From contig JAIWNF010000088.1 of assembly GCA_025093555.1 (NCBI GenBank), positions 1 through 64,000 on the forward strand: a stretch of 64,000 nucleotides of DNA, written 5' to 3'. Position numbers and translations under genes: made by a program. The notes beneath the pieces were generated by a model. It did not search any database. It was not told the DNA's origin and was given only the letters and a program-made list of their open reading frames with translations. Source of the stretch: Circinella umbellata (Eukaryota > Mucoromycota > Mucoromycetes > Mucorales > Lichtheimiaceae). Below, piece by piece: positions 1 through 64,000 of this stretch (within the stretch, counting starts at the first letter, position 1; every line of letters begins with the position of its first letter).

Positions 1-612
1 ATAACAAGAAACAACTACCCAAAAAAAAAATCTTTTTTTTTTTACTGGCACAAACAGAGATAACGAAAATAGCAGACAAACCGAAGAGACACAACAGAAA
101 CAGAACAGATGAGACCACACGAGACCGACCAGAGCAACAGAAACCAAAAAAAATGATACCAAACTGGCCACCCACACAACAAGACCAACCACACCAACAC
201 CGACCCACCAAGAGCCAACCTAAGAGTCAAGGGCACAACGTATCCAAGGTACCGTTCCTTGATACCGCCTTCTTGCAAACTTCTTGTCCAACAGGGTGTT
301 GCTGGGGAACATTTGTTGGGTGCCACGGAAGGAAAAAACCAAAAGAAAAATAAAAAAAAATCGGAATCGTTGGAATCGTCAACAGAACATCTTGGAAAAC
401 AACATCTTGCTACAATAAAAATGGTAACGGAGAGGCACAGGAAAATAAAAATTATGGCAAAGACAACAAGGGCCACAAATAATAATAATAATAAAAATAA
501 GACTTGATCATAAATAAAATAATAATGCTCAACCACGGCATGTTTTTACAGTGGGGCTACTATAGACAAAGTAGCTGCCACTTGGGATATGATCCCGGTC
601 GACCCCCCAATT
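1..612. other. Left flank without recognisable gene
   Basis: Open frames exist on both strands, but they translate to low-complexity residues (runs of Phe/Leu/Val on minus, Asn/Lys on plus) and match no family I know. The end nearest the palindrome (about 545-575) holds a short motif, TACAGTGGGG, that resembles a transposon terminus; see findings. I call nothing coding here. Confidence 0.5.
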
Positions 613-817
613 TGACACGTGTGGTGCTTGAATGTGATAAAAAGTAAGTATAAAAATAAAGGTAAAATAAAATAAAAATTTAAGGAGTAGAATAAAATAA
701 AATAAGATAAAATAAAAGGGTTCAAAGAAGTTACGGGTTGAGTGTAGTGAAAGTAAAGAGGTAGAAATAGAAAAGAAGATAATAAATAAAATAAAAATAT
801 CACAGTGATTATCCAAA
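613..817. other. AT-rich outer tail of left palindrome arm
   Basis: This is low-complexity sequence dominated by AAAATA-like units (about 655-720), mirrored at 11662-11866. It lies beyond the last recognisable viral codons and shows no conserved protein, so it may be host or filler DNA captured with the duplication rather than virus. Confidence 0.5.
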
Positions 818-1141
818 TCAACTGTCAAACAAAATCAATACGAAATAAAAATAAATAAAATCAAAAGTAAAGTCAAAGTTACTATCCGGATCGAAAAGAT
901 AAAATTCGTCCACATAAAGGTCATCCACACAAACGCCAGTGGGTAGACCGTTAACATTAATCAAATCACACGTCCTAACACACATGTCAAAATCAAAACA
1001 TGGATAGTCATTACTATACCTATTTTTTAAAGCTCCACGTAAATCTGATACAACTTTTTTCGTAGATCCAACATAAAAATTATTAGGATTAAAATTCTCA
1101 ACAGAAAAATGTGTTTTTCCAGTACCCGCACCGAGGACCAA
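818..1141 (-). pseudogene. Endogenous virga-like replicase: helicase N-terminal fragment (left arm)
   Basis: Seen: the fragment opens with a P-loop (GAGTGKT) and about 70 residues later has a Walker B-type segment (VDDLYVDEF). This order and spacing fit viral superfamily 1 helicases of the alphavirus-like group. After the second motif the reading degenerates into Phe/Ile/Asp-rich low complexity, so helicase motifs III-VI and the polymerase are absent. There is no genuine start codon because this is an internal piece of a polyprotein. It differs from its mirror copy at 11338-11661 in two residues (Arg/Cys and Asp/Asn), both explained by single transitions. It is non-functional as a helicase. 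The family assignment is by motif recognition. Confidence 0.8.
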
Positions 1142-1408
1142 ATAAAAACTTATTAGTTTTTATTGGTTCTCTATTACATGATTACCATCATGTTAGGTTT
1201 CTTTCAGAAAGACCAGATACACCTTCAAAAAATCGAAGATTTTTCTCGGACACCATCTTTACAACAAGGAATGTTATAACCGATACGGTTCTTAAGAACC
1301 GAGATAATTAAATTTTTTAATTTCATTAAAAATTTATTTTATCAAACATCTAAAAATTAATAAAAATTTAAATTTCATTTAAATCTTTTATATTTTTATT
1401 GTTTTCGG
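1142..1408 (-). other. Broken AT-rich segment between linker and helicase fragments (left arm)
   Basis: This is the mirror image of 11071-11337. It has stops in all frames on the viral sense strand and contains the perfect palindrome CGGTTCTTAAGAACCG near 1286-1301. It interrupts the viral reading between the linker fragment and the helicase P-loop. It could be a small insertion or degraded viral coding sequence. A short stretch near the mirror position 11224 still reads as plausible protein. Confidence 0.5.
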
Positions 1409-2515
1409 TTAATCCCCACCCGTACTCATGAGGATCTGTTCGGGCCAGTTAAATCTCCTATCAAATCGAAATAAAGAATTAGCTATATTTTCATCGTTCA
1501 TAACTACTGTAAGATCACTAACTAACAGATATCCTGTATAATCCGAAAATGGAGATCTGACCTCATGTAATTTCCTTTCTGTATTATACCTTAATTGTAA
1601 ACAAGGAGTTTCCATATCAGGCTTATAAGGTAAATAACCGACAGAATATTTCTTGGAACTTCTATGATATCTCTCAACCTCTAGTCCGCGTACAAATTTT
1701 ATAGTATTATAACCTATTTTGATCATTTGTTGACCATCCAAAACTTTCTTACTAGGTTCATAATTTGGACCTATAAATGCATTCATAGCATGTTTACACA
1801 TAACATTATGGACACACGCCGAAGTGTCTTTTCAGTATACATACACTTCAAATATTGCTTTAGTATGTTTATCATAATAATCCAAATCTATGCCTATGTT
1901 ATTTGCATAATCTATTTCCTTTAAGTTATCGGCTGACCTAATCTTTTTCTTAAACTCTTTTGCATCTAAAACTTCTTCTGGACGCAAAACCGGTAACATA
2001 ATATCAGAAACCATAACATCAGTAGGTACTTCTGAGTATCCATTGGCATCATCCACCAATTGTGACTCAGTAGACTTCATGGAATCAGATCGACGCAATA
2101 ATGATTCTACTATAGAATCCAATCCATTCAGAATCTCTTCCATTTCATCATCGTCTACATAATCTTTATCTCTAGGTTTTGGAGGTATGGGTTCGTCTGT
2201 GAATAAACTCGAAAAATCCATTTCTTTAATAGAATCCTCAACAATAGAAAAAGAAGGTTCAACGTCTATCTTCAACAAGTCTTCAAACCAACTAATACCA
2301 GACACATCCTCATTTCTGTAATGATAGTACCACATGGTTTCGAAAGGTGTCAGCGAAGCAGATCTAGCCAAACCAACCGCTTCTTCATTATACAGATTAT
2401 CTATAAAATGAGAATACGTGAAAAATTCAATAACCATATCTTTTGACCAATAATCATCTGAAGAAGTATTTAACATACTTTTGGTCAATTTATCAACTAT
2501 TTCTTGAATGGGCAC
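1409..2515 (-). pseudogene. Endogenous virga-like replicase: linker region (left arm)
   Basis: One reading frame interrupted by a single in-frame TGA (near 1832) encodes about 227 residues plus a downstream 130-residue block. The first block is rich in Asp/Glu/Ser and has a predicted disordered middle (Pro-Lys-Pro then an acidic run). This is typical of the variable region between methyltransferase and helicase in alphavirus-like replicases. It follows the methyltransferase fragment with a one-base frame change at a run of seven T (A on plus), so the two were once continuous. The block is identical to the right-arm copy. No catalytic motif is visible, and identity rests on position between the methyltransferase and helicase fragments. 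Confidence 0.75.
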
Positions 2516-2522
2516 TCTACTT

Positions 2523-3497
2523 TCAAAAAAACTCTTTCATCTTGTCATAAAAAGCTTCATAAGCAAATTCAACATTACTACGTTTATGCATTAATTTGAC
2601 GCCGTTTGACAACACATTTTGTACAACAGTATTGTTCACTAATTTTTCTTTTACTGCTTCCAAAAACAACGCCACCACCACTTGGTTTAACATCTGCGGT
2701 TCTAGTTTTTCAAATGACTTGAAAGTTTTTCCGTTAACAACAAATTCTGAATTTATAGTACGAAGATACCTAGTAACTAACACTATATATTCATCATCTG
2801 GTTTTTCAATAGTTGTCAAAAAATTCTTCACCTGATTATAGATAACTTTGTGACACGAAATGATCATAGGAGAACATTTAACATTAGATCTTCTATTCCA
2901 ACCAGTCTTGATAGAATATGTTTTTAAAAACACAAAATCATCTCTAATATCTACCACTGGAGAATGTTTCACAGCTTTAGTTCCATATGGCATTTTTCTA
3001 ATAGCATAAATCAAAACATCACTTGTGACGTATTCATGCCTATAAGCATACAAATAACCCTTGTGATAAATATCCTGCTCGAAAAAGAATTGTCTGAATG
3101 TCGAATATTTATAAGTGTATCCGTTCGTTTCATCATTATTGAACACACACATAGTATCATTCGCCAGATCGATAACAAAATTTTGTTCGAAAGCTGGTAA
3201 CTCCCCACTATCAAACCTCAACATAGACTTAGACATGGCTTCAGCACCATATAATACATCTACACCTTTTCTGTGCATGATGTCTATTAAACGGGTCAAG
3301 CTAAATTCGCGAGCACTAAACATGGTTATAGCTTGTCTTGCGCGTTCCTCACATAATTCAGATGGTCTGAAACATCTATGATACAAACCAGTATCTTGAT
3401 AGAAAAAAGGAGCTTGTTCCCCAGTGTACGCAAAATCACTAAGCACAGGATTCACTCTTCCTCCATTCCTCGTAGCACTCCGAATATATTTTCTCAA
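2523..3497 (-). pseudogene. Endogenous virga-like replicase: methyltransferase fragment (left arm)
   Basis: An uninterrupted 324-codon stretch encodes the central and C-terminal part of an alphavirus-like capping methyltransferase. Seen: a GLYHRCFRPSELCEERARQ-like block near residue 38, in the place where this family has its conserved His/Cys plus Asp-x-x-Arg segment. The C-terminal part (around residues 240-300) has the pattern of tobamovirus-type replicases. The first codon is TTG with open frame before it, so this is not a natural start. It begins where the transposon insertion ends, and it stops by a frameshift in a homopolymer. Product, if made, would be incomplete. The right-arm copy at 8982-9956 is identical in protein. 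Confidence 0.8.
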
Positions 3498-5472
3498 ACT
3501 ATGGCGGTTAAATTAGATTATATCATTTCTTTTATATTTAATAATTGTCATAGTAATAAATCAAAATATCATATTTATAATAATTAAATAAAAATATAAT
3601 AATAATATCCTAACAATTGAAAAAATAAAAATTATATAAAAATATATAATTTGCTATTATTTTTTTAAAAGATGAACACATTTAACATTTGAAATTCAAA
3701 AATTTTTTAAATTTGTTAATAGGTAATAAAAACATTATATCATTATATTCTGTTTAATGCTTTATATTCATTAATTATGGTTTTAGTATTGAAATTACTT
3801 TCTTTAACCCAAGAATTATGATCATCATTATAACCTTTCCATTTAATATAATATATTAATTTATTATCATTATCTATTATATGATCTAAAATTTTTTCTA
3901 CTTCATAGAATTCCTCATTTTCATTTACTTTTTTATGATTTCTTTTTCTTCTTTTTATTGAATCAACTATTTCATTTTCTTGAATTATTTCATTTATATC
4001 TTCCATCATTTCTATATCATTTAAATTTAAGTTTAAAAGTTGTTCTTGCATTTCTAACATCTCATTATAATCTTTATTAATAGATTGTTCATTTTTAAAT
4101 ATATAATTTAATTTAGTTTCTTTAGTAGGAAATTCAAAATTATCATTATACCATAACATGTGGTGAGGTTGTGCTTCTATATTATAATCTTGTACCATTT
4201 TCCATATATTTTTTAATATGCAAGCAACACGAAATTGAAGATTATAATATTTAATATCAGTTGTTTGAACAGCAGATCTATTATTATTAAATCTATCAAA
4301 TTTAGATGCTAAAATAGAAAAATGATTTTCTATACCTGATCTAAATGAACCAAATTTTTTATTATAATCTAATTCAGTTACTTTTCTTGGTATATTTTGT
4401 TCCTTTCTTATAGGATATACAAAGTTTCTAGTATTAAATTTATTATTACTATTATATTCATCTGCATTATTAAGAAATTTTTCTATAAATAAATCATAAC
4501 CACCATCGAAACCAATACAATCATATTCATAAATTTTGTTTTTATATAACTTCATATTAAGAAACATTGTTCCATCATTCCCAATAGCACACTTTTCACT
4601 ATCAGATACATATGTTATCATATTATTCATATCACATATTATCTGTGTACGTATTCCTGAACCTTTCAATTTATAAGAATACAATGTACGTTTTGATTCT
4701 GCTGGATTATAATACTTAATCTTACTATCATGACCATCAAGAAATAAAGTTACATTCTTAAAACCATCAGGATTATTTTTTTTTGCAACAAGTATTCTAA
4801 TTTTAATATTAGAAAACATATTATTTAAATCTTTTTTTATAATTTTATTTAAATCAGTATAATTAGTTATCCAAAAGCGTTTATATAGATCATAAAATGT
4901 TGAAGATGGTATAAATTGATGCATATCTTTGCATGTATATCCTGAAACAATATGATATAATAATATTAATCCTTTCTCTACTTCACGATATGGACCGGGA
5001 TATTCTTTATTTCCATATAAAACCACTAAAAAATAAAATATAGGTATATAACCAAATTGATTTAATAATATATCTTTTATAAATTGAATTGAATTATTTT
5101 TTGTATCTTTTATTTCTGTTCTATGATTAAATTTTTTATAAATATATGGCCATTCCATATTAAGAAATTCCCATTTATTTTCAATTAATTTATAAACTTC
5201 TTGTTGTATTTCTTCTTGGATATTAGTAGTATTCATTTTTTTGTTCGATCTTTTAACTCTATGAGCAATCAGGAAAATCTAATAACCTTAGACAAATGTC
5301 AAAATTTTTTAAAAATGATTATATTAATATTTTGAGTACTACTCAATATAATAATAAAAATTCAATTTTAATTTTTTTCTAAAAATAAAGTAATTGAGAT
5401 TAAATTTATTTTTCGGATAAAATAAATTATCTTGGATATAGTAATTAATATGAAAGTATATAGAATTATAAA
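3498..5472 (-). mobile_element. DDE-chromodomain DNA transposon inserted in viral sequence (left arm copy)
   Basis: About 2 kb of very AT-rich DNA separates the N-terminal viral fragment from the methyltransferase fragment and carries one transposase gene. Exact ends are unsure. CTTTATATTTA at the viral 5' side and its near inverse TAAATATAAAAG at the other side are candidate termini, flanked by a possible AAAT duplication. The composition is far more AT-rich than the flanking viral codons. Confidence 0.65.
3743..5236 (-). CDS. DDE transposase with C-terminal chromodomain (left arm)
   Basis: A complete 497-codon gene without introns, identical in protein to the copy at 7243-8736. Catalytic residues are likely Asp167 (LFLDGHD), Asp244 (GFDGGYD) and Glu303 (RSGIENHF). 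This is the arrangement of IS5/PIF-Harbinger-like DDE nucleases, which cut and rejoin transposon ends. Residues about 441-497 form a chromodomain (YEVEKILDH, then YYIKWKGYNDDHNSWVKESNF), a module that usually reads methylated histone H3. An acidic, Lys/Arg-rich linker separates the two. Inference: the chromodomain steers insertion to marked chromatin. The frame is intact, so the element may still be active. The superfamily assignment is moderate. Confidence 0.85.
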   Translation of the reverse strand: MNTTNIQEEIQQEVYKLIENKWEFLNMEWPYIYKKFNHRTEIKDTKNNSIQFIKDILLNQFGYIPIFYFLVVLYGNKEYPGPYREVEKGLILLYHIVSGYTCKDMHQFIPSSTFYDLYKRFWITNYTDLNKIIKKDLNNMFSNIKIRILVAKKNNPDGFKNVTLFLDGHDSKIKYYNPAESKRTLYSYKLKGSGIRTQIICDMNNMITYVSDSEKCAIGNDGTMFLNMKLYKNKIYEYDCIGFDGGYDLFIEKFLNNADEYNSNNKFNTRNFVYPIRKEQNIPRKVTELDYNKKFGSFRSGIENHFSILASKFDRFNNNRSAVQTTDIKYYNLQFRVACILKNIWKMVQDYNIEAQPHHMLWYNDNFEFPTKETKLNYIFKNEQSINKDYNEMLEMQEQLLNLNLNDIEMMEDINEIIQENEIVDSIKRRKRNHKKVNENEEFYEVEKILDHIIDNDNKLIYYIKWKGYNDDHNSWVKESNFNTKTIINEYKALNRI

Positions 5473-6106
5473 TTAAAATAAATATAAAGATTTCTCGGAT
5501 ATACCTCTATGTTCAGCTTCAGATATTCTAGAAAAATTACCTGGAATGGGTGACTTATCAACCTCGACTATTTCACCATTTGGTAATACTTCTGTATTTA
5601 ATAATTGATAACAACAATGACAATTCAAACCTCGTTTCATAAGCGATGTGTACATCATACCTAATGTTAAAAATCTTTCTTTAATGTCCATCATATGAAC
5701 CAAGATAGACTCTAATGTCAATCTCATAACGAAACTCATGTCATGTGATGTTGTGGCAAAATTCTTCACCGGCTTCCTATTATCCCTGAAACCTCTAGAA
5801 AAATCTCGTCGTGTAGGGGTTGACACACCACTGGAACTCTTGGCCCCTTCCCCAGGTTCCTTAAACTTAATATGATATCCTCTAAAATGATCAGTGATAA
5901 AATCCTTAATCTGTTGTGTAGTTAACACCACCAACTGAACATCTAGAGCATTCACTTTACTGCTCAACAAATTATTAGAGTTAGCAGCCACGTTATTTAA
6001 TAATTTTTCCAATGTTTTTTTTTTCATTTTCTGCCAATAAGATCTGTGCAAAATCTTCAGCGAACTTCACACCAGCTCCTTCTTCTAACAGAAAATCTCT
6101 TTCCAT
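5473..6106 (-). pseudogene. Endogenous virga-like replicase: N-terminal fragment with 87-bp deletion (left arm)
   Basis: The viral start codon is at 6106-6104, just inside the leader. Relative to the right arm, 87 bp (29 codons) are missing right after the first codons, between two copies of the 11-base repeat AAGAGATTTTC. Downstream, a run of ten A (T on plus) near 6016 shifts the frame, and a 192-codon frame then continues to 5473. It contains FRGYHIKF and a Ser-His segment (TSHDMSFVMRLTLES) that match the start of alphavirus-like methyltransferase domains. The frame ends in sequence contributed by the transposon junction. The product is broken three ways: deletion, frameshift and insertion. 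Confidence 0.75.
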
Positions 6107-6162
6107 GTTGATTATTGTCGGTTTTGGTTATTTGACTTTGTAAAATTATAGTCAGGAAAATT
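6107..6162 (-). other. Viral 5' leader, left copy
   Basis: Reading toward the start codon on the minus strand, the leader is A/T/C-rich and almost free of G, with CAA/ACC-type repeats. This resembles the unstructured leader of tobamo-like RNAs. It differs from the right copy (6230-6285) at a few bases. One leader ends at each side of the spacer, which places the palindrome junction at or near the viral 5' terminus. Confidence 0.6.
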
Positions 6163-6229
6163 GTTAGTCTTTTGCAAAATTTGGTAGGCTAGGATTCCCG
6201 GTTGATACCGAGAAAAGTATTAAAAAAGT
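6163..6229. other. 67-bp unique spacer at the palindrome centre
   Basis: This is the only part of the palindrome without an inverted partner. It contains GGCTAGGATTCCCGGTTG (6187-6204), which resembles the D-arm/anticodon-arm stretch of eukaryotic tRNA-Glu as I remember it, followed by ATACCGAG. The rest is A/T-rich. It would form the loop if the palindrome were transcribed. Confidence 0.7.
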
Positions 6230-6285
6230 AATTTTCCTCACTATAATTTTACAAAGTCAAACAACCAAAACCGACAATAATCAAT
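6230..6285 (+). other. Viral 5' leader, right copy
   Basis: This is an A/C-rich, G-poor stretch (AAAGTCAAACAACCAAAACC at 6253-6272) that ends directly at the ATG at 6286. Its composition is unlike host promoters here and like the leader of tobamo-like viruses. It mirrors 6107-6162. Confidence 0.6.
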
Positions 6286-7006
6286 ATGGAAAGAGATTTT
6301 CCTATGGATATATTTTTAAATAGACCTAGGTCGGCGCCGGAGACAACTCTCGGGCCCGATTTTGGAAGAAAAAAAATAAGAGATTTTCTGTTAGAAGAAG
6401 GAGCTGGTGTGAAGTTCGCTGAAGATTTTGCACAGATCTTATTGGCAGAAAATGAAAAAAAAAACATTGGAAAAATTATTAAATAACGTGGCTGCTAACT
6501 CTAATAATTTGTTGAGCAGTAAAGTGAATGCTCTAGATGTTCAGTTGGTGGTGTTAACTACACAACAGATTAAGGATTTTATCACTGATCATTTTAGAGG
6601 ATATCATATTAAGTTTAAGGAACCTGGGGAAGGGGCCAAGAGTTCCAGTGGTGTGTCAACCCCTACACGACGAGATTTTTCTAGAGGTTTCAGGGATAAT
6701 AGGAAGCCGGTGAAGAATTTTGCCACAACATCACATGACATGAGTTTCGTTATGAGATTGACATTAGAGTCTATCTTGGTTCATATGATGGACATTAAAG
6801 AAAGATTTTTAACATTAGGTATGATGTACACATCGCTTATGAAACGAGGTTTGAATTGTCATTGTTGTTATCAATTATTAAATACAGAAGTATTACCAAA
6901 TGGTGAAATAGTCGAGGTTGATAAGTCACCCATTCCAGGTAATTTTTCTAGAATATCTGAAGCTGAACATAGAGGTATATCCGAGAAATCTTTATATTTA
7001 TTTTAA
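6286..7006 (+). pseudogene. Endogenous virga-like replicase: N-terminal fragment (right arm)
   Basis: The ATG at 6286 follows the leader directly. About 55 codons read in one frame until the run of ten A at 6450-6459, after which the coding sense continues in the next frame through 192 codons to 7006. This copy keeps the 87 bp that the left arm lost (6291-6377). Seen in the second frame: FRGYHIKF and a Ser-His-Asp segment, in keeping with the N-terminal core of an alphavirus-like methyltransferase. The last residues, and the stop, come from AT-rich sequence at the transposon junction. Defects are one frameshift and one insertion. It would not give a working replicase. Confidence 0.75.
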
Positions 7007-8966
7007 TTTATAATTCTATATACTTTCATATTAATTACTATATCCAAGATAATTTATTTTATCCGAAAAATAAATTTAATCTCAATTACTTTATTTTTAG
7101 AAAAAAATTAAAATTGAATTTTTATTATTATATTGAGTAGTACTCAAAATATTAATATAATCATTTTTAAAAAATTTTGACATTTGTCTAAGGTTATTAG
7201 ATTTTCCTGATTGCTCATAGAGTTAAAAGATCGAACAAAAAAATGAATACTACTAATATCCAAGAAGAAATACAACAAGAAGTTTATAAATTAATTGAAA
7301 ATAAATGGGAATTTCTTAATATGGAATGGCCATATATTTATAAAAAATTTAATCATAGAACAGAAATAAAAGATACAAAAAATAATTCAATTCAATTTAT
7401 AAAAGATATATTATTAAATCAATTTGGTTATATACCTATATTTTATTTTTTAGTGGTTTTATATGGAAATAAAGAATATCCCGGTCCATATCGTGAAGTA
7501 GAGAAAGGATTAATATTATTATATCATATTGTTTCAGGATATACATGCAAAGATATGCATCAATTTATACCATCTTCAACATTTTATGATCTATATAAAC
7601 GCTTTTGGATAACTAATTATACTGATTTAAATAAAATTATAAAAAAAGATTTAAATAATATGTTTTCTAATATTAAAATTAGAATACTTGTTGCAAAAAA
7701 AAATAATCCTGATGGTTTTAAGAATGTAACTTTATTTCTTGATGGTCATGATAGTAAGATTAAGTATTATAATCCAGCAGAATCAAAACGTACATTGTAT
7801 TCTTATAAATTGAAAGGTTCAGGAATACGTACACAGATAATATGTGATATGAATAATATGATAACATATGTATCTGATAGTGAAAAGTGTGCTATTGGGA
7901 ATGATGGAACAATGTTTCTTAATATGAAGTTATATAAAAACAAAATTTATGAATATGATTGTATTGGTTTCGATGGTGGTTATGATTTATTTATAGAAAA
8001 ATTTCTTAATAATGCAGATGAATATAATAGTAATAATAAATTTAATACTAGAAACTTTGTATATCCTATAAGAAAGGAACAAAATATACCAAGAAAAGTA
8101 ACTGAATTAGATTATAATAAAAAATTTGGTTCATTTAGATCAGGTATAGAAAATCATTTTTCTATTTTAGCATCTAAATTTGATAGATTTAATAATAATA
8201 GATCTGCTGTTCAAACAACTGATATTAAATATTATAATCTTCAATTTCGTGTTGCTTGCATATTAAAAAATATATGGAAAATGGTACAAGATTATAATAT
8301 AGAAGCACAACCTCACCACATGTTATGGTATAATGATAATTTTGAATTTCCTACTAAAGAAACTAAATTAAATTATATATTTAAAAATGAACAATCTATT
8401 AATAAAGATTATAATGAGATGTTAGAAATGCAAGAACAACTTTTAAACTTAAATTTAAATGATATAGAAATGATGGAAGATATAAATGAAATAATTCAAG
8501 AAAATGAAATAGTTGATTCAATAAAAAGAAGAAAAAGAAATCATAAAAAAGTAAATGAAAATGAGGAATTCTATGAAGTAGAAAAAATTTTAGATCATAT
8601 AATAGATAATGATAATAAATTAATATATTATATTAAATGGAAAGGTTATAATGATGATCATAATTCTTGGGTTAAAGAAAGTAATTTCAATACTAAAACC
8701 ATAATTAATGAATATAAAGCATTAAACAGAATATAATGATATAATGTTTTTATTACCTATTAACAAATTTAAAAAATTTTTGAATTTCAAATGTTAAATG
8801 TGTTCATCTTTTAAAAAAATAATAGCAAATTATATATTTTTATATAATTTTTATTTTTTCAATTGTTAGGATATTATTATTATATTTTTATTTAATTATT
8901 ATAAATATGATATTTTGATTTATTACTATGACAATTATTAAATATAAAAGAAATGATATAATCTAA
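7007..8966 (+). mobile_element. DDE-chromodomain DNA transposon inserted in viral sequence (right arm copy)
   Basis: This is the mirror of 3498-5472. The viral frame stops on entering it and reopens at 8967. A small hairpin, TTGAGTAGTACTCAA (about 7135-7149), lies upstream of the transposase. Because both arms carry the element at the same viral position, insertion most simply predates the inverted duplication. Confidence 0.65.
7243..8736 (+). CDS. DDE transposase with C-terminal chromodomain (right arm)
   Basis: A 497-residue intact frame starting at an ATG after an A-run, and identical to the left-arm protein. The DDE triad candidates are Asp167, Asp244 and Glu303. The spacing Asp-77-Asp-59-Glu and the Arg-Ser-Gly-Ile-Glu-Asn context fit the DDE_Tnp_4/IS5-like fold. 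The last 57 residues make a chromodomain with aromatic residues suitable for a methyl-lysine cage (Tyr, Trp, Trp). Codon use is extremely AT-rich compared with the flanking viral sequence, marking it as a separate element. It has no introns. It acts in the nucleus on its own termini, which I could not fix with confidence. Confidence 0.85.
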   Translation: MNTTNIQEEIQQEVYKLIENKWEFLNMEWPYIYKKFNHRTEIKDTKNNSIQFIKDILLNQFGYIPIFYFLVVLYGNKEYPGPYREVEKGLILLYHIVSGYTCKDMHQFIPSSTFYDLYKRFWITNYTDLNKIIKKDLNNMFSNIKIRILVAKKNNPDGFKNVTLFLDGHDSKIKYYNPAESKRTLYSYKLKGSGIRTQIICDMNNMITYVSDSEKCAIGNDGTMFLNMKLYKNKIYEYDCIGFDGGYDLFIEKFLNNADEYNSNNKFNTRNFVYPIRKEQNIPRKVTELDYNKKFGSFRSGIENHFSILASKFDRFNNNRSAVQTTDIKYYNLQFRVACILKNIWKMVQDYNIEAQPHHMLWYNDNFEFPTKETKLNYIFKNEQSINKDYNEMLEMQEQLLNLNLNDIEMMEDINEIIQENEIVDSIKRRKRNHKKVNENEEFYEVEKILDHIIDNDNKLIYYIKWKGYNDDHNSWVKESNFNTKTIINEYKALNRI

Positions 8967-9956
8967 TTTAACCGCCATAGTTTGAGAAAATATATTCGGA
9001 GTGCTACGAGGAATGGAGGAAGAGTGAATCCTGTGCTTAGTGATTTTGCGTACACTGGGGAACAAGCTCCTTTTTTCTATCAAGATACTGGTTTGTATCA
9101 TAGATGTTTCAGACCATCTGAATTATGTGAGGAACGCGCAAGACAAGCTATAACCATGTTTAGTGCTCGCGAATTTAGCTTGACCCGTTTAATAGACATC
9201 ATGCACAGAAAAGGTGTAGATGTATTATATGGTGCTGAAGCCATGTCTAAGTCTATGTTGAGGTTTGATAGTGGGGAGTTACCAGCTTTCGAACAAAATT
9301 TTGTTATCGATCTGGCGAATGATACTATGTGTGTGTTCAATAATGATGAAACGAACGGATACACTTATAAATATTCGACATTCAGACAATTCTTTTTCGA
9401 GCAGGATATTTATCACAAGGGTTATTTGTATGCTTATAGGCATGAATACGTCACAAGTGATGTTTTGATTTATGCTATTAGAAAAATGCCATATGGAACT
9501 AAAGCTGTGAAACATTCTCCAGTGGTAGATATTAGAGATGATTTTGTGTTTTTAAAAACATATTCTATCAAGACTGGTTGGAATAGAAGATCTAATGTTA
9601 AATGTTCTCCTATGATCATTTCGTGTCACAAAGTTATCTATAATCAGGTGAAGAATTTTTTGACAACTATTGAAAAACCAGATGATGAATATATAGTGTT
9701 AGTTACTAGGTATCTTCGTACTATAAATTCAGAATTTGTTGTTAACGGAAAAACTTTCAAGTCATTTGAAAAACTAGAACCGCAGATGTTAAACCAAGTG
9801 GTGGTGGCGTTGTTTTTGGAAGCAGTAAAAGAAAAATTAGTGAACAATACTGTTGTACAAAATGTGTTGTCAAACGGCGTCAAATTAATGCATAAACGTA
9901 GTAATGTTGAATTTGCTTATGAAGCTTTTTATGACAAGATGAAAGAGTTTTTTTGA
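8967..9956 (+). pseudogene. Endogenous virga-like replicase: methyltransferase fragment (right arm)
   Basis: The frame is open from 8967 (right after a TAA) and reads without interruption for about 330 codons to a TGA at 9956. The conserved block DTGLYHRCFRPSEL lies near its start, and tobamovirus-like C-terminal methyltransferase sequence lies near its end. In a live virus this domain caps genomic RNA at membrane replication sites. Here it lacks its N-terminal half, separated by the transposon, and ends at a frameshift in TTTTTTT (9948-9954). The unbroken length suggests the integration is not ancient. Confidence 0.8.
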
Positions 9957-11070
9957 AAGTAGAGTGCCCATTCAAGAAATAGTTGATAAATTGACCAAAA
10001 GTATGTTAAATACTTCTTCAGATGATTATTGGTCAAAAGATATGGTTATTGAATTTTTCACGTATTCTCATTTTATAGATAATCTGTATAATGAAGAAGC
10101 GGTTGGTTTGGCTAGATCTGCTTCGCTGACACCTTTCGAAACCATGTGGTACTATCATTACAGAAATGAGGATGTGTCTGGTATTAGTTGGTTTGAAGAC
10201 TTGTTGAAGATAGACGTTGAACCTTCTTTTTCTATTGTTGAGGATTCTATTAAAGAAATGGATTTTTCGAGTTTATTCACAGACGAACCCATACCTCCAA
10301 AACCTAGAGATAAAGATTATGTAGACGATGATGAAATGGAAGAGATTCTGAATGGATTGGATTCTATAGTAGAATCATTATTGCGTCGATCTGATTCCAT
10401 GAAGTCTACTGAGTCACAATTGGTGGATGATGCCAATGGATACTCAGAAGTACCTACTGATGTTATGGTTTCTGATATTATGTTACCGGTTTTGCGTCCA
10501 GAAGAAGTTTTAGATGCAAAAGAGTTTAAGAAAAAGATTAGGTCAGCCGATAACTTAAAGGAAATAGATTATGCAAATAACATAGGCATAGATTTGGATT
10601 ATTATGATAAACATACTAAAGCAATATTTGAAGTGTATGTATACTGAAAAGACACTTCGGCGTGTGTCCATAATGTTATGTGTAAACATGCTATGAATGC
10701 ATTTATAGGTCCAAATTATGAACCTAGTAAGAAAGTTTTGGATGGTCAACAAATGATCAAAATAGGTTATAATACTATAAAATTTGTACGCGGACTAGAG
10801 GTTGAGAGATATCATAGAAGTTCCAAGAAATATTCTGTCGGTTATTTACCTTATAAGCCTGATATGGAAACTCCTTGTTTACAATTAAGGTATAATACAG
10901 AAAGGAAATTACATGAGGTCAGATCTCCATTTTCGGATTATACAGGATATCTGTTAGTTAGTGATCTTACAGTAGTTATGAACGATGAAAATATAGCTAA
11001 TTCTTTATTTCGATTTGATAGGAGATTTAACTGGCCCGAACAGATCCTCATGAGTACGGGTGGGGATTAA
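9957..11070 (+). pseudogene. Endogenous virga-like replicase: linker region (right arm)
   Basis: After the homopolymer frameshift the coding sense continues in another frame from about 9957. It reads 227 codons to an in-frame TGA at 10645-10647, then on in the same frame for another 130 codons from 10678 to a TAA at 11068. The region is acidic and variable, as expected between methyltransferase and helicase. It has no start codon of its own (GTG at 9964 is incidental). Protein identity with 1409-2515 appears complete. Confidence 0.75.
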
Positions 11071-11337
11071 CCGAAAACAATAAAAATATAAAAGATTTAA
11101 ATGAAATTTAAATTTTTATTAATTTTTAGATGTTTGATAAAATAAATTTTTAATGAAATTAAAAAATTTAATTATCTCGGTTCTTAAGAACCGTATCAGT
11201 TATAACATTCCTTGTTGTAAAGATGGTGTCCGAGAAAAATCTTCGATTTTTTGAAGGTGTATCTGGTCTTTCTGAAAGAAACCTAACATGATGGTAATCA
11301 TGTAATAGAGAACCAATAAAAACTAATAAGTTTTTAT
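11071..11337 (+). other. Broken segment between linker and helicase fragments (right arm)
   Basis: About 100 bp of very AT-rich sequence is followed by CGGTTCTTAAGAACCG (a perfect 16-bp palindrome, about 11178-11193) and a second near-palindrome, CATGATGGTAATCATG (11287-11302). A stretch from about 11224 reads as plausible protein for some 20 codons, so part may be viral. The rest may be a small insertion. It has no gene of its own. Confidence 0.5.
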
Positions 11338-11661
11338 TTGGTCCTCGGTGCGGGTACTGGAAAAACACATTTTTCTGTTGAGAATTTTAATCCTAATAAT
11401 TTTTATGTTGGATCTACGAAAAAAGTTGTATCAGATTTATGTGGAGCTTTAAAAAATAGGTATAGTAATAACTATCCATGTTTTGATTTTGACATGTGTG
11501 TTAGGACGTGTGATTTGATTAATGTTAACGGTCTACCCACTGGCGTTTGTGTGGATGACCTTTATGTGGACGAATTTTATCTTTTCGATCCGGATAGTAA
11601 CTTTGACTTTACTTTTGATTTTATTTATTTTTATTTCGTATTGATTTTGTTTGACAGTTGA
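11338..11661 (+). pseudogene. Endogenous virga-like replicase: helicase N-terminal fragment (right arm)
   Basis: The P-loop GAGTGKT lies at the very start and a VDDLYVDEF acidic motif near residue 75, i.e. motifs I and II of a viral SF1 helicase. Sequence after about 11600 is low complexity and not helicase-like, so the captured viral cDNA ends within the helicase. The opening TTG is not a start codon. Two residues differ from the left arm (Cys for Arg, Asn for Asp). Confidence 0.8.
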
Positions 11662-12167
11662 TTTGGATAATCACTGTGATATTTTTATTTTATTTATTAT
11701 CTTCTTTTCTATTTCTACCTCTTTACTTTCACTACACTCAACCCGTAACTTCTTTGAACCCTTTTATTTTATCTTATTTTATTTTATTCTACTCCTTAAA
11801 TTTTTATTTTATTTTACCTTTATTTTTATACTTACTTTTTATCACATTCAAGCACCACACGTGTCATTGATATATTGTACCCCAGTAAAATAGGTGCTAT
11901 ATATTTTAGATGTTGGAAAAAGACCCCCAAGTTTTGTGACTGCTTTTGTGACTTTTGGTCAAACTCTACTCATTAGCCATATTTTTTTTAATTCCCAGAT
12001 CTATGAGAATGGGCCTTGCAAAATGCATCAAATCTGGATTATAGTTCGGAAAACTTAGGCCCTTCTTGTAATACATCATAGTGTGCCCAAAACGCATGTC
12101 CAAGTTCTACATATTATTAGAAATTCAAAATAACTAAAGTTTAATTATTTTTTCGAATAAATTATGC
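11662..12167. other. AT-rich tail of right arm and non-coding flank
   Basis: Up to 11866 this mirrors the left tail (TTTTATTTTA-type repeats). From 11867 it is unique. Close outside the boundary, TACCCCAGTA (11877-11886) loosely mirrors the motif at 545-555 on the far side. No coding potential is seen to 12167. Confidence 0.5.
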
Positions 12168-12915
12168 TTAAATTATACCTGATGCAATAACTTTGTTTTG
12201 ATAAAAGTCAAGGTATTTTGCATCTTTTGGGATGGATGGGAATCCAAAGCACAAGATGACCTTAATCCCTGTTATATCCTTCACACTTTGTAAATCGGCT
12301 GATACTCTTTTACATGCCTGTTTGATATATGCTAATCGTAATTCGCAAGCTTTTTCTGTCATATCATGGGGGGCCATGTATCCTTTAAGGCCAGTATCCA
12401 AATTGTGTCTTTCAGCCTTTTGGGTATAAATCATACATGCTTCAGCATCATAGGTGTTGCTATAACGCTTGATACGTTCCCCAATGCTCTCTATTAAATA
12501 GACTGTATTTAGTAATAGAACATGAGACCATATAATATCTACACACTGAATATTTATCTGTAATAACCTTGGATAGGGCTTTCCCCATTTGCCTTAGCAG
12601 CAGCAAGTTCTTCACTTCTATTTTCAGAAACATAAAGATTCCAACCACCGATCACCTTTTTGGTTGAAATCAGTGTTAGAGTGTGGTTTTCACACATTGC
12701 TTCTACTTCCTCCACAGTAAAGCATAACTCCAATGCCAAGCTTTCCTTTTTTTTCGATGTTCTTCCACCAAACGAACACATCATTCAGCAAGCTGCTCAC
12801 AGCGCTCATCACTATCTCCTTCAGGAACATACTCCTCAAGAGGTTGTTCTTCAGGAGTCTATGGGGAGGAAGCTTGTTGTTGGGGTTCACTGCACAAACA
12901 ATTAAGAATCCACAA
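12168..12915 (-). pseudogene. Decayed gene of unknown function
   Basis: Three reading frames on the minus strand carry consecutive protein-like sequence. About 12915-12780 is acidic (EEQPLEEYVPEGDSDE) with two nonsense codons. About 12784-12557 contains ELCFTVEEVEAMCENHTLTL and VIGGWNLYVSENR. About 12560-12168 contains SIGERIKRY, DAEACMIYTQKAERHN and ITGIKVILCFGFPSIP. The switches between frames occur without plausible splice sites, so frameshifts are more likely than introns. I do not recognise the family. The composition is gene-like and less AT-rich than its surroundings. It could be a host gene remnant or an old transposon gene. Confidence 0.45.
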
Positions 12916-13045
12916 GTTAAAAAGTTGTGGATTCTCTTTGGGATTCTTAAGAACCACAAAGAGAATCCACAACTTTTTTTACTTTGGGATTCTTACAACC
13001 AAACTTGGACTCTGTAAGAATCCTAAAGTTATAAGTTGTGGATTC
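12905..13045. repeat. Cluster of inverted copies of AAGTTGTGGATTC
   Basis: AAAAAGTTGTGGATTCTCTTTG (about 12918-12939) is followed by its inverse at about 12955-12976. Further partial copies lie at 12905-12915 (inverted) and 13030-13046. The central pair would form a hairpin of about 22 bp with a short loop. Function unknown. Confidence 0.6.
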
Positions 13046-13272
13046 CTAAATCCAAAGTGGGGGTATAGCTCTGCATATTTATTTTGGTTTACCCCTATTC
13101 TCTCTATATGCAGCATTTAAGTTTTTTTTTACGATGGCATGCATAGCATAACCTTATGTATACTAGTGTATATGGTAATATTAATTTATTCTGATACATT
13201 ATATTTAGAATGGATGTACCAAAGAATAAAAAATAAAAGAACAAAAAAATATTAGATGGACGATATATGAAA

Positions 13273-14390
13273 CAATCCCCTTATGTACCCTGCACTTAAC
13301 TTTCTCCCCCCCCAATTTTTAAGATTTTTTAAATTCAGCCTCATATAGTTGAGAGATGAGTCACGTGTAGGGAAGTTAAGTGCAGGCGACTCAAGCAAAA
13401 AAAAAACTTCTCTTTAAAGTATGTATAAAAGAAATTATGTGACAAATAGATTTATAACTGATTGTTGAATGTAAAACAAGAATAAAAAGAAGAGGTATTG
13501 TAGATGAAAGTTTTTATTCTCATTACACTATTTAAAAAAGATGCTAAAAAAAAAGATGCAGGCTTTTTCGTTTTCATTTTTTGGCCAAAAAAAAAGAACA
13601 TTAACCTTTTTTTTTTTCTTTTTTTTTTTTGAAATGCCATTAGACAAAATAAAATAATTCGTAAGCAAATAAATTACAACGCATGGCGTTTTTTCTTATG
13701 TACTCGGGTAAACAACAAAAAAAAGTGCTTTTCTACAACTTTTTATTATATACTGCAGAACGGATTTATTGACGATTGACTTTTATTAATCTAGCTTCAA
13801 ACAAATCGTTGAATAAATTCAACTTTCAAACAGCAATTACAACAACAGGACTAAAAGCTTTGGCAACACAGTAATATTGCGACGTGTATTTTACGGATAA
13901 TAATTACAACAAATTCTGTTTTACTGATTATCAATAAGAAGATTTAAAAACGTCCTTACATCTTAGATATTTGGCATCTCTGTATAAAAAGTTTCGGCAG
14001 CTATAATCAACCGCGATAACGTGCAAAAGGTAAAAAAAAAGGAGAAATAACTAATACATTCAACAAAATAAAAAAAACACTGGAGAATAGGCAAAAACAA
14101 TCATATGTGGACATATTATTTGATACTGACTTGGCCAATTTTTTTTCTTTCATACACTCAAATATATATATATACGCATATTATATTCTCAATTTTATAT
14201 TGCTATATGGATTTAATGGTAACGACAATATTCAATGGATACTTGATCAAAATGGATTAATGGGAGTATGAAAAGTAAGTTAGTTAGTTGATTGATAAAA
14301 AAAGAGATATAATAATGGGATCAAATAAAAAAGATTATTTGATAATTAAAAATCATGCGGTTTTTTGTTCGTGCTGTTATTGTTAATTTT
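13273..14390 (+). repeat. MULE left terminal inverted repeat
   Basis: This matches 17108-18225 in inverse. It includes a C-run (CCCCCCCC near 13305), A/T-rich sequence and a TATATATATA patch. Small open frames inside it are low complexity and not called. Confidence 0.9.
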
Positions 14391-14618
14391 TATGTTTTTT
14401 GTTGTGTTTTTACTTGATTATCAAAAATTACTGATGCTTATATTCGCGGTTGTGTGCCAAGAAAAATAAGCTTTCTGCTGAAGGTGAATAATTGTATTAC
14501 TATGGAGGGTATTTAACCAGAGAGCTAGTGTATTTTGTATCATTTGTTTATTTTACTTTTTAAAAAAAACACCAAGTTATAAAGCATTTCGTCATTTCAA
14601 AAGAAAAAAAAAACTAAA

Positions 14619-16896
14619 ATGTCAGACACCATTAACAATAAGATCGGGCGTTGCACCAAAGTAATTCCGTATAACAATTACCAAAAAACAATTAAGGAAT
14701 TCCACCATGTTACAGGTGAAGAATGGATTCACCAAAACAAACGTTATGGAAAAGGGTGGTTTAGCGAAGATAATATTGACAAATATGATGGTTGTATGTT
14801 ATAATCATAATAAAAATAAAATCTAATTATCAGTCATAATATTGAAATAACTTTGATTTGTCTATGTATTATAGTAGAAAGAAAAAGACGCAAGGTAGAT
14901 CATCAATATTATGATGGTGAAGGTCGTAAAGTTATCTTCAATGAAACATTCTTGTGTGCTCACAGTGGTAAAAAAAGAGTTCACAGTCAACGTGTTCCTA
15001 GTGATAAAACACGCCCTAGACAAGAGAAGTCTAAAAAAGTTGACTGTCCAGCAAAGCTTGAAGCAAAAAGGTATGAAGAAGATCCCGATAATGTGACTCT
15101 TCGCTTCTTTGGAGAACATACCGCACTTCACAGCCTGAGAGATGTAAATTACCTTCCGCTTGAAAATTGGGTCAAGATCCTTATCAAGGAACGTCTCGAG
15201 GAAGGTGTTGATGTGCCAACTATTGTGGATCTCGTTAATGATAAATAAGAAAAGAAGAAAGAAGAAAGTATTAGGGGTCAGCTTTTGGAATCTCTAAGAT
15301 TATACCGTGCTGTTACTTATGAAGATGTATATAACCAGTATTATAAGATCATGGTTAGACAAACGCGTATGGCAGAGCATGATTTCAGTTCTGTTGGATT
15401 ATGGTTGGTTGAACTTGAATCCAAGTCATACCATACATTTCTATGCGGTCAAAGCAATGCCGATACACAAGTATATAACTTTGGATTTGGATTTGTTGCT
15501 CCTTGGCAATTAGAACTACTTAAAAGGGCTCGTTCTTTTTGTTTAGATGCAACACATCATGTAACTATATATCCTAATACTGTTATGTACACTATTGTTC
15601 TTTGTCATGAAGTAACTGGCCGAGGTGTCCCTGTTGCATACCTCATTACCAATGATCAATCAGAAGAGCCAGTTAGAAAATGGCTAACAGACCTTAAGGG
15701 TCTTGGTGTTTCTCCTCGTCAGATTACAGTTGACTGTAGCAAAGCAGAGGCAAATGCAATTAATAGAACATGGGCTGGATCTGTTACAATTCGTTTGTGC
15801 GCCTGGCATGTAGTTCGTGCTTGGCAAAAAAACATCAAAGAAAAAGTCGTTGTGGGTGATGGTGAAGATAAAAGAGCAGTTGTCAATGCAATTTTTGCTG
15901 ATATACGCGATATGATGTATGAGGAAGATCGATCTGAATTTTATAATCAGTTGGAAAAGTTTCGTACTGACTGGGCTAATCAAGATGGCTTTATGACATA
16001 CTTTGAACAACAATGGATTAGAAATGATTTATATAAACAGTGGGTTCGATCTTTTCAAGAAGCCATGTTTAGACATATGGAATTAAACATGTTTATTGAA
16101 TCATTTCATAATCAACTTAAGACTGTATATCTACAACGTCGTCGTAATTGTCGCATGGATGGGCTTATTTTTCTTCTCATAAGTAAAGTTCATAAACGAA
16201 TCGTTCGTAGAATCAAAGCAGAAACAAATCGCGTTGGAAGAATGGGCCCATTAGCACTGGCACGTCGTGAAAGACAAATGAAAGCAGAGGCGTATACACT
16301 TGAGCAGCTTGATATGATGATTGAATTAAAAGAAGATGGTCACCAAATTCAATCATTCACTGATATTAATATATATTATATGGTAAATATGTTTTTTTTT
16401 TCGTTTCTATTGTGATTTTATATAACTTCATATATTTGAATTTCTAATATTTAAAATATAGGTGACTTCTGATGACACTTTTATAACATCGTGCACATGT
16501 GCTGATTTTGACATTACTCAACGTGCATGCAAACATATGTATGCTATTGAAATCTCTGAGCCGGAATTAAGTGTTCGATTACCACATCACTCTTCTATTG
16601 CTAATGTCCTTGAGGATGATGTTAATTCTAATTTAACAGAGGAAACAGCCGTCATTATAAATAATAATACCAGTGTCACACCAGTTGTACAACAAACACA
16701 TTCGGAGCGCATCCAAGTTATACTACGTCAAATGCAACACCATGTTACAGACGTGAGCTTTTCCTCGGCTGATGATCAATCTCTTGAAAATATTATCGAA
16801 CAGCTTACTTCCATCCAACAGCAACTGAATAATATCGGCAATATTGGTACCAACCGTCAACTACAAACCCAACTATCTAGAAGACGCCGCAATTAA
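14619..16896 (+). CDS. MULE transposase, FAR1/WRKY-GCM1-like N-terminus and SWIM finger
   Basis: Three exons: 14619-14793, 14875-16382 and 16462-16896, with GTATGT and GTAAAT donors. N-terminal part: a Cys/His set (CAHSGKK, KKVDCPAKL, GEHTALHS) like WRKY-GCM1 zinc fingers that bind transposon ends. Core: FCLDATHH and TVDCSKAEA give the two Asp, CAWHVVRAW the conserved Cys/His, and NMFIESFHNQLK the catalytic Glu of MULE DDE nucleases. C-terminal: CTCADFDITQRACKHMY is a SWIM finger (CxC...CxH), then a disordered tail with a coiled-coil segment. A TAA at 15246-15248 lies in frame inside exon 2. It is either a disabling mutation or part of a very short intron (GTTAATG...TATTAG). All catalytic residues are otherwise present. 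The ATG at 14619 is the first in frame. Confidence 0.85.
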
Positions 16897-17107
16897 TTTT
16901 TTTTTGCTTTCTTATCCAACTTCACTTTATTATCAAAACATTAAACTTTCGCCCCTCTCTTGATCAATTGCCTTCTTATCTATCTATCTATCTACATATA
17001 TATATTAAAACATTTTATCTTTTCAATATTAGCATATACAAAAAATTCAGCAATAAACGGCCAACTTATATTTGACAATATGAGCAAACTATTCACTTTT
17101 TTTAAAG

Positions 17108-18225
17108 AAAATTAACAATAACAGCACGAACAAAAAACCGCATGATTTTTAATTATCAAATAATCTTTTTTATTTGATCCCATTATTATATCTCTTTTTT
17201 TATCAATCAACTACCTAACTTACTTTTCATACTCCCATTAATCCATTTTGATCAAGTATCCATTGAATATTGTCGTTACCATTAAATCCATATAGCAATA
17301 TAAAATTGAGAATATAATATGCGTATATATATATATTTGAGTGTATGAAAGAAAAAAAATTGGCCAAGTCAGTATCAAATAATATGTCCACATATGATTG
17401 TTTTTGCCTATTCTCCAGTGTTTTTTTTATTTTGTTGAATGTATTAGTTATTTCTCCTTTTTTTTTACCTTTTGCACGTTATCGCGGTTGATTATAGCTG
17501 CCGAAACTTTTTATACAGAGATGCCAAATATCTAAGATGTAAGGACGTTTTTAAATCTTCTTATTGATAATCAGTAAAACAGAATTTGTTGTAATTATTA
17601 TCCGTAAAATACACGTCGCAATATTACTGTGTTGCCAAAGCTTTTAGTCCTGTTGTTGTAATTGCTGTTTGAAAGTTGAATTTATTAAACGATTTGTTTT
17701 AAGCTAGATTAATAAAAGTCAATCGTCAATAAATCCGTTCTGCAGTATATAATAAAAAGTTGTAGAAAAGCACTTTTTTTTGTTGTTTACCCGAGTACAT
17801 AAGAAAAAACGCCATGCGTTGTAATTTATTTGCTTACGAATTATTTTATTTTGTCTAATGGCATTTCAAAAAAAAAAAAGAAAAAAAAAAGGTTAATGTT
17901 CTTTTTTTTTGGCCAAAAAATGAAAACGAAAAAGCCTGCATCTTTTTTTTCAGCTTCTTATTTAAATAGTGTAATGAGAATAAAAACTTTCATCTACAAT
18001 ACCTCTTCTTTTTATTCTTGTTTTACATTCAACAATCGCTTATAAATCTATTTGTCACATAATTTCTTTTATACATACTTTAAAGAGAAGTTTTTTTTTT
18101 GCTTGAGTCGCCTGCACTTAACTTCCCTACACGTGACTCATCTCTCAACTATATGAGGCTGAATTTAAAAAATCTTAAAAATTGGGGGGGGGAGAAAGTT
18201 AAGTGCAGGGTACCTAAGGGGATTG
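17108..18225 (-). repeat. MULE right terminal inverted repeat
   Basis: Inverse of 13273-14390 with scattered small differences (for example GTTTAATAAATTC versus GTTGAATAAATTC and A-run lengths). The ending is CCTTAGGGGATTG-like on the plus strand at 18213-18225. Confidence 0.9.
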
Positions 18226-18532
18226 GTACACAAGGGGATTTTCTATAAATTAATACATGTATGCCTTAATGATAATCTTGTCTCTAGCTTTTCATGTTTT
18301 CTCTTAACCCCTGCATCCAACTACTTCAATTTTTGTGAGATGCACCATACTCTGAATTTGCTAAAAGGTGTGTCTTGGAAAGCTAAACTGTAGTTCTGTA
18401 TCTCTAACATGATATCATACATTAACAAATATCTTCATTCATATGATATTGATTTGGGGTCTATTGGTAGATACCCAGTATCTAAGAACTGTTTTAGCTG
18501 CTGTTTGGACTCTATAAAAAGGATAAGCTTAG

Positions 18533-18899
18533 TCATTGAAGGCAAAAAAATACTTCTGAATAAATACTAAGCATTATTTTATTATTCGTATAGACAATAT
18601 CATGTGTTTCTTTATCCTCATCTTCATTTATTTCTTTATTTTGTTCTTTGGTTACTTCTTTATTTTCTTCTTTATCTTCTTCACTTACTTCTTTATTTGC
18701 TTCTAGATTAATAAATTTCAATCGTCTCTTTTGACATATACAAGTTGATGTCAAACCAATTTGCATAAATAACTCTTGTGCACAAAAGTTTTGGTTTCTT
18801 AGGGTTTCTTGTAAAGCATATTTCTACATCTTCTAATTTGTCGATGATCTTGGTATATTTTCTAACATTCTTTTCATTGTATGACACCGCATAAAACAA
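18533..18899 (-). pseudogene. Small frameshifted gene fragment, unknown
   Basis: An ATG frame from 18899 (with VRKYTKIIDKLEDVEICF and NPKKPKLLCTRVIYAN) ends at 18708. A second frame overlapping it continues with a Lys/Glu-rich repeat (KEENKEVTKEQNKEINEDED). One frameshift would join them. No family recognised; low-complexity acidic C-terminus. Confidence 0.3.
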
Positions 18900-18975
18900 T
18901 CATACTGCTTCCTCGCGAGAAATAACAATCATGATTTTTTTCCAAGTGAAATGCTGAAATGAAAAATCAGAAAGA

Positions 18976-19085
18976 GTGGGGTGACCAATTGGCTTTCGGA
19001 AAAGCGACCAATTGGTATTCAGAAAAGTGACCAATTAGCATTCAGACAAGTGACCATTGTTTCTCAGAAAGGTGATTAATTGATG
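18976..19085. repeat. Short tandem repeat, unit about 26-27 bp
   Basis: Four to five imperfect copies of a unit like GTGACCAATTGGTATTCAGAAAA occur in a row, progressively diverged (GCGACCAATTGG, GTGACCAATTAG, GTGACCATTG, GTGATTAATTG). Confidence 0.7.
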
Positions 19086-21039
19086 CTGGAGGAAGCACTG
19101 TATGACTCTTATTGTACCCACTTCCTTATTCCTATGACCTTTTCCCTGTAACACAACAGGGTTTTATTCCCTTTATACTTTTGAGAGCTGTCTCAAACAA
19201 AAATGTCAAACCTGACGACGTATTTAAGGGAGACGTTAAATAAAACCAAAAATTTTCATCGTATATATATATATATCCCCCACCTATGGCCAGAAAGCCT
19301 AATTATGGAGTAATGGATCAGAGTTTTAACATTGCTGTAGTAAATAAGAGATGGTCTATATTTGATTAAAAAAAAGTAAAACTGTATTTTATAAAAAGTA
19401 AAAGTTTTGTATATTATTGTATACTCAACTAGATCAATTGAAAACGCACAAGTAGTGCCCACAAGATAGAAAAAAAAAATACTTAAAAAAGAGAGAGATC
19501 GACAAACTTCATTATTATTTTATTAATCTTGCAATGGTAAAAAGAATTGTGAGCAGTTGTTTTGGGTGTGATTTCAAAGGATATTTATTGACAAACAGAA
19601 AATGTAAACATAGCAACAATCGGCTATATAGCGAGTAACTATATTAATGACCGTAATGATATGTTCCTGTAAGAATAGTATGTAAAAAAAACTCTTAATA
19701 AAGGTCTTTATAATAGATATAATACCAGAGAAAGTTAAGTGAGGGGATTTGGAAATTCATGCGGAGAGTGAATGCTGTTTGCGTCATTTTCTCTTGATAA
19801 ATAAAGGGAATGTTTTTCTTTTTATTGCTTAATTGCTTAATATAAGGTGAGCGAATTATTCATGTCTGGTATATAAGCTTGAGCGCTTCTTTGGTGATCA
19901 AGCTTATTCGAATAGTTTTAAATATACTAATTCTTGCGCGCAGCAGATTGATATGTAGACTACTACAAGTATCCCATCTTTTTTACTATATATTTTTACC
20001 ATGTGATGAACGTGGACATGAGGTTTCCCATTTTCCTCTTCCCTCAGCGTTCATTATGCTTTTTTCTATTAGGACGAAATCTTCGTTCGAGTGAATTGGT
20101 GTGGACATGAGGTTTTCCCGTTTGCCTCTTCCCTCAGCATCAGTTGGCGACTTTATCTATATACTTTTATTATGATTTCTTGGTTTGCCTGCTCCCTCAC
20201 TTCTTTTTCCATATACCTTACGCTTTATATTTATCTTATATAGATGGATCGGATCATTAATTTGGTTTTGATATGGTATGACTGAACAATTATTCATCAC
20301 GTTCCTCCCTTTAAACTTTTGGTTGAAGCCCCAGGTCTTTTAGAAGCGACTTGATCCTATTGTTCTGATCAAATGGTGTATTTTTGTTATTAAACAATAA
20401 AGCATTTATATTAAAACTAAATAATATTTAAATATACCAAGTGGATGATGGGATTAAGTGGTGAGTATATATGGATATGTCACCTCATTCTTTCGGCATC
20501 CTCATAATTATTATACTGTATGTTCGTGCTACATAAACTCAATGAGGACAATATTTATAAATATTAATAATGATAATAACGATAATAGAAATATTGATGT
20601 ATATATTTGAAGTGCATATAATGAATCGTGATATAAAGTGGAGAGAATGGAGAGAGAGGGGGGAAATTACATGCGATATAGGTATACATATTGTGTATAT
20701 ACTGTAAGAGATGGTTTGTATGTTATTAAATACAGTATAATATATGTATATTATGATAAGTGCTTTTTCGTAGAGAATAAAATAAGAAATAGTTATTATA
20801 TATCACAACAATAAAAAAACGGATACAGGAAATAAAGATGGGTAAGTAAAAAAAAAGTGAATTAAAATACATGTTAGCTATATATGTATGTATACATTAA
20901 TAAACAAGGTGCATTGGTAAATGATATGATTTTCGTAAAGGACTGTAAAATGAGTGGAAATGAATGAGCTGAAGTATGTTGGATGTATGTGTATGAGTGA
21001 TGAGAAAGGGACTACATGACAGTAGAATGATGTTTGCTT
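19086..21039. other. Non-coding region with a duplicated segment
   Basis: No protein of a recognisable kind. A segment like GTGGACATGAGGTTTCCC...CCTCTTCCCTCAGC occurs twice (about 20009-20048 and 20101-20140), with a weaker third echo at 20185-20200. Elsewhere there are AT-rich stretches and microsatellite-like TATATA. Confidence 0.5.
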
Positions 21040-21990
21040 TTACTCGGCTCGGTGTTTGGGAGTGCTAAAAGATTCTACTGTATAGTCATGACGAATAGTT
21101 ACTCTCTTCTTTTCCTTGTAAAATGCATAGCATCTTCTGGCGTTGGAGTACGTCATTTTCTGCATAATGTATAGACCATTAACATTAGTTACCATTATGA
21201 AGCACATCACATAACTCCTTTTTTTATCTAGAGCATCCTTACCCTCATTGTTGCTAATGCTTCGTAGCTGGATAATAAAACGTATAAATCATGACGGTCC
21301 CGGGGGATATAAAATATTGATAATGGAATAAGTCGGTAGGTCGCTTGATACATTAAATCCATTACGAATAAGGTGCACTTGAATCCTAATAAAGAACATT
21401 ATCACGTTAGTAAACAATATCATACTCACAAATCCAATCGCACTTTTCTTTTTTAGCTACCTTCTATCAATACCCCAAGAACTGTGATATTCTCATCGTC
21501 CATTCCATCCTTCACCATCTTGTCAATAGCATCTTTCATTTCATTTGCTAGTTTTATGAAATCTGGACGGCTGCCATTTTTCACTTTTTCAAAGGGTTTG
21601 ATCTCCACAATTAAAAGACCTTGCTCAGGCATACTGTCAAAGGAAAAATTCATAGAGAGATCAGAGTATCGGCTAGTGCTTCTATTTCCATCCACACTAC
21701 CACGTCTTTCTGATGAACCTTGGGCTTGACCATCCGTACTATAATAAGAATTTTAAAAATAATGAATATATAAGTAGACATTTCAGTGAATCACACACAT
21801 CATGATCATTTGCAAAAATCGGTTACTTTACCCACAACAAGTAACTAATTCTGTTTCATCAATAAAAGGCAAGAATATCGGATAAACAGAAGCAATAGAA
21901 AATGAGCTCTCTTGTTTATCAGCCTTATTTGAAGAACTTGGTTTGTAACATTCAACTCTAAATATAATCGGTTAGTGACTTTAATACTTC

Positions 21991-22029
<39 letters not shown>

Positions 22030-23504
22030 TCATAGTTAACATACATCCTGTTCATGGAGAATTCGATACACGAATTGTCACCAGCTGCATCAACCGGTAC
22101 TGCCTTGATGATCTTTTTGCAACTATTGAAGTTTTTATCTCCAGCCTGTTTATCCCAATCAGTTTACCATAAAAAATATATCCAATTCAGAACCAAAAAC
22201 CATTATGACACGTACCCGAGCAAACTGTACAATCGAAAAAATTACATCGTCATCCAAACTTTTTATCGGATACAATTCATTGACTTCTTTTAGCATACAA
22301 TCCCATTCTTCTTCATCGAAACCATAATGCAAACGAGAATTTGGAGCACATTCTACACCGTCAATTAAGAAAATACAGTTTAAAGCACTATAAATAAATT
22401 CAATTAGTTATTTTATCTCGTAAATTTTCCCTTGCGATCTTGAATGATCATACGTACAGTTCTTCTTGATAAGTTTTTAAAACACCTTCTTTTGCATGTT
22501 CAATCGTTTCGTTTCTAAATTTTAGGAATCGTTCAGTGATTGGTGTGGTATTGATTATCCACTATTATTAAAATCATGCTGTTAGTATATTGAGTGGATA
22601 CTTGTACGTATATATAAACTCTTTTTATATTTTTACCTGATCGCAATATTCTTTTAATCCAATTGAGGGGACACCATTTCCAGAGAGATAGTCCATAAGT
22701 TTTTTTCTCTAATCGAATGGGGGAAACATATTTTTAGTAACTATGTTTATACTGTGTAGTTTAATTACTCACTCTTTTCTTGGTGCTTTCGGTGCTACTT
22801 TTTCTCGAGGATACAGGGGAAGTTGTTGACTCTGATTCTGCTTCTGATATTAATGTTCTTTTACCCAGAGTCTATGCAAAAGTTAGCATTAGAATTATTC
22901 CAATTGGCGCACAAAAATATGTAGCTTGCTCCACATCATAATACCTTTGGCAATAATTCTTCTTCTTCGTCATCTTCTTTTTCTTCTTCTTCGTCACCTT
23001 CTTTTTCTTCTTCGTTATCATCTTTTTCTTTATCTTTATCTCCTCTCTCTTGAATCTTTTTTTTTAAAAAAAATAAAAATATTTTTAGGTAAACAACCAA
23101 TGATTGTTTAAATTATATATCAACACCGTTCCCATGGTTACCTTCGTTTCTATCTCCTTCCAGTCTATCTTTTCCTTGTGCCATTTCTAAACATATTTTC
23201 ATTATCAGCGCATTTCGATAGCAAATAATATTTATTTACTACATTGTTCAATACCTCAACATTAAACTTCTTCACGAGTTTAGCAAACTCCACTGGCCAC
23301 CAACGTTCGGCGTGGGCTTCTTTCGGGACATTTTCAATGATTACTGTAGAATCAAAATCATAAAACCGCTTCAGCGAGACTTTATATGATTCTTGGGAAA
23401 TATACTCTTGGAAACCTATATAATATAATGTATGAATATGTGTGTCTTATACATATACATGTCGCATTCGACATGTTCGTATACTTACGCTGTTCAAGTG
23501 ACAT
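21040..23504 (-). CDS. Multi-exon protein with PD-(D/E)XK-like motif, function unknown
   Basis: About eleven short exons joined by GT-AG introns of 45-90 bp. The start is at 23504 (exon MSLEQ). Then come a Lys/Glu-rich low-complexity exon (about 23056-22945), a region with CIFLIDGVECAPNSRLHYG, and a conserved core LLIVEIKPFEKV followed by SRPDFIKLANEMKDAIDKMV. The TAA at 21455-21453 lies inside an intron that has a TACTAAC branch point. Splicing leads to FKCTLFVMDLMYQATYRL and FYIPRDRHDL and a last exon ending with TAA at 21040. The Glu-Ile-Lys core resembles PD-(D/E)XK nucleases; the proximal Asp is not certain. I recall similar multicopy proteins in Mucoromycota, often near transposons. All exons join in frame, so it looks intact. 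Confidence 0.7.
21995..22026. repeat. (CT)n microsatellite in an intron
   Basis: About sixteen CT dinucleotides lie inside an intron of the minus-strand gene 21040-23504, close to the exon that ends MYVNYE. On the transcribed strand it is a (GA)n tract just after the donor. Confidence 0.9.
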
Positions 23505-23724
23505 GTTTGGTAGTTCTTGTGCGCAGTGGGTAACTGTTGCTTAGCAACAAATTAGGGCTCGTCTATATGCACCAGGTCCGACCCGGGATTTACCTCTCTT
23601 TTTTTAAATCGGTTTCGTACGGTTTCGTAATAAAGCTGGGCCATTGGATACGCACGTCGTGTTTGAATCTTTCAAGAATAATATGAACACGGCTAAGATG
23701 CAGTGCTATTGAAAGTGTGCGTTT

Positions 23725-23958
23725 TCACCCAAGTATATTTATCTGGAGAGTGAAGAATGTATGGGATTTATAGCCGCAGAATGCGATTGGAGCTTTGAAG
23801 GTGTCAGAAGCAATCTGAGCACATTCGAGAGCGCGAAACTTTTCATTACTGTGCGGAATGAGGATTCCTTTAATACCATGCTGATCATAACTTTTATAAA
23901 TACCATTAATATTTGTCAAATACGTAATATCCCAGCATTGGATCTTTTCACAGCACAA
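23725..23958 (-). pseudogene. Unidentified coding fragment
   Basis: A 77-codon frame of ordinary composition (CWDITYLTNINGIYKSYD, GIKGILIPHSNEKFRALEC, FKAPIAFCGYKSHTF) ends at a TAG, with no neighbours in frame. It looks like a piece of a real protein, not noise, but I do not recognise it. It sits between two minus-strand genes and could be a remnant of a mobile element. Confidence 0.35.
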
Positions 23959-24354
23959 AGTTTCGAACTATAATTACAGTATGGATCATAGAAATTAATT
24001 CTGTAACTCCTATTCTTGAATGTCCCAAATCCAAGTTTTAGTAAGCCAAGATAACCAATAATTAATTTACTGAATTGCTAGAATTAGCTTAGGGAATCCT
24101 AGAATTAAGGGAATTGAGAGCCCGATCAGCTCTATGTCTTATAAAACGATCCAGTTCAGCTTTATTACTATTTATTTTGGATAAATCATTAAAATTGTAA
24201 TGATAAATAGTGCTCGATTATTTTTTAATAATAGTGATATCAAATTATTAATCATGTTAGTTGTCATTATAAACTATATTAACAATAATTACATTTATTA
24301 ATTTCTTTAACATTATAATAATATTGTAAAAAATAAGTTTGATAACTTCTTTAA

Positions 24355-27300
24355 TCAAATTAAGTTCAAATTCCCAAACAGTAATTCCGTGATTTCGGGA
24401 TCTTCAGTCGACTCCATATACGGCCAGATACAATAATGCCTTGTTAATCCATCTACTTCGCCAGATAAGATACCAACAAAATCACAAATAGCTTCTACAT
24501 CTAATATCGTTAAAACCGGATTCGCGAAAGCTGAGGGAGTTATATAAATTGATCCCGAAGTAGAATCAATCGTCGTACTGTATAAACCAATTGCCATTAA
24601 CATTCTTGATGTTTCTCCTTGTTCATGTACAAAATAAAAGTAAACTTGACCATAATAATATTGTGTTCCTGGAAGAATCACGGAACCTACTCCCCCATTA
24701 ACATTGCTTCATATATATATTATTATTATGTCTATTCCTATAATGCAACTACTTTGTGTTAAGCATTGATGATAGTAATTATAATAATACACTTACAGAT
24801 CAACACCCAATCTAAGTCGAACAAAATGAGCTGCTCGATTGCGCTGTGGATTAAATCCAAGTAAGCTCCCAAACACCTTATTGCTGTACCAAAGTCTTAC
24901 GCCATATCGCACTTTTTTGTTTATTTGACTTCTCTTGATGTTGCTGTTCTCAGTCCACGTTCTTAAAAATGTCATCAACGCTTCTATTAGTCTTCTTCCA
25001 CTAACACTGGCAATTGTCACTTCTTCGTTTTTCTCCAAATCAATACTTTTCAACTGCCCTCTAATTTCTGGATCGTCATCTCCTGCTCCGTCCAATGAGT
25101 ATACTATTTTTCTTTTTCTTTTCACCTGTTCATCATCATTATTTTTTTCAAGGAAAGCATCGACATATCTTGCCATACCAAGCTTTAATAAAATATTATT
25201 AGCATTTGCACCAGGGAGTCTCTATAAAATATATTTTTCTTACTATCAGCTTTACCCTCTGTCAATTTTTTGCTCTGGTAATTTTTAATTGGTTTCGATA
25301 AATGCTTACATTAGAACTAAGTAACCTCTTGATTAGTCCTATTTTCCTTTCAAGAACTCTAGAAGAATACATACGCATTGGTCCTAATAACTCTATCATT
25401 CTTGTTGTATGTGTCATATAGTGCTGATTCGGTGTAAATACAGCAACCGAAAGAACTTGTCCACCGTCTCTACCTGGATTGCATAACTCTCGTAAATAAT
25501 AATGCCAATGTTTAAGATCTCTATTCATTATATCATTAATATGTAATAATAAAATATATATTTTAGTTTATTACTGTTATATTATATTTTTATTAACATA
25601 TAATATACAATGTACTTTACTTACATTTCAATATTCTCAACATCAATCCTTGTAAGCTCGTATGTAAGTAGTTTTTGGCAAGCGCGAACTAGTGCCATCG
25701 TTGCCTCTTGTGCCTTTTTTGTTTTTAACCTAGGTACTATCAATGTTGGTACCACTAGCAATAGAAAATCTTGCCAATCTACTGCCCGGACTGTGCCTGA
25801 TAATACAGTTTGCCAGTTACCATTAAAAGCTGTGGGAATATTCTGGCGAGACTGTCTCATGCTTGTCATTATTTCATCAATATCATCGATTGCAAAAGGG
25901 CTTACGTTACTGTTTAAATCAAATTTTGAATTTATTAAATTTAGGTATAAATGACCTAGTCCATGGTAAACTAAATGCATTTCATCCAAAGCATAAAATT
26001 CTGGGCCTTTGATTGCATAAAACTTCTTCTGTACGAATAAACTTGGCCCATTCAATCCTGCCTATTTTTTCAAGAAAAGAATTTAAGAAAACTATATACA
26101 GTAATGCTTCTATCTTTTAATTCAATTACTCACCTCTGTCCCTAAGATCAGGGACTGTCTTGTTCTCCAATGCTCACTCACTCCACTGTGATCAATAAAG
26201 TAAATGCCATGACCTTTTTCATTATGAACGCCTGTAATTTTACATATTCGACACCCAGCTCTATGCAAATGCCCACGATGATGTGCAAGGGAATCAGCTT
26301 GCGGCAAATCTCCTGTGGCTAGTATGAGATGTACTTCTGATGAAATTATTGTTCCATCTTCAAGTTCTACTTCAATACCATCATCTTCCATTCTTTTCAA
26401 GTCATCAAGTATCGGTTCCAAATAACTATCTAAATCAGCAGGAGGTCGTTCACCATCCGTGAGGCATACCTGAACTGTATATTCTTGTCGATATCTATAT
26501 AAATAACATAAATGTTGGTGCGTTCGGTCAGTTTACATTATTTTTCGAGTACATTTGTAACCATAGTACTCTTATTTGATCTTCCAAACAAGTAGAAATT
26601 TCATAGCATATTCTTGCCTGATTAAAGGATCAAAGTTCAGTACAATAAATTGAATCAACGTCATTGATCGTCTTGTACTTGGATTTTTAAAAGGCGCAAA
26701 TCCATCAGCAGCAAGATATACAGCAATGTCATATTTATTTTCGAAAAAATTATCATTTTTTTTCATGTCTTGATATATGTTTCCGTCAAAAATATCATTA
26801 TAAATTCCAGGACGATGTATATACTCATGACGATAAAGAAGTTTTTTCCTTGTATCTTCATCATATAGCATGTATGCTATTTGTTGGGAAAGTGGCAGCA
26901 TTGCTATCTGGGCTTTTGGTTTACAATTATACTGCTTGTTGTAGAACTGGATGTAGCAGAGGTAGAATCTTCGTATCTGGATGTACTACAAGTTTGACAT
27001 ATATCACTTCTATAATATCCATGTCTTGAGCGTGTGCTCTGATCATAGAACAGCCGACAGCCATTTACACAAACATCATACCACTCCTGGTCAACAGGAT
27101 ATACGTCATTTGTTGCAACTTTTGCACTTCTGTATGGAGAATATATATGTTCATGATCTATAAAAAAGTCTTATATTAACTCTAAGAATTATAGCGTGTT
27201 ATGATATATATGCGAATATTTAAAAATATCATCTTGCCTTTATCAAACATAGATATAATTTCATTGGTATAGTCAATGAATTCTTTATAAGCAGCTTGTT

Positions 27301-27832
27301 TTACACCATGTCGATCAACAATTCGTTTTAATTTTAGACTCAAAATTGCGATTTTTGTTCTTGAACGATCAGGACGATTAAACAAATATCGTTTTGGTTG
27401 GTTTAAATTATTTTCAGGTTCGTGTTCCCATGTCTGTTGTTGACCCAGTTGTTGTTGCTCTTGTTGAACAATACTTTGCTGTTGTTGTTGTTGAGATTCC
27501 TGATGTTGTGACCGTTGTAGATTTTTATGTTGTTGTGGTTGCTGTGGAGATACATGTTGCTGTAGTGGCTGATAATGTATAAGCTGTTGTGGTTGCTGAG
27601 GCTCATCATGAAACTGGACCTCCTGCTGTTGATTGTGATGGAATGGCTGCTCGTTCAAATCGCGACTTGTAGAACCTCTGTTTTTCGGATTTTTTTGGCA
27701 AGCTCCAAAATGCTTTTTGAAATGAGCAAGCCCAATTATTGTGCTATTACACCAGCCACAGTTAAATGAATTAAAATCCTTTTGAACAGAACTTCCTGAG
27801 CTTTTTCTTTTTCTGTCAGTCTTGGTTGTCAT
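24355..27832 (-). CDS. Tnp2-family (CACTA-like) transposase
   Basis: The start is the ATG at 27832. The N-terminus has a BED-like zinc finger (FNCGWCNSTIIG...HFKKHFGAC), then a long Gln/His-rich stretch (about residues 60-130). The first intron uses a GC-AG donor (AAAG|GCAAGA near 27236). Exon 2 gives YPVDQEWYDVCVNGCRLFYD and CQTCSTSRY, the Cys-rich lead-in of Tnp2 proteins, then YLAADGFAPFKNPSTRRSMT with the first catalytic-type Asp. Later exons carry LILATGDLPQADSLAHH, HRAGCRICKI and YALDEMHLVYHGLGHLY. The C-terminal exons (to LGVDL and on to GTQYYYGQVYFY) end with TGA at 24355. All exons join in frame, about 900 residues. It catalyses element movement in the nucleus. TIRs were not found by eye. 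Confidence 0.8.
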
Positions 27833-28221
27833 TGATCGTGAGCAGTGATATGATAGTACTAGATGAAATTAGTGTAAATACGAAAGAAGGAAAGGAGGTT
27901 CATTTTCACAAGTTTTTTTTTTTTTGCTCTCAAAAAACAAGAATAAGAGCATATTTCGGGATGTACTTTTTTAAGAAGTTACACTACATCTAGTAGTACT
28001 GGAAAATAAACAATTAAAACTTGTTCTCTATTATTATTCATATTTGCATTTCACATGGTTAGAAATAAAAAAACATGTTTAACTAGTTTTAAGAAATATA
28101 AAAAAGCATGTTCCAGCCTTTGAGAGAGATAAAGATATTGTTATACAACTTTATCATTGGTCATTTATTTAAATAAAAACAATATCTAAAATATTCTTCA
28201 CATCTTTACCTTTTTTTCCCC

Positions 28222-29146
28222 ATGACTACGCGAACAACAAGACACGTTTATAACCTGGTGGATACCGTAAAAGACACGACAAACCGTACCGAAAACGAGG
28301 CGTTGGCTTTGACACGACGTATAGAGCATATCGCTGATAACTTCGTTTCTATTAATCAACGTTTGGTTTTCGTGATGGACGCAGTACAAGAATTACGTGA
28401 TCTCTATAATGATAATTCTCAGGTGAATGAGCAACAAGAAACACCTACTCCACCTCAGGTAATTTTTTACTATTGAGTTGTTATCGTTGCAAGTCTTTAC
28501 ATTACTATTTTCTCTTATCTTTCTGTTTCTTTTTGATCTATGTGTTGTGAATTTATATTAGGAACGCAGGGAAGTTTGGAGGCGCCCTACCGAAATTACT
28601 CATAACCGTGCCACTGCTATACGTCTTACCATGCCACTACTTTCACAATTAATTGTTGATCGTTTTTTTAATGGGGATGATGCTGCTGCGTTGAGTCCTC
28701 TTACAAACCTTGCTTTGTCAGTAGATCAAGTCTTGGCCAATATCCAAACAAATCATAATATTAATGTTGGCCAAGTTCCTTGGGGCCGTATCCCTTTTCC
28801 GATACAGCATGAAAGTATCCGTGAATTAGAGAAAGCTTCCCATGCCTTTGGAATAGGACTGGATGAGTGTGACCAATCGTGGGCGGCAAAATGGCTGGTT
28901 GGTTACAAATGGGGTTATTTGTACCAATACATACGAATGGTATGACAATATAGATGAGTTCACGTATGAACGTTTTCTAGTTATTTATTTATTTTGTTTG
29001 TCTTCTTTTAAATATAATAGAGGAAAAACACTCCAAGAGCACAACGTGCATCTACTGATGAAGCTTTAGACCTTGGAGAAAATAACAATAATAGTACCAT
29101 ATGCTCATCATTCACAAGATCGCACCGAAACAGAATGGGCTCTTAA
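28222..29146 (+). CDS. Coiled-coil protein divergent from Tnp2 transposase
   Basis: Three exons, 28222-28458, 28562-28939 and 29021-29146, give about 246 residues. Exon 1 is helical with heptad-like spacing (RRIEHIADNFVSINQRLVFVMDAVQELRDLY), likely a coiled coil. Exon 2 holds THNRATAIRLTMPLLSQLIVDRFF and LEKASHAFGIGLDECDQSWAAKW. The last exon is basic then Asn/Ser-rich. I do not know the family. It starts 390 bp from the transposase start and runs the opposite way, so a shared promoter region and an accessory DNA-binding or regulatory role in the transposon are plausible inferences. Confidence 0.6.
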
Positions 29147-29739
29147 CCAACATCTGTCAAAAATAATAATAATACATACTATCACTATACTACATTTAAA
29201 CTATTGTATTTTTTTTTGCACAAAGTGCTACTCTTATTCTCACGTATTTTTTCTTTCAGTATTTCATATTCTTTCAGACAAGTACTTCTTTTAAAAAATA
29301 TCATTTTTATAGTCTTATATATTACTATTTATTATACTTAATACAATCATATATATAACAATTTGTAATAAAAATAATAACTCGATTAGTTGACTGTAGT
29401 CCTTCTAAAACTTTGGATTATACATTCATTTATATAAGCAAGCTCTGTAAAAAGAATTTTACTATCGTATTATTATCCATCATTTCCTATCTGGTAGAAT
29501 CATAATGAAATTGGCGTGCGCTTGCAATAGTAATACTACGCGTAAATTATTAGCTATATTTTTCAAAGAATTGTAGAATAATAAATCATCTTAACCAACA
29601 ATGAATTTGTCGGGAGTCCAATAGTTTTCAATCCTACAATTACAGTTTGTGTTCTATAACTAATCCTTTTAAAACTTTGTAAACCTTTATAATCTGGTAT
29701 TAGAGGATCGGAATTTGTCACTGTGTATTTATATCAACA
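29147..29739. other. AT-rich, no gene seen
   Basis: No coding potential; possibly contains the far end of the Tnp2 element, but no terminal repeat was visible. Confidence 0.4.
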
Positions 29740-31590
29740 TATTTTTTTTCGTCACCAAATAATTTAGCTGCCAATGCTCCAAACCCACATTTTCCATCCC
29801 CAATTTGGTCATACACTTCGTCTACTGCAAGGCGAGGGATCAGGTTGTTGATCTCCATATATATATTTCCCACAATGCGGATTTTACAGGGTGGAGTAAT
29901 GGATGATGATGGTGATGAGTTTAATTGTAAGTTATCTGTGGCTTTACACTTTCCCTTCCTATGAATTTAATTAAAGATGTATTAAGTAATGTGTTGAATA
30001 GTATCAATTATTAGAATGATCTTAGAAATAAATAAATACCAAAACTAGTTCTTGCTTTTTTTTTACTTTCTTGTTCTTGATATTCTCAAGCAATTAAGTC
30101 ACGTTTTTTGTTTTTTTCTTGATCTTTGCCTCTGTCTTTCTTTGGAGCATTTTTCGGCTGCTGTAGTCAAGATCCACAAAAAGATCATTATTGATTGCTT
30201 TTAAACGTTGTAACAAGGTATTACGTTGTTTTTAATTAGTATATTTATAAAGTAAGATGTTAATACGTGTGAGTTCATCATTAAATTTGTCTTCATTATT
30301 CAGTGGAATATAAGATTCTGTTATTGCAGAAAATTATCTGTATTATATGTATTTGTATTTTCTACACGATTTAATTGAAATATAAGTATCAATATCAAAT
30401 ATCAAATATCCTAAAAAGTGTTGTTCTGATTAAGATAACCTTCAGATGCAGTTCTTTCAGGGTAAAGATGCCAACGTCTAGAAATCAAGCTTAATGGAAC
30501 TGCACCGGTGGCTATTAGTATGTGACAGCATGGGATATTGTGATAATCTATTATAGCACATCTACAAATATTTGTCTTAAGGTATTCCAATGCTTGAGCT
30601 CATCACGGATGGGGCAGAATGCAAATTTGGATATATAACGTTCTAATTTCACTAAGCGTTCTTTTTGAGATTCACAAATATGGGGACTAACAGTAAAATA
30701 TTCTTTATCATGCTGCTGGTTCCACGCTACGTTGTATTATAGGGTTACAAAAGAAATATGCGTAAGTAATATGTGTGAATAGATCATTTTGAGGTTTTAT
30801 ACGTACTCTCAATCTATAGTGTTCATCGATTTGCTCAAAAACAGAGAATAAATTTCCATTTGATGATTGAATTGATCTTTTTAGATTAGCAGGAGCTCTT
30901 TCAACACGATTTGGACTGTTATTGTTAAAATGAACTATATTTGAAATACGTAACACTTCCAATCCACTTATCACAGAATTCTAGCTTTCTGTTTTGTTTT
31001 ATTAGAGTACATATAAAGAGTCGGTTAATTATTGTAACAAATGAATATATTCTATTATGGTCTACTTTTTTTAAATATTTTATAACTTCAGCTGGATTTT
31101 TAGCTTTTTGAGCTATTTCATTATACTTTACCAGTACTTTAGACTCAAACTTTTCATCCGGAATCGCACACATATCTTCATGTTCGTCATTATATTGGCC
31201 AGTCATTAAAAAGTTAACTGCTTTTTCAAGCTCTAGGTAATCATCCTTTACGTCAAAAAGGTTTGCAATTTTGTTTTGAAGTTACGACGTAGAAGGACCT
31301 TGCATAACAACTTTTTTGAGTTAGAAAAAACTTTCTCCAAGACTTTTACTAGTGCACCTTCACTATCAGTTACAAAAGGTTCTGGATATACTGATTTGAT
31401 GGCCATACAATATTTTGTAGCCGCTGAATAACCCATTCGTAAGTTTCATTTGTTTCTTGAGATACCCATCCACCAGCAATGCAAAATGTTTTTAAATGTG
31501 GATAATTAATGTTACCCATTCCCAGTAATGTCTGAAAGAGCAAAGCCCCAATAGAGTTAAAACAAGAACAGTTTAATAACAAATTCAGAC
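29740..31590 (-). pseudogene. Decayed MULE transposase with OTU-like C-terminal module
   Basis: Read on the minus strand through several frames. ETYEWVIQRLQNIVWPS and FVTDSEGALVKVLEKVFSNS (about 31490-31310) match the region around the second catalytic Asp in FAR1/MULE transposases. SPNRVERAPANLKRSIQSSNG (about 30930-30860) matches the catalytic Glu region, and CRCAIIDYHNIPCCHIL (about 30560-30510) is a SWIM finger. Far downstream, QIGDGKCGFGALAAKLFGDEKKY (about 29805-29740) has the Asp-Gly-x-Cys signature of OTU cysteine proteases, a known MULE fusion partner. Many stops and frameshifts. The N-terminal third is missing. It is dead. Confidence 0.65.
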
Positions 31591-31599
31591 TAATTGATT

Positions 31600-33032
31600 A
31601 TCCTATTGGTAGTCAAGTCATGGTTAAAGCTGTGTCTCGCACAAATAAAATGCAACTACAGTAAGTATTCGCTAAACCGGTACCCAATATATGTGAGGAT
31701 TTGTACCGGTTTAGCGAATTACCGGTTTAGCGAATTGAAACGCAGCTGGTACTAATATGTAGAATATACTGGAAAAATAACTATAATTAAATTAAGCTGT
31801 AGGGATATGTAAGATAAAAAAAATGATAGTTCATATAGTGTAGCTAGCTGCTTAATGTAGCTTTGCTATTTACTTGAGCTAATCTTTTAGTGATAAAAAT
31901 GACACTAGTGTATACACCAAATAGTAATAATTAATCAGAGACTGGATTAATAATGAATTTACAACAAAGTGTGTTTAATATGGACCTTGGTTAGCAGTCG
32001 AATAAATGAGTAAAAACGAATTGTATCAACAACATAATTACATATGAAATGGTAATGAACAAGTACATGACAAAGTTGAAAAGAAGTACATATGTACGCA
32101 GATGAGAAAAAAGAGAAAAGCATCTATGTGAAGTTGGCGAAAAAGAGACACTGTTATCAACAAGATGTTGAGAAGCTTTCTCTTGATGACAAGAATGATT
32201 TATGTATTTTTAATTGCTATGAAAACAAAGCAGCCAGCTGAAAACAAAGGGAAGAGCTAGTATGAGATTAAAGGAAGCCTGTATTACTGATTTCACCATT
32301 AAAAAGACTAATATTAAATTATACAAGATAAAATAATACTATTATAAACCCGGTAAATATTTAGGAAAGTTCACCGAATACCGGTTTAGCGAATTACCGG
32401 TATTTTACTAAGTATATAAAAAATAACTGAGAGATACTACCGGTTTAGCGATATACCGGTTTAACGAGTACCGGTTTAGCGAATACTTACTGTATATTAT
32501 GAAAGTCCATACTCCATTGTACGAAAACATCGTATGTATTAAGAGATGAGCAAGGTCTATTAACAGATCGAGATTACGCTCCAAACCAGTTAAAACGTTT
32601 ATCACATGATTAACTACTTGACGCAACTGAAACATTGAAGAAAAATGACACGTATTACACAGTTCAGTCAAGTGTAGATTATAAACAATTATCACCTGGT
32701 AAATATGAATACCGAGTAAGATGAAACGGCTGTACCATCAATAATGACACTTGGGAACCAGCCAAATCATTTAACAGCCCACAACCATTTATGAAATATT
32801 AGGAAAGAATTGGTAGCACACACACCAATAACAATACAACTTCTTCAAGTTTAAAAATTATTTCTACTCCAACAGCTAATAAGGCACAACGCCGTAATTA
32901 TAACAAAAACCATGGTACCAAAAATAATAGTTATAAGCACACTAGCAACAGTAGAAATAATAACAAAAGACGTCGAGTAACAATACCTTCATCATCCTTA
33001 AAGCGTAGCAAACGTTTAAGAACACTACAGTA
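31600..33032 (+). pseudogene. Ty3-type integrase C-terminus with chromodomain, split by a MITE
   Basis: Before the MITE: YPIGSQVMVKAVSRTNKMQL (about 31598-31657). After it: YESPYSIVRK (from 32498), then DEQGLLTDRDYAPNQLKRLSH. Together these are the classic end of Ty3/gypsy integrases. Then comes a chromodomain, KYEYRVR*NGCTINNDTWEP...PFMKY (about 32700-32800), with Trp-to-stop changes, and a basic Asn/Arg/Lys tail ending at TAA 33030-33032. Several in-frame stops show decay. The 5' part of pol is gone, replaced by the MULE remnant. Confidence 0.7.
31659..32492. mobile_element. TA-flanked MITE with CCGGTTTAGCGAA repeats
   Basis: The element begins CAGTAAGTATTCGCTAAACC and ends with its inverse, flanked on both sides by TA (31657-31658, 32493-32494). 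This is the hallmark of Tc1/mariner/pogo elements. Near each end, TACCGGTTTAGCGAAT is repeated two to four times. The interior (834 bp total) has no transposase, so it is non-autonomous. It interrupts the Ty3 integrase remnant. Confidence 0.85.
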
Positions 33033-33034
33033 AA

Positions 33035-33250
33035 TAAAATACACTCTTCTAAGAGAACATGTTAAATTTTCTCACAGAATAACGTACACTTTATTTCAAA
33101 GTACCAATGCACTCTCCTGGGAGAACACGTAATTTTTATGCAAAGTAACGTAAACTTCTCTTTTAAAGAAATCATGAACTCTTCTCAGAGAACCTGCACA
33201 ATTTTCTGTTCAGCAAAGATAACGCACACTTTACACAAAGTGATTATCAT
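33035..33250. repeat. Three imperfect ~68-bp tandem repeats
   Basis: Units start with AGAGAACATG / GAGAACACG / GAGAACCTGC and run through TTTTCT...AATAACGTACACTTTA-like sequence. They follow directly after the Ty3 remnant stop and may be its 3' non-coding region. A purine-rich stretch GCGATGGGGTGAA (about 33312) could be an old polypurine tract. Confidence 0.5.
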
Positions 33251-33369
33251 CATACTTGTCATCACTACAGAGATGACATTCTTTTACAGAATTATGTTCT
33301 ACCTGGCAGCGAGCGATGGGGTGAACCACCCTAATAACACATATATTCCATCCATTGGTGAATAACAGG

Positions 33370-34330
33370 TCAAACATCATTGCGTCAAGAATAAAAGATA
33401 TAACCAATTAAACACTATTATTTATTTTGATTTGTTCTTATTATTAGTCCGGATAAAAAAGGAATATCAAAGAAAGGACGAGATTAGTAACAACTGTCTT
33501 AAATGGCTTTGGAGATAATCTAGAATTAATACTTATAATAGAACACATATGATAGGTCCTCTCATCCATTCGTATAAAATATAGTTAAGCCATGATCATC
33601 GAATAATATAAGATAGTTACATAATTTAGAAAAGATATACGAGTGGTTATTTTATTTCAAAAATAAACAGATTCTCAACTATATTTACTGTACGTAGACC
33701 CATCTTTCTATTTTTTACTACTCTCATTTATCTCAAGACTCTCCTTTTTTATATCTTCTTTTTTCGAATTCATTATTCTCTTGCTTTTTCATTATTTTTT
33801 CATTCTTGTATTTTCCAGCTCTCTTACCTTCTTTTCTTTGACTTTTTTTTCTATATAACAACCCTTTTTATTTTATTTTTCTAATTTACGAATAGACAGC
33901 ATATTATTTCTTTTGCATTCACAGGCTGTCTCATCTTATAGTTAGTATTAAACATTTTATCTTGATAAACCACTTATAAAATAAATCTTTTATTTCTTTC
34001 AATTCTATAATTATACTTCTGTTTTTAGTACAGTATAACAATTCAAAACTAAATATAGAATGAGCTGTTCCCAGACGTGCTTATTGTTATTTAAGTAGAC
34101 ATCAGATACTACTAGTAATTGACTATTCAAAAATATCTTGAAAACCACTGAAATGGTATCCAGACGACATCATAATCAAAGTATGTTATATTTTTTTGAG
34201 ATTCACAGCTTTTTGGACACTTCCTACTGACAACTTAATATATTTAGATACATATATATACGGACTTTCCTGAACAAGCTTACTTTCTATCAATAATGTC
34301 TTGTAATATTTTAATAATTTTCACACCAAA
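33370..34330. other. No gene seen
   Basis: AT-rich sequence with pyrimidine-rich patches (33690-33860). I see no conserved protein or RNA. Confidence 0.4.
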
Positions 34331-34335
34331 ATATA

Positions 34336-34759
34336 CAGGGTTTTTCCAAATTATTTGCGCTGAACTAAATTAATTTTGCGCTATGAAAAAAATTATTTTG
34401 CGTTGTCTGGGGAATAAATTTGCGTTAGTAATTTTGCGCCAATGATTTTTCACCGAATTTTTTGCACCGAAGTATGTATGTCCAAGCACTTAATATTTTT
34501 TATTGCCTCACCATAGAGTATATTAAACAATATTTCATTAAAAATAATCATAAATGAACTCCATATGAGCTATTTTAGAAATAACAATTAAAATAAAGTT
34601 ATAAGCACCAAGGAAGTAAATATTTTGACGCAAAAACAGGAACGCAAAATCATTGGCGCAAAATTACCAATGCAAATTTATTTCCCAGACAACGCAAAAT
34701 AATCTTTTTCATAGCGCAAAATTAATTTAGTTCAGCGCAAATAATTTGGAAAAAACCTG
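34336..34759. mobile_element. TA-flanked hairpin MITE (GCGCAAA family)
   Basis: CAGGGTTTTTCCAAATTATT opens the left end and the inverse closes the right, each next to TA. Inverted arms of over 100 bp share TTTGCGCTGAAC, TTTTGCGCTATGAAAAA, TTGCGTTGTCTGGG and TTGCGCCAATGATTTT blocks. The centre is AT-rich. Non-autonomous, Tc1/mariner-like by its target site. Confidence 0.85.
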
Positions 34760-35149
34760 TAGTAGACTTGGCAGATCTAGCATTTTATTTGATATTTAAA
34801 ATACAGTATCTAGTTTTGACTCCATTATATCTAGCTTAAAAAAATCTTCTGTGTCAATATATATAGAGTTTTGACATTTAACAATAATAGGGTCATATTA
34901 TATGCAAATGATTCATTATTATATCTCTGGGCGAGGAAAAAATAATTGTTACACAGAAATTCGACTAAATAAATCAGCCGCAGACGCTAAACCTTGGCGG
35001 TATTCTTTTTGTTGCCAATCGACGTGGCAAAAGTCAAGACGCACGCATAGTTAACAGGCATATATATATATAAAAAAAAGGAGAAAGGGACTATACACTT
35101 TCTTGTTTTTTTAGTGGTTTTTTTTGTTTACTGGTAAAAAGAACATCGA
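34760..35149. other. Upstream region of the acetyl-CoA transporter gene
   Basis: AT-rich. A GC-richer patch near 34975-35050 and a TATATATATA run at about 35060 lie 90-150 bp before the start codon and are plausible promoter parts. No gene. Confidence 0.35.
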
Positions 35150-37457
35150 ATGCCGACAGCATATGTCTATCCAACCTTGGACGACGAACCGATCGTACCC
35201 ATAGTAACGACGAGTCAAACGAACAATAATACAACCAACGAACAATCAACTAATAAATCATACACATCTACTACTGCCATGGATCCAACCATTACTGCTG
35301 CGACAACGCAACGTCGGAAGGAAATCCCTATTTCAGAAGACGATAAAGAAGAACTCGAGCTCGATTACCTTGAAAATGAAAAAGAGTCTTCTATTGGCAA
35401 CGATAATGACACCTCAAGTTATCAACCAGAAACTCTTCGTAGAGAAGATCTTGGTAATTTCATCTTACTTGTCATTTTATGTAAGTTGATAATCTTTAAG
35501 AAAAAAAGTCTCTCTTTTATAATATCGTCATCTTTTCGATTAAACAATTAGTTGTGTACATATACAATATATAGACTTATTACAAGGTGTACCTGTGGGT
35601 CTTTCATTTGGATCGATTCCTTTTCTTCTTAAAGAACAATTATCATATTCACAAATTGCTATATTTTCGTTGTCATCATGGCCTTATTCTTTGAAATTTT
35701 TATGGTCACCTATTGTAGATGCAGTTTATTCGCCTACTGTTGGTCGACGGAAGTCATGGATCATTCCTATTCAACTCATGACCGGTTTTCTCTTTGTTTT
35801 GTTGAGTCAGCGTATTGATGCTCTCATGGAAGCCGAACATATTCCAATTTATTATCTGACTGGTGCCTTTTTAGTTACTATCTTTTTCTGTGCTACTCAA
35901 GACATAGCTGTCGATGGCTGGGCCTTAACGTTATTGTCCAAAGATAGCCTTTCTTATGCTTCCACTGCTCAAACTATTGGGCTTAACACAGGTTACTTTT
36001 TGTCGTTCACTGTATTTTTGGCATTGAGCTCACCTGAATTTAGCAACAGATATATTTGGTCAGAACCGCAAAAATATGGTATTCTGAGGTTGGGTGGTTA
36101 TATGAGATTTTGGGCAATCATGTATTTTGCGGTGACTGCTTGGTTGACGTTTATGAAAAAAGAGGTACCTATTTCTTTCAGTTGGGTATCTGAAAAGTTT
36201 ATTTGGGAGCTTTAAGTTGATGCTGCTTTTGATTAGAGTGTTAATATTGTATGGATCACTCTATTTTTAGACAGCCTCACAAACAGATGAAGATCAATTA
36301 GGAATCCGAGGTGTCTATAATACTATTTGGAAGATCTGCAAATTGTCACGTAAGTTATTATAGCTATGGATGAAAAATGGCAAACATATGTTTGGCCAAG
36401 AAAAGACGGAAGGGAAAAGTGGAAATGGATTCAAAGAAACTTTGTTATTAATTTGTGCTGCGCTCTTTGCATTTTATACACAGACTTGCGATCATTTATT
36501 GTTGTTTTATTAACTGCAAAGATTGGATTTATTTGTCATGAAGCGGTGACATCTTTAAAGCTTCTTGAAAAAGGTTTTTCGAAAGAAGACCTAGCTTTAT
36601 CCGTTTTATTGGATTTCCCGTTACAAATATTTTTTGGCTATTATGCAGCGAAATGGTCCAATGGACCAAGGCCATTGAAACCGGTAAAGTATTATAATAC
36701 ATATACAAATATATAATTTAAATTATGGATTTTCACTATCTTGTTATTAATTATAATCATATATATAAATGTTTTAGTGGTTATGGGGCTTTTATGGTCG
36801 TCTTTTATTTTCGGCAGTAGGCATGCTGGTAGTCTATTTTTATCCATCTGGAAAAGATATTGGCTTTTTTTATTTTGCGATTATTATGGGCTCAACCGTC
36901 CTCAGTTCATTCATGTCAACTATTCAGTTTGTCAGTATTTCTGCATTCATGACCAGTATTGCTGACCCTCTTATTGGTGGTACATACATGACGGTAAATG
37001 AAAAAAATGAAGTGAAATGAGTTAGAAAGAAAAGCTCTAAATTGTAACACACATTATTATGTATGTACTATATTTTATAGTTACTCAACACATTTAGCAA
37101 CTTTGGTGGAACCTGGCCTAAATTTTTTGTATTGGAATCTGTGGATTATTTTACAGAGGCTACTTGTTCTGTCCCAGATGCAAACGGACTAGGTAAAAAA
37201 GAAAGATGAAGTATTATTTTTACCTGGAATATATTGTTACTAAAATCTGTATTTGTTTAGAATTCTCATGCATAGGAGAAACGGGAGCACCTCAATGTAA
37301 AGAGTTTGGTGGAACATGTGTTATCCATCAAGATGGATATTATACAGCTGGTATCGTATGTGTTATTGCTGGGTTTATTTTACTAGAAGGGTATATTCGA
37401 CCTACCATTTATCATTTGGAAGGATTATCAAAACGAGCATGGAAAATCAGTCGGTAA
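35150..37457 (+). CDS. Acetyl-CoA transporter, AT-1/SLC33A1 family
   Basis: At least six introns. The first exon encodes a hydrophilic, Thr/Asn-rich N-terminus and an acidic segment, then the first membrane helix (FILLVILYLLQGVPVGLSFG). Family signatures: KFLWSPIVDAVY followed by GRRKSWIIPIQ, CATQDIAVDGWAL, then LLTAKIGFICHEAVTSLKLLEKG, GGTYMT|LLNTFSNFGGTWP and a Cys-containing loop before the last helices (AGIVCVIAGFILLEGY). About a dozen membrane spans are expected. The animal protein carries acetyl-CoA into the ER/Golgi lumen for protein acetylation, and the same role is inferred here. Exon joins conserve the frame (for example KLS|HLRSFIVVLLT). Looks intact. Confidence 0.9.
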
Positions 37458-38178
37458 TCATGTTATCATTATTATTATTATTATTATTTTCGTTTATTGT
37501 TCTTATACATGTTTTGTTTCTTATTGGACTGTTTGTTACTTTATGTATTGGAAGGGAAGTGAGGAAAACGCTTTCTGGTTTTTCAGTTCATTTTTAATAT
37601 AGTATTAATGTTATTATCGTTAGACTTGCATCGTAACACTACTATTATCATTATCAACCTTGAGATTCTTATTAATGAAAAGAAATATATATATATATAT
37701 ATATATATGTATATTGTTGTTTTATACTGCCGTGGGAAAGAAAGAACCTTTTCCTCGTTCTTTTAAGTTTATTGGTCGAACGCATTATTTCCATCTCATA
37801 TTCATACGATTAAATATACAAGTTACTATTAGCTTGCCATTTATCCGTATAACAATATTCAAACTTGAGGTGTGAGAATAATATTAATTGTTTAGCAATG
37901 AATAGATTAAAGGAAGAAGTATGCGATCCACAGGTTTAGAAATAAAGTGCATGATTCTGGTGGCTTATCTCGAAAATTTTCATTTTTGATGTGGTCCTCA
38001 AGTCTAATTTTATAACTTTTCTTCTTTACTTACTCTCCCTCTCTCACTTTGCTGCTTGACTTAGTCACCGCTGGTACGTTATTTTCTTTTTAAATATACG
38101 TTTAAGTAGGAATGTCTTGCTTACTATATAAATGCGGCTTGTATTTGTTTATAAACTTCTTAGGGATATTACGAAACA

Positions 38179-38729
38179 ATGTCTTACGTCGTATGTATTA
38201 AGAAAAGAAAACTTAATGAGACTATAATTATGAACTGTAGGCCATTGCTAACCATGTTGGGTTTTTATTATCATTATTGTTATTAATTAGGCTAAGAACT
38301 CTACTCAGAAACCTGGCCTTGAAGAACAAGCTCAGCCTAAGATCCACCGTATCCGTATCACCTTGACTTCTCGTAATGTCAAGAACTTGGAAAAGGGTAA
38401 AGAACTTAAACTTATATAGGATTAAAAAAGTATTGATGAAAAAAAAAGTATTTTAAATAATGGATGTTGGATAAATAGTATCTGCTGATCTTATTCAACG
38501 TGCCAAGGACAAGCAGCTCAAGGTCAAGGGACCTGTCCGTCTTCCTACCAAGGTGCTCCGTATTACCACCCGTAAGTCTCCTTGCGGTAACGGTTCGGAA
38601 ACCTTTGACAAGTTTGAAATGAGAATTCACAAGCGCTTGATTGACTTGCACTCACCTTCTGAGATTGTTAAGCAAATCACTTCAATCACTATTGAATCTG
38701 GTGTGGAAGTTGAGGTTACTATCGCCTAA
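38179..38729 (+). CDS. RPS20: 40S ribosomal protein S20 (uS10)
   Basis: Three exons. The first is only MSYV (38179-38190), followed by a GTATGT intron. The second exon starts [13 protein letters not shown] and reads [19 protein letters not shown]. The third begins at a TATAG-type acceptor near 38474-38478 and carries [39 protein letters not shown] and [13 protein letters not shown], ending VEVTIA and TAA. These are universal uS10 sequences. Length about 120 residues, normal for the family. It sits in the head of the small ribosomal subunit. Codon use is more GC-rich than in the neighbours, as in highly expressed genes. Confidence 0.97.
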
Positions 38730-39080
38730 ATATATTAACTTCGGTGTTTTATAAGACATGTTTTTCTCTTTTCCCATCCCTTTCTCTTTTTTTTATATGG
38801 AATTAATAATAAATTAAAGAAAGGGCAGCAAACATGTTGTTCTTATTTTTCACTTGTCAAGTTTCTTTTATTATCTTTTAAATTAAATGAATAAATGAAA
38901 GGTTTAATATGTAGAGATGATATGAATTTGCACATTTGCATAGGGATGATAGCAGTGTAAACTTTGGTAAGGACAGCCGAAATCGTTAACAGTTAAGAAG
39001 TAGAATCTTTCCCCGACGATTTATTTGAGTGAAAAGCGCAGCATTAACTACCGCTTAATTCTTTTTCTTTATTTAACAAT

Positions 39081-42000
39081 ATGATGTATCGTATCGATTC
39101 CAGTTTAATTTAACCGATCGCTTTATTATAGTGCTAATCACATGTTTCTATGGTAGATTCAACATTGATGAGCTCGTAGTACACTTTCCTTATGACAAGA
39201 TCTATCCTGAACAATATCAATACATGTGTGATCTAAAGAGAGCGCTCGATGCACAGGTTATTATTATTATTATTGATACTTTTCATTTATCAGACAAGTC
39301 ATTTTTCTAAATCTATGAAAAATAATATATATATATATATATATATAGGGTCATTGTGTATTAGAAATGCCCTCTGGTACTGGTAAAACTGTATCATTGT
39401 TATCGCTGATTGTAGCTTACCAAATGGTATGAAAAATAAAAGAATGATCCACGTAATCAACATGGAGAGAGTTAATCATAAATTTAAAATTTGTTTATAT
39501 AGCAACACCCAGAAGATCATCGTAAACTTGTTTATTGTTCACGAACTGTACCAGAAATTGAAAAGGCGTTAGCAGAGTTACGACAATTAATGAAATATCG
39601 ACAAGAACAAGGATTAGATGATAATTATTTTGGTATTGGATTGACGAGTCGAAAAAATCTCTGTTTACATCCAGTTGTATCTAGAGAACGGAAAGGAAAA
39701 GTGGTAGATTCAAAATGTAGAAATATGACAGCAAGTTGGGTACGAGCAAAAGCAGGCAAAGGCAAAGGTGCTGTCAATAATACCCAGAATACACAAGACG
39801 ATATGGAAATTGATTCAAACGTAGAATTATGTGATTTTTATGAGGTAAAACTCTCTTTTAAAAAAAATAAAACAGAAGAAAAAACTAGATATAATAATCC
39901 ATATACTGACAATATATAATATTAGCAATTGGATGCCATGAACTCACCCAATCCTATTCCAAAAGGCATTTACACTTTTGCTGATTTGAAAGCTTATTGT
40001 GAAAAGATGAAATTCTGTCCTTATTATTTGGTTCGAAGAGCAGTATGTCATTTTCTTTTATTCTATTTTTTTGTTCATCATGATTAAATGATTTATTTGT
40101 ATTATCTAACCTTAAGTTAACTCGTATATAGCTTCCATTTGCAAATATTGTCATTTATTCATACCATTATATGCTTGATCCAAAGGTAGCAGAACTTGTA
40201 TCAAAAGAGCTCTCAAAAGATGCTATTGTCGTGTTTGACGAGGCTCACAATATTGGTAACATATCCTGTTTTTTTCTCGTTGGCTTTATATTTAATTAAC
40301 ATATATACTAATTATAAATCATAGACAATGTTTGTATTGAAGCACTGAGTATTGATTTGACACGACCCATACTAGACGCTGGTGCAAGAAGTGTTTCCAT
40401 GTTGGCAGACAGAATCCAAGAGTAAGTCACTGTTTTAAACTACTTTCAACAATGATACAGATTTTTAAATATTGTGGCAATTCGTGGTGTTTTTATAGAA
40501 TCAAAGATACAGATGCAGAACGACTGCGAAATGAATACTCAAAACTTGTAGAAGGTTTACGAGATGCAAGTGCAGCACGAGACGAAGATACATTTATGGC
40601 TAACCCTGTGCTTCCAGATGATTTGTTAAAGGAAGCGATTCCTGGAAATATTCGAAGAGCAGAACATTTTGTTGCGTTCTTACGAAGATTCATTGAATAT
40701 CTCAAAACGCGTATGCGAGTGATGCACGTTGTTGCTGAAACACCTGTCTCCTTTTTGCAACATTTAAAAGATGTCACTTATATTGAACGAAAACCACTAC
40801 GATTCTGTGCTGAACGACTTACTAGTCTTGTACGAACGCTCGAACTAACCGATTTAGAACATTATTCAAGCTTACAAAAGATCGCTGCATTCGCAACACT
40901 TGTTGCTACCTACGACAAAGGGTTTATGCTCATTCTCGAACCCTTTGAATCGGAGACCGCTACTATACCCAACCCAGTCTTTCATTTCACGTAAGTTTAT
41001 GATGCTATATAGTATAGTATCAATTTTATCATTTAGCATCTCTAATTATGGATGTGCATAAAATATTTATTTTTTTAGCTGCTTGGATGCATCCATCGCT
41101 ATCAAGCCAATATTTGAACGGTTTAGTACGGTGGTTATTACATCGGGAACGTTGTCACCATTAGATATGTACCCAAAGATGTTGAATTTTCAAGCGGTGG
41201 TACAAGAGAGTTATGCAATGACATTGACTAGAAATTGCTTTTTACCAATGGTAAATTTGTATATCATTATTTTTAAAGGGAAAAAAAGTTACAACGTAGA
41301 TTAAGTTGTTATCATTTTATTACTATTGACTAGATAATCACAAGAGGTTCTGATCAAGTGGCAGTGAGTTCCAAATTTGAAGTTCGAAATGATCCTGCAG
41401 TTGTTCGTAACTTTGGTCAAATTATGGTGGAGTTTTCAAAGATTGTACCTGATGGTGTGGTTTGTTTCTTTCCAAGCTATTTGTATATGGAGCAAATTGT
41501 TTCCATGTGGAATGATATGGTAAGAAAAAATGAGAAGAAAATAAAACTTTGTGATGATGGGTGCATTAGATATTGATTCACACACATATATACTTGTGCG
41601 CACGTAAATATATTCAGGGTATTTTAAATGAAGCGTGGAAACATAAATTAATTTTTGTGGAAACTCCAGATGCAGCTGAAACTTCAATGGCACTTGCCAA
41701 TTATCGAAAGGTTAGCAATATTTGAAGGGGATAATATAAACGTTTACTAAAATTTAAAAATTTAAAAAATTTATATCAATATCAGGCTTGTGATAATGGA
41801 CGAGGTGCTATCTTATTATCTGTTGCTCGGGGTAAAGTTTCAGAAGGTATTGATTTTGATCATAACTATGGACGAGCTGTGCTTATGTTTGGTATACCTT
41901 ATCAATATACGGAGTCAAGAATCTTAAAGGTTAGTTTTAAACTGGTTCCTTATAGAATGGGGAAGAGTATTAGAATATCTGATAATAATGAAATAATGCT

Positions 42001-42438
42001 ATCAGGCACGGTTGGAATATTTACGCGATAACCACCATATCCGAGAAAATGACTTCTTGACCTTTGATGCTATGCGCCATGCAGCTCAATGTGCTGGACG
42101 AGTAATACGAGGAAAAACTGATTATGGACTTATGGTCTTTGCTGATAAGGTAAATTAGTATCAGGTAATGAATTCAGCTTGTTTGCAAACCTCTAATGAA
42201 TAATTATATGATAATAATATAGCGATTTGCAAGAGCTGATAAAAGAGCCAAGTTACCTAAATGGATTAATCAATATGTTACCGATGCTTCTACCAATTTA
42301 TCAACTGATATGGCACTCGTTGTTGCAAAAAAGTTTCTTCGAACTATGGCTCAACCATTTGAAATCAACCAAAGTGGAGTATCTTTATGGACTTTGAAAG
42401 ATATCGAAGCACGACAAAAAGCCTCTACTATTGTATAA
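39081..42438 (+). CDS. RAD3: DNA helicase XPD/Rad3 (TFIIH subunit)
   Basis: Exon 1 is tiny (ATG AT at 39081-39085). Exon 2 reads [20 protein letters not shown], the family N-terminus. Motifs: Walker A PSGTGKT, the four Fe-S cluster cysteines (KNLC, SKC, ELC, KFCPYY), DEAH box [35 protein letters not shown] and [14 protein letters not shown]. The end is [14 protein letters not shown]. About fourteen exons, all with GT-AG borders where checked; full length for the family. It unwinds DNA 5'-3' in TFIIH during nucleotide excision repair and transcription initiation. Followed 240 bp later by the CysRS gene on the same strand. Confidence 0.96.
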
Positions 42439-42678
42439 ACACTTTTCTCCAGAACTCTCTTTTTTTCATGCTACACGTACATTAACTTTATCATAAGGAT
42501 GAAATAAATATATACAAAATAATAATAATAACAACTTGTATCATATAAATATGGTTACAATCATGAGTCATTTTACTGCGTCGCTTGGTGATTTTTTTTT
42601 GATTTGTTGGTTTGAGCGGGATTATTCCTGATTTAACTACAAAAGCCACTGTAGGCGATACGAACAGTGATCTTTTTG

Positions 42679-45600
42679 ATGCGTTTGGTGTCTTTAAGTC
42701 TTCGTATTTTTGCCAGAAAGCATCACTCCTTACGTTCTTTTTCTGCGATGGCTACTCTCAACAACAGGGTACAACCAAAATGGCATGTACCTTTTGAAAC
42801 CAAGACTGCTGATAAACCTGTTCTTAAACTGTACAATTCTTTGACGAAGTCAAAAGTAATAATTCTTCTTTTTTAATTTCAACGTTTACAGTTACTTCAT
42901 TCTTGTTTGTACTTAACCTTTTTTTTTTTCTCGATGTATATAAATAGACTGAATTTATACCTAAACGTCCAGGACATATCAGCTGGTATAACTGTGGTCC
43001 AACTGTTTATGATGCAGCTCATATGGGACATGCCAGGTAAACTATTGTTTGTAATATGACAACAATGTCATTAACCGAAAACGAAATGACAAACGAAACT
43101 CTTTTAGAGGAGTGCGAATGAGGTATATATTTATATATATGATGATTATATAGGACTTATCTAAGCATGGATATTATTCGACGTGTCCTTCAATCATACT
43201 TTGGATACCAAGTTCAATTCGTTCAAAATGTTACTGATATTGATGATAAGGTAAAGAAGATAATGCATCGGTTTATAGCCGAGGAGTAGCAACAATATAT
43301 AGCTGATTCAATGCCATTTTACTAGATCATTTTACGAGCACGTCAACAGTACTTATTCAATAATCTAAAAAATTCGACCGATGGTTTAAATACTGATCTT
43401 ATTCACCAGGTCGAAAAATATTGGAATGATTATGCCACATCTAAACTTGCTACTGTAGAAGGAGCAGCTGTAGAGGCAATATCAGATTGGGCTGCTTTCG
43501 AAACAAAAATGACTCCAGAACGCTTGGCTCAAGCTGTTTTAGCTGATGAGAAGTTTAAGATGCATTTTTCAGCTCTTGTAAGTTTCTTAAGTGGAAGAAT
43601 GTGTTTGTCAAAAGTTTTCGTTTTTATTATAACTTTTTTTTTAATAGCAAACGTCTCGTTCTGCCATTGAAGCCGCCAAAGCTACATTAAGTCAAGGTAT
43701 CCAAACAAAAGAAAGTGCATATGGATTATTGGACGCATCCCAAGATATTGTTTCATTAGCATTGGATAAAGCTGTATGTATCAATCTTTAGTTATTATTG
43801 TAGCCCTATTCGAGTTATAATGAATCTTATACGTATAATATAGGGGGGAGAAAACGTGACTGATTCCAAGATTTTCCGTGAACTACCAGCTTATTGGGAA
43901 GACATGTATTTTAAAGATATGAAGGAATTGAATGTAAGTTGTTTGGACATGTATATAAAAATAAATGCAAAAGAGTGGATATAAAAATAAGCATGTTTAA
44001 GTTAAATTTGAGTCCATTATTTGGTTAGGTTCTTGCTCCTAGTGTTAAAACTCGTGTGAGCGAATTTGTTCCTGAGATTGTTGCTTATGTCGAAAAGATT
44101 ATTGCTAATGGATATGCCTACGAAGCTAATGGATCAGTTTATTTTGATACAGCACGATTCGATGGACACTGTGGTCACTACTATGCCAAATTACAACCTA
44201 CATCTAAGGGTGATACCGCTCTTATTGAGGATGGAGAAGGTTCTTTAGGTGCTAAATTGCAAGGTAAAAGAAATCCAAGTGATTTTGCTTTATGGAAATC
44301 ATCCAAACCAGGTGAACCTGTATGGGATTCACCCTGGGGTAAAGGTCGACCAGGTTGGCATATTGAATGTTCGGTGATGGCAAGTGCCGTACTAGGTGAC
44401 AACATGGATATTCATTCGGGTGGTATTGACTTGGCATTCCCTCATCACGATAACGAACTTGCGCAATCTGAAGCTTATTACAACTGCCCTCAATGGGTCA
44501 ACTACTTTTTACATGCCGGTCACTTGCATGTTGAAGGGCAAAAGATGAGCAAAAGCTTAAAAAACTTCATTACTATTCAAGAAGCCTTGAAATTGTATAC
44601 ACCTCGTCAAATGCGTCTCTTTTTCTTAGCTCATCCATGGCACACAAAGATGGATTTCAAACAATCAAGCATGCAAGAAGCAATTCAAATTGAAACAACG
44701 ATCAAGAACTTAATGGATAATGTAGCTGCATTGGGTCATCGCATTCGATCGGATGGATCGCGTGGATCTACGCTTTTGCCAGGTGGTGACATTACACATC
44801 GTTGGAGAAATGATGAAAATGAACTCAGTGCGTTGTAAGTATATATTTTTACTTGCATATATATTCATAAAGGGTCCTCCATGTTGCCAATATTATTAAT
44901 GTATTTGTATTATGTGCATAGTTTCCGAGACCGTATTGATGCCGTTCATGCTGCACTCTGTGATTCAATCAATACTCCAGCTGTATTAGATGAAATTATG
45001 GAACTTACTACATATACCAACAAATACCTGGTTAAGGGTGCTTCGTATGTCAATATAGATGTACTCGAAGATATTACTAGTTGGATTAGTGGTATGATGG
45101 AAACCTTTGGTATTGAAATGGGATCCAATGCTAAATCTAGTTCGGATGCTGATGTAAGCTTTTTTATCTTTTGGGGAATACATACAAATTTCTGTCAATG
45201 TTAAATTAATTAATTTTTTAACATTCTTTATATATATTATAGCAAGAGTTTTTGATGAATTGTCTTCGAACACTATCATCCTTCAGAGATAGAGTGAGAC
45301 AATTTGCTCTAGATAAAAAGGATCCTAAAGAATATCTCAAATTGTGTGATGAGCTTCGTGATCAACATTTAGCTGAACTTGGCGTTGCTCTGGACGATCA
45401 AAAAGGTATATCCATTTGTTTATCTATTTTGTTTAAATTAAGAATCAAAGTTTATGCTGAATATATACATATATTTATAAAATATAGATGGCACCGCATT
45501 AGTAAAATTACTATCACCCGAAGAAGTAAAAAAAGCTCGTGATGAAAAAATAGCTCAACAAGCTGCTAAAGCTGCTAAAGCTGCCGCAGCAAAAGCTCAG

Positions 45601-45840
45601 CGACTTCAAAAAGGATTTGATCGATTGCAAAAGGGCAAAAAGTCACCGGAAGAGATTGAAACAGAACGAAAACAAGAAAATGCGGAAATGTCCAAGAATC
45701 AATTGAAAAAACTCGCCAAAGAAATTGAACTTCAAAAAGGGTTACATAGTGAATATGAAAAGTACACAACATTTTTGATGGAATCAGGAAAATCAGATGA
45801 TCTCAATGGTTATGAAGCATATCTTGAACAGACCAAATAA
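42679..45840 (+). CDS. CARS: Cysteinyl-tRNA synthetase, likely mitochondrial and cytosolic forms
   Basis: Two in-frame starts. The ATG at 42679 gives [20 protein letters not shown], an Arg/Ser-rich amphipathic leader typical of mitochondrial import. The ATG at 42748 gives [19 protein letters not shown], the cytosolic start. Catalytic core: [17 protein letters not shown] (HIGH-type motif with zinc Cys), [32 protein letters not shown] and [10 protein letters not shown] eukaryotic-type insertion lies between the N-terminal blocks. The C-terminal tail is Ala/Lys-rich ([14 protein letters not shown]) and includes the [15 protein letters not shown] segment known from eukaryotic CysRS. About nine introns. 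Stop at 45838-45840. It charges tRNA-Cys. Confidence 0.95.
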
Positions 45841-46147
45841 TAAAAAGTATTACTATTATGATTATCAATATTTTTTTTGGGGGAATTATAAAGTATAGTC
45901 TGTTCGTATGTATATATAATGATTATTATATATTCATATCATCTACTGTAAAAAAAGGGGTATTTCAAATATATAAACAAAAAAAAATGTAGTAAAAAAA
46001 ATAGGGAAAATATGATAGAATTATTGAATGTATGTGCGAACAAAAAAAAAGGAAAGAGAATAAGTAAACAGGATGATAATGATAAGGATAGTGATGGTAT
46101 AATAGGAAAAAGATATGAACAAAAGAGTAATTAGAGAAAGTAAAAAG

Positions 46148-46148
46148 T

Positions 46149-46202
<54 letters not shown>

Positions 46203-46212
46203 GTATATATAT
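46148..46212. repeat. (AC)n(AT)n microsatellite
   Basis: About ten AC repeats are followed by several AT runs broken by GTAT, in the short gap between the convergent CysRS and RING genes. Confidence 0.9.
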
Positions 46213-46318
46213 CAGAGAATAAAAGAGTTCTGTATAATAAAGATGCATATAGCTATATATACAAATGGTATATAACAGTATGATGTCCGTAAAAATGATC
46301 AGTAAAAAAGACGGCAAA

Positions 46319-48821
46319 TCATCGAGATCGCCATTGCCGCGGTAATGAGCGACTAATTCGACCTCTGAGTCCAGTAGGTTCAGGTTGATGTGATAGTGCC
46401 GGTGGTGATAAAGGTCTATTATGGTCTTCATTACTACCATCGTTCCTGTTATTACTCGTCATTCTAGAGGGAAGTTCAATCGCAGGCCCATCACCATGAG
46501 CAAGTGCTGCTTCATGGATTTGACGTCGCATATTCCGTGGTAGACTACGTACCATCCATGAGCGACTGAATTCTTCGGCTTGATCTGCTCGAATAGTTGG
46601 TCCCAACATATTTCTAGAAGTTGTTGTCGTCGTTGAAGAAGCTGTGCCGTTCCCACCTCCGAAGAAACGAATAGAAAAGGGTGAATTTGTACGCGAGGGT
46701 GTAGTTGAAGAAGGATACCCCGCTTCTATTTCTCGAGAATCGGGCTGCATTTCGATATCCGATGTTACTTTAGGTACATCAAGCGAACAATCGTGCTTAC
46801 ATAAAGGGCAAGACGCCGATTTTATTGTCAACCAAGGATCTGTTTAGTAAAGAATTGTATAATGACGAACGATTAGCTATCATAAAAATCCACCAAGTGA
46901 TAATAATGATATCAGCCAGCGTTTTTTTTCTTTGTGTTTTTCTCTTAGTTATTATATATACCTATGCATTCACAATGATATTCATGACCACATGGAAGCT
47001 TTCGTACAGTATCACCAGATGAAAATTCATCCAAGCAGATAACACAAGAAACTTCTACATTGGTAAGTTGTTCCGAAAGATTTGCCGAAAGACGTTGCTG
47101 TTGCTGTAACGAAGAAGATGAATTTCTACAACCTTCTTCAGGTGATGTTGCCGTTGTTATTACGATGGACTGATGTTGTTCTGGAGTATATGTCGTAGTG
47201 GTAGTACTCAGATTGTTATTGGCAACTCGTTGATCAACAGCTGTTGCTAAAGCTTCTGCATTTCTGAGTGCTTTTTCCGATCGAGTAGAACGTACGGATT
47301 GTGTTGAGTTTCTCCGCTCAATAATCATTGCAATGGGGGAGTCTGGTTGTTGTTGTTGTTGTGGTAGTGGTAGTGATGATGGTGCTGGTGGTGACTGTGG
47401 TGGTGCATTATTATTATTATTATTATCTTGACTAGTGACCGTTTCTCTTTCTCCTTCTCCTCCAATAGTGCGTGTTGGGAATAACGGTAACATGGAAGGA
47501 TCTATGATCTTCTTTTCTGAGTTGACTTGAAATGCTTGTGTGAATGGTGGAGGTAATAGTCCATTTTCAAACATGAGTCGCTGTCGTCGTCGTATTCTCC
47601 ATAAATGATAATGCATACCCACTAAAATTAATTACATTATTATCCGCAAAGAGTTAGTCTTTTTTTAATTTTATTTTCATTTTTGTACCCTGCATATTAT
47701 ATGCGGGATAAACAACTCTTTTCCTCATAGACACTACTATAACTTTTTCATTCATCTTTTTAAGATTATAACAATAAAAAACAGGTTTTTTTACCTGATG
47801 CTAAGAAGCTTATAGCAAGTAATGCAACGACAACAATAAGCGTAAATTCCCATGCACTTGGAAAACCACCAACTGCAGGATATAGTGAAACCTTAACTGC
47901 TTTCTGATAAGATGCATTATTTACGTTATCATGGTTCATAGGTGTTTCTTGTTGCAATTTACGTAACAAATCGGCTCCAATATCTAAATCGACATAATAC
48001 GCAGCGATAGTAATATTTCCAGGAGGAATGTTCTGTATCAAAAAATGAGACAAGTTTTAGTTTAAAAAAAAGCATATTTCTTGGTGTTCCGTTTTATGGA
48101 TTTATTATTTGACACTGTGACGACACCTTACCATAATACCGGCTCGAGGATCTTTTTCAAAAGGGATTTGATCATAAATGATGACTCCTACTGCCCCGTC
48201 CATTTGGGAATGAATTACTTTATCTTCAAAAGAACAATTACCACGTCGAACGAGAGCAATTTTACGTTGATCTGTTAATAAAGATGGTAGCGGTGTATCT
48301 GCTGTATTTTCCAGTTCGCATGATAATCCACGATCATATAAAACACCCTATTATGTATAATTCATTTTTAAATTATTTGATTATCATTAATATTACTAAT
48401 CAATCTAAAATAATCGTTTTTTTTGCATTTCATAATATAATAATAGTAATATTTACTGAGAGTCCAGAGGAGTCAGGTTGAGTTAAGTTCGTATTGGGTA
48501 CAATATTTTGCTTATAATTTTGTGGTTCAATGGCTGAATCAACTGAATCAATGGAGGAAGTATTTGAATACAAAGTGACAGTCTCTATTTTAATAATAAC
48601 AATAATAATAATAAATACATTATGCATTTTTCTTTATCTCATTGGGGAAGAGTTTATCTTTTTTGTTCTTTTTAGTTCTTTTCACTATATAAAAGCTTCC
48701 ACTTTTTAATAATAATAATAAAAAAGATATACCTTCAGAAATGTATGGATTACTACTAGAGAAAAGGCTGGCCTTAACTAAATAAATGCATTGTAATAAA
48801 CAAACTAACCGAAGAAGCATT
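46319..48821 (-). CDS. PA-TM-RING E3 ubiquitin ligase
   Basis: The ATG at 48821 starts a signal peptide (MLLRLVCLLQCIYLVKA). Next come a short acidic/Ser-rich exon and a protease-associated domain (LALVRRGNCSFEDK-like sequence: KIALVRRGNCSFEDKVIHSQ, then GVIIYDQIPFE and IPPGNITIAAYYVD). A membrane span follows (FTLIVVVALLAISFLAS), then a cytosolic part with Asn/Gln/Pro runs and a RING-H2 finger (CVICLDEFSSGDTVRKLPCGHEYHCECI, split by an intron, then CPLCKHDC). The tail is Ser/Thr-rich and ends RGRISRSLPRQWRSR. Domain order matches RNF13/GRAIL-type ligases of endosomes and vacuole. About seven exons. Looks intact. Confidence 0.9.
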
Positions 48822-48829
48822 GTCAACGG

Positions 48830-49779
48830 TTATTATTAAAAAGTTGAAAAAAATGAATTACAAAGAAAAAAAAAGAGAGAGAGAGAGAGAGAGAAAGAAA
48901 GAAAAAGAGAACGACGCAAAAAGGTTTATTTCTTTCCCAATTTGGTGAATTTTTTTCTTGTGCTACAAACAACGAATAAGCTAGAGCGAGAAAGGTACTT
49001 GCATATTCATTCAAGCGTCAATTGTTAATATTCAACAAAAAAATTATTATTAAAACAATTGAAGAAGGAACATATAGCAAAAATGTATACAATTTATTTT
49101 TAAAAAAGTTAATTGATACAAATAATGAACAAAATATCTATGCGTGGTACGGTCTGAGTTGTTCTTCTTCATCTTATATGAGAAATTTGTAGTAAATTTT
49201 ATTTAATTCAGGAGCATTAAATATCACAACACCAATCAACAAAAATATAATACGTATCGTATAATAATGTTTCTTGGGGAACATAAGTGTTAGTACAGTA
49301 CTTCGAACTACGTACATTTAGCTGATCATGAATTATGTATATGATGAGAATAAAAGTGGTCAGTAAATTCCGTAGAAACGTTTATAGTTATGTCGCTGCT
49401 ATCTGTATCAGAATTAAATAGTAGATTCTTAATTGTTGATATTGATTTTCACAGGGCGAACATGTGGTAAAACAGTGTATAACGATTAAATATTGTCAGT
49501 AAATACCGTTTTATACCAATGAGGACTGATCATTTGTGCTAATAGATAATCATAAGTATATTCGTGGCCGATTCTCAATTATTTTTCTTATGTATTTTTA
49601 TTACGTACGTACAGAAATTAATCATAATGCTGCAAACGTTTGCCGCGCGATGATCTTAATATCAGTGTTCTTAGTCTATTGTACATATATTAGAAAAAGA
49701 AAAGTGCTAAATGGTTAGTCTCCTTTTCTCTTTTTCATTCTTTAGTCTCTCATCTCATCCATAATGGAAAAAAAGCGGC
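48830..49779. other. Intergenic, (GA)n microsatellite, no gene
   Basis: An AAGAGAGAGAGAGA tract lies at about 48870-48910, upstream of the RING gene. The rest is AT-rich with no recognised feature. Confidence 0.45.
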
Positions 49780-49950
49780 GGTGTTAAAAACCTGTAGCTT
49801 TAAATTTCTTTTGCGGGCTGTAACTTTTTTCATACAGGTTGTAACTTTATATCCTGACAGCCTAAGTTACAACCACAGCTGCACCAACTTCGTGGGCTGT
49901 AAATTTACAGCCCTGGGTGATTTACAGCCCCCGCTAGACATGTTTTTACA
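49780..49950. repeat. Inverted-repeat patch rich in GGCTGTAA
   Basis: It contains the perfect 20-bp palindrome GGGCTGTAAATTTACAGCCC (49894-49913) and several direct and inverse copies of GGCTGTAAC/GTTACAACC. The outer ends (TTAAAAACCTGTAGC and the inverse of GTAAAAACATGTCTAG) are loosely related. It may be a small degraded MITE. Confidence 0.4.
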
Positions 49951-50148
49951 AGCTTTGGAGGAGTCGCTTACAATGTGTTGCGCGCTACATTGAAAAGTAT
50001 ATTATTTTATATCGAGAATTAGTTTATTTCTGTACAATTAAAAATAATAATAAGAAGATACATAGATACTCAGTACGTAGACATCGGCAAAAGTAAAATT
50101 GTACAGTAACGACGACGAAGGAAGTCGTCTACAACATTACACGACATA

Positions 50149-50269
50149 GGGGACCTTGGCTGTGGATCAATTCTTTCTTTATTCAAAATCGAAACATTAT
50201 ACTACTGAGAATTAATTATGAAATAATAAAAGGAAAAATATTGTCTAAGTCTATAATCTCTATCTTCTT
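50149..50269. repeat. DIRS inverted terminal repeat (left)
   Basis: Starts GGGGACCTTGGCTGTGGATC and is the inverse of 54134-54254, with no difference seen over most of its length. Confidence 0.9.
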
Positions 50270-50329
50270 GAATGAGGATTAAATAGGTAAAATAAATAAA
50301 ATAAATTAAAGCGGAGGGGGGGTGGGGAC

Positions 50330-50420
50330 AGCCAAGGTCCCCTATGTCGTGTAATGTTGTAGACGACTTCCTTCGTCGTCGTTACTGTACATTACACATC
50401 CTTGTCGGGGACCTTGGCTG
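50330..50420. repeat. DIRS internal complementary region
   Basis: It joins the inverse of the left outer end (...GTCGTCGTTACTGTAC) to the inverse of the right outer end (TTACACATCCTTGTCGGGG) with one base between. It serves as template for circle closure in the DIRS model. It overlaps the last codons of the recombinase gene. Confidence 0.88.
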
Positions 50421-51899
50421 TGAATCCAGAGTACTTGTAGTGAAATTTTCTTTTGTTTGGACAGAAATACGGTAAAATTGTTCAAACATTTTCTTTGACG
50501 ACCAGTTGCCTTGTACTACGAGATTTTCGACGGATACGCCTGCTTGTGCTGCCAGGGTAGCACCCAAAGCTCTTGCCTTTGGGAGAGGAGCTCCTGGTGG
50601 ACGGCCAACAAACTTCATGACTTGATTAATATATTTGCCAATGCGCTGACTTGATAAGCTTTGATCATGATGATTCACATATCGTAATAGCGGTACTAAT
50701 AATACGTTTGGAAAAACCGGATGTGGGACAGACACCAGGGAAGAAGCAACGCGAGAACAATAAACCTTGTAAGTGTTGACGGGACAAACTAGTTGATCAG
50801 AATGAGGATGTATAACTACGGTTTTGGTAATGCGCATACCACTGCGTTTTTCTTTCGGAGCAACAATGACGAGTGAAAGAATATCATCAGATGAAATAGA
50901 ACATTGAGTGAGGTCAATACGTTTGATGTCTGAAGGACGTAAGAAACCAACCATTGCTAACAACCATTCTAATTTGGCAGTTAATAATTCGACGGTCATC
51001 TTGTTGTTATCGCCCAATGAGAGAATATAAGTTAATGCTGGTTGCAAATCATATTCAAAGGATTTTTGTGGAAGTATGTTGCCTTGACGTAAACCTTTTT
51101 GAAAGTCTTGGAAATGCTGATGGTTGCGTATCTGGTTGCTTTGTGCGGTAGTAAAAAGTGCCAGTATTGACGATTGATAAGCAAGCACCGTACTTATTTT
51201 CCATTTCTTAGTTTCATACTGTGATGCAAGAAAACCGGTTAAATGAAATACATTGGGTTCCATGAAATTTAAATCTGTAAATTCACACCAGCGTTCATAT
51301 ACGGCTTGTCGAATTTTTGTTGATGGGTTAATTTTATTTGTCTTGTTGGTGATAGCTATAGCCGCACCAGAGGCTGATTTTAGTGTTTTTTGCCGAGGTT
51401 CCATGCGAGCAAGGTCCATGTTGCATTCTTGTTCAACAGATCGTTCTCTTTTGTTGGTGTGGTGATGACAATTGGTGGTTCGAGTGCGAGCTGTATTGCT
51501 AAAGGGTACCATGGAGCTGTTCGCCAATTTGGGGTGATCAGAGTTGCTGGAAGTGGCTGTTGAATTAATCGTTGAAGGCATCGTAAAATCAAATTCCATG
51601 GTGGGGCTAGATATAGACGACCCATTTGTGCTGTCCAAATTTTGCTGAATGCATTGGTCCATAGAGCTTGAGGGTGATGATTCCAGCTCACAAATTGTTG
51701 GATTTGGCGGTTGGTTGCTGAAGCAAAAAGATCGATGTGGTGAGGACCCCAAAGCTGGTTTAAATGTTGATACGTCGTGTGAGGTAATTGCCATTCGTTT
51801 TGCTTCATCATTGCACGAGATGGTGAGTCCGCTGGGTTGTGCGCTGAAGGTACATAAAGTGTTGTTAGTGTGATACGGTGTTGGAAACAATATGTCCAT
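50382..51899 (-). CDS. DIRS tyrosine recombinase
   Basis: A 505-codon frame. The N-terminal 170 residues are Ser/Thr/Asn-rich and overlap the end of the RT frame. The core-binding part follows (KIRQAVYERWCEFTDLNF). The catalytic part has FLRPSDIKRIDL (first Arg), a Lys-containing strand (APKEKRSG), and PKARALGATLAAQAGVS with NWSSKKMFEQFYRIS (second Arg box and the nucleophile Tyr). It ends inside the internal complementary region. It integrates the circular DNA intermediate without an integrase. The true start may be later than 51899, given the overlap. Confidence 0.88.
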   Translation of the reverse strand: MDILFPTPYHTNNTLCTFSAQPSGLTISCNDEAKRMAITSHDVSTFKPALGSSPHRSFCFSNQPPNPTICELESSPSSSMDQCIQQNLDSTNGSSISSPTMEFDFTMPSTINSTATSSNSDHPKLANSSMVPFSNTARTRTTNCHHHTNKRERSVEQECNMDLARMEPRQKTLKSASGAAIAITNKTNKINPSTKIRQAVYERWCEFTDLNFMEPNVFHLTGFLASQYETKKWKISTVLAYQSSILALFTTAQSNQIRNHQHFQDFQKGLRQGNILPQKSFEYDLQPALTYILSLGDNNKMTVELLTAKLEWLLAMVGFLRPSDIKRIDLTQCSISSDDILSLVIVAPKEKRSGMRITKTVVIHPHSDQLVCPVNTYKVYCSRVASSLVSVPHPVFPNVLLVPLLRYVNHHDQSLSSQRIGKYINQVMKFVGRPPGAPLPKARALGATLAAQAGVSVENLVVQGNWSSKKMFEQFYRISVQTKENFTTSTLDSQPRSPTRMCNVQ

Positions 51900-53308
51900 A
51901 TCTTCATAGCTAAAGTGTTGAGTATCTTGGACTTAGTTCCTCCAAAATGTCGAATGTATGCCATTGCGCTGATGTTGTCCATGCATAATTGTATGTGTGA
52001 GCTGGTGATCAAGTGAGGTGTTTGTAAAACTTTCCATACTGTGAGAAGTTCCAAATAATTTATGTGAAATTTCTTTTCTTTGACAGTCCATTTGCCAGAT
52101 AGGTATGTATGGTCTTTGACTATGCCAAAGCCGGTTGTCGAAGCATCCGTAAATATTTGTGTCAGAGGTTGGTGGTGTAAAATGTGGGAGCCGTTCCAAG
52201 TTTGAAGTTGTGTGGTCCACCAAACCAGCTCTTGTTGCATATGAGGTGTAATCATAGCAGTTTGTTGATGGCGAGTTCGATTGAGCTGTTTTAATAAGTG
52301 ACGAGTGCGAAACCTTGCTTGTTGATTTCCTAGTTGAGTGGCGACTGCCGAACCGATGAATTGGGCTAGCCTCGTCCATGGTATGGTCTTCATATGAAGC
52401 ATTTGGTAGGCTGTGCGTCGAAGGGTACGAATTTTCTTGCCCGGAATTGAGATCGTCATTGTTTGTGTGTTGAGACACATCCCTAAATGATCGATTTTTT
52501 GTGTTGGAATGAGTTGGGACTTTTTGAAGTTGAGGAGCCAACCAAGTTCTTGTAATTTTTGAGAGATCAGCTGAGTGTGTTGTTGTGCTTGTGTTGCTGA
52601 TTTTGCCATAATCAGTAAGTCGTCCATGTAAGCTGTCAAACGAATGCCCTGCTGCCGAGCCCATTTCAATATTGGTTTCAGTGTTTTGGTAAATATTATT
52701 GGTGACAGACTGAGACCGAAGGGGAGTACTTTGTATTGGTACAGTTGTTTGCGCCATTGAAACTGCAAAAGATGACGATGTGCTGGGTGAATCAGAATGT
52801 GGTGGAATGCATCTTTTAAGTCGATTGATGTTAGGTAGTCTCCTTGTTGGACCATATTGGTTATGGTGGGCCAAGATTCCATCTTGAAATGAATCGTTGG
52901 TAGAAATTGATTGAGGGGACGGAGGTTGAGAACCGGACGAAGGCCTCCATCCTTTTTCGGGAGTAAAAATAGGCGAGACTGGAAGCCTGGAGATGGCGGA
53001 GAAACTTGTTCGATAGCATTCTTGTCTAATAGAGTCTTGATTTCTTGGTCTATTATTGAAGTGGAGTCTTCGAAGGAGTGCAGAAAATTGTGGTGGTTTG
53101 TAAGTGGTGGCGGAGACAGGAGCGGAAGGCGGTAACCGCGCTTGAGTAGTGTGCTGAGCCATGGTGAAATTTGGAAACCAAGAGAAGAAGACCATGTAGA
53201 AGAAAAGGAAGATAGACGTCCTCCGACCTTTTTTAATTCGTTCTTGGGTGAGATTGGCGAGGATGAAAATCCTGCTGCTGAGATTGTTACTGGGGTCGTG
53301 AAGCCCCG
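51380..53308 (-). CDS. DIRS reverse transcriptase-RNase H
   Basis: The frame is open from 53308 to 51380. The first ATG, at 52882, is already inside the RT palm, so translation must begin upstream, probably through the 22-nt overlap with gag (-1 frame). Seen: LLKRGYRLPLL, LLDKNAIEQVSPPSPGFQSR, LPKKDGGLRPVLNLRPLN, DLKDAFHHI, LPFGLSLSP and YMDDLLIMA (RT motifs). These are followed by IFTDASTTGFGI, YLELLTVWKVL, MDNISAMAYI and SAHNPADSPSR (RNase H), and the DIRS tail HHIDLFASATNRQ...APPWNLI. The end overlaps the recombinase frame by about 520 nt. Confidence 0.88.
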   Translation of the reverse strand, partial: RGFTTPVTISAAGFSSSPISPKNELKKVGGRLSSFSSTWSSSLGFQISPWLSTLLKRGYRLPLLSPPPLTNHHNFLHSFEDSTSIIDQEIKTLLDKNAIEQVSPPSPGFQSRLFLLPKKDGGLRPVLNLRPLNQFLPTIHFKMESWPTITNMVQQGDYLTSIDLKDAFHHILIHPAHRHLLQFQWRKQLYQYKVLPFGLSLSPIIFTKTLKPILKWARQQGIRLTAYMDDLLIMAKSATQAQQHTQLISQKLQELGWLLNFKKSQLIPTQKIDHLGMCLNTQTMTISIPGKKIRTLRRTAYQMLHMKTIPWTRLAQFIGSAVATQLGNQQARFRTRHLLKQLNRTRHQQTAMITPHMQQELVWWTTQLQTWNGSHILHHQPLTQIFTDASTTGFGIVKDHTYLSGKWTVKEKKFHINYLELLTVWKVLQTPHLITSSHIQLCMDNISAMAYIRHFGGTKSKILNTLAMKIWTYCFQHRITLTTLYVPSAHNPADSPSRAMMKQNEWQLPHTTYQHLNQLWGPHHIDLFASATNRQIQQFVSWNHHPQALWTNAFSKIWTAQMGRLYLAPPWNLILRCLQRLIQQPLPATLITPNWRTAPWYPLAIQLALEPPIVITTPTKENDLLNKNATWTLLAWNLGKKH

Positions 53309-54081
53309 TTATTGACCATATTATAAGATGATGATTGCTGATGATTGGTGTTGTCTGCGGAGCGACGCTGAGATTGTTCATGATATTGCTTATCATGATC
53401 TTGTTTTTGGAAACTATGGGATCGAGGTCCCTTGTTTTTCTTGGGTCTTCGTTGAGTGATAGTTTGTATTGATTGCTGGAGTTTAATGTGTTCCAGCATG
53501 TCTTGGGTGTCGACCAAAAAATTTTCTTGTTGGGTACCAGGAGCTTCGATGTGATTGGGAAGACCCTTGTAAAGATTATCAGTTCGTAAGGTGGTGATAT
53601 AAGAAGCCAAATCAGATAATAGTTCGTGCATAGCTTGAGCAAAATCACTACTTTGTTGTCGAATGTGAGCATCATCGAAGTTTCCATGTAAGTTTTGATA
53701 TAAAAACCAATCCAGTGGTCTTGTGAGGCCTGATAATCGATATTGTATATTATATAAAACAGAATCGTAATGCTTCGCTGAATTCGATATTGTGACTTTA
53801 TTGATCTTGGGTGGATCATAAGTGCGAACGGAATTCTTAGGACAATCGAAAAGAAATTGTCTTCGTTGGTGATCTTCCAATGGGCGTTTGAAGAAATTCT
53901 CTTGAAGGAATGGATACTGAGCCAACATTTGTTCAGTTGGAGTAAAATCAGCTCTGGGATTGCGAACTGTAACGTTAGGGTCTTGATTAGTAGTGGTTGT
54001 ATTAGCCAATTGCTGTTCGACGGCATGCAATCGTTGGAGGAGGGCATTAGCCCATTCTGGGGTGGCATCATCATGATTCAT
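53287..54081 (-). CDS. DIRS Gag-like protein
   Basis: 264 codons from ATG 54081, about 50 bp inside the right ITR. It has an N-terminal coiled coil (WANALLQRLHAVEQQLA), a middle part with FDCPKNSVRTYDPPKINK, DWFLYQNLHGNFDDAHIRQQ and DFAQAMHELLSDLASYI typical of DIRS gag, and a basic Gln/Ser/Asn-rich tail. No zinc knuckle is seen. Presumed particle or RNA-binding protein of the element. Confidence 0.8.
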   Translation of the reverse strand: MNHDDATPEWANALLQRLHAVEQQLANTTTTNQDPNVTVRNPRADFTPTEQMLAQYPFLQENFFKRPLEDHQRRQFLFDCPKNSVRTYDPPKINKVTISNSAKHYDSVLYNIQYRLSGLTRPLDWFLYQNLHGNFDDAHIRQQSSDFAQAMHELLSDLASYITTLRTDNLYKGLPNHIEAPGTQQENFLVDTQDMLEHIKLQQSIQTITQRRPKKNKGPRSHSFQKQDHDKQYHEQSQRRSADNTNHQQSSSYNMVNNGASRPQ

Positions 54082-54133
54082 AAGAAGCTACGGCGGTGAT
54101 ATGTCCAGGAGCGTAGTAAAATGTTCGAATGAA

Positions 54134-54254
54134 AAGAAGATAGAGATTATAGACTTAGACAATATTTTTCCTTTTATTATTTCATAATTAATTCTCAGTA
54201 GTATAATGTTTCGATTTTGAATAAAGAATTGATCCACAGCCAAGGTCCCCGACA
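54134..54254. repeat. DIRS inverted terminal repeat (right)
   Basis: Inverse of 50149-50269. The element continues to about 54265 with ...CGACAAGGATGTGTAA, matched by the internal complementary region. Confidence 0.9.
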
Positions 54255-54309
54255 AGGATGTGTAAAGTTACTTTGTTCATACGTACGTATAAAGAGAAAA
54301 TTAGGTCTA

Positions 54310-54510
54310 TATAGAACAATATAGATGTTGTATCCATTGTACAATGGCTTCATAATAACGGACATTTAATATTATATATTTGAATACAGCATATTTCAAA
54401 TATGTTTCGATACTTCACGGTGCGTTTCAATGACTTTTAATATTAAAGAAATCCGTCTTCTTTATTGATACTATTTGACAGCTGCATTGATATACATTAT
54501 TTTTATCAAC
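54310..54510. repeat. Dispersed repeat, copy A (inverse of 58382-58565)
   Basis: Shares GAAGCCATT, AATATTATATATTTGAATACAGCATATTTCAAATAT, CACGGTGCGTTTCAATGAC, AATATTAAAGAA and GCTATTTGACAGCTGC-type blocks with the copy at 58382-58565 in opposite orientation. A weaker third echo (AGAAGTCCATCTTCT...CAGCTGT) lies at about 54675-54720. Length about 200 bp, non-coding, probably MITE-like. Confidence 0.7.
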
Positions 54511-54719
54511 AGCAAAACATATAGGACATAATGCTCACATATCTTACTGTTGTATCCAGCACATATTATTCATAAAGATAATTATTTGTCATTTTAATTA
54601 TTAAAGTATAGTGTATCTTTAATTATGCTTTGCTGATATTTCGTGTATTTCTCTATTTGGACCATGATTCGTAAGAACACAGAAGTCCATCTTCTATAAT
54701 GATAAAAGATAGCAGCTGT

Positions 54720-55264
54720 GTAGATATATCATATCGTCAACCGCTCAAAGTCTAATCTTAATATCATTAATCTTATATTCATAATTTACACAGCCACGAC
54801 AAATATAAATCTCACATATACACATATCAGTATATCCCACTGATAATAAGATTCATATATATAGAGATAATATTTTATTTTAATAAACTTCGGTTCAATT
54901 TTGTTCTTTTGGGTCTCGTTGACTTTTACACTTCTTTTATTTTATTTAAATTTCATTGATATAACAGTTAGATAGAATCATTGCATATATAATCGTGCTT
55001 TCTTAAATTATTGTTACGTTCAATCAAACTATCGTGCACGTTCAAATATGTGCTTGATGATATTAAACGTGTGATCTCTTTTCAAAATAACACCATGCAG
55101 CCTCACCAACCATTTATTTATCCATAAATAATCTAAGATGATCCATAATTGCTGTATATATCATATGTAAATAAGTAGCTGATAGAGACAGACATATACA
55201 TAATTTTAACCATATATTATAAAATCCCTATATATTTTGGCATAATAATAATCTACAAGTGTTT
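54720..55264. other. AT-rich, no gene seen
   Basis: No conserved coding sequence or clear repeat beyond short ATATAT stretches. Confidence 0.4.
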
Positions 55265-55420
55265 ATAAACTTTTGCGCAAATGATTTTGCATCTAAATTT
55301 TTGCGCTCAAGCATTTATGTCCAAGTATTTAATATTTTCTACCAGCTCATTAGGGCAGCTGTTAGCCAGCATTTCATGAGTAAATGAATTATATCTGAGG
55401 CATTTAAAATTTTTTTCCAT
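55265..55420. repeat. Decayed relative of the GCGCAAA MITE
   Basis: TTTTGCGCAAATGATTTTGCA, TTTTTGCGCTCAAGCA and ATGTCCAAGTATTTAATATTTT parallel the left-centre part of the hairpin MITE at about 34435-34520 (ATGTCCAAGCACTTAATATTTT). One arm appears lost. Confidence 0.55.
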
Positions 55421-55429
55421 TGGATAATA

Positions 55430-55548
55430 ATTAATTGATACTCAGTGTTACTAATTAATTGATACTAGGTGTTACTTATTAATTGATACTCGGTGTTACT
55501 AATTAATTGATACTCGGTGTTACTAATTTATTGATACCTCGGTGTTAC
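55430..55548. repeat. Minisatellite, 23-bp unit, five copies
   Basis: The unit AATTAATTGATACTCGGTGTTACT is repeated with small changes (CAGTG, AGGTG, CCTCGGTG). It ends 32 bp before the start codon of the next gene, so it lies in its promoter or 5' leader. Confidence 0.9.
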
Positions 55549-55580
55549 TATTTCTTTCCTGGATACTATTTTACTATAAA

Positions 55581-56637
55581 ATGGGCGATATAGGAAGAGA
55601 CTTACCAACAAAGTATAAACCTGGTACCGATCTTATGAGCAAATTAATGCTTGATGATAAACGAATCAATGATATCATCGTCAGTCAAATCATTGGTATG
55701 GTATGGGAACTCTCATTTGTTGGCATAACATTAATTAACTTATTTTTTTTTGTAACAAGGTGAACATGCTTCAGGTCAATATGTCTCTAGGCCGACGGAA
55801 TGGTTAGACTTTACCAAATCAGACGTATTATATACACCATCTACTGGAAGAAATTCAAATTCCATGCCACCTGTGCTTGTGGAAGTTCAGTATACCGGAA
55901 ATATAGCATTTTATCGTCGTTTAATAAGCTATAGCTTATCAGTTATGAAACGATATTCAGCGACACCAGTCGTACTTGCCATAGTCATTCATAACACAAC
56001 AACAGAATTGACGAATTTGACGACAACGTCAAAAAGGCTGCCTTTTCTTTTGGAGCTTCCATGCCATGGTTGGGCAGAATCTTGTTATGTCATAAATGCA
56101 TCATCAATATCCGATCATTTACAACAAAGCCCTCTAAATCCACTCGTTGCGCTTGGATATTTTTTAATCCAGCAAAAGTTGTCATTGCGATATATTGAGC
56201 GAAATGATGATGAAACAATCAGATTGTTATACACTATTGCACAACAAATTTTCGGTAACCAATTGCAAAAAAACAAAGAATCGATTACAGCAGAGGATTT
56301 GCAAGAAATCGATGATGAATGCACAAAGGCGAAAAAATATCTGCTTGAGGACGTTTCAGATCCTAATTCACGAATTCGCACTCTAGATTGTTTGGATAAT
56401 ATTTTGCTCAAATTAAGCGAACTAAAAATCAATCCAACAGAATCCACACCATCTAGCAGTACTGGTGATTCTGCGACCAAAGATTGGGACTTTGTTGATA
56501 AGTACTACCGCGATCATGGCACATATAACTGGGAAAGCATCTTTCGACTGGGCAAGGAAAAAAACTTATTTGGCAGCTATTCCAAATGGACAAGTACAAA
56601 ATCTGCATATTACAGATACCAGAAACAAAAGAATTAG
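55581..56637 (+). CDS. PD-(D/E)XK nuclease-like protein (Rpn/PDDEXK_2 type)
   Basis: Two exons. The first starts at ATG 55581 and ends in SQIIG, and the second begins at a GTAACAAG acceptor near 55760. Seen: SDVLYTPS, then PVLVEVQYTGNIAFYRRLISYSL, the Asp...Glu-x-Gln core found in Rpn-type nucleases (Gln in place of Lys). Then strands VVLAIVIHNTT and LLELPCHGWAESCYVI. The C-terminal part is helical and ends DWDFVDKYYRDHGTYNWESIF..GKEKNLFGSYSKW, which looks like a small helical DNA-binding module. About 295 residues. Intact, but its role is not known. Transposon-rich neighbours suggest a domesticated or element-borne gene. Confidence 0.65.
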
Positions 56638-56639
56638 CA

Positions 56640-57430
56640 GTTGACGTGGATCGGGGTTGTTGTTGTTGTTGTTGTGGGGTGATTTTATAAATATTTGCGT
56701 TTTTTATCAGTGAATAAAAATAATATGGCAATAAACTAGAGATTTCTGGTTAGCTTTTTGCTGTGTACAAAAAGATCTCAGAATTGTTTTCATTTTGGCG
56801 TAGGCCAAAAAAAGCCTATAGAATGACACAGATTTTTTATTGTTCAATGCTAGTATCAATAAGGAGTTACTGTTCCCATACCTCCTTGTTATTGTTATAT
56901 ACTGTGCGAAAAGTAAGATATCACGCTGTTTGGATCGCATTTGATAAACGTTATAACATGCAAGTGAAAAAAAAAGCGGCTAATGCATAAAAATATGTAT
57001 TGATACTATATTTTTATATGTTTTTTCTATTCTTTGCATTTTATTGTAAGCAATAAATACATGATTTGTTATATATATTTAGTTGTATTGTCATAAAGCA
57101 TTAAAAATTATGCAAGTTTGGCTAATACGTTAAAGATAAAAAGAAAAAGGAAACTCAGAAAGCACCCCAACTTATAATATTTTTGGTATATACGTAATGC
57201 CAAAACTTGTGGTAGAAAGCATAAAGAACTGTTAGATAGGAAGCTATAATTAATACGAAATAGCGAATAACTAAAATTACACCAGAGAATATGTAAATAA
57301 AAATCTACAGTATGGTTAAAGTATGGGTGAAAGAACACAGCATGAAAAGAAAAAAACTATGAAAATGGTCAAGAAATAACGTAATGTCATGATACAATAT
57401 GATGAACAATCTCTACATTCTTGGTTAGAT
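56640..57430. other. No gene seen
   Basis: AT-rich. A TTG/GTT repeat lies just after the upstream stop. Short open frames are low complexity. Confidence 0.4.
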
Positions 57431-57434
57431 CATG

Positions 57435-57708
57435 CCAGATATGACAGGTTGGCAAATTTTCAGCACGTTGGCTTGGGCCAGTGACAGTAATAAAGGTGTA
57501 TGAAAATGGAACTTATATGCTACAAGGCCTTAATGCAAGACGATTAAAAGGAGCAGTCCACGATCATAAATTGCTTCCTTTCTATTCACACAAAAAGATG
57601 ATTCCAGATAGACAGGTCCAAGTAGCAGCAAGGAAATATCAATCGTGTGTAGACAACCAAGATTCTATGCAACTAGGAGCGTTATTTCGGCCTAGAGGAG
57701 GCGATTGA
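57435..57708 (+). pseudogene. Retroelement integrase C-terminal fragment
   Basis: KFSARWLGPVTVIKVYENGTYMLQ followed by RLKGAVHDHKLLPFY and MIPDRQVQVAARKYQ matches the end of LTR-retrotransposon (Ty3-like) polyproteins, where a GPF/Y-type module follows the integrase core. Nothing of the core lies upstream. The frame ends at TGA 57708. Confidence 0.6.
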
Positions 57709-58115
57709 CATAATGCTAATAGGTATTCGGCCTAAATAACACCAATCAAATATTATCATGAATTTTTGTAATACAAGTTCTCTCAATTGAATTCCATCAA
57801 ATTATAGTCTCGTTAAAGTGACAATTTAGTTTATTAATATTTTTGTATATTTACATCTATGACCTATTTCATTTCAATTTATTCATGTATTATATATTTT
57901 ATATTGTTCAACCTTCCAATTGACTTCTGAAAACCATGTGTACAGAAATAGTAAAATAACTATATGAGAAAAGAAAAGACAATAAATAAAGAGATCTTTT
58001 TTTCAATTCAAAAGAAAACAAAAAGGTCCATCCCCTAACTTTACGCGTGACAAACAACTTTTACAGACAAGTGCCGTTGAACAACAATATATTCACGAAT
58101 TCGGATCACTACTGT

Positions 58116-58340
58116 AATGCCAGAATTACCCGATATGGATACGAAAGATGCGCTGTTTAATTTGTGCAAGGTTTAAAATATCAATGCCGTTTGCAAAAAC
58201 TTTTTCGTTGTCAGGAGCATATGCTTATGCTGAAGCATATGAAACGGCAAAGCAATGTGCTAAGGTCAGTAATCGTCGTCCATCTAATTTCGCTCCTTTT
58301 AACAAGTCGTTTGGCCAACCGTTCTCTTTTTTTGGTAATC
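58116..58340 (+). pseudogene. Ty3-type gag fragment
   Basis: MPELPDMDTKDALF, then (other frame) GLKYQCRLQ, then (third frame) YAEAYETAKQCAKVSNRRPSNFAPFN follow one another as in the capsid end of Ty3 gag. Two frameshifts within 100 bp show decay. It may derive from the same family as the integrase scrap 400 bp upstream. Confidence 0.55.
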
Positions 58341-58381
58341 AATCCTATATGTTTTTCCATTGATAAAATAAGATATTAACG

Positions 58382-58565
58382 CAGCTGTCAAATAGCATCA
58401 ATAAAGAAGAAGACGGACTTCTTTAATATTAAGAGTCATTGAAACGCACCGTGAAATACCAAAATGTCAGTGAAAGATATTTGAACTATGCTGTATTTAA
58501 ATATATAATATTAAATGACTGTTATTATGAAGCCATTAGACGTTGGATACCACACCTATAATTGA
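58382..58565. repeat. Dispersed repeat, copy B (inverse of 54310-54510)
   Basis: Begins GCAGCTGTCAAATAGCATCA and ends near ATACCACACCTATAATTG. It directly follows the gag scrap. See copy A. Confidence 0.7.
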
Positions 58566-58699
58566 AGTTGATTACTTTATTGGTTACTAACTTGACTGAT
58601 TTCTCTTACTCTTATTTTTTAAAAAAAGTTATTCATTATGTATACTACCTGCTCATCAGCTAACAAATCTCAAAAGCCATTATTAGCAATATGGCATTA

Positions 58700-59133
58700 G
58701 GGTGTCTCAAACATCAAAATTTTTTGCAGATATTGAAAATCAGCAGATATTCAATATTTGTAAGGAGCGATTTTGATTGGTCGGTGTACGAATATTCGTA
58801 CTTTTCAAAAATCGGCGTAAAAAGCATGAATTTCACGAATATTCGTAAAAAAAAATATTTTTTTTAAGTATAAAAGATATTCTATGTTTAAACTATATTG
58901 TTATGAGTCTATATAGTTATTCATGGATTTATATATATAAAAATACATTAGATGATTATTTTTTATTAGAATGTACATTTTTTTACTATCATTTTTTTTA
59001 ACAAAATCTCATCTTACAGCAAGAGGGTCTCAAAGTTCTTCCAAGCGATTTCTTCTCTGATTGGCTACTTTCAGAATCCGCTGCGAATATCTGTTTGGGA
59101 ATATTTGCACAAATTTTGATGTTTGAGACACCC
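58700..59133. mobile_element. TA-flanked MITE with GGGTGTCTCAAACATC ends
   Basis: The left end GGGTGTCTCAAACATCAAAA and its inverse at the right end are each bordered by TA (58698-58699, 59134-59135). The interior contains GTACGAATATTCGTAC and CACGAATATTCGTAA palindromes near the left end. 434 bp, non-coding, Tc1/mariner-like. Confidence 0.85.
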
Positions 59134-59214
59134 TATTGAAGAGAAATGCAGGTGAACAATTTTCAACAATCATTCCTATGGTATTGGCTGACCTCCCCTC
59201 GATGTAATCAAAAA

Positions 59215-59922
59215 ATCACACTTTGCAGCTTAAGTTCCTCGTTCGCCTCCAATTCCTACCAGTGACAACTATGGCAAGAGCAAAATAGAGTTATCATTCT
59301 TATGAACCAATAATCAATACGTACGATCATTGGAAAAAATTATCTACGAACAACCCCTACTTCAAGTCATATAAAAAGTTAAGACAAGATTCAGATCCAC
59401 CACAATGTCCCACCAAAGAGACAATCAAACAAAGAAGAGATAAAGAATATACTGACCGAGGTAACAACAGGAAAACAGTACAATGTCTTTAAATTGACCG
59501 CCGTATTAACCAATTCTATATGGTCCAGTTACCTCACGGACCGACATCGTCTAACTAAATGGCGTATGCAATGGCTTCCTTCATACCCATTACAAGACTA
59601 TCATTATGGAGCACCAGCAGCTACTAGAAGGCACTATACCATCTGCTCACTTCTGCAACAGCATCTACAGAAGCTACTAGATGCGTTTGGTTCTTTCCCA
59701 AACCTAGTTTCACCTCGACAACCTATAGATCATATTCAAAACAGGTTACCACGCTCTGAAGCTGGTCTTACTCTTGGTAAATGGGAATCCGCTTGGCCCG
59801 CTTTACTTCATGTCCTCCGAGAAGTTGACAGACTAAGTCATACAGCTGATACATATACCTATGTTGAACAACCAGCCCTTCAGGCTGCAACCACAATCAT
59901 ATCCCCTCCAAACATATAAACA
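59215..59922 (+). pseudogene. LINE reverse-transcriptase C-terminal remnant
   Basis: Two frames: first KKLRQDSDPPQCPTKETIKQRR, then, after an in-frame stop at about 59490, DRHRLTKWRMQWLPSYPLQDYHY and RRHYTICSLLQQHLQKLLDAFG, ending at TAA near 59919. The Tyr/His/Cys arrangement after a basic WRM..WLPSYP segment is what I recall from the C-terminus of fungal LINE proteins (usually CxxC...HxxxC). The RT core is missing. Confidence 0.5.
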
Positions 59923-60866
59923 TGTACTAGTAACTATTTCATCATCCCTTACACCATCTTACTATTTAGTATTTTAGTCAACCATTACCTCATTTCTTCC
60001 CGCCTACTCTAACCAAACTTTTTTTCCATTACGGTTTTTTTAGTTATGGTATTAATGCTCTTAAAACCCACTTTTATATTTTTTTTATCCCTTTGTACCG
60101 CAAGGAAGCGACTACATGTCTATAGACGAATGTCACTTAGTCTTCCACGATAAGTAAACAAAAATTTTCAACTATTCATTACGTATAACTTATCTGAATT
60201 CTATAACTTTTATTAATTTTTCTAACACGATACGAAGAAACTGCATCAGTATATAAACTGGATTTTTATTTAAATATTACTCAACGTAAATCAAGTTGTT
60301 AATATTTTCGTATAAAAATTAAATCAATATACTTTAATAATATAGCATGTTTTGCTCTCACGTTCAAAAACCCTTAATAACGAATTTTTAGATTTCAGTT
60401 GATATGTTACACGAGGATATATGCAACATATATAAGAGATTATTATCCAGCTTCAAAAATCAAGAAGTTTTTTTCATACAAAAACAGCCAGGATATATGA
60501 AGGAAATACTCTATTTAAAATATTTATATGAGATTTATATGATCAAGGTTCAACAGTGTGCTATGTACCTATTGTCTATCATTTAGAAATAGTCTATTAT
60601 CTTCTTTGATTCAATTGAATCATGAACAGTTCAAAAAATGCAAAGTCATTGTAGTAAACTATTGTTTATAAAAACCATTTCAGTTATTAACATATAATGC
60701 GTCTATCCATAACTCTTTTCTTAGTGTAACGAGAAGTATTTTTTTGTTTTTTTGGCAAGGTGAAAACTCGAATTCCCGCGCCTTGTACAAATTTTCTGTT
60801 TGGGAAACAATCTCTCCTTTTTTTTTCATAATCATAACTTTTTTTTATTGCTCTTTCCTCAACATT
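59923..60866. other. Upstream region of the kinase gene, no gene seen
   Basis: AT-rich. A run of T and a TTCATAATCATAACTTTTTT stretch just upstream of 60867 may be part of the promoter or leader. No coding signal. Confidence 0.4.
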
Positions 60867-63800
60867 ATGTCTCGAGACCATGGTCGTGGAAGAGATAACA
60901 ACAATAACAACAATCAATCCTTTGTGGATGCTCGTGGGATCCCTGTCGTCCAAGTTTCAACACCATCGCCTAAAAATTCGACCACTCGATTTCGACCGAT
61001 CAGAATAGACCCCAGCGCACTAAACGATGAAGTTCGTATATGTCGTACGTCTTCATCGTCATCCGGATCCGTAAATTCAACAATAAATATCAACAATGAT
61101 AAGCATTCGCTTATAAATGTCTATGATTCTTCCCAGTCGAAAAGAGATAATACCACGCGATTATTTTATCGTGGATTACCGACAGCAACAGCAACAGCTA
61201 TACCATCAGGAACAACAGCAACATCGACCATTAGCAATAATAGCAGTATCAATAGTAGTGGTTTAATAAAAAAACGCCGTAAACGTGTCGATCCACCTGA
61301 TGATAGACAAAGAAAACGACGGTTCAGTAGCAGTACAGCTACTATTGATAATCGTAATAATAGTAAATCTATTATAGTAACAGCTTTAAAAGAACAATCG
61401 ACAATGTTACCATCATCATTACCATCACAGAACAACCACAACAATAATAGCATTGATGAAGATTCACAGAAAACACTTTATTCTAGTCAAGAAGAGCCTG
61501 AAACTCCCTTGTCCAAAGTAAACGGACCTGATCAACCAAGAGGAGTGGATATAATGCCCATTGATTCAAAGGAGGAAATGGGGCAAAATGCTCTATTATA
61601 TCATCCAAATCGCCACAAAACAAAATCACCTGATATCATTGTTCGAGATCATACCGAAACGTTAACTAATCCGCAGAAAGACAAAGAAATGGATCTGAAT
61701 ATAGAAAAATCATGCACAACAAAACAAACTGAAATGATTAATGAAGAAAATAAACGGATTGGCGACGATCTAAAAGAAAAATGTAGCACTAAAGAACATA
61801 CACAACCACTTATTAGTGCAGTCAAAGCTCCCAATAAAAAGGGAGAACAAATAAACAACAAGTCGAATGAAGAAATAAAGTGTATTGATGCGAACGAAGG
61901 AAACCAAAATGTAGATAAAGTACAAAAGACGCACCAAGACCATAAAACAAGGGATGATATTGTAGAAGAAACGAAGGGCGTCGGTAAACAATCACAACAA
62001 AAAGAGTTGTCAGACAAAGGAGAGAAAAAATTGGAAGAGGAAAAGAAAAAGGCAGAGGAAGCACGGAAGCAAGCATATGAAGAAAAGAAACGTGCGGAAG
62101 AAGAAAAGGTCAAGGCGGATATCGATGAATTGAATAGTAAAGTTAAAAACTTATCAGAATATTATAACATTATACGGAAAATTGGTGAAGGTATTTTTTT
62201 TTCGTTTTCTTTTACTATCACAAACATCCTTTGTATGGATAAGGGATCTAATAATTTATTTATCTTTTAAAAAAAAGGTACTTTCAGTACTGTATACGAA
62301 GCAATTGATTTACGATCTGACCTATATAACAATCAAGCATGGCAAAAACAACTGTTGGCAGGGCATCGTGTTACTAATCCCAATGCGAATTACAATTCCA
62401 GTAATCGGGTGGCACTCAAGCGAGTATATAGTACAAGTAGTCCAGCACGATTGGCAAGTGAAGTTCAAATTCTTCATGAACTTCGAGGTCGTCCTTGTAT
62501 TGCTCCCTTGATTGCTGCATTTAGATACCAGGATGAATTTTTTGTTGTTATGCCCTATATTCATAGTGATGACTTCAAGGTAAATATTAAATGATACCTT
62601 GCGAATTGCTACATTTGTGTTTATGCATGAGATATAATACAATATAAAATAACCGTTATTTATATTATAGCAAACATATCGAGAGATGAGTATGGTTGAG
62701 ATCAAATGTTATTTTCGAAGTCTATTCACTGGATTAAGCCATCTACATGCATATAATTATATCCATAGAGACGTCAAACCAAATAACTTTCTATATGATC
62801 GGAAGCTACGAACTGGCGTGCTTATTGATTTTGGCCTTGCTGAGGTACCACCATAATAAGTGAACAATAATTTTTCATGGATATGTATCATTTGTTCCTA
62901 AACTGACTGACTTTTTTTCTTTGATTGGTAATAGAAAATTGTTACTCCACGGCCTTCCTCGCTAGCAAGCCAGCAACATCAACAACAACAACAACAACAA
63001 CAACAGAAGCAGCAGCAGCAATTAGCAGCTCCCGGACAAGTATCACCCAAACAACCAACACCACCACCATCATCATCATCAACGTACGAACCACAATACG
63101 AGAAATCACTAACCCCTACTATGCAAACCCGCCAAACCCGCCAAAATCGCTATTCTCAACAACAATCACTAGAACAATCATCATCGCCTCAACAGTGCCA
63201 AACGCGTCGAACGCAACACCAGGACCAAATGTCCACTTCTCCCGCACCAACTCACAGAACCCGACAAGCTCAACAAGTACTAGCACAATCATCACGTCAA
63301 GCACGTGAAACAGACCAACAAGAAAAACTTCATATCCCATCCCCACAAAATAACCAGCCTCTTTTTACCTCAAATCGACTAGCTACCGGTATCATCGGTG
63401 CTAGTGATACTTCTACATCAACAACCGGAACGAACACTACTGGAACAACACCACCATTATCTAATCCAACATCTGCAAATAATAATAATAAAGAAAATGT
63501 CAATCAAAAAGTTAAAAGGCCTGGCTACCTTAAATACGATACGAGGTAATAATAATCATAATAGTAACTCTTCATTAGTTTTCTTTTTACTCATTTTTTT
63601 TATCTTTTATTTTTTATTGTTTATTTCTATTTCTTACATTGAAAAAAAAAGGCGATCAATACATGCGAACCGTGCAGGCACGAAAGGCTTTAGAGCTCCA
63701 GAAATTATATTACGTGAACGATACCAAACTGGAGGTAATGAAAAAGAGGGGATTAAAGGGAAAAAAGTTAATAATAAAGATTTTGTTTTGACTTTTGACT

Positions 63801-64000
63801 TTTTCTTGTTTTTTCTTAGCCATTGATGTATGGTCTGCAGGCGTGATTTTATTATCTGTTATCACTGGCCGATACCCATTTTTCCTTGCTGGTGATGATG
63901 CAGATGCAATTGTTGAATTGGCGAATGTTTTTGGTTTTGATAGTATCAGCGAATTGGCAGAGGCTAAAAGTAAGTTATTCGTGTATTTGCATTCCATGTA
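60867..64000 (+). CDS. CDC7: CDC7-like (DDK) protein kinase, 3' end outside the window
   Basis: The first ATG is at 60867 (MSRDHGRGRDNN). A long disordered N-terminus (about 440 residues, Asn/Ser/Thr then Lys/Glu-rich with a coiled coil KKLEEEKKKAEEARKQ) precedes the kinase domain. Domain pieces: IIRKIGE|GTFSTVYEAI (Gly loop), NRVALKRVY (Lys), LAGFRYQ-type hinge region VVMPYI, YIHRDVKPNNFLYD (catalytic loop), GVLIDFGLAE (DFG), and GTKGFRAPEIILR (activation segment end) then AIDVWSAGVILL. Between DFG and APE lies a roughly 200-residue Gln/Thr/Ser-rich insert, the large kinase insert typical of CDC7. Six exons are seen. It phosphorylates MCM to fire replication origins. Confidence 0.88.

Follow-up and report, generated by a model that had tools for sequence, protein, structure and literature searches.

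The way in which RNA viruses that lack a DNA stage gain entry to genomes has mostly been inferred from their proximity to retrotransposons. LTR elements are already known to capture RNA viruses. The element eBxnv-1 of Bursaphelenchus xylophilus is nodavirus-like and lies in a Bel/Pao LTR retrotransposon, for which the authors suppose copy-choice during reverse transcription; according to the available portion of that report, its viral gene is placed between two LTRs, with PBS, PPT and pol (PMC5177903). In Aedes aegypti cells, retrotransposon-virus hybrid vDNA has been reported, together with a CFAV EVE flanked by an LTR and gag Ty3 sequence, and the available portion of that report describes neither a palindrome nor a joint at the retrotransposon RNA start (PMC6797480). 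Complex LTR insertions formed by template switching are described in Triticeae, where both partners are retrotransposons and no virus is involved; the words "inverted" and "strong-stop" are absent from the main text, as far as it was available (PMC1950507).

The locus described here resembles eBxnv-1 in that positive-strand RNA virus-like sequence lies within LTR retrotransposon sequence (PMC5177903), and resembles the Aedes vDNA in that viral RNA would have become DNA by recombination with LTR retrotransposons, Ty3 types included (PMC6797480). Unlike in eBxnv-1, R-U5 alone borders the virus-like sequence, which is present in inverted copies and joined at the predicted RNA start. No palindromic EVE with a viral 5' end as its axis was found among the literature matches listed, in line with the preliminary description of this DNA, which knew of none.

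Geometry and content of the palindrome

The window, i.e., the whole stretch analyzed, comprises positions 1-64000 of contig C198 (127,947 bp), and the palindrome starts 612 bp from the contig end. Among the 120 matches listed for the CysRS exon, the best one that carries an organism name is to Mortierella sp., at 79% across 67% of the query. BLASTN of the window against itself returned an inverted match of 5489 bp between 613-6101 and 11866-6378, with 99.945% identity, 3 mismatches and no gaps. The mirror initially proposed between 613-6162 and 6230-11866 is thus present in the assembly, with its center correctly placed at 6163-6229, the central spacer. Exact runs between the arms measure 4820, 241, 29 and 396 bp; in five mononucleotide shuffles of the window, exact inverted matches did not exceed 28 bp. 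The outer flanks of the left and right arms differ. The following features were delimited:

1-612, minus strand: LTR retrotransposon interior, 5' end, with PBS-like sequence at about 588-609; cut by the contig end
613-911, minus strand: R-U5 of a Ty3-type LTR, left arm; 98-99% identical to the closest copies, where U3 lies directly upstream
912-1192, minus strand: putative viral helicase-start fragment, left arm; mirror of 11287-11567
1193-1414, minus strand: MITE-like repeat, left arm, ends approximate; mirror of 11065-11286
1415-3502, minus strand: putative viral replicase, middle part, left arm; mirrors 8977-11064, with a protein match spanning 2526-3512
3503-5507, minus strand: DDE/chromodomain DNA transposon, left arm; mirror of 6972-8976
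5508-6162, minus strand: putative viral N-terminal replicase region and leader, left arm, without the 87 nt of the right arm
6163-6229, no strand: central spacer, 67 nt, flanked by GGAAAATT and AATTTTCC
6230-6971, plus strand: putative viral leader of about 56 nt, followed by the N-terminal replicase region, right arm; start codon at 6286
6291-6377, plus strand: 87 nt found in the right arm only, bounded by the 11-bp direct repeat AAGAGATTTTC at 6291 and 6378
6972-8976, plus strand: DDE/chromodomain DNA transposon, right arm; DDE_Tnp_4 and Chromo ORF at 7243-8736, 3-bp target duplication ATA
8977-11064, plus strand: putative viral replicase, middle part, right arm; frame change near 9950, stop at 10645-10647
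11065-11286, plus strand: MITE-like repeat, right arm, ends approximate; 70-79% matches on five other contigs, two of them inspected
11287-11567, plus strand: putative viral helicase-start fragment, right arm; P-loop GAGTGKT
11568-11866, plus strand: R-U5 of a Ty3-type LTR, right arm; terminates where the LTR does, with other DNA from 11867

The 67-nt spacer has a single match in the 50.8-Mb genome, and the predicted fold of the axis (6150-6242) was little better than that of shuffled sequences (z = -0.89). The arms are more diverged near the center, with substitutions at 6239/6153, 6262/6130 and 6285/6107. The leader, 61 nt long, thereby holds three of the six inter-arm substitutions (P = 2.6e-5 if the rate were uniform, for a region picked post hoc), as expected if the remainder of the arms has been homogenized.

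In each arm, the longest ORF (497 aa) encodes the DDE_Tnp_4/Chromo transposase of the nested transposon, which corrects the reading of the whole arm as viral. With its DDE_Tnp_4 domain and 3-bp target duplication, we take this transposon to be PIF/Harbinger-like. A near-identical copy lies at C13:330296-332303, and the base at position 7100 is common to both arms and differs in the C13 and C113 copies. Since both nested elements occupy matching places in both arms, the present near-identity of the arms is younger than the insertions. The proposal of an inverse duplication at or after capture has to be modified in this respect, the near-identity being not simply the state at capture.

Virus-like sequence in the arms

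About 3.1 of the 5.6 kb of each arm look viral, and the searched replicase pieces match only at this locus. The piece at 8967-9953 has five relatives, which are hypothetical proteins of Dichotomocladium elegans and Rhizopus arrhizus and two unnamed proteins; none of the five is named viral. The N-terminus of the right arm resembles, by eye, that of one of them, P0001. The Pfam profile Vmethyltransf (PF01660) was found in P0001 only, below the cut-off (E = 0.0029), with no match in the scanned window pieces, and the methyltransferase profile had no match among PDB sequences. A PDB sequence search returned eight weak matches (E = 0.024 or worse), which were taken as chance. For comparison with viral contigs, the alignment offered no conserved stretch; P0001 itself matched seven stretches, none of them a relative.

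In the helicase piece, a P-loop and a motif-II-like DE stretch were recognized by eye within 11320-11661, the DE letters coinciding with the start of R. This piece gave no Pfam profile match, and the search against 5.8 billion proteins yielded two candidates, none at E 1 or better. Hence, the methyltransferase and helicase-start fragments named in the preliminary description are best regarded as tentative assignments. The RdRP_2 profile (PF00978) had no match in the genome and was equally silent in 14 of 14 control genomes; the RNA-dependent RNA polymerase falls outside the captured part.

The putative layout is that of a Mucorales virga-like virus, whose 4.6-kb RNA1 encodes methyltransferase and helicase in the description available; the likeness concerns layout, and this virus is not named among the five relatives of the 8967-9953 piece. 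A Rhizopus virga-like virus has 5'-CAGU termini, according to the available part of its report (PMC11351042), and such termini were not seen by eye at the axis. Taken together, the domain hits and the layout weakly suggest a viral origin of the replicase-like pieces. These pieces lie in C198 beside host genes and transposons, as in a non-retroviral endogenous viral element, and their frames are broken by frame changes, one stop and two insertions. The axis is situated about 56 nt upstream of the replicase start codon, which is compatible with the joining of 5' end to 5' end proposed earlier. As to the claim that the arms are RNA-virus cDNA, part of each arm is not virus-like, and what holds is the probable capture of RNA-virus-like sequence by reverse transcription.

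Retrotransposon sequence at the edges

The outer 299 bp of each arm correspond to an LTR of about 1.2 kb, from GGACGAA to the LTR end. In this LTR, GGACGAA begins 32 nt after the start of TATATAA (TATA box), i.e., at the predicted transcription start. At least 18 LTR copies were found at 92% or more (40 of 60 candidates scored), of which 12 were inspected. U3 lies directly upstream in all 12 other copies with inspected flanks and is absent from both arms. The virus-like sequence is thus joined to R-U5 only, from the predicted RNA start, as a step of reverse transcription would leave it. Both arms have an identical virus/R joint and lack three nucleotides that 12 of 12 other copies have. The shared joint and shared loss indicate that mirroring followed the jump.

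The outer joins of the two arms differ. After the left U5 comes AATTGGGGGGTCGACC..., which also occurs there in 3 of 12 other copies but not after the right U5. Among U5 ends leading outward, eight of nine other copies continue with 3-6 nt and then TGACAC, from which the right arm differs. Over its last 48 nt, U5 is identical in 9 of 12 other copies, and recombination within this stretch might equally have produced the right join. Beyond the left arm, the interior at 1-612 shows 88-94% matches to seven larger copies, and the stretch 588-612 adjoins an LTR end in other copies. The PBS-like 16-mer had no exact tRNA gene match; its six genome hits, including that of the window, all lie at LTR/interior joins. 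The other insertion flank was sought through a homologous region in C88, which led into other repeats and gave no second flank.

Proposed origin and rival explanations

In the reading we favor, to which we give a probability of roughly 50%, a Ty3-type LTR retrotransposon captured a virga-like fungal RNA virus, of which the palindrome is the fossil, with fold-back and subsequent gene conversion. The outer R-U5 matches what would be expected if minus-strand strong-stop cDNA had switched to viral RNA and been extended as far as the 5' end of the latter. While the preliminary description invoked a cellular reverse transcriptase, the R-U5 edges suggest a Ty3-type LTR element as the source of this activity. 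We infer the following course. tRNA-primed cDNA would have copied U5 and R up to the 5' end of the retrotransposon RNA, and this strong-stop product would have jumped onto viral RNA inside the helicase region instead of to the 3' R, the GGACGAA at the start of R perhaps pairing with identical letters in the viral RNA. After extension along the viral RNA to its 5' end, the cDNA end may have folded back at the GGAAAATT/AATTTTCC stem and used itself as template, which would yield a palindrome centered on the viral 5' end and bearing R-U5 at both ends. The left end would also have copied the primer-binding site and transferred by it onto retrotransposon interior cDNA, with the right end, terminating at U5, joining host DNA at 11867. 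Two DNA transposons would have inserted later, and arm-to-arm gene conversion would have spread them and erased most arm differences except beside the axis. Somewhat more tentatively, the locus may be an integrated failed first-strand transfer, in which the strong-stop jump and the fold-back at the viral 5' end produced integrable DNA with U5 at both ends.

The main rival supposes a single strong-stop capture (virus-R-U5-interior), insertion of both transposons and then an inverted duplication at the DNA level, in which a break near the viral 5' end led to fold-back or break-induced copying and the second arm ended by recombining in another LTR's U5. One later duplication most simply accounts for the two nested elements in both arms and agrees with the shared base at 7100, absent from the C13 and C113 copies; the 48 nt at the end of U5, exact in 9 of 12 other copies, are perhaps enough for homologous joining. 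We nevertheless consider this course rather unlikely, since it leaves the position of the axis, close to the viral start, to coincidence and a very recent duplication is at odds with the concentration of three of six substitutions and the 87-nt deletion beside the axis, although error-prone repair could account for the substitutions. An assembly error, either a fold-back read or the misjoining of two separate copies, is improbable. Large perfect palindromes are difficult to assemble and the contig starts 612 bp from this one, inside a repeat, but six substitutions and an 87-nt segment distinguish the arms, the spacer at the axis is unique, and a fold-back read would run on into a mirrored flank, whereas the outer flanks differ.

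Joining of LTR and virus as DNA, by LTR insertion into a viral copy with loss of U3 or by end joining, would profit from the frequency of this LTR in the genome; it is very improbable, as a break at the predicted transcription start of a ~1.2-kb LTR needs chance and no target duplication was seen by eye around the LTR piece. If the viral RNA had already been a copy-back (sense-antisense) defective RNA, reverse transcribed as such, the viral 5' end would likewise be placed at the axis. The mirroring includes retrotransposon sequence, with the same virus/R joint and the same 3-nt U5 loss in both arms, which makes this origin extremely improbable.

The gene conversion assumed in the favored reading can be compared with that of the human Y-chromosome palindrome P6, for which we know of no viral origin. 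Both palindromes have arms more than 99.9% alike, and conversion tracts in P6 have a mean of 2068 bp and exceed 9 kb at most, according to the available part of the report (PMC3723533). Unlike in P6, conversion in the present palindrome is deduced from its sequence.

The joint described here may show the exact step of capture, strong-stop cDNA at the RNA start. The capture idea thereby becomes testable against the position of one transcription start and against any further viral fragments attached at that base. If correct, fold-back capture would offer RNA viruses a general route into genomes, where they would arrive as ready-made inverted repeats. Such repeats could in principle give rise to hairpin RNA directed at the virus, for which a mirrored viral insertion is a natural candidate.

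LTR/interior combinations in the source family

At the left edge, a family-A LTR adjoins a family-B interior. This combination was considered as a special trait and rejected: three different U5 ends occur among the seven copies with a B interior, and type A is not one of them, indicating that LTR/interior mosaics are common in this genome. The Ty3-type assignment of the source family comes from an element in C79 with Retrotrans_gag, Ty3_capsid, protease, RVT_1 and RNase H between paired LTRs, which are 99.5% identical to each other.

The palindrome and the content of its arms

The window covers the initial 64 kb of a 127,947-bp contig (C198) from a genome of 50.8 Mb and 210 contigs. The near-perfect palindrome that had been proposed at 613..11866 was borne out: over 5489 bp, positions 613-6101 mirror 11866-6378 except at 3 mismatched bases. 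The leaders are also mirrored, starting at GGAAAATT (6155-6162) and AATTTTCC (6230-6237), with three substitutions in 61 nt. The 67-nt spacer at the axis (6163-6229) had no second match in the genome. A stretch of 87 nt (6291-6377), its ends marked by an 11-bp direct repeat, is exclusive to the right arm. Because the N-terminus of P0001, a relative of the viral piece 8967-9953, resembles by eye the peptide it encodes (RPSSAP vs RPRSAP, the latter from the 87 nt), this stretch was probably lost from the left arm.

Right-arm features, from the axis outwards (left-arm coordinate = 12479 minus right-arm coordinate)
Start codon at 6286: leader, then start codon
Up to 6971: N-terminal replicase pieces
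6972-8976: nested transposon
Up to ~11064: further replicase pieces
Up to ~11286: MITE-like repeat
Up to 11567: helicase-start piece
11568-11866: LTR R-U5 (3' part of an LTR, without U3)

The preliminary description took the arms to be cDNA of a virga-like replicase. This appears to hold for ~3.1 kb of virus-like sequence, but not for the outer ends, which are LTR R-U5, nor for the longest ORF of each arm (497 aa; DDE_Tnp_4, E 2.2e-6, and Chromo, E 2e-12), which belongs to the nested transposon. The latter is flanked by a 3-bp target duplication, and its copy on contig C13 differs from that of the window by four substitutions and one 3-nt indel.

Of 444 candidates for the viral piece 8967-9953, five are relatives with E no higher than 0.001, none bearing a viral name: P0001 (unnamed, 68% identity), P0002 (Dichotomocladium elegans, 61%), P0003 and P0004 (Rhizopus arrhizus, 55% each) and P0005 (unnamed, 87% across 26% of the query). 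A weak Vmethyltransf match (E 0.0029) was obtained in P0001 only. Both genome matches of this piece lie in the two arms. A virga-like virus of Rhizopus has a methyltransferase-helicase segment of 4.6 kb (PMC11351042), which shows that such viruses occur in Mucorales.

Probable capture through strong-stop DNA

The outermost 299 bp of each arm matched at least 18 genome copies at 92-99% identity (40 of 60 candidates scored). The flanks were read in 12 copies, and in all of them the matching stretch forms the 3' portion of a longer LTR, with ...TATATAAGGCGTCGCCTTAAACAATAAAGAAA (or a close variant) directly upstream, followed by GGACGAA. The element on contig C79 has LTRs 99.5% identical across a 1205-bp alignment and encodes Ty3-type gag, protease, RT and RNase H. 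By this comparison, each arm carries R + U5 without U3, the LTR part starting at the predicted transcription start. Minus-strand strong-stop DNA of LTR elements comprises R + U5, and the extent in the arms is the same. At the joint, GTGGACGAA may be viral motif-II codons and the start of R at once, and we suggest that it could have provided microhomology for the jump; no relative spanning the virus/R joint was found.

A strong-stop template jump onto viral RNA is the firmest part of our reading and appears quite probable. For the whole chain, in which fold-back at the viral 5' end during capture is less sure and arm homogenisation came later, we estimate a probability of about 0.5. LTR elements are already known to capture RNA viruses (PMC5177903, PMC6797480). 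Since the arms carry R-U5 without U3, where the TATA box lies, a putative hairpin transcript would probably have to start from an external promoter.

Outer joins and timing

At the left join, U5 is followed by AATTGGGGGGTCGACCGGGATC and then by an interior common to seven other copies at 88-94%; at the right join, the U5 end is followed by TTGATATATTG. Differing joins would be expected from fold-back copying, in which the second-made strand could include a copy of the primer tRNA end and transfer by that sequence to interior cDNA, the other end of the product stopping at U5. The PBS-like 16-mer was matched by no tRNA gene, which speaks against a tRNA primer. Alternatively, the right join could have arisen by recombination in U5 with another LTR copy, the last 48 nt of U5 being identical in 9/12 copies. 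Contig C88 holds a 94% copy of 11867-11979, beside which no family-A R-U5 (the Ty3-type family of the arm ends) was matched. An argument against integration at the right end is that outward-leading U5 ends of other family-A copies show 3-6 nt and then TGACAC in 8/9 cases, a pattern absent at the right arm.

Both arms share the two nested elements, the absence of 3 nt in U5 and a base at 7100 that is different in the C13 and C113 copies; hence the arms were made alike by recent copying. Of the six substitutions between the arms, however, three lie within the 61-nt leader (P 2.6e-5, the region having been picked after the data were seen). The three outer ones (11198, 11440 and 11470) have A or T in the right arm vs G or C in the left, two of them in a CG, and 11198 is G in both repeat copies checked; these differences may reflect cytosine deamination. 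We read this pattern as an older palindrome whose arms were homogenised and whose centre was spared. A single capture followed by one later DNA-level duplication that made errors close to the break is a poorer fit, although it needs fewer steps for the transposons.

Other elements

The TGACAC copies (loci L028, L030, L031, L047, L054, L062 and L063) look as if inserted just before another, presumed LTR start. LTR/interior swapping at the primer-binding site seems to occur in this genome, since 7 copies of one interior type carry three different kinds of U5 (loci L041-L047, L049, L050 and L061).

In the window, a MULE-type DNA transposon (13273-18225) is bounded by terminal inverted repeats of 1.1 kb with 99% identity; its MULE-like ORF scores E 5.8e-6, just under Pfam's cut-off. 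A DIRS-like element (50100-54250) carries RVT_1 (E 6.2e-27) as well as weak matches to RNase H-like and Dam. Its inverted ends lie at 50149-50269/54134-54250, and a short inner inverted repeat lies at 50100-50163/50328-50391. Further inverted repeats lie at 34334-34761 (75% identity) and 54320-54526/58343-58560 (82% identity).
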